Source of the DNA: Phycisphaerae bacterium
GTDB lineage: Bacteria; Planctomycetota; Phycisphaerae; UBA1845; UTPLA1
DNA: 33,006 nucleotides
Assembly: GCA_030432035.1 (NCBI GenBank)
Contig: JAUIHO010000029.1
Coordinates: 1 to 33,006 of the forward strand
Reading direction: 5' to 3'
In this document: piece by piece, positions 1-33,006 of the stretch
Layout of the letters: each line of letters begins with the position of its first letter
How positions within the stretch are numbered: position 1 is the first letter of the stretch
Translations under genes and position numbers: made by a program
The notes under the pieces: model-generated
What the model was told of the DNA's origin: nothing
Database searches by the model: none
The model's input: the letters and a program-made list of their open reading frames with translations, nothing else

Positions 1-162
1 GAGGATGTTCATCAGCGTCGTCTTGCCGGCGCCGTTTTCGCCCAGAAGGGCGATCACTTCGCCCTCGCGCAGCGACAAGCTGATCGCGTCATTCGCGACC
101 AGCTTGCCGAAGCGCTTGCTGACGTGTTTCAACTCAATCAATGGTGGGGCGGTCGGCGGCAT
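1..162 (-). CDS. ABC transporter ATP-binding protein, N-terminal part (cut by window edge)
   Basis: The first 54 codons of an ABC ATPase read leftward from ATG at 162 and leave the window in frame. The translation has an ABC N-terminal strand (LIELKHVSKRFGKLVA) followed by a complete Walker A, GENGAGKTT, at about residues 44-52. The start lies 11 bases after the stop of the upstream permease gene, so the two are almost certainly co-transcribed. By position it should be the MlaF-type ATPase that powers MlaE in lipid transport between membranes. The Walker A and the following LMNIL, however, look more like the sugar/nucleoside-uptake class of ABC ATPases than the GxSGSGKS form usual in MlaF. 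The Q-loop, signature and Walker B lie outside the window, so the subfamily cannot be settled here. Confidence 0.9.
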   Translation of the reverse strand, partial: MPPTAPPLIELKHVSKRFGKLVANDAISLSLREGEVIALLGENGAGKTTLMNIL

Positions 163-173
163 ATTGGTTCGGG

Positions 174-956
174 TTACAAGACGGGCTGGAATCCGTAGAT
201 CGACAATTGAATATCCTGCAGGACTTGAGCAAGCACGAAGTCGAGCGCGAGAATGGCGATAAACGAAATCACGAATGACGTGGTGCAGGCCTTGCCCACA
301 CCTTCTGCACCGGGGCGACAATGGAAGCCGGAATAGCATGAGATCAACCCAAGGGCCGCGCCGAAAAACACGCTCTTCACGATGCCGCTGTATAGATCGA
401 AGTTGGTGACGCTCTGCCGTGTGAAATCCCAATACGGCCCTGCGGGCACGCCTTCGACGACGACAGAGACAAACCAACCCCCCGCAGCGCCGGTGAAGTC
501 GGCAAAGAACGTAAGCGTCGGCGTCAGCACCGTGCAGGCCAGCACGCGCGGGGCGACGAGATAGCGCATCGGGTTCACGCCCATGCTGCGCAACGCGTCG
601 ATCTGTTCGGTCACGTTCATGGTGCCGAGTTCGGCCGTTAGTGCACCGCCGATACGACCGGCGAGCATGATGCCGGCGAGCACAGGGCCGAGTTCGCGCA
701 CGACGGAGAGATTCACCAGCGTGCCCATGCGTTCTTCGAGGCCCATCGCCCGAAACTGCTCGACGGCTTGCACGGCGATCACCATGCCGACGAACGCGCC
801 GGTGATCAAAATAACGGGCAACGAGCGATAGCCGACTTCGTAGAGCTGCGGAATCAGCAACCGCCAATTTCGCCGGTCAAAACCCCCGCGAAACATCGCC
901 GAAAACGCCTGCCAGGCGAAGATGAAGAAATCGCCGAGTTGTTGGATGCTCTTCAT
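174..956 (-). CDS. mlaE: MlaE-type ABC transporter permease
   Basis: This 260-residue integral membrane protein belongs to the MlaE/TTG2B permease family, the inner-membrane channel of the Mla lipid transporter that moves phospholipids between inner and outer membrane. Visible support includes the length (family members are about 255-265 residues), the hydrophobic segment near residues 47-66 (PVILITGAFVGMVIAVQAVE) and the family core ELGPVLAGIMLAGRIGGALTAELGTM followed by EQIDALRSMGVNP. The C-terminal third has further hydrophobic segments (SVFFGAALGLISCYSGF and FVISFIAILALDFVLAQVL). The ATPase gene follows 11 bases downstream. No mlaD or substrate-binding gene is visible; they may lie to the left of the window. 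The ATG at 956 has no strong ribosome-binding site, but the N-terminus fits the family. Confidence 0.93.
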   Translation of the reverse strand: MKSIQQLGDFFIFAWQAFSAMFRGGFDRRNWRLLIPQLYEVGYRSLPVILITGAFVGMVIAVQAVEQFRAMGLEERMGTLVNLSVVRELGPVLAGIMLAGRIGGALTAELGTMNVTEQIDALRSMGVNPMRYLVAPRVLACTVLTPTLTFFADFTGAAGGWFVSVVVEGVPAGPYWDFTRQSVTNFDLYSGIVKSVFFGAALGLISCYSGFHCRPGAEGVGKACTTSFVISFIAILALDFVLAQVLQDIQLSIYGFQPVL

Positions 957-1282
957 GCGTAAGTGGCTGCCGTTCTAACGCCCGCTCGGTGATCCGTGGC
1001 CGGTTAATGATAGTACCAATCAACTTCCTTCAATAACGGCAAGGTTATACCGGATTTTCGAGGGGGATGGGGGGAGGAGAGAACGGGCGCTCAGAATGGA
1101 ATACGCTCTCGGTGGGTGAGCGAAGGGGACGCCGGATAGGGCTATTGTAAGATTTGGTAGTCAGCGTTAACGAACGCTAAGGCGGAGGCATGCGGATACA
1201 TTGAGGAGTGCGGGCAAAGCGATAATTTGGGGCTGTAGGGGAAAGAATGTGTACCCGAACGGGAAACCGAAGCGCGCCAACA
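957..1282. other. Intergenic stretch with no gene
   Basis: I find no convincing coding sequence or RNA gene here. There is a purine-rich patch with two long G runs (about 1061-1080). The segment must hold the mlaE promoter on the minus strand, but no clear -35/-10 pair stands out. It ends at the hairpin repeat that flanks the next gene. Confidence 0.6.
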
Positions 1283-1305
1283 TCAGAGCCGCGGGCTGTG
1301 CCCGC
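1283..1305. repeat. Left copy of inverted hairpin repeat flanking the zinc-ribbon gene
   Basis: The sequence is TCAGAGCC followed by a hairpin with stem GCGGGC and a 3-base loop. Its reverse complement matches the copy at 2051-2074 except in the loop. The gene's stop codon begins 3 bases after this repeat. Confidence 0.8.
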
Positions 1306-1308
1306 ATG

Positions 1309-1965
1309 TTATTTCGATGAGGCGTCGATTATCGTCTGATTCAACTTGGAAAGTGGCGTCCCACATTCCGGGCAGATGCCGCTGACATTCTCGCGAAGAT
1401 CGAAGCCGCATTGGCGGCAAGCCGTGGGGTCGAAGCGGTGCCAGCGAATGTAAATCAGAATCGCCTGAAACATTCCGACGGGTAATTGAATAAACCAGAG
1501 AGGTAATGCGATATAAACCATCGGTATCGATGCGTTGAGTCGTTGAGGGCAGTTGGTGCAGATATTTCTAGGTATGATTATGTGCTTCCCGGAGCGATAT
1601 TCGCCGAATGTTGGTGTTTCAAAGTAGCGGACAGAAAGAAATCCGCGCATTCTTGGTTGGGTCTCCCAGCCCGAAACTAACCAGCCATCGTCATTTGCGT
1701 GATTCCGAATGTATTCATCGAAGCTCGCGTTGCTTCCTTTATATCTTTCCGCGTTCAAGTGGATTCCATGATCTGCAAAACCAATGTCAAATCGAAATCT
1801 GCCGTGGTCATTGCGATACCAATATTCATGTTCTGATATCAGGACTTCAATGACTGCCGTGGCAACAAGAATGACGATGCAAGCCACGGCGAGTTTCGTG
1901 ACACAGTAGCGAACTCGACCGACGCGAATACGCCGTCGCAATTTATTCAACGTTTCCGTGGCCAT
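1309..1965 (-). CDS. Membrane protein with C-terminal zinc ribbon, function unknown
   Basis: About 218 residues from ATG at 1965. A longer reading to 2085 exists, but its first 40 residues translate the flanking repeat, so I reject it. Visible features are an N-terminal hydrophobic segment near residues 22-42 (TKLAVACIVILVATAVIEVLI), a polar middle domain, a second hydrophobic segment near residues 150-170 (PMVYIALPLWFIQLPVGMF) and a C-terminal four-cysteine ribbon, CRQCGFDLRENVSGICPECG. This ribbon with its GFDLR-x-N-x-SG spacing recurs in small planctomycete membrane proteins, and a second example lies at 14620-15042. Base composition is low: 50 of 120 bases (42%) are G or C at 1741-1860, against 65% in a sampled stretch of neighbouring pntB. 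Together with the flanking inverted repeats this suggests a mobile or recently acquired cassette. No catalytic motif is visible; function unknown. Confidence 0.75.
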   Translation of the reverse strand: MATETLNKLRRRIRVGRVRYCVTKLAVACIVILVATAVIEVLISEHEYWYRNDHGRFRFDIGFADHGIHLNAERYKGSNASFDEYIRNHANDDGWLVSGWETQPRMRGFLSVRYFETPTFGEYRSGKHIIIPRNICTNCPQRLNASIPMVYIALPLWFIQLPVGMFQAILIYIRWHRFDPTACRQCGFDLRENVSGICPECGTPLSKLNQTIIDASSK

Positions 1966-2050
1966 GGCACATATTCTATGCAATGGCCAAGTGACGATGA
2001 ATTCTGAAATTAACCTATAACTACAGCACTCCCGGTCGCCGTAAATCCCT

Positions 2051-2074
2051 GCGGGCGATAGCCCGCGGCTCTGA
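2051..2074. repeat. Right copy of inverted hairpin repeat flanking the zinc-ribbon gene
   Basis: A hairpin with GCGGGC and GCCCGC arms and loop GATA is followed by GGCTCTGA. It is the inverted mate of 1283-1305; stems and tail match, and only the loop differs (GATA here, ACA in the mate's reverse complement). Reading through it creates the spurious N-terminal extension of the zinc-ribbon gene. Confidence 0.8.
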
Positions 2075-2193
2075 CGGTGCGGCACAACATGCCCGGGCGC
2101 GGCGATACGCGCGTCAATGTGTCCAAATCAGACATCGCGCATGGCGTTGCAAAAAATCACCAAATCAAAAAATCGCTCGATCACCAAATCGCA

Positions 2194-3660
2194 TCAAGCT
2201 TCCTTCAACGCTTCGATCATCTCCTGAAACGCCTTCTTACCGTCGCCGAAGAACATCAGCGTGTTGTCGGCGGCGAAGAGGGGGTTGGGGATGCCGGCGT
2301 ACCCGGGGCTGAGGCTACGCTTGATCACGATTACCGTGCGGGCCTTATCGACGTCGATGATGGGCATACCCGCAATGGGCGAGTTGGGGTCGGTCCGCGC
2401 GACGGGGTTCACGACGTCGTTGGCACCGATGACGCCGGCGACGTCGACCTGATCCATTTCCGGGTTGATGTCGTCCATTTCGCGCAGCTTGTCATACGGG
2501 ATGTTCGCTTCGGCAAGCAGCACGTTCATATGGCCGGGCATGCGGCCCGCGACCGGGTGAATGGCGAAGTCAACGTTCGCGCCAAACTTCGATTCGAGCA
2601 GGTTGGCTAAATCGCGCACGGCGTGTTGGGCTTGCGAAACGGCCATGCCGTAACCCGGAATGATCACGACGCGACGCGATGTTTCGAGCAACATGGCGAC
2701 TTCATCGCCGGAGGTGCTCTTGATCTTACCTTCGTAAACGTCGTCGGCCGAAGCCGTGCTGCTGCTCGCCCCCATCGTGGCGAACATCACATTGGCAAGG
2801 CTACGGTTCATCGCCTTACACATAATGCTGGTAAGGATGAGCCCGGACGCACCGACGAGCGAGCCGGCGATGATGAGCACGTTGTTGCTAATAACGAAGC
2901 CAGTCGCAGCAGCGGCCAAACCCGAATACGAGTTGAGCAGCGCAATGACCACGGGCATGTCGGCACCGCCAATGGGTGTAACGAGTGTGACACCCAGAAT
3001 ACACGACACGAGCACAATGCCGAGGAAAAACAAACCGTTGTCAGGATTGATAACGGATTGATAGCACAGGAATAGGCCGAGCAGAACGAGGGCGGCGTTA
3101 AGGATCTTCTGCGCCGGGATGAATTCGCCTTCGGGCACCCATTTGAGGCCGGCGAGTTTGCCATAGGCGACGAGGCTACCGAGTAGCGTTACGCCGCCGA
3201 TCAACGCCGATGCCGTTGCGGCAATCGCGCCCTGCATCAGGGCGATTTGCGCGCCGGCAGTCTCCACACCGATCAAGTCGCGCGCACCGCGCACGAGACC
3301 TTCCTTGAAACCTTCATCGCCACCCGACAGCATCCATGCGGCGGCGACAAACACCGACGCGACACCGCCGAAGCCGTTAAACAACGCGACGAGTTCGGGC
3401 ATGCCCGTCATCTCGACGCGAATCGCGAGAAATGCGCCGATGCCGGTACCAATGACGAGACCGGCAATCATGACGGGGAAGCTGACGATGTGTTGATCGA
3501 GCAGCGTCACGCCGACGGCGACCAACATGCCCAGCGCGCCGAGCAGGTTACCGCGCACGGCCGTCTTCGGATGCGTCAGCCCCTTGAGGCCGAAGATGAA
3601 CAGGATCGATGCCAGCAAATAGGCACCGTTAATGAGTAGTGCGTTGGAAGCTGCCAGCAC
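2194..3660 (-). CDS. pntB: NAD(P) transhydrogenase subunit beta
   Basis: The beta subunit of proton-translocating nicotinamide nucleotide transhydrogenase, which couples hydride transfer from NADH to NADP+ to proton re-entry across the inner membrane. The 488-residue length fits the family (about 460-490). The N-terminal two thirds are a multi-helix membrane domain starting LLASILFIFGLKGLTHPKTAVRGN. The C-terminal domain III binds NADP(H) and shows VVIIPGYGMAVSQAQHAVRDLANLL and the HPVAGRMPGHMNVLLAEANIPYD core, ending with GDGKKAFQEMIEAL. I place the start at GTG 3660, 4 bases after the pntAB stop and behind GGAAGGG. A longer frame to 3807 would only overlap pntAB out of frame. It is the last gene of a three-gene operon. 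Confidence 0.95.
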   Translation of the reverse strand: MLAASNALLINGAYLLASILFIFGLKGLTHPKTAVRGNLLGALGMLVAVGVTLLDQHIVSFPVMIAGLVIGTGIGAFLAIRVEMTGMPELVALFNGFGGVASVFVAAAWMLSGGDEGFKEGLVRGARDLIGVETAGAQIALMQGAIAATASALIGGVTLLGSLVAYGKLAGLKWVPEGEFIPAQKILNAALVLLGLFLCYQSVINPDNGLFFLGIVLVSCILGVTLVTPIGGADMPVVIALLNSYSGLAAAATGFVISNNVLIIAGSLVGASGLILTSIMCKAMNRSLANVMFATMGASSSTASADDVYEGKIKSTSGDEVAMLLETSRRVVIIPGYGMAVSQAQHAVRDLANLLESKFGANVDFAIHPVAGRMPGHMNVLLAEANIPYDKLREMDDINPEMDQVDVAGVIGANDVVNPVARTDPNSPIAGMPIIDVDKARTVIVIKRSLSPGYAGIPNPLFAADNTLMFFGDGKKAFQEMIEALKEA

Positions 3661-3664
3661 GAGC

Positions 3665-3946
3665 TTATCCCTTCCGCTTAAACATGCTGAGCATGCGATT
3701 GGTGACAAGGAAACCGCCGACCACGTTGATGGTGGCGAACAAGACAGCCAAGAAACCGAGCGCTTGCGGCAAGACGGGGACGTCGCTGCCCGCGGCAACG
3801 ACGGCACCGATGAGCGTGACGCCGCTGATCGCGTTAGAGCCCGACATGAGCGGCGTGTGCAACGTCGGCGGAATCTTCGTGATGATTTCGAAGCCGATGA
3901 AGATCGCCAGTACGAAGATCGTTAATAACGTGATGATCGCATCCAT
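3665..3946 (-). CDS. pntAB: NAD(P) transhydrogenase subunit alpha, membrane part (alpha-2)
   Basis: A 93-residue protein equivalent to the C-terminal membrane domain of single-chain PntA, found as a separate subunit in many bacteria. It shows three hydrophobic segments: residues about 4-20 (IITLLTIFVLAIFIGFE), 40-52 (ISGVTLIGAVVAA) and 60-80 (LPQALGFLAVLFATINVVGGF). The connecting PPTLHTPLMSGSNAISG motif is highly characteristic. The ATG at 3946 follows the pntAA stop by 3 bases, and the stop precedes the pntB GTG by 4 bases, so the three are translationally linked. Together with pntAA and pntB it completes the split-alpha transhydrogenase. Confidence 0.95.
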   Translation of the reverse strand: MDAIITLLTIFVLAIFIGFEIITKIPPTLHTPLMSGSNAISGVTLIGAVVAAGSDVPVLPQALGFLAVLFATINVVGGFLVTNRMLSMFKRKG

Positions 3947-3949
3947 GAT

Positions 3950-5116
3950 TTATGCGGGGCTCCCTTCGGCGGCGGACAACGGTTCGAGCTTCATCGTCTC
4001 GCGTGTCCGCGCGTGCACGATCTCGCCGCCTTCCGTGATGACGGTGCCGGTGACGCACTCGTCGGCTTTATCGAGTTGGATTTGGCCTTCCTTCGTCAGG
4101 TCTTGCAGGAACGCCATGATGTTGCGCGAGTACATTTGGCTGGCGTGATACGGAATCGTCGCCGGAATGTTCTGCGGGCCGAGGATTACAACGCCGTCGT
4201 GTACAACGCGCTCGCCGAGTTGCGTTGATTCGCAGTTACCGCCGCCTTCTGCAGCAAGGTCCACGACTACCGAACCGGGCCGCATGCGACCGAGCGTTTC
4301 GTTGGTGATCAGGATCGGCGCTTTGCGCCCGGGGATGAGTGCTGTCGAAATGATGATGTCGGACTCGGCGGAATGATCGGCGATGAGTTGAGCCTGCTTC
4401 TGCTTATATTCCTCGGACATTTCCTTTGCGTAACCGCCAGCGTCTTCGGCGTCTTCGTTCGACGCAGCGACTTCAACGAAACGCGCGCCGAGCGACTCGA
4501 CTTGTTCTTTCACGGCGGGGCGTACGTCAAACGCTTCGACGACTGCGCCTAGGCGGCGCGCCGTCGCAATGGCTTGCAAACCCGCAACACCAGCACCGAG
4601 GATCAGCACCTTGGCGGGGGTAATCGTACCCGCGGCAGTCATCATCATCGGGAACATCTTGTCGAGTTCGGACGCGGCCAATAGCACGGCCTTGTAACCC
4701 GCGATGGTGCTCATGGAGCTGAGCACGTCCATCTTCTGCGCGCGACTGATACGCGGCATCATGTCCATCGCAATCGCAATCACGCCATGGTCGGCGAGGC
4801 GCTTCACGAGTTCGTGATTCACCAACGGTTGCAACACGCAGAATAGCATCTGGCCGCTGCGCAACCACGTGAATTCGGCATCGGTCGGCGGATGCGTCAG
4901 TACGATCGCATCGCATTGATTGCTCAAATCCGAAGCGCTGTCGGCGATGGTCGCACCGGCGGCGGTATAAGCGTCGTCAGTAAAACCGGCGGCCATACCC
5001 GCGCCGCTTTGAATGACGCACTCGAGGCCAAGTTTTTTGAGTTTGGTGACAGTCTCGGGCACCAGGGCGACCCGGTGTTCCCCTTCAATATAAGATTTCG
5101 GCGCGCCGATTTTCAT
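3950..5116 (-). CDS. pntAA: NAD(P) transhydrogenase subunit alpha, NAD-binding part (alpha-1)
   Basis: A 388-residue soluble subunit that binds NAD(H) and passes hydride to the NADP(H) site of PntB. The N-terminus MKIGAPKSYIEGEHRVALVPETVTKL is typical of the alanine dehydrogenase/PntA N-terminal domain. PRISRAQKMDVLSSM (about residues 141-155) is the loop near the active site, and VLILGAGVAGLQAIATARRLGAVVEAFDVRP is the Rossmann NAD-binding core. The EGGGN region follows further on. Length matches split-type alpha-1 subunits (about 380). A GGAG at 5126-5123 sits 6 bases upstream of ATG 5116. It is the first gene of the operon, so the promoter should lie in 5117-5370. Confidence 0.95.
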   Translation of the reverse strand: MKIGAPKSYIEGEHRVALVPETVTKLKKLGLECVIQSGAGMAAGFTDDAYTAAGATIADSASDLSNQCDAIVLTHPPTDAEFTWLRSGQMLFCVLQPLVNHELVKRLADHGVIAIAMDMMPRISRAQKMDVLSSMSTIAGYKAVLLAASELDKMFPMMMTAAGTITPAKVLILGAGVAGLQAIATARRLGAVVEAFDVRPAVKEQVESLGARFVEVAASNEDAEDAGGYAKEMSEEYKQKQAQLIADHSAESDIIISTALIPGRKAPILITNETLGRMRPGSVVVDLAAEGGGNCESTQLGERVVHDGVVILGPQNIPATIPYHASQMYSRNIMAFLQDLTKEGQIQLDKADECVTGTVITEGGEIVHARTRETMKLEPLSAAEGSPA

Positions 5117-5654
5117 GCAGATCTCCGATCGGGTGTTTCGCCTTATTTCTTCGGCAATTGCGGCGTGCGGGCGCAGCTATATACACGGGCGAAAACTTCC
5201 CTGCAGTGTATGCGCCTAACAAACCTAGCCAAGGGGCGTCGGGCGTTTCGCCAACGTCTCACACAAAGCGTTACGCACCAGTGATGGTTGCGCAGCGCTG
5301 CGAACAAACGCGCAGGATGTTAGTCGGCCTATTTGAAACCGAGGTAAATCGTCAAAGTTGCGCCAAGCCCGTGCCGCTGCTCTGTAAGCAGTGCCTAAAC
5401 GATAAAGCTGTGCCACTGCTCTATGAGCAGTGCCGACCCTGACAACGGGCAACCCTGTCCCATCTCTTACATTGAGGAGGAAAAGTCCGCGCGGCAGGGC
5501 ACCCGACCTTTACGACCCCTGAGTCAACATAACCACCCTCCTCCCAAAGCCACCGCACGGTAGGCCCGATTTACCAGTGGTATAGTTGACGAACCCGCCG
5601 AATCGCCCTCAAAGGTAGCGAGGTCGGCCCTGACCGGTCAGAATCAAGGGACGT
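5117..5654. other. Divergent intergenic region, no gene
   Basis: This 538-base region separates the minus-strand pnt operon from the plus-strand sigma factor and must contain both promoters. I see no credible coding sequence. It holds the paired hairpin repeats at 5371-5434 and a possible stem between GAGGAGG (5474-5480) and the CCTCCTC around 5538-5544. The sigma-factor ribosome-binding site AAGGGA is at 5646-5651. Confidence 0.6.
5371..5434. repeat. Two direct copies of a 25-bp hairpin repeat
   Basis: Copies at 5371-5395 and 5410-5434 start 39 bases apart. Both read GTGCC(A/G)CTGCTCT, then a short variable part, then AGCAGTGCC. Each is self-complementary (CACTGCTC / GAGCAGTG) and can fold into a hairpin, with compensating variation between the copies. 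No T-tract follows, so they do not look like ordinary terminators. Confidence 0.75.
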
Positions 5655-6257
5655 ATGAGCGAACCGACCGTCCGTGAACTTTGTGAAGCGCTTGCCGGGG
5701 GCGACGACCGTGCGTTTGAGCGGTTGTACGACCGGTATCACCAGCGTGTGCGGCTGGTGGCGTGGCGTATTTCGCATCGGGCGGACTGGGTGGACGATCT
5801 TGTAAATGAGGGTTGGACACGGGCGTTTCACCAGCGCTCGAAATATGACCCGAAGTACGACTTCATGGTCTGGGTGGTCGGGATCGTTCGGAATGTGTAC
5901 CGCGAATATTGCCGTCAGGGCCGGTTAACGATCCAGCATAATGACGATGTGGACGTGGCGGCGGACGGACCGACTGACGATATGTCTCCTGAGGCACTCG
6001 CGCACGAAGCGGAAGTACTTTTTTCGCTGAATGAATGCGTGTCGAAATTATCGGACGAAGATGGGGTAATTGTGCGGCGGCGGTTCTTTGAAGGGGCGTC
6101 GTTAAGGCTGATAGCACAAGAACTTAACCTCCCGGAGGCGACGCTACGGGCGTCGCGCGTACCGGGGGTGTTGGACCAGCTCCGTCGGTGCCTGGCGAAA
6201 AAAAATATCGAGATTCCTGCAGAATTTTCTGCGCGCGCCCTCGGTGATACGCAATAG
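5655..6257 (+). CDS. ECF-type RNA polymerase sigma factor
   Basis: A 200-residue sigma-70 family protein. Region 2 spans about residues 22-90: AFERLYDRYHQRVRLVAWRI, then DLVNEGWTRAFHQ and the promoter-melting segment FMVWVVGIVRNVYREYCR. Region 4 spans about residues 130-178: LSDEDGVIVRRRFFEGASLRLIAQELNLPEATLRASRV, a helix-turn-helix for -35 recognition. Regions 1 and 3 are absent, as expected for ECF factors. The last helix reads SRVPGVLDQLRRCL, where a proline-glycine pair interrupts the usual basic helix. The next gene starts 13 bases downstream, so they are probably co-transcribed. A membrane anti-sigma partner is expected there. The target promoters cannot be told from the sequence. Confidence 0.9.
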   Translation: MSEPTVRELCEALAGGDDRAFERLYDRYHQRVRLVAWRISHRADWVDDLVNEGWTRAFHQRSKYDPKYDFMVWVVGIVRNVYREYCRQGRLTIQHNDDVDVAADGPTDDMSPEALAHEAEVLFSLNECVSKLSDEDGVIVRRRFFEGASLRLIAQELNLPEATLRASRVPGVLDQLRRCLAKKNIEIPAEFSARALGDTQ

Positions 6258-6270
6258 CGTATGGAGTTCA

Positions 6271-6693
6271 ATGATGACTACGCGAAATGGCAATTTGGAA
6301 TCCCTGCTCGTCACACTCGGTGACGCCCGCCAGGCCGGTGCGTTCGACGGTGCGACGACCAGTTACCCGTGGCAGGCCACGACGGTTTCGGCTCAGAGCC
6401 CGAAGCAATCATGGCAGGCTCGGCTCTGGAAGGTGGTTCCGTTGGCTGCGGCAGCCGCAGTCGCTGTTCTTTTCGTGGGGCCGTCTTGGGCGCCTGAGGG
6501 GAGCGGCAGCCCGATTGTCCAAAACACGATCGATTCCGTCACAGGCCCGGAAACCTGTAAAACCATCGAAGGCGACTTCAATGGCGATGGCGTCAAGAAT
6601 GGGAAGGACATCCCGGTGATGATCGAGATGATGCGAAACGGCGAGATTACGATGTCGCCGGATGAGTACGCTCGAGCACTGCTAAACGGCTAA
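6271..6693 (+). CDS. Single-pass membrane protein with dockerin-like calcium loop; possible sigma-factor partner
   Basis: About 140 residues from ATG 6271 (a second ATG follows at 6274; GGAG at 6263-6266). An in-frame GTG at 6244 would overlap the sigma gene and is less likely. The first 50 residues are polar and presumably cytoplasmic. A hydrophobic stretch, VVPLAAAAAVAVLFVGPSW, is the only membrane segment. The exported C-terminus carries one EF-hand/dockerin loop, DFNGDGVKNGKDI, with D1, N3, D5, N9 and D12 in calcium-ligand positions, then two helices. By position it would be an anti-sigma or sensor for the preceding ECF factor, but the zinc anti-sigma motif (Hx3Cx2C) is absent. A strong terminator follows at 6724. 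Confidence 0.75.
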   Translation: MMTTRNGNLESLLVTLGDARQAGAFDGATTSYPWQATTVSAQSPKQSWQARLWKVVPLAAAAAVAVLFVGPSWAPEGSGSPIVQNTIDSVTGPETCKTIEGDFNGDGVKNGKDIPVMIEMMRNGEITMSPDEYARALLNG

Positions 6694-6723
6694 GCTCGCT
6701 ATCATAAAAATCTCTTGCAATGT

Positions 6724-6770
6724 GAGGCCGGGTTGGTGTCTAGGACGCCACCTCGGCCTCGCGTTATTTT
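6724..6770 (+). terminator. Rho-independent terminator of the sigma-factor operon
   Basis: A long stem from GAGGCCG at 6724 to CGGCCTC ending at 6760, with a few mismatches and a 4-6 base loop, is followed by GCGTTATTTT. It sits 31 bases after the stop at 6693. Confidence 0.8.
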
Positions 6771-6822
6771 ACGGGTCGGTTTTTCGAGTCATTAATGACG
6801 GTATCTTCCAGAGCATCCGTTC

Positions 6823-7706
6823 ATGAGTGGAACCTGTTTCAGTATCGAGGGTGAGATTGAAGAGCGGCTTTTGAAGCCGGTTACACTTCCACGCACAATT
6901 TGGGATCGCTTGAAAGGGCGCACGCGCTTCCGTGAACCACAGGTAGGCCACCGCGGAGACGTTGTAATCACCACGATTTATCTTCCCGAACTTGCCGAAC
7001 AACTCGCCCACGGCCTTCAGGAGTATGTGATACGAAGAGCAGGGAAGCCGCACGATCCGACCGACGCTACGCTCGATTACCTTAAATTGGCAACTTCGGC
7101 ACTAGTTCGACAAGAAAAACAACCGAGCAACGAGAATGCACCATGGCATCTTCAAGTCAATTTTAGTGGTTGTGCCGGCGCGGCAGATGTAAGCTCAGAG
7201 GTCGCGGTCCATTGGTTAGAAAATTGGATTCAGACTGATTGGTCGATCATTAATACTTAGCTTATTGCACAGACGGGATTTAAATTATCAATTGATTGGT
7301 CGCCCGAATTCGCCAAGCCGACCACAGTTTTCGTACCGGTCAATTGCTTCTACGTCCAACGCGTCAAAGATGGTGAATGGAATACGGTCGACACGACATA
7401 TTTCGTCAACGGTGATGAATGGGGCGGCGAACTTACAGATATTTTGTTGCGCAAGGAGTTTGAGCGACGAAATATTGGATGCGACCAATGCTTGTGCCAG
7501 ATTTGTGCACCTGATTTCAAGCCGGTTCAGTATGACTTGGAAACCGCTGCGAACAAGTATCGTACCTCAAAATCAATGTAGTGCGGTGGGGTGTATTCAA
7601 CTTACCGAAACGCGCGACATTCGAATTGGATTTTGCAAAGCTGCCACAAAGATCAATTCGACATCTTGTTTTGTTTCCCAATTCGATCCCGTTTATGCCT
7701 CGCTGA
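6823..7706 (+). pseudogene. Decayed gene of unknown family, broken by an in-frame amber stop and a frameshift
   Basis: Three pieces read as one protein. Piece 1 (ATG 6823 to 7257) gives 145 residues ending WIQTDWSIINT, then TAG at 7258-7260. Piece 2 continues in the same frame, from 7261 to TAG at 7579-7581, with protein-like composition (KPTTVFVPVNCFYVQRVKDG, then FVNGDEWGGELTDILLRKEF and CDQCLCQICAPDF) but no ATG or GTG start. Piece 3 is open in another plus frame across about 7545-7703 (VSYLKINVVRWGVFNLPKRA, then FELDFAKLPQRSIRHLVLFP), ending TGA at 7704-7706. The restored length would be about 290 residues. I do not recognise the family. Alternatives are two separate genes, or readthrough of TAG. 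The 3' end overlaps the convergent ATP-grasp gene by 14 bases. GC in 7441-7500 is 47%, below the surroundings. Confidence 0.55.
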
Positions 7707-8526
7707 CTGCGTCAATCAGACGTCGCCAAAGTCCCAATGGGTGAATCGCAGCGTAGCCGCTTTCTTGGCCGTCATTTAATTCGATGACGATCCAGTCGCC
7801 AGTCTCAGTTTGTGCCAAATCAATCACTTTAAAAGGTGCGTCGATTCGTTGCGATGCATCCCGCCCGACACGTAGCGCACGCTCCTGTTCGCTTTTTGAA
7901 ATTGCATAGGTCGATTCGGTCCAATAGCGATCGAAGCCAACGCACGTGTTGTGCCACCAGAAACTCCGAAACTCAAAAGAACTGGGGATTCGTTCGGGAT
8001 CAATATCTTCTACTCGACGAAGCGGCACGAATTGGCGACAGACAATCTCCTGCCATTGGAGTATCGGATCATTTTCGTACGCATCAAGCGCGCGTTCGCA
8101 TTCGTCTGGATTGTTAACGATTGACAGTGCACGCTGATGGCGGCTTGTTTGTCGCGCGCCTTTTATGAAGACTGGCCAACCTAACTCTTTGCCGACATCC
8201 GTAGCGGAGGGGCGCGTGTTAAACCAAAGGCTGCGTGGCGTAATGTCGCGTAGCGGCTCGTACCAGTATGGCAACTGACTGCATGCTAGGTGTTGTTGAG
8301 GCGTGTGTACGAGACGAACGCCGCGCGCGAGCAAATGCTGATACGCATCGCCGTATTCGTCGATCGCACCGACACGCGCGATTGCCTCAACTGGGTTGCA
8401 ATCGGGCCGAGCAACGCGGCAGCCGAACGATCCTCGAAAATCGAAATCATATTTCGGGTTGCCAATTGGGCACGCTAGAACGTGCAAAGCGTCTTCCAAA
8501 CAGAGCAGGTCTGATTGTTCCAGCAT
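7693..8526 (-). CDS. ATP-grasp domain protein (R2K-like)
   Basis: About 277 residues from ATG 8526. A longer frame to 8682 exists, but its N-terminus is a translation of the dispersed repeat at 8611-8653 (KPSPQPSP), so I reject it; the true start could also be a GTG a little upstream of 8526, since no good ribosome-binding site is visible. The C-terminal half resembles ATP-grasp proteins: a nucleotide-binding strand with lysine (GWPVFIKGARQTSRH, about residues 128-142), CRQFVPLRRVEDID, EFRSFWWHNTCVGFDRYW and the metal-binding end WIVIELNDGQESGYAAIHPLGLW. The ELNDGQ motif fits the R2K clade of ATP-grasp ligases, which are found in peptide-modification and RNA-repair contexts. The substrate is unknown. 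The gene is convergent with the decayed gene; GC is about 50% at 7921-7980. Confidence 0.75.
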   Translation of the reverse strand: MLEQSDLLCLEDALHVLACPIGNPKYDFDFRGSFGCRVARPDCNPVEAIARVGAIDEYGDAYQHLLARGVRLVHTPQQHLACSQLPYWYEPLRDITPRSLWFNTRPSATDVGKELGWPVFIKGARQTSRHQRALSIVNNPDECERALDAYENDPILQWQEIVCRQFVPLRRVEDIDPERIPSSFEFRSFWWHNTCVGFDRYWTESTYAISKSEQERALRVGRDASQRIDAPFKVIDLAQTETGDWIVIELNDGQESGYAAIHPLGLWRRLIDAVSEA

Positions 8527-8610
8527 GTCGGTCAATTGATTACCGGGTTTAGGAAGCGTGAAATCAAGGGATTGTACCTCATACAGATTAGAAAAGTGAG
8601 TGACGTCTAC

Positions 8611-8653
8611 TCCCTCTCCCTCGCAGGGAGAGGGCTGGGGTGAGGGTTTTTTC
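8611..8653. repeat. Dispersed intergenic repeat with hairpin (spurious PSPQPSP peptide)
   Basis: The stem CCCTCTCCCT / AGGGAGAGGG is followed by CTGGGGTGAGGG and six Ts. This type of repeat is widespread in bacterial genomes, and on the minus strand it reads as the artefactual peptide KPSPQPSP. The T-run could let it act as a terminator on the plus strand. A shorter relative occurs at 24251-24285. Confidence 0.8.
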
Positions 8654-8734
8654 CACAGCGCAAAACTTAAGAATCCACACAATTAATTTGGATGAGGGAG
8701 TAGGGTGGGTCATACTCAAGCAACCACACTACGT

Positions 8735-10174
8735 TTACTCCGCCTGTTCCTCCCGCATCACCACCGTCATCATCGAACGCTTGGGGCTGGTCAGCTCCGC
8801 CGCGTGGCCGTTCATTGACAAGCCGATCTCGTGATCGTCTTCCGTGGCGTTCATGAGGATGGCGACGACCGAACCGTCGGGATTGACGAAGGCCGTTGCG
8901 AGCAACTCGTCCCACATGGCCGACGCGATCACGCGTCGCGCGCCGGGTTGCACAAACTTCGAGAAGTGCCCGAGATAGTAATACGAATTCATGAACGTTA
9001 GTTCGCCCGTCTTCGTGTTCGCATGAATGGGGGCGTAGCAGAAGTTGCCCACATGGTTCGGTCCGCCGCGCTCGTCGAGCACCACGTTCCAGTCGGTCCA
9101 GGCGACGACGCCGTTGTTGAAATCGTGAATCATCGACTCACCGTAGCGTTCGCCCCATTGCCAATTGCCGATGCGATCGCCGTCATAATGTTCGGCGCAG
9201 CCTTCGGTGAAGACGAGCCCGATGTTGGGGAAGCGGTCTTGCACGAAGCGGACGTTCTCAAAGCGATCGGCAAGATACCAGTGAAAGCCAACGCCCCAAA
9301 CGTATTGCGCCGCGTCCTTGTCGCTAAGAATGGTGTTAGCGCGATGGTACATCAACCCGCGGTTGTGATCCCAAACGATGAGTTTCTTGTCGCCGAGCCC
9401 GGCTTTCTTTAGCGTCGGCCCCAGATGGTTCTTAACGAAGTCGCGCTCTTCGTCGGCGGTGAATACGCACGACTCCCACGTTTGCACGGCCATCGGTTCG
9501 TTCTGCACCGTCAGGCCCCAGATCGGAACGCCCGCTGCTTCGTAAGCTCTGATGAACTTCACGTAATAGTTGGCCCACGTCGCCGCATGTTCGGGTAAGA
9601 GCGAGCCGCCCTTGAGCATGCTGTTGTTGGTTTTCATCCACGCCGGCGGGCTCCACGGGCTGACGAACAGCTTGAGCGGATGACCGGCCTTTTCGGCTTC
9701 GGCCATCGCGGCTTTGATAAACGGAATGCGATATTGCTTGTCGTGCGCGATATCGAACGAGTCGAGCGAACTGTCGCCGTCGTTTACGTAGGTGAAGCTT
9801 TCGCTCGAGAAATCGCAACTGTGAATGCTCGTGCGCGCGAAGGTGTAACCGATGCCATTGGTGCGGCTGTAGTAGGCTTCGAGAATTTCGCGCTGCTTTG
9901 CCGGCGGCAGCTTCGCATACGTCTCGGCTGCCGCGTCGGTCAGCGCGCCGCCGATGCCTACGACGGTTTGAAACTTGGCGTTCGGATCGATGAAGATGAA
10001 TTTCTTAAACTCCGTCGGCTGCGCGACGGCTTTGGGCGTGATGGTTTTGGCTTTGGCCAAGCGCTGATCGGTATCGCGGGCGGTGATCCATACGTCGCCG
10101 CGCCAACTTTGGGCGTGCGCGAGGCTGGTGGTGCAAAGCGTAACTAATGTGAATAGGTTCAACCGTTTGGTCAC
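8735..10174 (-). CDS. Secreted glycoside hydrolase family 30 (glucosylceramidase-like)
   Basis: A 479-residue exported enzyme. The N-terminus is a signal peptide (residues 1-22, ending AHAQS). The (beta/alpha)8 catalytic domain shows GIGGALTDAAAETYAKL (73-89), RTSIHSCDFSSESFTYV (114-130), VSPWSPPAWMKTN (171-183), WGLTVQNEP with acid/base Glu226, GFHWY (296-300) and VFTEGC with the predicted nucleophile Glu324. The C-terminal beta-domain contains LGHFSKFVQPGARRV and VAILMNATEDDHEIGLSMNG. This layout is that of GH30 subfamily 1, retaining beta-glucosidases acting on glucosylceramide or related beta-glucosides. The length fits. No transporter or regulator is adjacent, so it looks like a stand-alone secreted polysaccharide- or glycolipid-degrading enzyme. 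The actual substrate cannot be decided from sequence. Confidence 0.92.
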   Translation of the reverse strand: MTKRLNLFTLVTLCTTSLAHAQSWRGDVWITARDTDQRLAKAKTITPKAVAQPTEFKKFIFIDPNAKFQTVVGIGGALTDAAAETYAKLPPAKQREILEAYYSRTNGIGYTFARTSIHSCDFSSESFTYVNDGDSSLDSFDIAHDKQYRIPFIKAAMAEAEKAGHPLKLFVSPWSPPAWMKTNNSMLKGGSLLPEHAATWANYYVKFIRAYEAAGVPIWGLTVQNEPMAVQTWESCVFTADEERDFVKNHLGPTLKKAGLGDKKLIVWDHNRGLMYHRANTILSDKDAAQYVWGVGFHWYLADRFENVRFVQDRFPNIGLVFTEGCAEHYDGDRIGNWQWGERYGESMIHDFNNGVVAWTDWNVVLDERGGPNHVGNFCYAPIHANTKTGELTFMNSYYYLGHFSKFVQPGARRVIASAMWDELLATAFVNPDGSVVAILMNATEDDHEIGLSMNGHAAELTSPKRSMMTVVMREEQAE

Positions 10175-10527
10175 GAGGTTTGCTCCATGATTCTGTTGTC
10201 GCTGAATCGGCTGCGCTGTTGAGCGTTCAATTTTTGGATGACCGAGTGTAAAGGAAGTCGGCGAGCGAATCGAATGGCGGAACAGTTTCAGAGGGTAGGG
10301 TGGGCCAAACTATGCAAACGCGCGCAAACGTGCGCAAATTTTGTTTCGGTTGGTGAGCATGGGGTAGGCATCGAAAAAAGGGCCTACTCGGCTCGCCGGT
10401 GGGTGGGATTGTGTTTGGGGAAGCTATGGAATTGATGGGCGGGCGGCGTCGTTATGTCGATATGGGGTATGCGACTTTGTGTTGACTTTTGTTCACGTTT
10501 TGTAGTTGTCTCAGGATCGAATCGTGA

Positions 10528-10553
10528 CCCCACGTTGGAGTACCAACATGGGG
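10528..10553. repeat. Hairpin with GAGTAC core
   Basis: The arms CCCCACGTTGG and CCAACATGGGG (one mismatch) enclose loop AGTA. The central TTGGAGTACCAA resembles the core of the flanking repeats at 10877 and 11529 (TTGAGTACAA). No T-tract follows. Confidence 0.6.
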
Positions 10554-10610
10554 CACCCGGTTACAAACAGGTAAGACCGCGCGGAATCACTCAATCGACC
10601 AACCAAAGCA

Positions 10611-10738
10611 AAGGTCGGCATGCTTGAGACGCGTGAATACGTCAATTTTAGATGATGATAGATGTTGACCACAATGTTCAGATTCCCTGAACCGAATTTC
10701 TTAGTATGCTATCGTCGTGTGTGACGCATGCCGACCTT
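10611..10738. repeat. 128-bp segment bounded by 13-bp inverted repeats
   Basis: AAGGTCGGCATGC at 10611-10623 is perfectly inverted at 10726-10738. AGGTCGGCATG occurs again in direct orientation at 10809-10819. The interior is AT-richer and non-coding. It could be a small non-autonomous element or an RNA stem. Confidence 0.55.
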
Positions 10739-10876
10739 GGAGTTGGGCTCGCGGTTGAGTGTTCCCGAGAACGCTAATGATTATTAGACGCACGAACGCG
10801 CCGCGGTTAGGTCGGCATGGCACCCGCGAAGGACCTAGGCTAGCTCAGCGGTATGCATGCCACCGGCCGGGTGTTT

Positions 10877-10903
10877 CGGTGGGTTGAGTACAACCCACAC
10901 TAC
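10877..10903. repeat. Palindromic repeat, left copy flanking the SUKH gene
   Basis: The core GTGGGTTGAGTACAACCCAC is an 8-bp-arm palindrome, followed by ACTAC. It matches the copy at 11529-11555 at 26 of 27 positions and in the same orientation. It lies 12 bases past the gene's stop codon. Confidence 0.8.
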
Positions 10904-10914
10904 TTCTGCAAGTA

Positions 10915-11469
10915 TTACCATCCTAGTTTATCAAGGACGGCGAGCACATCATTCATACCATACAAGATTTCTCTTAGATGATCGATTGCCATATCGCGGT
11001 ATTTAGGGCGTATAACAGAATTGTCGTCAACAATATCCGCCCCGGCTTCTTTGACAACCTTTCCGACAATACCTAAGCATGCAGCCATAGTGAAAATATC
11101 GAAAAAAATTGGAGCGGTTTCCCATTTACCAGTTCCGTGCAGAGCAAACAGGATCTTACCGTCGCGGAAGATAAATGGATCTCCGGATTCGCTTGCGACA
11201 ACAATCCATTCGTCGGGCCAGTCGGTAAACCGTTCTTTTGTTCGTGAGTGCCAACGATAGCCCTCCTGCAGGTCCCAAAGGGCTGATAGAGATGGGATTT
11301 CCGTAGGATTTCCATACCCGACTATCTCAATGTCCATTGGCCCGATCTCTTCATAGAACCGAGCGATCTCCACTGGCAGGGGAATTGATCCTGTCCAATC
11401 CGTTACCGGTTGCGGCCTGCAAATTCCGTGAGTGCTCAACAGTTCGATTAGTTCGTCATTTGAGATCAT
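10915..11469 (-). CDS. SMI1/KNR4 (SUKH)-like protein
   Basis: 184 residues. The body reads PLPVEIARFYEEIGPMDIEI (about 31-50), a glycine-rich turn, then EWIVVASESGDPFIFRDG (86-103) and ILFALHGTGKWETAPIFFDIFTMAAC. The order helix-FYEEIGP, then a strand pair with IVVASESGDPFIF, is that of the SUKH superfamily, many of which are immunity proteins for secreted nuclease or other toxins and some of which are housekeeping. No toxin gene is adjacent, so it could be an orphan immunity gene. No signal peptide or membrane segment is seen. Base composition is low: 54 of 120 bases (45%) are G or C in 11041-11160, against 62% in a sampled stretch of proS. It is bracketed by near-identical palindromic repeats, suggesting acquisition as a unit. 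The family assignment rests on pattern only. Confidence 0.6.
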   Translation of the reverse strand: MISNDELIELLSTHGICRPQPVTDWTGSIPLPVEIARFYEEIGPMDIEIVGYGNPTEIPSLSALWDLQEGYRWHSRTKERFTDWPDEWIVVASESGDPFIFRDGKILFALHGTGKWETAPIFFDIFTMAACLGIVGKVVKEAGADIVDDNSVIRPKYRDMAIDHLREILYGMNDVLAVLDKLGW

Positions 11470-11528
11470 CGAATTGAGCCGTGTAGTGGGCGGTGTAATC
11501 TAGTAGTGAAGCCGTTCGCGTCTATCGG

Positions 11529-11555
11529 CGGTGGGTTGAGTACAACCCACCCTAC
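11529..11555. repeat. Palindromic repeat, right copy flanking the SUKH gene
   Basis: Second copy of the core GTGGGTTGAGTACAACCCAC, followed by CCTAC. It is a direct repeat of 10877-10903 with one mismatch. It lies 59 bases upstream of the SUKH start codon. Confidence 0.8.
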
Positions 11556-11598
11556 GCGGAGATGCGCGTTATGTTGCCATCACCATCTGACGTGGCCA

Positions 11599-13428
11599 TC
11601 ACTTCCCCGCACCCAACCTCTCCAACTCCCCCTTCACCACTTCCTTCACGCGCGCGGCCGCCGTGCCCGGCGCGATCTTGTCGATGTCGTCACCACCCCG
11701 GCGTTTTAGTTCGACGATACCGTCGGCGAGGCCTTTGCGGCCGATGGTGACGCGGACCGGGATGCCGATCAGGTCGGCGTCTTTGAATTTGAAGCCGGCG
11801 CGTTCGTCGCGGTCGTCGAGCAACACATCGATGCCCGCCGCTTCCAGTTCGTCGTGTAACGCGCGGGCAGTGTTCATCACGTCTTCTTCTTTGGGGTCGA
11901 GCGCGAGGATGAGCACTTGGAACGGCGCGATCGACATGGGCCAAATGATGCCGCCGTCGTCGTGATGGGCTTCGATGGCGCTGGCCATGATGCGGTTGAG
12001 GCCGATGCCGTAGCAGCCCATGATCAGCGGGCGGGCTTTTCCATTTTTGTCTAAATAGGTGGCCTTCATCGATTCGGAATACTTGGTGCCGAGCTTAAAG
12101 ACGTGGCCGACTTCGATGCTTTTGCGCAAGCGAATCGCCGCGCCGCTGCCCTTGGGCGAAAGGTCGCCGTCGGTGACGTTGCGAATGTCGGACACGCTTA
12201 CGGTCTCGCCTTCGATGGAAAAGTCGCGCCCCGGATTGAGATTTTGAACGTGATAGCCGGTCTTGTTCGCACCCGTCACGCCGTTACGCATGACGGAAAC
12301 GGCCTGATCGACGACGAGCAGATAATCGCCCTTGAGGCTGTGCGGACCGGCAAAGCCGACGTCGGCACCGGTAAGGGCTTTGATGGTGGCTTCGTCGGCC
12401 AAGTCTAGGCTTGGGGCTTGGGGCTTGGGGCTTGAGGATTCAGCACCGAGCGTTTTCGTTAGTAATGCAATCGCCGCGCGGTCGAGTTTGTTTTCGTTGA
12501 CGTCGTGATCGCCGCGTACCAAGGCTACAACGGTTTTCGATTCGCGTTTTTTGTCCGGGCCGTAAGCCAGCGTGTAGACAAGTGTCTTAATCATCTGGCG
12601 CGCTTCGGTTTTCAGGAACGCGCAGACTTCGTCGATGGTGCGTTGGTTGGGCGTTTCGATTTCGGCGACGTCGGCCATGGCCGTGTCGTCTTGCGGAAGC
12701 GGGGCGCTAACGGCGCGTTCGGTGTTGGCGGCGTAGTCCTGATTTTCAGTCAGCGCGACCACGTCTTCACCGGCGTCGGTGAGCACCATGAATTCGTGGG
12801 AGGCATCGCCACCGATAGGGCCGCTTTCGGCTTCGACGGCGACGTAGGGCAGACCGCAGCGGGCGAAAATGCGGCAGTAAGCGTCGTACATTTTTTGATA
12901 GACGGCGTCGAGCGAATCGACGGTATCGTGAAAGCTGTAAGCGTCTTTCATCAGGAATTCGCGCGTGCGCAAGACGCCGCTCTTGGGTCGCGCTTCGCCA
13001 CGGAATTTGACCTGAATCTGATACATGCTGACGGGCAGTTGCTTATAGCTGTTGAGATAGGCCCGCGCGATATCGGTGATAACTTCTTCATGCGTCGGGC
13101 CGAGCACGGTTTGCGTGCGCCAGTCGCCTTCGGGACCACCGAGACGCAACAACACATCGCCCATGGCTTCAACGCGACCGGTCTCGTGCCATAGGTCGAT
13201 CGGATGTAACACGGGCATCATGAGTTCGATCGCGCCGGCGCGGTTCATCTCTTCGCGCACGATCTTTTCGACCTTGCGGAGGCTGCGGAAGCCAAGCGGC
13301 AGATACGAATACGCACCGGCCGAGAGTTGCCGCACCATGCCGGTGCGCAACATGAGTCGGTGCGACGCGGCGGTGGCGTCTTTGGGGGTTTCCTTTGAGG
13401 TGGTGATGAAAAAGTTGGACCAAAGCAT
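11599..13428 (-). CDS. proS: Proline--tRNA ligase
   Basis: A 609-residue class II aminoacyl-tRNA synthetase that charges tRNA-Pro. The N-terminus SKETPKDATAASHRLMLRTGMVRQLSAG matches bacterial ProS. The proline-site loop VLGPTHEEVITD is at 108-119 and motif 2, FRGEARPKSGVLRTREFLMKD, at about 142-162. An INS (YbaK-like) editing insertion occupies about 235-400. Motif 3 is MGCYGIGLNRIMASAIE, and the C-terminal anticodon-binding domain begins APFQVLILALDPKEEDVM. It is slightly longer than usual (about 570-580), partly because of an SSPKPQAPSLD linker encoded by a 7-bp tandem repeat at 12410-12437. It stands alone on its strand. The ATG at 13428 agrees with homologous N-termini. Confidence 0.96.
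   Translation of the reverse strand: MLWSNFFITTSKETPKDATAASHRLMLRTGMVRQLSAGAYSYLPLGFRSLRKVEKIVREEMNRAGAIELMMPVLHPIDLWHETGRVEAMGDVLLRLGGPEGDWRTQTVLGPTHEEVITDIARAYLNSYKQLPVSMYQIQVKFRGEARPKSGVLRTREFLMKDAYSFHDTVDSLDAVYQKMYDAYCRIFARCGLPYVAVEAESGPIGGDASHEFMVLTDAGEDVVALTENQDYAANTERAVSAPLPQDDTAMADVAEIETPNQRTIDEVCAFLKTEARQMIKTLVYTLAYGPDKKRESKTVVALVRGDHDVNENKLDRAAIALLTKTLGAESSSPKPQAPSLDLADEATIKALTGADVGFAGPHSLKGDYLLVVDQAVSVMRNGVTGANKTGYHVQNLNPGRDFSIEGETVSVSDIRNVTDGDLSPKGSGAAIRLRKSIEVGHVFKLGTKYSESMKATYLDKNGKARPLIMGCYGIGLNRIMASAIEAHHDDGGIIWPMSIAPFQVLILALDPKEEDVMNTARALHDELEAAGIDVLLDDRDERAGFKFKDADLIGIPVRVTIGRKGLADGIVELKRRGGDDIDKIAPGTAAARVKEVVKGELERLGAGK
12410..12437. repeat. Heptanucleotide tandem repeat inside proS
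   Basis: Three perfect CTTGGGG units and a fourth variant (CTTGAGG) lie in tandem within the editing-domain coding region. A 7-bp unit is not a multiple of three, so gain or loss of one copy would shift the proS frame. Confidence 0.85.
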
Positions 13429-13716
13429 CGGTTCTGGGCTCCGCAGGTATTGCGCTTCGTATCGGCGGGTTCATTTTGCCAATACGCGGTTTTTGGGTTT
13501 GTCAGCGGGGCAAGCCTACCTGAAAGCGGCAAATCTTGCACGGTCCGAGAGCGCCAATTGGGGCCGAAAGGATCGGTGCGTTTGAGGCGGAACGGAGTGC
13601 TTCACGATAGCGGACGATTCGAAGCTGAACTTGCGCGCCGCGCGATCCGATGAGAGCGCATCGAGCCGATTTGGCCACGCCGCCATTCCGCGGCGTGCAG
13701 CACGAGGTAGCCCATC

Positions 13717-14172
13717 ATGGATCTGAACTCAATCGAACGCCGCCGTGAAACCCGCGTCCGAGCCGATGCGCCCATTCAGCTTGTCGTTGACGGCATGGGC
13801 GGGGTTAGTCCCGGTCAGCTTGTCGACCTGTCGCATAGTGGCGCCGGGCTGATGACAACCAACGGTAATGCCCCCGGCATCGGCGAACGGGTGCAGATCG
13901 AGTTCTTGTATCCGCTGAACAACGAAGACATGCCTGAGACGCGAGTTGAGACCGGCCTGGTTTGCAGTGTGCGACACCCGAAGCGCGACTTGTCGCGCGT
14001 GGGCATTCGCTTCTTACAGACGAATGGCGAAGGTTGCCTGAGCGACGGACCGAAGGATGGCTTGGATAATCGTCGCGATCTGCCCGCGTTTTCGAATGAC
14101 GATGGGTTGTTCGGTAACACCGGTCGATGGGCGGGTGTGAACGCGAAGCAGGATTTGGCGACGATCAATTAA
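13717..14172 (+). CDS. PilZ domain protein
   Basis: A 151-residue cytoplasmic protein with a PilZ domain, a receptor for the second messenger cyclic di-GMP. The N-terminal arginine motif is RRRETR (residues 8-13), followed by the beta-barrel with DLSHSGAGL (about 38-46, the D/NxSxxG signature) and later strands VQIEFLYPL and SRVGIRFLQ. The last 40 residues (after about 110) are polar and probably disordered. No partner domain is present, so it would act as a stand-alone adaptor. A strong terminator follows at 14224, so it is monocistronic. Confidence 0.85.
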   Translation: MDLNSIERRRETRVRADAPIQLVVDGMGGVSPGQLVDLSHSGAGLMTTNGNAPGIGERVQIEFLYPLNNEDMPETRVETGLVCSVRHPKRDLSRVGIRFLQTNGEGCLSDGPKDGLDNRRDLPAFSNDDGLFGNTGRWAGVNAKQDLATIN

Positions 14173-14223
14173 CCGGTTGCTGATGATTGGCTAGCCGGTC
14201 GCCTCGATTACTCGAAAGAAATC

Positions 14224-14266
14224 AAACGGCCCATCACTTCTAATTGAAGTGATGGGCCGTTTTTTT
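14224..14266 (+). terminator. Rho-independent terminator after the PilZ gene
   Basis: A perfect 17-bp stem (AAACGGCCCATCACTTC and its complement) with loop TAATT runs into a T-tract, 52 bases after the PilZ stop. Confidence 0.92.
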
Positions 14267-14592
14267 GTGCTGATGATCGACGCCGTTGGATGGTATGGGT
14301 AGCGTTATGGAGTCGATAGATTGCTTTTGAATACACTATTGTGTTGCCGACGAGCTTGTGGACTAAGTTGGGGCTGTTATATCTTCATCATTCGTGGCGT
14401 GCGATAAATACCACACGTACCGAACCGCCGCGCCCGGGCCATTACGCGCGCTGGTTTGGTAGATGGTAGGCTGCACGGTCCTCCCGTATCTCGGTCCTGG
14501 GATGGTGCAGCGCGATCCGGGCAACCTATGATTAACAATTGTGTTTGACACATGGCGTCAACGGTACGCGAAATCATGCTTCAAGGAGTTGA
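14267..14592. other. Intergenic stretch with no gene
   Basis: I see no supported coding sequence or RNA gene here. Its 3' end carries AAGGAG at 14583-14588, a good ribosome-binding site placed for an ATG at 14592 that is out of frame with the downstream zinc-ribbon gene. Confidence 0.55.
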
Positions 14593-14619
14593 TGTATCCG
14601 TCGTCGAACGCTTATCAAC

Positions 14620-15042
14620 TTGCTCATCTTTGGTGCTTGTGCTGTCGTCGTCGTTTGGCTGTTGGCGGGCATTTGGAATGAGCTGTACTTGCGCGCCGGC
14701 AAAGCGCGGCTGAGCTTTCAACGCGGCGGCGTTGCCGTTTGGTGGGATGTGCAGTCGCTGCCCACATCGGCATATACCGTCGCGCCGGTCGGGCCATTTC
14801 TTCAAGCACCACTCTGGGTGGAACACACGCGCGGCGGCGTGCGCGGTTTGCTCGTTCCGTATTGGTCGATGTTGTTACCGACGTTGGCTGTGTGCGGTTG
14901 GTTGATACGAACGCGGCCCGACATTTCGAACAATGCGTGCGCCGCATGCGGATATAACCTTCGCGGAAATGAAAGCGGTACGTGTCCGGAGTGTGGGGCG
15001 GTCGTTCCGATTGAGGATCGAGTTAATGCCGTCGCGGAGTGA
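14620..15042 (+). CDS. Small membrane protein with C-terminal zinc ribbon
   Basis: About 140 residues. It has an N-terminal hydrophobic helix (LIFGACAVVVVWLLAGIW), a polar middle, a second helix near residues 81-96 (LVPYWSMLLPTLAVCGWLI) and a C-terminal four-cysteine ribbon CAACGYNLRGNESGTCPECG. The architecture and ribbon parallel the protein at 1309-1965. The start is uncertain: the frame is open from 14593 but holds no ATG; TTG at 14620 has no ribosome-binding site, while a strong AAGGAG (14583-14588) and ATG (14592) lie one frame off. That could mean a sequence error, a recent 5' frameshift or a non-standard start. Function unknown; the ribbon probably binds zinc. Confidence 0.7.
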   Translation: MLIFGACAVVVVWLLAGIWNELYLRAGKARLSFQRGGVAVWWDVQSLPTSAYTVAPVGPFLQAPLWVEHTRGGVRGLLVPYWSMLLPTLAVCGWLIRTRPDISNNACAACGYNLRGNESGTCPECGAVVPIEDRVNAVAE

Positions 15043-15113
15043 CGAGCGGAGGCGGCATGGCCCAGAAGTTAAGAGCATTTTCGCGTTTCTAAACGCGAGA
15101 ACATAAAGGTCTC

Positions 15114-15563
15114 TCACAGACGATCATCCGGCGAAGGATTCACATTGTCGCTTCCGGTTGCACCACTATTCCAATCGCCGTCATCCGTCGGCTTCACCTT
15201 ACCCCACCTAAGCTTTCGCTTCAGCCGCTGCATCAGACCATTCGCCAAATCGCTGCCATCCTCCTTCACGCGGCGCAGCAGGCGGCGCGCCCAAACCAAC
15301 TCGGTGCCGAGAATGGCCAAACCGGCGGGGATGACGACAAACGCAGGCCCCGGCAGGATCAGTAGGGCGATCCCAACCAGCAACACAATCGTTCCGCCGA
15401 TGATGATCGCAATGCGCACGATGATGTGCCGACGCACGTCGCGCGACCGCGTAGCGAGCGGAAACGACTGGGGCGGATCGTCCGGCTGTCGCTCCTCAGG
15501 TGGGGGCGCTGTGTAGAACGCGTCCGCGTTTGAGATGGAATGGTTGTTCGACATTGGCATCAT
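15114..15563 (-). CDS. PGPGW-type transmembrane protein
   Basis: About 149 residues from ATG 15563 (further in-frame ATGs at 15560 and 15554; the frame extends to 15767 but that part overlaps the divergent gene). The N-terminal 40 residues are polar and proline-rich. Two hydrophobic segments follow: IIVRIAIIIGGTIVLLVGIALLI and PGPAFVVIPAGLAILGTE, the latter carrying the LILPGPAFVVIPAGLAILG signature of the PGPGW putative transmembrane family, then WARRLLRRVK. The C-terminal tail is charged. The family's function is not established. It is divergent from the SRPBCC gene with 94 bases between starts, so the two may share a regulatory region. Confidence 0.8.
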   Translation of the reverse strand: MMPMSNNHSISNADAFYTAPPPEERQPDDPPQSFPLATRSRDVRRHIIVRIAIIIGGTIVLLVGIALLILPGPAFVVIPAGLAILGTELVWARRLLRRVKEDGSDLANGLMQRLKRKLRWGKVKPTDDGDWNSGATGSDNVNPSPDDRL

Positions 15564-15657
15564 TTTTACTTTACAGTGTAGGTCGGGAATATTTGGCTGG
15601 CGAAGTCGTGGTCGGACGTAAATTTCGACTAAACGTCGGCTAAGCGAGGATAAAACC

Positions 15658-16092
15658 ATGAAATACACGTGCGAATTAACGATTAACGCTCCGCGCGAAC
15701 GGGTGATCGAGTTACTCGATGACCCCGACAACTTGAAAAAGTGGCAGCCCGATCTCGTAAGCTTCAAACATATCTCCGGAACGCCCGGTCAACCGGGTGC
15801 CAAGAGCGAACTCGTATATGACATGAACGGTCGCCAATGCGTGATGATCGAGACAGTCACCGAGCGCGCGCTGCCGGACCGTTTTTGCGGGACGTATGAC
15901 GCGAAGGGCGTTCACAACATCATCGAAAATCGCTTCGAGGACATTGGCGACCAAACGCGTTGGACGATGGTGAGCGACTTCCGATTTTCGGGCATGATGC
16001 GCATCCTTGGGCTCCTGATTCGCGGATCGTTTCCCAAATACACGCGGAAGATGATGAGCAACTTCAAAGCGTTCGTTGAGCGGGGCGGCTAA
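15658..16092 (+). CDS. SRPBCC (START-like) family protein
   Basis: A 144-residue single-domain protein of the SRPBCC/polyketide-cyclase helix-grip fold, which binds hydrophobic ligands in a deep cavity. The N-terminus MKYTCELTINAPRERVIELLDDPDNLKKWQPDLVSF is the typical first strand and helices, with the conserved W in KKWQPDL. The C-terminal long helix is ILGLLIRGSFPKYTRKMMSNFKAFVE. GAGGA at 15646-15650 lies 7 bases before the ATG. No signal peptide. The ligand is unknown. Convergent evidence from neighbours is weak; a methyltransferase gene follows 54 bases downstream on the same strand and could be co-transcribed. It is distinct from the SRPBCC protein at 26903-27433. Confidence 0.82.
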   Translation: MKYTCELTINAPRERVIELLDDPDNLKKWQPDLVSFKHISGTPGQPGAKSELVYDMNGRQCVMIETVTERALPDRFCGTYDAKGVHNIIENRFEDIGDQTRWTMVSDFRFSGMMRILGLLIRGSFPKYTRKMMSNFKAFVERGG

Positions 16093-16146
16093 GCCGCAGA
16101 ATTTAGTTTCCGTTTAATCGAGCTCCGTGGTAGGATCAGCCGCGTC

Positions 16147-17286
16147 ATGGATGACGCCCTCATGAACAAGACGATGGATCGTAACGACCTCGCGCGGCCC
16201 GATTGTCGGCGAGTTCTCTCCGAATTGTTCGGCCTGATGCGCCGCATGCAGCGCGTCGTTCCCGTCGCGTCTCCATCTTCTATAGACAATGCGCCGCGTT
16301 CGATGCGGGCGGTAGACGTGCAACCTGCGGGGCATGCGGCACTCAGTGCAGCAACGCCTGCCAATACTCAAAAATCACAAACGAAAGCGACCGTGTCAGT
16401 CGGTGGCCCATCTTCGGGTGCTGTCGTCGAACGCGCGACGAACGCTGCAACATCATTCCCCAACCACCCACGGCTTCGGCCGGACAACGGCGACGAGTTG
16501 TCCGCAACGAATTCACAAGCGTTGACCTATTCCTCTTGGTATGGCCGCTTATCGGGCTGGCCGGGGGCGTGGGAACACATCAACCGCGGGATGGCGTATC
16601 AGCCCTATCCCGGCAATCCGGACGAACTCAAGGTGCCGTGGTTCCTACTGTGGGAAATCGCCTGGCTCGTCGCCAACACGCCGCTGCGGCCCGGCAGTCG
16701 GGTGCTCGACATGGGTGGGGCGGGGTCGCTGTTCTCGAGCTTCCTCGCCGCGCGCGGTCATGAGGTCGTGTCGATCGATATCGACGCCGATTTGTGTCGC
16801 CGCGCCGATGCGCTAGGCGATGCCATGAATTGGCGGATGCGCGGCGAAGTGATGGACATGGCCGAGCTGGATTTTCCGGACGAACACTTCGATCACATCT
16901 TCAGCGTTTGCGTGTTTGAGCACCTACCGGTTTCCGGTCGCGTGCGATGCAATGAGCATATCCGCCGTGTGTTGAAGCCCGGCGGCACGGCGTCGTACAC
17001 ATTCGATTATGCCAATCCGCAGGCGTTTGGCCGCTTGGCGACGCCGGAAGACGTGAAGTGGCAATTTGTGGACCCGTCGGGTCTGTCGTGGCGCGGTCAA
17101 CCGCATTTCGAAGATAACGGCCTTCGCTATCTGAGTTGTCCGCAGTCGTTTGGGTTTGGTCGATTCACCGAATCGGCGGCACGAATTCATGCGTTTGTCA
17201 CGGGCAGCATGGAGCGCTCGCAAGTGTTGGCTAACGAGACGGATTACACCTTTGGTGCCTTGTTTTTGGAAAAGGCGGATGGATGA
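16147..17286 (+). CDS. SAM-dependent class I methyltransferase
   Basis: A 379-residue protein. Residues about 1-125 are low-complexity and Ala/Thr/Ser-rich, with no recognisable domain. The second part is a Rossmann-fold methyltransferase: motif I RVLDMGGAGSLFSSFLAARG (about 185-204), acidic motif after strand 2, VVSIDID (207-213), then FPDEHFDHIFSVCVFEHLP (motif IV, 241-259) and RRVLKPGGTASYTFDY (motif VI). It therefore transfers a methyl group from S-adenosylmethionine; the acceptor is unknown. WYGRLSGWPGAWEHINRGMAYQPYPGNPDELKVPW ahead of motif I may shape the acceptor site. An in-frame ATG at 16162 is an alternative start. The long disordered N-terminus is unusual for this family. Confidence 0.85.
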   Translation: MDDALMNKTMDRNDLARPDCRRVLSELFGLMRRMQRVVPVASPSSIDNAPRSMRAVDVQPAGHAALSAATPANTQKSQTKATVSVGGPSSGAVVERATNAATSFPNHPRLRPDNGDELSATNSQALTYSSWYGRLSGWPGAWEHINRGMAYQPYPGNPDELKVPWFLLWEIAWLVANTPLRPGSRVLDMGGAGSLFSSFLAARGHEVVSIDIDADLCRRADALGDAMNWRMRGEVMDMAELDFPDEHFDHIFSVCVFEHLPVSGRVRCNEHIRRVLKPGGTASYTFDYANPQAFGRLATPEDVKWQFVDPSGLSWRGQPHFEDNGLRYLSCPQSFGFGRFTESAARIHAFVTGSMERSQVLANETDYTFGALFLEKADG

Positions 17287-17420
17287 GTCGGGTGCGGCAA
17301 ACATTCCCGGGCGTGCCTGCAGGATTTGCGTTTTTTTCTGTTGCCGAATCTGCCCGTGGGTCGATGTACCTAGTAGTGCAATCCTTCTACGCGTAAAAAC
17401 CGCTCAATAACGGACGAGAC

Positions 17421-17897
17421 ATGCCGAAAGCGAAGCCGCAACGCCAGCAGCACCGCCACTATAAGACCTTGATCGCGCTCGTCTTTTGTATGACGGCCGG
17501 TACGTTTCTGCTGTATGGCGTGGCGACTATTTCTCCGGTCACGCCGCTGCGCAGCCATGCACCGCGCGACTGGAATCGGATCAGCATTCGAGCGGTCGAA
17601 CCGGGGGCCGAGCGGGGTTTTTATCACTACCGTGTCGATGAAAATGGCCGCACCTTCAAGAGCAACGCGTGGAGCTATCAGCAGGTCCAACGTGGTGCCC
17701 CGACGACGATTCATATCATCCTGACGACCAGTCGCAACGATCTGCGGGTGACGTCGGATCAGGCCAATAGCCTAGCGATCCTGATTTCGAATCTCCGCAT
17801 GGAGTACGAAATTGCCGAAGCCAACGTTGATGTCGAGTCCGACACGCGCGGCTTCGCGGATTACAGCCCGCGCGGTCAACGCCGCCGCCGTACGTAA
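17421..17897 (+). CDS. Small membrane-anchored protein of unknown function
   Basis: 158 residues: a basic N-terminus (PKAKPQRQQHRHYK), one membrane helix (LIALVFCMTAGTFLLYGVA, about 17-35) and an exported domain with a VEPGAERGFYHYRVDENGRTFKSNAWSYQQ segment and a strand-rich remainder ending in RGQRRRRT. The HYRVDENGRTF part is reminiscent of the active-site strand of peptidoglycan amidases, but no zinc-ligand set is visible and the length is too short, so I do not assign a function. A strong terminator follows at 17925. It is probably monocistronic, with 134 bases separating it from the methyltransferase gene. Confidence 0.7.
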   Translation: MPKAKPQRQQHRHYKTLIALVFCMTAGTFLLYGVATISPVTPLRSHAPRDWNRISIRAVEPGAERGFYHYRVDENGRTFKSNAWSYQQVQRGAPTTIHIILTTSRNDLRVTSDQANSLAILISNLRMEYEIAEANVDVESDTRGFADYSPRGQRRRRT

Positions 17898-17924
17898 CCG
17901 ACAGCTCAACCGAACATTGCAAGT

Positions 17925-17958
17925 ACCCCAACGTTGTTCAACGGCGTTGGGGTTTTTT
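17925..17958 (+). terminator. Rho-independent terminator
   Basis: Stem ACCCCAACG / CGTTGGGGT with an 11-base loop is followed by TTTTTT. It serves the plus-strand gene ending at 17897; on the minus strand there is no T-tail. Confidence 0.88.
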
Positions 17959-17984
17959 ATTGGGTAGGGGGCGGTCGTGACCTT

Positions 17985-18662
17985 CTACGCGCGGTCGGCC
18001 TTGTCCCGATCTTCTACAGGGGCTGAAAGACGCACCTGAAAGCTCAACTGTTCCAATTGAACGGCGAGATCGACAGATGAGACAGGCACGTCGGTGGCGA
18101 GGTCGAGATTGACGGGGGCGAAATTGAAGATGCCGCGAATGCCAGCGGAAACGAGCCGATCGGCGACGTCCTGTGCGGCGTCGGCCGGCACGGCATTGAT
18201 GGCCAACCGGATGTCGCGCTCGCTGACAGTCTTATTAAGGTCGGTCAATGGCTGAATTTTCAGTTCAGGTTTGGCGGGTAGGGGTTCGCCGATTTTCTTC
18301 GGGTCGGAATCGAAGACGGCGACCAATTGGAAACCCTTTTTGGCAAACCCGCGATAGGCGCTCAGCGCCGCACCGAGGTTACCCGCGCCGACGAGGAGGA
18401 TGTTCCACGTCTGGTCGGTCCCGAGGATGTGGCGAATCGTGCTGATGAGTTCGCCGACGTCGTAGCCGATGCCGGGTTGGCCAAACTGGCCGAAGTACGC
18501 CAAATCTTTGCGAATTTGCGAGTCGGTAAGCCGTAACGCCTTGCCCAAATCTTTGGAGGAAACGGTCTTTTTCTCCTCCATCCAGAGCATCTCGAGTTGG
18601 CGGAGATAGAGGCTCAACCGGCGGATCGTCGGAGCTGGGATATGCTGGTCGTTTTTGGTCAC
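17985..18662 (-). CDS. rex: Redox-sensing transcriptional repressor Rex
   Basis: Rex is a dimeric repressor that senses the NADH/NAD+ ratio; NADH releases it from DNA. The winged-helix domain is residues 8-75: IPAPTIRRLSLYLRQLEML, then SSKDLGKALRLTDSQIRKDLAYFGQFGQPGIGYDV, which is diagnostic. The Rossmann domain starts NILLVGAGNLGAALSAY (GAGNLG, 92-97). I choose GTG 18662, with GGAG (18672-18669) 6 bases upstream, giving 225 residues, close to the usual 205-220. The frame extends to ATG 18773, which would add 37 unconserved residues. Rex usually controls respiratory and fermentative dehydrogenase genes; none is adjacent and I find no clear Rex operator in the window. Confidence 0.93.
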   Translation of the reverse strand: MTKNDQHIPAPTIRRLSLYLRQLEMLWMEEKKTVSSKDLGKALRLTDSQIRKDLAYFGQFGQPGIGYDVGELISTIRHILGTDQTWNILLVGAGNLGAALSAYRGFAKKGFQLVAVFDSDPKKIGEPLPAKPELKIQPLTDLNKTVSERDIRLAINAVPADAAQDVADRLVSAGIRGIFNFAPVNLDLATDVPVSSVDLAVQLEQLSFQVRLSAPVEDRDKADRA

Positions 18663-18961
18663 CACGGGCTCCGGATCGACCGAGATTGCGGATTGCTTCG
18701 GCGAGTCGGATGTTATCGGTTGCGCGAGGCCATCACAAGCGGGCTCGCTCGCAAAGTCCGTTCCGACAGGCACTTCGCAGCTTCGGTCCGCTTGACAGTG
18801 CGCGGCGGTGTTTGCTAGCCTCTATGCTTACGTCGAAAGCCCTCCCGACGTGTATTTGCCAAACGGCATAAGATTTCCGATTCTATCGGTCCGAAGGTTG
18901 TGGTGTGCCGGTGCAAGGTACGGCCTTCGTTCACGCTGATTTAGCCGATCGTGGGGTACTG

Positions 18962-19993
18962 ATGCGGTCTGTCTCGCTTTGCCACCTGCTTTTCTCAGCC
19001 GTCGTCGTGTGCGCGTTAACGGTGGTCGACGCCGTCGCGCAGGACAACCTTGCGCAATACCTCAGCAAAGATGCGTTGACGGTCGAAGATCAGGCGCAAA
19101 TGGATGTCGAGATTTCCGACCGCGTTTCGAGCCTCCGCGACGCGAAGGAATCGTCCGATCGACGGCAAGCGGCGCGCGAACGGTTGATCCAAACCGCACG
19201 CATCAGCAACGCCAAAGAAGCCCCGCTTAGCTACTACGCCGATCGCGTGAATTTCTACCTGAAGCCTTTACTGGTCGGTGAAAAGCAAGCAATTGCCGAC
19301 GATGCAGCGTTGGTGTTGCGCGGTTTGAAGCATCCGAAATCGGTGCCGTCGTTTGTGATTGGGCTTTCGTCAAAGTTTACGACCACACAGTATCAATGCG
19401 CGGCTGGCATTCGTGAGTTGCAACAGGCAATTGTCAGCAATCCGCCGCTTTGCAAGGACGCGCTCGATGGGTTGGCGCGGTGCGGTGCCAAGGCGACACA
19501 TCCGGCGTTGCTGCGAGCGGTTTACCGTGCAGCAAACTTCGCAGATGCGTCGAACGATTTTGCTTTGTTTGACGAACAGACCGAGGCGTATGCCGATATC
19601 TTTGCGGCGCGAATCAAGAAACTGAACCAAGGCGCGACGGACGAAATCAACGACATGGCGGGTGTGCGAGCGATCGCCAAGACTGCCGCCAAGGCCGACT
19701 TGAACACCAAGAAAAAGCTGGTGACATCGTTGGCCGCGTACTACCAACTCATCGCGGAGCGCTATTCGGATCGCGACGTATCGGATGAGTCGATCGAGAC
19801 TATTCGCGAGTTGGCTATTGCGGTGGAAGATGTGATGGGCGGCGTGATGCGCTCTGTCGAGATGTCGCCGCCGTCGCAGACCTACAAAGATCGCCTCAAA
19901 ACGCGGCGCGATGGCGACTCGGTGCGTGCGGTACGCGAGACCGCCGCCGCCATGGCCGAAGCGCTGAAGGCCGAGCCGTTTAATCTGCCGTAG
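18962..19993 (+). CDS. Secreted protein of unknown function
   Basis: 343 residues from ATG 18962; the frame extends to 18905 but the signal peptide begins here (MRSVSLCHLLFSAVVVCALTVVDAVAQ, cleavage likely near residue 27). The mature part is mostly helical, with charged segments (SDRVSSLRDAKESSDRRQAARERL, shown here in parts: SDRVSSLRDAKESS then DRRQAARERL) and GLKHPKSVPSFVIGLSS, which loosely recalls HEAT-like helical repeats. No catalytic motif is visible. It is the first of three consecutive plus-strand genes for exported proteins, though the 337-base gap to the next suggests separate promoters. I do not recognise the family. Confidence 0.7.
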   Translation: MRSVSLCHLLFSAVVVCALTVVDAVAQDNLAQYLSKDALTVEDQAQMDVEISDRVSSLRDAKESSDRRQAARERLIQTARISNAKEAPLSYYADRVNFYLKPLLVGEKQAIADDAALVLRGLKHPKSVPSFVIGLSSKFTTTQYQCAAGIRELQQAIVSNPPLCKDALDGLARCGAKATHPALLRAVYRAANFADASNDFALFDEQTEAYADIFAARIKKLNQGATDEINDMAGVRAIAKTAAKADLNTKKKLVTSLAAYYQLIAERYSDRDVSDESIETIRELAIAVEDVMGGVMRSVEMSPPSQTYKDRLKTRRDGDSVRAVRETAAAMAEALKAEPFNLP

Positions 19994-20330
19994 ATGTCTG
20001 ATTCTTGGGCGTTTGAGCGTCGTCCTCATCATTAATTTAGATTGCCGCCATCATCCGGCTAGCGCCGGTTGAACGAACAGATGGCGGGCAAGGGCGCGAA
20101 GCGTCTTAAAATTTCCCTCAGAAATGCGCGTCCGAAAAACGCCGATCCGCTGATTCCGTGAGCTTCTTGGCGACCGCTATTCACAGGGCCGCTCCGATTC
20201 GCCAATCCCATCAAAATCCGTGATAAAAGCGTGTTTATCCCGTTTTCCAACATAACGCTGTGCGGGGAGTCCGCTGCGGAACGGGTGTAGAATTGGGATT
20301 TTCGCCGCTTGGGAGCCATAGCCGCCGCTC
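19994..20330. other. Intergenic stretch with no gene
   Basis: No supported gene. A short stem CCGGCTAGCGCCGG is present near 20056-20069. The region should carry the promoter of the following secreted-protein gene. Confidence 0.55.
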
Positions 20331-22187
20331 ATGACCACTATTGACCGTCATCAAGCATTCGTCGGCCAATCACAGGCGCAGCCCATGCGGCTATTTGTCG
20401 CCCTCAGCGTCGTCGTTGTCGCGATGACGTCGGTCGTGCGGGCGGGTGATTTGCTACAGGCCGTTCCGGCCAATTCGCTGGGGTTTTTCTATTCACCGAG
20501 CTTGAACGAACTTGAGACCGGCCTCGGAAAACTGCGACAGCAGGCATTTCCGGCGGGGCGATGGCAGTTGGACGCGTCGGCGTTGGAGTCCGTATTCGGA
20601 TTGGCCGCGGGCACGATCGACGCGGACCGCCCGGTGATCGTGGTTTTCGATGAGCCCGCCGATCTGCGCAACCTCATTCGAACCGACGGCGTTACGTCGG
20701 AATCGGCCAACTGGCCCGTGGTCGGATTCTTTCCGAAAACCACCAAGAACTTCGTCGTCAGCGGCAACGGCGGCGCGAGTTACGGATCGTACAACGGCCC
20801 GTTCGGTCGGCTGGGTGCGATGACGTTCGGCGAGACGGCGTTCGTGACGTCGCCGGTGAAGTTTCGCAGTCTGCGACACATCGGTCGGGCCCTAGACAAA
20901 GTTTCCTCCCGCATGTCACTTTCGGAAAGCGTCAAATCGCGAATCGAATCGAACCATCTCAGTTTTCATATCTCGCTCGTTGATGTTCGCACCAAGTACA
21001 TGCAGCAGGTGAAGGCGATTGCCGCCTTGATCAAGCTGAACGCGGTGCGTCAGGTAACCAATCCCGAGCGCTACGGCGAAGCGTTTGCTCTCGTCAATTG
21101 GATGGGCGACGGGGCGGTCGATGCCATCGAGCAAATGAACGGGCTCACCTTGTCGCTGTCATTGGGCGACGATCAAATCAGCCTGAACCATCTGCATACT
21201 TTCGACGCCGGTGGTTGGATGAGCGATTACTTTGGTAACGTGCGTCGTGCGAGCTTTGAGCGTTTTGATCTGATCGCCGAACGCCCATTTTTGATGGCCG
21301 CCAGTATCGATTGGAACGTGCCGCCCGAACGTGCATTTAGTACCAACGCCGTGCAGGTGTCGCTAAACGCGTCCGCGAAATCGTCGGGCAAACTCACGGA
21401 CGATCAGGAACAAACACTTCGCGATACAAAGCTGGTCTGCAAGCGCATGGTCGGTCAGGAATTCTGCGCGACCGTGAGCAGTGACAGCGATGCGTCGGTT
21501 CATATTCTGGGCACATCGATCGTTCCGAATGCGGAAGACTTTTATCCGATTCACCGGCGCGTGCAAGACTCGACCAACCGATTGATGGCCAATGTGATTC
21601 CCGGCTCCAACGCGTTTGATAACGGAAAATTCCAAACGCGCAACGGTCGTCGGGTTTACACCGTCGCGTTTACGGGCCCGGAAATTCCCGAAGAAGTGCG
21701 CCAAAACGTCGAAGTCGTGTACGGCCGTGATGCGGTGTACCAAGAGTTTTGTTTGCCGCCGAATCATGTGGTGTATTCGGTCGCACCAATGGATGTGGGT
21801 TTTTCCGGATTGGCCAAACCGGGCGCGGCTTGCTTGAAGGATAGCCCGATTGTTCGGCAAGCCATGGCACGCATGCCTGAGAAGGCGAACGTCGTTGCAC
21901 TTGTCGATCTCAGCCGCCTTTCCGATGCGATCCCGCGCTTCGTGCGCGCCAGCCAAACCGCCACGCTGGAAGGGTCGAAACTACTCGACCTACCGCCGGT
22001 CGGCACAGCGGGTAAAGATGAGTTCGGGCCGCTCTTGTGTTGGTCGGCAACGGCAGAGAAGCAGACGCTCGCGGGGCGGTTCGTGATCTCGCACGACGAC
22101 CTGCGCAAATCGATGCAGATTGCCGCGAATATCGGCACGGCGCTAACACAAATCAAATCGGCGGCCCCCTCGCAGGCTCAGCCTTAA
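20331..22187 (+). CDS. Large secreted protein, distant paralogue of the next gene
   Basis: Up to 618 residues. A signal peptide is clear at MRLFVALSVVVVAMTSVVRAG, starting at ATG 20385, so the true start may be 20385 (600 residues) rather than ATG 20331. The mature protein begins LLQAVPANSLGFFYSPSLNELE and alternates long helices (SESVKSRIESNHLSFHISLV, MQQVKAIAALIKLNAVRQV) with beta strands. The order of elements (opening 'VPANS-hydrophobic', DADRPVIVVFDEP, a FVTSPVKF strand, the long helical insert) is repeated in the protein at 22364, so the two look like tandem paralogues. Similar proteins in planctomycetes are annotated as DUF3352-like; that link is my guess. It has no visible catalytic residues and no transmembrane segment besides the signal. 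Confidence 0.72.
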   Translation: MTTIDRHQAFVGQSQAQPMRLFVALSVVVVAMTSVVRAGDLLQAVPANSLGFFYSPSLNELETGLGKLRQQAFPAGRWQLDASALESVFGLAAGTIDADRPVIVVFDEPADLRNLIRTDGVTSESANWPVVGFFPKTTKNFVVSGNGGASYGSYNGPFGRLGAMTFGETAFVTSPVKFRSLRHIGRALDKVSSRMSLSESVKSRIESNHLSFHISLVDVRTKYMQQVKAIAALIKLNAVRQVTNPERYGEAFALVNWMGDGAVDAIEQMNGLTLSLSLGDDQISLNHLHTFDAGGWMSDYFGNVRRASFERFDLIAERPFLMAASIDWNVPPERAFSTNAVQVSLNASAKSSGKLTDDQEQTLRDTKLVCKRMVGQEFCATVSSDSDASVHILGTSIVPNAEDFYPIHRRVQDSTNRLMANVIPGSNAFDNGKFQTRNGRRVYTVAFTGPEIPEEVRQNVEVVYGRDAVYQEFCLPPNHVVYSVAPMDVGFSGLAKPGAACLKDSPIVRQAMARMPEKANVVALVDLSRLSDAIPRFVRASQTATLEGSKLLDLPPVGTAGKDEFGPLLCWSATAEKQTLAGRFVISHDDLRKSMQIAANIGTALTQIKSAAPSQAQP

Positions 22188-22363
22188 ACGATCGCTTAAT
22201 CCCGGTACGCTTCCTTGACGCAAGTGCGGCGGGGACCCAATATCCCAACTTCGCAAGGGTGGACGGGCTATCGACGATTATCGTGCGACCTTAGCCATGA
22301 GTTCGTTAATCACAACTGGATGACACCTTAGGTTTACTCGACATGAGAAGGAGACTCAAAACG

Positions 22364-24175
22364 ATGACAGTTTTTAAACGTGCCATGATGTCGCTATTGG
22401 GCTTGGCGATGCTGACGACAGGCAGCAGCGCCTTTGCCGCGAACAATGCCGACATCGCGAAGATGTTGCCCAAGGATTGCTGGGCGTTCATTGCGGTTCG
22501 TTCGATCAATGCGATTCAGGAACGGGCGAACATGCTGACGGAACTCGATCTTGGCATTCCGCCGTTGCCGCCGATCGCACCGATGGCGCAAATGCAATCG
22601 GGCTTGGGTGAGACCCTCGATTTGGATCGCCCGATCGTGGTCGTCGCGATGAACGTAAAGCAGTTCGGCAAGCCGGGCGAAGACATGCCGGAAGATCCGA
22701 CCAACGCGCTGTTGGCGTTTATTCCGGCGACGGACAGCGCCGCCATGATCGGCAAGGTTGCCGGTGAAGAAGGCGACGGCCCGGTGCGCAAGGTCATGAT
22801 GATGGGCCAGCAGCTTTTCGCCGCGCCGGTCAATGACTATGTGGTGTTCGGCCGCAGCGAAAAGTCGGTCAAAGCCGGTGTGATGAATAGCAGCGCCGGT
22901 CTCGAACTGAACAAGGCCCAAGTCGACTGCCTCAACGCGTGCGACGTTTACTTTAGCGCCGCAGTAAACAAGGGTTTCAAGGCCTATCAGCAAGAAGCCA
23001 TGGGCATGTTGCAAATGGTCATGGCCGCTAGCGACCCCACTGGCGAAAGCGCGAAGGCGCTCGAAAAGCAACTCAACGAATTGGCATACATCGACGTCGG
23101 AATCGCGCTGAGCAACGACGGTTTCTCGATGCATTCGGTCATCGTGCCGCAGAAGGAAACCGATCTCGAAAAGCTTTTCAGCGACATGAAGAACGTCGAT
23201 AAGTCGCTGCTCTCGGCATTGCCGAAAGAGACCTACCTGTTCGCAGCCAGCGGCACCACGCCGTATAGCGTGCATCAGGAAAAGTTCGGCAACCAAAACA
23301 TGGTGTCGCAGTTCTTCAAGCAAATGCAAGCCGCCGGCGGCACCGTCGAAACCAACGAAGCGGCCGTTAAGGCCTTGGACGCCGAAGTGCAGAAGCTGCA
23401 GCGCTCGGTCGATGCCTTCGCGATGAACATGGCAGCGCTGGATGGTGGCGACGGCGGTTTTCTCGGCGCCAGCATGATTCTGGAAAGCCGCGAACCCAAA
23501 GTTTGCCTCGACAGCATGCGGGCCATTTACACCAACCTTTGGAAGGTCTCCGACGAGGAAGACTTGAAGAAGGCCAAGTCGATGTTGGTGCACAAGCCCG
23601 ACGCCGAAACCATCGAAGGTGGCAAGGTCGATACCATCATGCTGAAGATGGAAGAGTTTGCGACCGAAACCGACATGTCGGAAGAAGACAAGAAGATGTT
23701 TAAGAAGCTGCTAGGCAACGAAGTAACCATTCGCTTCGGTGTCGTCGGCGACAACCATCTGCTCGTCACGTTCGGCGGCGGTCAGGATCGATACGCCAAC
23801 ACGGCCAAGGTCATCAAGTCGGGCGGTGCCAATTTGCTAAGCGACCCCGGCATTACGTCGTCGATGTCGCAAATGCCGTCGCCGCGCTCGATGGAAGGCT
23901 TTATCTCCGTCGAAAACATCCTGCGCATTATCAAAACGATCTCGACGGCCATGGGCGAGCCGGACAACATCCCGTTCGAAATTCCGGATATCAACGCACC
24001 GATCGGCATGGATTCGTCGATGGTCGATAACGCATTCCGCTTCGATTTGATCGTGCCGATGAAGCTCGTCAAGAGCATCAAGAAGGCAATCGACGAACAA
24101 GCCAAGCGCGAAATGGAAGCGTTTGATGAAGAAGAGGAAGAAATCGGCGAGCCGGTTCCGGTCGAAGAAGAGTAA
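22364..24175 (+). CDS. Large secreted protein, methionine-rich, paralogue of the preceding gene
   Basis: 603 residues from ATG 22364, with AAGGAG (22348-22353) 10 bases upstream; an earlier in-frame ATG at 22343 overlaps that site. The signal peptide MTVFKRAMMSLLGLAMLTTGSSAFA is followed by ADIAKMLPKDCWAFIAVRSINAI, DLDRPIVVVAMNVKQF and QQLFAAPVNDYVVFGRSEKSV, which align in order with the preceding protein. Methionine is frequent (for example KVMMMGQQ and MGMLQMVMAAS). The C-terminus is strongly acidic (FDEEEEEIGEPVPVEEE). The family is unknown to me beyond the paralogy; I would expect an exported or periplasmic structural or binding role. A bidirectional terminator follows at 24314. Confidence 0.75.
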   Translation: MTVFKRAMMSLLGLAMLTTGSSAFAANNADIAKMLPKDCWAFIAVRSINAIQERANMLTELDLGIPPLPPIAPMAQMQSGLGETLDLDRPIVVVAMNVKQFGKPGEDMPEDPTNALLAFIPATDSAAMIGKVAGEEGDGPVRKVMMMGQQLFAAPVNDYVVFGRSEKSVKAGVMNSSAGLELNKAQVDCLNACDVYFSAAVNKGFKAYQQEAMGMLQMVMAASDPTGESAKALEKQLNELAYIDVGIALSNDGFSMHSVIVPQKETDLEKLFSDMKNVDKSLLSALPKETYLFAASGTTPYSVHQEKFGNQNMVSQFFKQMQAAGGTVETNEAAVKALDAEVQKLQRSVDAFAMNMAALDGGDGGFLGASMILESREPKVCLDSMRAIYTNLWKVSDEEDLKKAKSMLVHKPDAETIEGGKVDTIMLKMEEFATETDMSEEDKKMFKKLLGNEVTIRFGVVGDNHLLVTFGGGQDRYANTAKVIKSGGANLLSDPGITSSMSQMPSPRSMEGFISVENILRIIKTISTAMGEPDNIPFEIPDINAPIGMDSSMVDNAFRFDLIVPMKLVKSIKKAIDEQAKREMEAFDEEEEEIGEPVPVEEE

Positions 24176-24250
24176 CGGCGAGCCTTAGATTAACGCGGCA
24201 AGCCGCAGATTAACGGAGAGCCGAAATGCAACGGCGAGCGCCTCCAACAT

Positions 24251-24285
24251 TCCCCTCCCTTGTAGGGAGGGGTTAGGGGTGGGTC
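24251..24285. repeat. Dispersed repeat with CCCCTCCCT hairpin
   Basis: CCCCTCCCT / AGGGAGGGG arms around TGT are followed by TTAGGGGTGGGT. It is a relative of the dispersed repeat at 8611-8653 and belongs to a widely distributed intergenic type. Confidence 0.75.
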
Positions 24286-24313
24286 CCGAAGCTTTCGAGC
24301 GATCATCAAAAAC

Positions 24314-24360
24314 AAAACCGGCGTCGGTGGAGAAACAACTCTCCCCGACGCCGGTTTTTT
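24314..24360. terminator. Bidirectional rho-independent terminator
   Basis: Stem AAAACCGGCGTCGG-TGGAG pairs with CTCC-CCGACGCCGGTTTT, with T-rich flanks on both strands. It separates the convergent genes ending at 24175 (plus) and 24383 (minus). Confidence 0.9.
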
Positions 24361-24382
24361 TATTTATCGATTGAAGACCGCG

Positions 24383-25702
24383 CTACGAAATCGGTTTGGC
24401 ACGCATGTCGTACGCCGCGATGTTTTTGCGGTCGCGAAGATAAAGGATGCCGTCGATCAGCGTGGGGGCCGTCCACGTGCGTTCTTCGCTGACTTTGGCA
24501 CTGCTGATGGTTTCGAGGCCGTCGCTGTTGGGTCTGGTCAACGATAGGTTTCCGTTCTCATCGAGCACGATTAGGTGATCGTCAACGGCGAGGCATTTGA
24601 TCTTCGGCATGTCGCGCTCGCGCCATGCGATTTCCCCCGTCTTGATATCGAACGCCACCATGAACGGCTTGCGACCGCCGCCGGGGCCGTACATACGGTC
24701 GCCGATGCGCACGGCATTATTCAAACCGCCGCCCAGCTTCTTGTTTTGCCAGACGTCTTCGTATTTGATCTTGTCGCCTTTGCGTTTGAGCTTGATGACC
24801 TTGCCGCCGAGTTCGTCGCCGCCCGTTACGATGAAAATGCGATCGTCGGGCAAAACGACGGGCGTGTTGATGGCCGTGCCGAATTGATTCTTGTATTCAA
24901 AACGCCAGTGCACTTTGCCATCTGTCGGCGACATACCCAAGACTTCATCGCCGCAGAACACCACGAGATGATCGAGTCCGTCGACCGTGACCAGCGTCGG
25001 TGATGAATACGTGATTTCGTTATCGCCAGTCTGCCAGCGCACGTCACCGGTTTTCTGATCGAGCGCGACGACGGCGTGGCCTTTGGTGCCGGCCAAGGCA
25101 ATGACGGTGTCCTTATAAGCAATCGGGCTGGACGCATAACCGAAGTAAACGAACGAACCCCAACCATCGTTGTAGAGATCTTTCTTCCAGAGCAACTTGC
25201 CGGTATTGGCGTCGAGGCAGTGCATCTTGTTTGTAAAGCCGATGGTGTATAGCCGACCATCGACGAGCAGGGGGGAGGCCGCCGGGCCTTCGCCGAACTC
25301 GGTCGATTGCTTTTGCTCTTTCATTTTGGGCTTACCGTCTTCGTCCTTGTTTTCCTCGTCTTCGACCATCTTGGTGAGAAACGGCGCGTCGTAGGCGTAT
25401 TCCCATTCGGTCTTGCCCGTTAGCGCGTTGAGGGCGATGACGATTTCTTTGCCGTCGGTGCTGCGATACATGGTGTAGATGGTTTGACCGTCACCGACGA
25501 TGGTGGAGTAACCGTCGCCGAGCGAGCGCTGCCATGTTTTTGGCGGACCGGTCTCGGGCCATTTCTCCAGCAGCGGTTTGGTGTTGGTCAACGCGAAGTT
25601 GCGTTCGGGCCCACCCCATTGCGGCCACACGTCGGCGGCGAAGAGGTGGGGCGTTACTAAGCCGGCCAACAAGGCGGCGGCGATGAGATGACGAATGCGC
25701 AT
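24383..25702 (-). CDS. Secreted PQQ-like beta-propeller protein
   Basis: 439 residues. The signal peptide is residues 1-22 (MRIRHLIAAALLAGLVTPHLFA). The mature part starts DVWPQWGGPERN, and propeller blades of the BamB/PQQ type recur: ALNALTGKTEWEYAYDAPFL, CLDANTGKLLWKKDLY, ALDQKTGDVRWQT, FDIKTGEIAWRERDMP. The A-x-D-x-x-TG-x-x-x-W repeats are the structural tryptophan-docking motif. Such proteins in planctomycetes are exported and of unknown role; they lack the catalytic residues of quinoprotein dehydrogenases as far as I can see. A charged insertion (KMVEDEENKDEDGKPKMKEQKQ, about residues 110-131) interrupts the second blade. A paralogue lies at 27952-29223. It is divergent from the PEP-CTERM gene. 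Confidence 0.87.
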   Translation of the reverse strand: MRIRHLIAAALLAGLVTPHLFAADVWPQWGGPERNFALTNTKPLLEKWPETGPPKTWQRSLGDGYSTIVGDGQTIYTMYRSTDGKEIVIALNALTGKTEWEYAYDAPFLTKMVEDEENKDEDGKPKMKEQKQSTEFGEGPAASPLLVDGRLYTIGFTNKMHCLDANTGKLLWKKDLYNDGWGSFVYFGYASSPIAYKDTVIALAGTKGHAVVALDQKTGDVRWQTGDNEITYSSPTLVTVDGLDHLVVFCGDEVLGMSPTDGKVHWRFEYKNQFGTAINTPVVLPDDRIFIVTGGDELGGKVIKLKRKGDKIKYEDVWQNKKLGGGLNNAVRIGDRMYGPGGGRKPFMVAFDIKTGEIAWRERDMPKIKCLAVDDHLIVLDENGNLSLTRPNSDGLETISSAKVSEERTWTAPTLIDGILYLRDRKNIAAYDMRAKPIS

Positions 25703-25931
25703 GATGATGCTCCTTTGCAGAAAGGTTCGATTTCGGCTTTATACGTTCGAATGCGAGCGACGTGCCCGCCGGATGTGTGAAAATCGTAGGCGATTGGGGC
25801 GGAATTGTCAGGTTTTTTGGGTTGTAACGGGGCGTGGCCCGTAAGTTTGAATTGCGGTCGTCGAAATGAGTAGAATAGGGTTGCCGGAGCGTACGACCAC
25901 GATTTGCAATCAATTACGTCGAGTTTTATTT

Positions 25932-26660
25932 ATGAATCTCTCAGTTCAGTTTCGTTTGATGGTCTTGGGCCTCCTTTCCGTCACAGCCCATGCATATGCT
26001 GGGCCTAGTTTCGATTTTTCGTTCTTCAGATTTAGAACAGGAACAACCGACTTCTCGATGCCATCGACGGTGAGGGATATTGCGAGCATTGATGCACCTC
26101 AGAACCCCACCACCGTGTTGCAAGACACCATCCTGGGTAACAATTTCTCGCGCACCCAGCTTGATGTAGCTTGGTCGGGCTACTCGGGTGCATTCAACTC
26201 CGCCATCAATCAGCATATCGAAGACATCGATTTCCTGACCACCTATCGCATCGATCTCGATTTCCATGCCGACATCGATCTCCTCCTGAATGTCGAAATA
26301 GATATGAATTACTCCACGCCGGTCGGTCAGTCGGCACGGGTAGCAGCGGGATTTAGCGTTCGCAACGACAGCCAGATTGAGGTGCTTATCAATAGCGACT
26401 TTCGTGGTGGAAACGGGTTTTCCGAGCCGGCGGCAGGCAACTTTGCACTCCACGAGCAGATTTATCTTGCGAACGGAAGCGATTACGAAATCAATGTCTC
26501 AACAAACGGCGAGAGCCTGAGCGTGAGTTCGTTCGGTAGACCAATCGACATCACCGGCTTCGTGAATTTTTCGATTCAACCGGTGCCCGAGCCGGGTAGT
26601 GCATCATTGATTTGTGTGGTAGCGATGGGCTTGGTCGGTCGCCGCCCTCGCCGACGGTAG
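25932..26660 (+). CDS. PEP-CTERM sorting-signal protein
   Basis: 242 residues from ATG 25932; an in-frame upstream start at 25866 would place 22 extra residues before the signal peptide (MNLSVQFRLMVLGLLSVTAHAYA). The mature part is strand-rich and rich in Asn, Asp and Ser, with no known domain. The C-terminus is a PEP-CTERM tag: VPEPGSASLICVVAMGLVGRRPRRR, that is VPEP, a short membrane helix and an arginine cluster, which directs export, exosortase cleavage and surface attachment. The TAG stop lies inside the left end of the MITE-like element at 26655, so the element abuts or shaped the gene's 3' end. No exosortase gene is in the window. Confidence 0.8.
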   Translation: MNLSVQFRLMVLGLLSVTAHAYAGPSFDFSFFRFRTGTTDFSMPSTVRDIASIDAPQNPTTVLQDTILGNNFSRTQLDVAWSGYSGAFNSAINQHIEDIDFLTTYRIDLDFHADIDLLLNVEIDMNYSTPVGQSARVAAGFSVRNDSQIEVLINSDFRGGNGFSEPAAGNFALHEQIYLANGSDYEINVSTNGESLSVSSFGRPIDITGFVNFSIQPVPEPGSASLICVVAMGLVGRRPRRR

Positions 26661-26798
26661 GTCAGGTGATAACCTGACAACGAGCGCAGGGGTGGCGTGA
26701 GAATCATCAAAACGGATGGGCCGTACCGCGGCATGGCACGAACGCTTTTGATGTTCGACATCGTCGGTGGCAGTGGCAGGATTTCACCTGCCCGACGG
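26655..26798. mobile_element. MITE-like element, copy 1 (144 bp)
   Basis: Terminal inverted repeats of about 24 bp share TAGG(T/G)CAGGTGATAACCTG, slightly degraded at the right end of this copy. Identity to copy 2 at 27684-27827 is 132 of 144 positions, same length and orientation. It has no coding capacity, consistent with a non-autonomous element needing a transposase elsewhere. CGG occurs just at both ends and may be a target duplication. Confidence 0.65.
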
Positions 26799-26902
26799 AG
26801 TGTGCGTATGCTGTATATATGGCGACGTCGTGTTGTAACGGTAGATTATTCGACCGGCCGTTTTGGAACGTCTTAACCTCATCCAAGCCAACCGCTACCG
26901 AG

Positions 26903-27433
26903 TTACCCCAACCGCTCCCGCAATATCCCCTTCAACGTCTCTGCGCGGTACGCGAAAATCCGTTTCACATCGCGGGCGACGAAGAACGTGTTGACCAGCG
27001 CGCCGCCGAGGGATTTGTAGATCACTTCGTCTTCCATCAGCGTGCCGCTGTTCATTTGCGTGAAACGATGCTCGTGATGCCAAAGGCGGTAGGGGCCTTT
27101 GATTTGGGTGTCGACGAATTTGTGGGGCGGGTCCCAATCGAGAATTTCGGTGCGCCAGCGAATCGGAATGCCGCGCAGCCGCAGCTTGTATTCGATAATC
27201 GCGCCGCTGTGCATGTCGATAGGTTTGGGCGTAAGCACCACAAAATTCAGCCACGGCGGCGTGATGTCCTGCAAATTGTGGGCATCGCTAAAGAACGCGA
27301 ACACGTCATCGATGTCGTACGGCAAAAACGTGCGTGCATAGAGCCGATAGCCACCCCGCGGGCCAGAGTTGGGACCGATGGTGAGCGAGTCTTCCATTTC
27401 AACGGCGATGTTGGGTTTGGCGGTCGCAATCAT
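26903..27433 (-). CDS. SRPBCC (polyketide cyclase/START-like) protein
   Basis: About 176 residues from ATG 27433, with AGAGGAG (27446-27440) 6 bases upstream; the frame is open to 27604 but that part crosses a hairpin and is not needed. The helix-grip fold is visible: YRLYARTFLPYDIDDVFAFFSDAHNLQDITPPWLNF, then the strand IRWRTEILDWDPPHKFVDTQIKGPYRLWHHEHRF and the C-terminal helix VARDVKRIFAYRAETLKGIL. Proteins with LPYDIDDVFAFFSDAHNLQDITPPWL are annotated as SRPBCC or cell-division-inhibitor-like proteins that pair with a nucleoside-diphosphate-sugar epimerase; none is seen here. Its GC (65% in 27121-27180) is like the host. It is bracketed by the two MITE-like copies. Confidence 0.82.
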   Translation of the reverse strand: MIATAKPNIAVEMEDSLTIGPNSGPRGGYRLYARTFLPYDIDDVFAFFSDAHNLQDITPPWLNFVVLTPKPIDMHSGAIIEYKLRLRGIPIRWRTEILDWDPPHKFVDTQIKGPYRLWHHEHRFTQMNSGTLMEDEVIYKSLGGALVNTFFVARDVKRIFAYRAETLKGILRERLG

Positions 27434-27525
27434 CGTCAGCTCCTCTGCATAAATCACGCGTTCAAATGGATGGTAGCCGCGATGTTCAAATTCGCGTTTG
27501 GAAGATTTGAATTTGGCCCCATATT

Positions 27526-27560
27526 TAGCCCTATGGCCAATGGCCAATGGCCTAGGGCTA
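27526..27560. repeat. Hairpin of the GGCCATTGGCC family
   Basis: A near-perfect 35-base palindrome, TAGCCC...GGGCTA around two overlapping GGCCAATGG units. No T-tract. It shares its core with the hairpins at 27612, 29269 and 29347. Confidence 0.7.
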
Positions 27561-27595
27561 ATCGGATCGACGAAAAACGTTTGTTTCCAATATCT

Positions 27596-27640
27596 AACGT
27601 CCACGAAAAAAGCCCCAGGCCATTGGCCGTGGGGCTAAGT
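27596..27640. repeat. 45-bp repeat identical to the ahcY terminator
   Basis: Identical over 45 bases to 29331-29375. The hairpin AGCCCC...GGGGCT with six As on its left would be a terminator for minus-strand transcription, but no minus-strand gene ends nearby on its right. It therefore looks like a duplicated copy rather than a working terminator. Confidence 0.8.
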
Positions 27641-27683
27641 GTCGGGATACATCGATGCTCGTGGCGAGATACATCGATGGGCG

Positions 27684-27827
27684 CGGTAGGTCAGGTGATA
27701 ACCTGACAGCGAGCGCAAGGGTGGCGTGAGAATCATCAATACGGATGGGCCGTACCGCGGCGTGGCACAAACGCTCTTGATATTCGACATCATCGGTGGC
27801 AGAGGCAGGTTATCACCTGCCCTACGG
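27684..27827. mobile_element. MITE-like element, copy 2 (144 bp)
   Basis: Same length as copy 1 with 12 differences. The left end reads TAGGTCAGGTGATAACCTG and the right end, inverted, TAGGGCAGGTGATAACCTG. An extra copy of the last 15 bases (TCACCTGCCCTACGG) follows at 27833-27847. It lies in front of the PQQ-like gene and causes the spurious N-terminal extension of that frame. Confidence 0.68.
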
Positions 27828-27951
27828 CCAACTCACCTGCCCTACGGCGGATTGTGACGGATCGGTGGCGGACGGGGCAAAAGCGGTCGATTTTTTGTTG
27901 ACCGTCCTACAATCCCGGCGTTCAGGCCTTTCATTTTTAGGAGACATCATC

Positions 27952-29223
27952 ATGCGACTTTGCGCCCGATCGTATGCGGCGGCGACCTTCGTCTTTCTTT
28001 GTTGCGTCTCGGCGACGGCCTTTGCCGGCGATTCATTGGCACCGACCGACTGGCCGCAATGGCGCGGTCCGGGGCGCGCTTGCCGCGTGCCCGAATCGCC
28101 AAAATGGCCAGACGATCTCGATGGGTTGGAGCAGTCGTGGCGTATTGAGATGGCGGGGCCCAGCTATTCGGGGCCGATCGTTGCGGGCGACCGCGTGTTT
28201 GTAACGGAGACGGTCGACAAAAAGAAAGAAATCGTCCGCGCGCTTGATCGCAAGACGGGCAAAGAGCTATGGAAGGTGGATTGGCTCGGTTCGATGTCGG
28301 TGCCGTTCTTCGCGGCGCGCAACGGCAGTTGGATTCGGTCGACACCGGCGACGGATGGCGAGTCGCTCTTTGTCGCGGGCATTCAGGATGTGTTGGTGTG
28401 TTTGGATGTGAAGACCGGCAACGAGCGCTGGCGCGTGGATTTCAAGGAACGCTACGGCACCAGCAATCCGGACTTCGGCTGCGTCTGCTCGCCAATGGTG
28501 CGCGGTGATTACGTTTACATGCAAGCGGGCGGCTCGTTTGTGAAGTTAAACAAGAAAGACGGATCGTCGGTTTGGCGCACGCTCAACGATGGCGGCGGCA
28601 TGTACGGCAGCGCGTTTTCGTCGCCGGTGTTTGACGAGATTGCCGGTAAGCCGCAGGTGATCGTGCAAACGCGCGAGAAGTTGGCCGGCGTCGACGATGC
28701 AGACGGCAAGGTTCTATGGGAACAAAAGGTACCGGCGTTTCGCGGCATGAATATCCTCACGCCGACGGTTTTTAAGAACGGCATCTTCACGAGCTCGCAC
28801 CGTAATGCGAGTTATTTTTACCAAGTGAGCGAGAGCGGAAATGGCTTTAATGTCGAAGAAACCTGGTCGGACAAAGCCAAGGGCTACATGTCTTCGCCAG
28901 TCGTCGTGGGGGATTATGCGTACCTGCATCTAGGGAACGGTCGTATCTCCTGCTTCGATCTCCGCAGCGGCGAAGAACAATGGCGCACCAAGAAGTTCGG
29001 CGATTACATGAGTATGGCGGTGCAAGGCGATAAGATCCTCGGCCTAGATATGCGCGGCGGGCTGGTGTTGTTTATGGCAAATCCCAAAGAATTCGAACTG
29101 CTCGATAAGAAGAAGGTATCCGACGAAGAATGTTGGGCGCATGTCGCCGTTAGCGGCAATGACATTATTATTCGCGAACTCAACGCCGTTTCGGCTTGGC
29201 GTTGGAAAGCGAATAGCGAGTAA
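27952..29223 (+). CDS. Secreted PQQ-like beta-propeller protein
   Basis: 423 residues from ATG 27952, behind AGGAG (27939-27943, 8-base spacing). The signal peptide is about residues 1-25 (RSYAAATFVFLCCVSATAFAG). The mature protein opens TDWPQWRGPGRACRVPE and shows blade motifs ALDRKTGKELWKVDW, CLDVKTGNERWRVDF, KLNKKDGSSVWRT, GVDDADGKVLWEQKV and CFDLRSGEEQWRTKK, ending VSAWRWKAN. It is a paralogue of the protein at 24383-25702 and, like it, is probably an exported scaffold or binding protein with no visible dehydrogenase active site. A rho-independent terminator follows at 29269. It is the last plus-strand gene before the convergent ahcY. Confidence 0.87.
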   Translation: MRLCARSYAAATFVFLCCVSATAFAGDSLAPTDWPQWRGPGRACRVPESPKWPDDLDGLEQSWRIEMAGPSYSGPIVAGDRVFVTETVDKKKEIVRALDRKTGKELWKVDWLGSMSVPFFAARNGSWIRSTPATDGESLFVAGIQDVLVCLDVKTGNERWRVDFKERYGTSNPDFGCVCSPMVRGDYVYMQAGGSFVKLNKKDGSSVWRTLNDGGGMYGSAFSSPVFDEIAGKPQVIVQTREKLAGVDDADGKVLWEQKVPAFRGMNILTPTVFKNGIFTSSHRNASYFYQVSESGNGFNVEETWSDKAKGYMSSPVVVGDYAYLHLGNGRISCFDLRSGEEQWRTKKFGDYMSMAVQGDKILGLDMRGGLVLFMANPKEFELLDKKKVSDEECWAHVAVSGNDIIIRELNAVSAWRWKANSE

Positions 29224-29268
29224 ACGAACGCCCAATCGCCGTTTAGGTAAATCAATAACGACGACAAT

Positions 29269-29300
29269 TAGCCCCCGGCCAATGGCCGGGGGCTATTTTG
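29269..29300 (+). terminator. Terminator after the PQQ-like gene (GGCCAATGGCC core)
   Basis: Stem TTAGCCCCCGGCC / GGCCGGGGGCTA around AAT is followed by TTTTG, 46 bases after the stop. Confidence 0.88.
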
Positions 29301-29330
29301 TTAGTAGAGGCAAGCTTGTTTTTTGGATAC

Positions 29331-29375
29331 AACGTCCACGAAAAAAGCCCCAGGCCATTGGCCGTGGGGCTAAGT
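29331..29375 (-). terminator. Terminator of ahcY (GGCCATTGGCC core)
   Basis: On the minus strand a stem AGCCCCACGGCC / GGCCTGGGGCT is followed by six Ts, 51 bases past the ahcY stop. The same 45 bases recur at 27596-27640. Confidence 0.87.
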
Positions 29376-29425
29376 TTGTTAGCTCATTTTGTTTGCACCG
29401 CGATCTAAACCGCTAGCACAACAGC

Positions 29426-30907
<1,482 letters not shown>

Positions 30908-30975
30908 AAAGAGCTTACTCCTTTGAATGTGATTGGCGTCGCGGTTCGACGCTTCGTTGCGTGTTTCTTTTCGAT

Positions 30976-31959
30976 CTATTTCTTACCCGTGATTGCAAAC
31001 AACGGGGGGGATTCAATTCGACCGGTCTGGGCCTGCGCGGTTTGCAACGGTTGATAACGCACGTCGCGAAAACCGATTTCGGTCAACATCTTTTTGAGTT
31101 CGTTCGGAACAAAGCCCCACCAAACATCTTGCATACGTTGGAAGAACTCTTGGTTTTCGTGGGCTTCTTGTTCGACGATCAGGAATTGGCCGCCACGACG
31201 TAAGACGCGACGAAATTCGGTTAGCGCTGGTTGCTGTTCTTTCACGTGGTGTAGCACCAGGAAAGACATTGCCAAGTCGACGCTACCAGACGGAATCGGC
31301 AACTTGCCTAACTCGCCGCGATGAAACTCAACATTTTTCGCGCCGGTTTCGGCGATGCGCTGACGACCGCACTCGAGCATGGACTCTGCCGGATCGACGG
31401 CGATGACGCGGGCGAAGTTGGCAGCCAATTGCGGAAGCAAGTAGCCCGTTCCCGAGCCGACGTCGGCCACGACCCATTCGCGCGGCAGCAACGATAAAAA
31501 TGCTTCCAATGAGAAGACCTCGCCGAACGCTTCGATGCGCAGTTCATCCCAACGGCGGCCAAGCCGATTGAAGAAACCCGTCGAACCGCCGCCGCGCGTA
31601 ACGAGCACTTGTTGAAAGCGCTGCTCGATGCTGTCGGGCAAAGGTTGGCGGCCGAGCCAACGAACCATGAAGCCCTGGACGTCGTCTTCGGAGATGCTCG
31701 CGTGATCGGGTGGTGCAACGGCGGAGTAAAGCGTTGAGGTGCCGTGCCGTCGGTCGCGAATCAGCGACGCTTCACGCAACACGCGCAAGTGCCGCGAGAT
31801 CGTCGATTGCGGTTGATGCAGGATTTCCACCAGTTCCGAGACGTTGAGTTCTTCGCGCGCTAGCAGTTGCAGAATCTTTTGGCGCGTGACGTCGGACAGG
31901 GCGCGGAGTAACTCCGCGTTCTGAGTGACGTCAATCGGAATTGAGGGCGGCATATCCAT
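30976..31959 (-). CDS. ArsR-family regulator fused to a SAM-dependent methyltransferase domain
   Basis: 327 residues. The N-terminal winged helix (about 10-85) reads [33 protein letters not shown], then the recognition helix [11 protein letters not shown] (51-61) and the wing RHGTSTLYS; no metal-binding cysteines are present. The C-terminal domain is a class I methyltransferase: motif [17 protein letters not shown] (about 164-179), acidic motif [11 protein letters not shown] and motif [15 protein letters not shown]. Because it precedes ahcY, it is most likely a regulator that senses SAM or S-adenosylhomocysteine through the methyltransferase fold, in the manner of SahR-type ArsR regulators of SAH and methionine metabolism. 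A true methyltransferase is the alternative. ATG 31953 is a second possible start. A candidate operator overlaps the start (31951-31980). Confidence 0.88.
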
Positions 31960-31980
31960 TTATTCGGATATTAGGATATG
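31951..31980. promoter_or_regulatory. Candidate operator of the ArsR-type regulator
   Basis: CATATCC at 31951-31957 and GGATATG at 31974-31980 form an inverted repeat, with a further GGATAT at 31966-31971, which also pairs with ATATCC at 31952-31957. It covers the start codons of the regulator, a position suited to autorepression. This is inference from pattern; no known motif was matched. Confidence 0.5.
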
Positions 31981-32131
31981 GTTTCTGAACCGTCAACGAA
32001 AATACGTGGTTATTATCGGCAATACAGACATTTCACGACTTTCGAAGATGTTGATTGCCGCGATCTTGGCGGCTTGATTTTCAACGGCATGCGGCGTTTG
32101 ATGCGCGCAACACCTGAAGGAGCGAACACTT

Positions 32132-33006
32132 ATGCGAATTGCCTATTTTGATTGTTTCAGCGGCGCCGCCGGCGACATGATTTTGGCGGCCTTGATCGCC
32201 GCCGGGGCGGACCGATCACGCGTGGATGCCGGACTGCAGAAGCTCAACGTGCCGGGTTGGTCGTTGCGGGTAGCGGACGTCAAAAAGCAGGGGTTTGCGG
32301 CCGTTAAGGTGGACGTCGATTTCGAAGAGCAAAAGGCCCACCGCCACCTGCACCATATTGAGAAGATCATCAACGACAGCGCGTTGGGCGACGGCGTGAA
32401 GACCCGAGCAATCGCCATCTTCACGCGCTTGGCCGCGGCGGAAGCGAAGGTGCACGGCACGACGATTGAAAAGGTGCACTTCCACGAGGTGGGCGCGATC
32501 GATGCGATCGTGGATATCGTGGGGGCGTGCATCGCGTTGGAACTTTTGGAAGTCGGCCAGGTGCATTGCTCGGCGATCCCCACCGGCAGCGGTACTGTCA
32601 AATGCGATCACGGCGTCATGCCCGTGCCCGCGCCTGCCACGGCGGAATTGTTGGTTGGCGTTCCGTTGGCGGCGTGCGACGAAGTCGGCGAACTCATTAC
32701 GCCGACGGGCGCTGCGATTTTGACGGAATTGGCGAATGGTCGGTTCGGCGTTATGCCCGAGATGCAAATTACGGCGATGGGGTACGGTGCAGGCACGCGC
32801 GACGGAAAGACGCGACCGAACGTGTTGCGGGTTTTGTTGGGAGATGCCGCCGCGAGCGCGGCATATGAGACCGACACGGTCGTGGAATTGGCGGCGAATT
32901 TGGATGATTGCACGGGGGAGGAAGTTGGCTTTGTGATGGAGCAGTTGCTGGCAGCGGGGGCGTTGGATGTATGGACGACGCCGATATCCATGAAGAAGTC
33001 GCGCCC
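32132..33006 (+). CDS. larC: Nickel-pincer cofactor biosynthesis protein LarC (cut by window edge)
   Basis: The first 291 codons of an ORF that runs off the right end without a stop. LarC inserts nickel into the pyridinium bisthiocarboxylate mononucleotide cofactor of lactate racemase-type enzymes, using CTP. The N-terminus MRIAYFDCFSGAAGDMILAALIAAG is typical of the family, as are VHFHEVGAIDAIVDIVGACIALELL (about 116-140), the IPTGSGTVKCDHGVMPVPAPATAELL segment and ELITPTGAAIL, and the later ELAANLDDCTGEEVGFVMEQL. GAAGGAG at 32116-32122 lies 9 bases upstream of the ATG. LarA, LarB and LarE are not in the window and may follow to the right. The gene is divergent from the ArsR-methyltransferase gene. 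Confidence 0.94.
   Translation, partial: MRIAYFDCFSGAAGDMILAALIAAGADRSRVDAGLQKLNVPGWSLRVADVKKQGFAAVKVDVDFEEQKAHRHLHHIEKIINDSALGDGVKTRAIAIFTRLAAAEAKVHGTTIEKVHFHEVGAIDAIVDIVGACIALELLEVGQVHCSAIPTGSGTVKCDHGVMPVPAPATAELLVGVPLAACDEVGELITPTGAAILTELANGRFGVMPEMQITAMGYGAGTRDGKTRPNVLRVLLGDAAASAAYETDTVVELAANLDDCTGEEVGFVMEQLLAAGALDVWTTPISMKKSR

Follow-up and report, generated by a model that had tools for sequence, protein, structure and literature searches.

Probable REPINs around an SRPBCC gene in a planctomycete genome and a RAYT gene with matching REPs in a sister species

Anatomy of the repeats around the SRPBCC gene

The window (the whole stretch of DNA that was analysed, 33,006 nucleotides) carries an SRPBCC gene bracketed by two copies of a 144-bp repeat. 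The two copies have the same orientation and align with 12 mismatches and no gaps. The features of the locus are listed below.

26655..26798, + strand: copy 1 (putative REPIN), head-to-head REP dimer with a 96-bp interior
26657..26678, + strand: left REP of copy 1, intact, GTAG followed by a 7-bp stem and GATA loop
26658..26660, + strand: TAG within the tag of this REP, at which the upstream ORF (25866-26660) stops
26775..26796, - strand: right REP of copy 1, degenerate, with a GTCG tag and a mismatched stem
26903..27433, - strand: SRPBCC (Polyketide_cyc) gene, bracketed by both putative REPINs; ORF open to 27604
27684..27827, + strand: copy 2 (putative REPIN), head-to-head REP dimer whose ends can pair as a single long imperfect hairpin
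27686..27707, + strand: left REP of copy 2, intact; hairpin of the 22-mer, z = -4.8
27804..27825, - strand: right REP of copy 2, intact; stem pair 2 is the G-C variant
27833..27847, - strand: 15-bp REP fragment TCACCTGCCCTACGG, probable remnant of a second tandem dimer

A first-pass annotation of this DNA had described two direct 144-bp copies with 12 differences, ending in inverted repeats, carrying no gene, and followed after copy 2 by an extra 15-bp piece of the right end. This description was borne out: the copies lie where it had placed them, the fragment was located at 27833-27847, and many further copies of the gene-less element are present in the genome. The inverted-repeat ends were also confirmed, that on the right of copy 1 being degenerate.

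The left end reads GTAGGTCAGGTGATAACCTGAC and the right end of copy 2, as its reverse complement, GTAGGGCAGGTGATAACCTGCC; the degenerate right end of copy 1 is GTCGGGCAGGTGAAATCCTGCC. The REP unit consists of a tag, a 7-bp stem and a 4-base loop (GTAG-GTCAGGT-GATA-ACCTGAC), and both ends face outward. Indeed, the terminal inverted repeat is really two outward REPs, each end forming its own hairpin. In folding analysis, copy 2 (z -3.9) and one dimer of the sister species (z -7.2) both paired end to end as one hairpin, and copy 1 gave two separately folded ends (z -2.5). An Rfam scan of positions 26000-28500 for structured RNA returned nothing approaching any gathering score.

Copy 1 overlaps the upstream ORF 25866-26660, which takes its TAG stop from the left GTAG tag. 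The C-terminus of this ORF reads, by eye only, like a PEP-CTERM anchor. Judging from the sister species, the SRPBCC gene probably starts at 27433. Another palindromic repeat, AGCCCCCGGCCAATGGCCGGGGGCT, has T-rich sequence after it and lies in the window at 29261-29303 and also at 27540-27640. It has dozens of matches on both strands of the sister genome and is terminator-like, with no GTAG tag.

The REP family in two sister species and its probable RAYT in one of them

The genome of the window (G000) is a MAG of 354 contigs, 92% complete. A 20-mer end pattern, allowing up to 3 mismatches, detected 41 REPs in it, versus 0 for a reversed-pattern control. Twenty-six of the 41 pair up as 13 head-to-head dimers, with an outer length that is mostly 133-147 bp (two are longer, about 160 bp). 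The search for more copies in the genome and its relatives, proposed in the first-pass annotation, was thus productive, as the same-genus sister species G002 contains 43 REPs at up to 2 mismatches. None was found in the other 59 of the 60 relatives searched, and the third genome of the genus (G001, 85% complete) yielded no REPs. Among 84,980 species genomes scanned, the exact 22-mer was present only in CP030884.1 ('Planctomycetaceae bacterium isolate ECT2AJA-110-A', a MAG), which appears identical to G002. As far as it was searched, the REP family appears confined to one planctomycete genus.

We compared 86 distinct REP instances, nearly all from G000 and G002. The GTAG tag is kept in 75 of them, and stem pair 2 is found as T-A (60), G-C (20) or C-G (1). 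The switch between T-A and G-C is the compensatory change that would be expected of a selected hairpin. The family displays the unpaired GTAG 5' of a short palindrome and the many copies of the GTAG REP superfamily, together with the inverted REP pair, spacer and hairpin-folding doublet of REPINs (BIMEs). A cognate RAYT flanked by the same REP was found in G002, and none in the G000 assembly.

This gene (G002:1249083-1249661) is a Y1_Tnp gene located between two exact head-to-head copies of the REP. The terminal inverted repeat around it, GTAGGTCAGGTGATAACCTGACTCTGCCACCAGCGA, is perfect over 36 bp and consists of the two REPs plus 14 bp. The 193-aa product scored 169 bits against the NCBIfam model NF047646 (REP_Tyr_transpos), for which the cut-off is 80, and matched the E. 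coli TnpA-REP structure 4er8 with E=4.6e-33, the HUH (PDHLHC) and Tyr (DYIHYNPVKHG) regions being aligned. The HUH motif, the catalytic tyrosine and a score above the curated cut-off, which define RAYT/TnpA-REP proteins (NF047646), are therefore all present. A transposase matching the terminal repeats, which the first-pass annotation had recommended looking for, exists in this relative and is flanked by exactly this REP.

Other REPs (GTAGGGTGGGTY..., GTAGGTCGGGTC..., GTAGGGTCCGC...) flank three further RAYTs of G002 and one of G000, in agreement with the repeat-specific REPtrons of the literature (PMC3733652; PMC8266576). The RAYT/REP pair GTAGGGTGGGTYGTACTCRACCCACC is common to several genera of the family (G000:C274, L023; G002:3540536, L164; G005:C134, L170). 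Two more RAYTs of G002, at 2318937 (L165) and 1990313 (L167), have REP types of their own, GTAGGTCGGGTCATCGACCCGAC and GTAGGGTCCGCACCGCGGACC. The RAYT-like gene at L024:560-1290 has inverted repeats around CCCAAGTTGGTACTCCAACTTGGG without GTAG and resembles published 'TIRtrons'. A literature search on RAYTs in Planctomycetes found no paper combining both.

The closest matches to the G002 RAYT in the genome of the window are 56%, 43% and 28% identical, and this REP is found at none of them. Several genes of that genome were considered as a mobiliser and rejected: L021 and L022 are IS200-type with no GTAG REPs around them, C274 (L023) carries the GTAGGGTGGGTY REP type, and C109, C292 and L024 are all without this REP. 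The orthologous position of the G002 REPtron (contig 289, L019) holds only a fused REP palindrome, GTAGGTCAGGTGATAACCTGACCTAC, made up of the left REP and, attached to it, the outer CTAC of the right one. A deletion between the ACCTGAC repeats of both ends would yield exactly this sequence. Beyond CTACG, however, one flank of the contig 289 site is different, with about 1 kb more sequence in G002, and the deletion is therefore an inferred event. The dimers of the window's genome have probably been orphaned of their helper, a wording chosen because a cognate RAYT could lie in the 8% of G000 that is missing.

Age and probable local origin of the copies

From 15.2 to 33.0 kb, the window is syntenic with G002 at 80-90% identity. 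In both species, the SRPBCC gene is flanked on either side by dimers, and most other dimers also occupy positions common to the two genomes. The shared positions indicate that the dimers are older than the species split and are old residents rather than recent insertions. The first-pass annotation had considered that a regulatory or structural element would be favoured if all copies were orthologous with conserved flanks; this is partly the case, since most copies, including both of those in the window, are shared. No DNA match to window positions 1-14594 was detected in the compared stretch of G002, a large content difference or rearrangement in which no REP is involved.

Tracing the C251 and C77 flanks between G000 and G002 gave no clean empty site; both showed replaced gene content and no clean joins. 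In G001, taken as outgroup, the flanking genes were on different contigs.

Interior identity is 0.92 between copies 1 and 2, 0.68-0.87 between these copies and the G002 dimers of the same locus, and about 0.5 to other loci. The same local clustering of interiors was observed at a second locus (contig 43 and its contig-join counterpart). In a tree of interiors, which has too few sites, the clade of the window locus alone received fair support (89/98). Since interiors are specific to a locus, the most likely origin of the copies is duplication or gene conversion within that locus, and not separate arrivals. Two independent transpositions might be envisaged, as the spread of REPINs is attributed to RAYT and REPs lie on many contigs, but the interior of the window copies is common only to other copies at this locus and the second locus behaves in the same way; we regard this origin as very unlikely. 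Moreover, each window copy is closer to the other than to the G002 dimer at its own position, suggesting conversion or re-duplication in the window lineage.

The right-hand position differs between the two species. In G002, a dimer (C) of which only the left 87 bp are present is directly followed by a complete one (D, L112:4429-4570); the window has one complete dimer, then the 15-bp REP end, and a similar downstream flank. The simplest reading of the fragment would be an ancestral tandem pair trimmed differently in each lineage. Alternatively, part of the right end might have been duplicated.

In ten positional pairs, the ends are 92% identical (437/474) versus 71% for the interiors (486/683; Fisher p about 7e-20), a contrast that is overstated by the choice of loci by their ends. 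Between loci, interiors differ by about 50% and ends are near-identical, which simple copying of whole REPINs does not explain. Near-identical ends with drifting interiors would call for constraint or exchange between copies.

Recombination between the direct copies, which the first-pass annotation expected to be able to delete the 1-kb SRPBCC segment, has left no such trace, as the gene is present in both species. The idea itself fared better elsewhere: the one dimer on contig 43 of G000 corresponds in G002 to four direct dimers separated by zinc-ribbon genes, a collapse or expansion of the kind imagined. The G002 array (L117:2100-4374 joined to L102:1-1009, at contig ends) contains small zinc-ribbon genes (C..C-YDL...CPECG) between its dimers, and at least one of these reading frames appears to enter a REP and to take its stop from it. 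The PEP-CTERM-like gene of the window locus has as its positional counterpart in G002 a dimer (A) with a zinc-ribbon gene, and two other genes on contig 77 correspond in position to an ABC-transporter pair plus a second dimer of G002. These differences in gene content beside dimers are suggestive only, as the first 14.6 kb of the window, where no REP is involved, likewise had no match in the G002 stretch compared. We tentatively raise the idea, which we find doubtful, that direct REPINs of this genus bound interchangeable small gene cassettes; these would be gained, lost or amplified by dimer-dimer recombination, with the REP often supplying the stop.

Nature of the repeats and comparison with known systems

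The repeats are very probably REPINs, that is head-to-head GTAG-REP dimers (BIMEs), non-autonomous elements that a cognate RAYT/TnpA-REP HUH tyrosine transposase would mobilise in trans. On single-stranded DNA, this enzyme would recognise the GTAG tag and hairpin of each end, and would cut and join the strand. Mobility by the G002 RAYT is the best mechanism that can be inferred from the sequences compared. The window copies themselves are old and probably no longer mobile, since a fused REP palindrome replaces the RAYT at the orthologous site.

The first-pass annotation had called the repeat MITE-like. This remains apt for a short, gene-less element with inverted ends, many copies and a matching transposase in a relative; the kind of element is nevertheless a REPIN/BIME and not a classical MITE. 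A MITE that depends on a DDE transposase and duplicates its target site would share the first four of these properties, but each end is here its own hairpin with a GTAG tag, and matching ends enclose the gene of a Y1/HUH RAYT. Inspection by eye of the sequence next to the window copies revealed no target-site duplication; HUH single-strand chemistry is not expected to produce one. The classical DDE reading is thus largely refuted, and we give it almost no credence.

The dimers could also be fixed regulatory or structural elements (RNA hairpins at mRNA 3' ends, stops, terminators, or nucleoid/gyrase sites) whose transposon origin is now irrelevant. The positions common to both species would fit such a role, as would the provision of a stop codon to the upstream gene and the ability of both halves to fold. 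The better conservation of the ends in the ten positional pairs points the same way, but that test is biased by its choice of loci. In addition, an exact RAYT partner exists, the right REP of copy 1 has decayed, and copy 2, situated between divergent genes, is at a place that requires no terminator. We consider a fixed role rather unlikely, though worth keeping in view beside the REPIN reading.

As REPINs, the repeats extend the REPIN/RAYT systems of planctomycetes by a pair of sister species, one of which retains the helper RAYT, apparently lost from the other. The pair offers a natural comparison for the fate of a REPIN population after helper loss. Interiors that follow the locus, with uniform ends, form a pattern to be explained by constraint, gene conversion or repeated end replacement.

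REPINs are hairpin-forming REP doublets (Bertels and Rainey 2011, PMC3116915). As in that description, we find an inverted REP doublet with a spacer that forms a hairpin, occurs in many copies and is linked to a specific RAYT. In contrast to it, there are here tens of copies, the interiors are locus-specific and the cognate RAYT is absent from this assembly. GTAG REPs have been described as a GTAG tag with a 5-13 bp stem and a short loop, predominantly in head-to-head dimers and with repeat-specific REPtrons (Di Nocera et al. 2013, PMC3733652), and families of them occur in Planctomycetes, including R. baltica (PMC3733652). Tag, stem, loop and head-to-head dimers all agree with this description.

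The single RAYT gene flanked by its own REPs resembles a REPtron with TnpA-REP (4er8; PMC8266576), and the short, perfectly palindromic REPs resemble published group 3 (PMC8266576). Unlike those systems, the predicted RAYT has 193 aa and a perfect terminal inverted repeat of 36 bp, in which its two REPs are extended by 14 bp. The Y1/HUH enzyme and the hairpin ends are shared with IS200/IS605, whereas the IS200-type genes of the window's genome (L021, L022) are without GTAG REPs and the RAYT scores as REP_Tyr_transpos, not as IS200. Altogether, likened to the GTAG-REP families by their described anatomy, the repeats represent a known type of element in a new setting.
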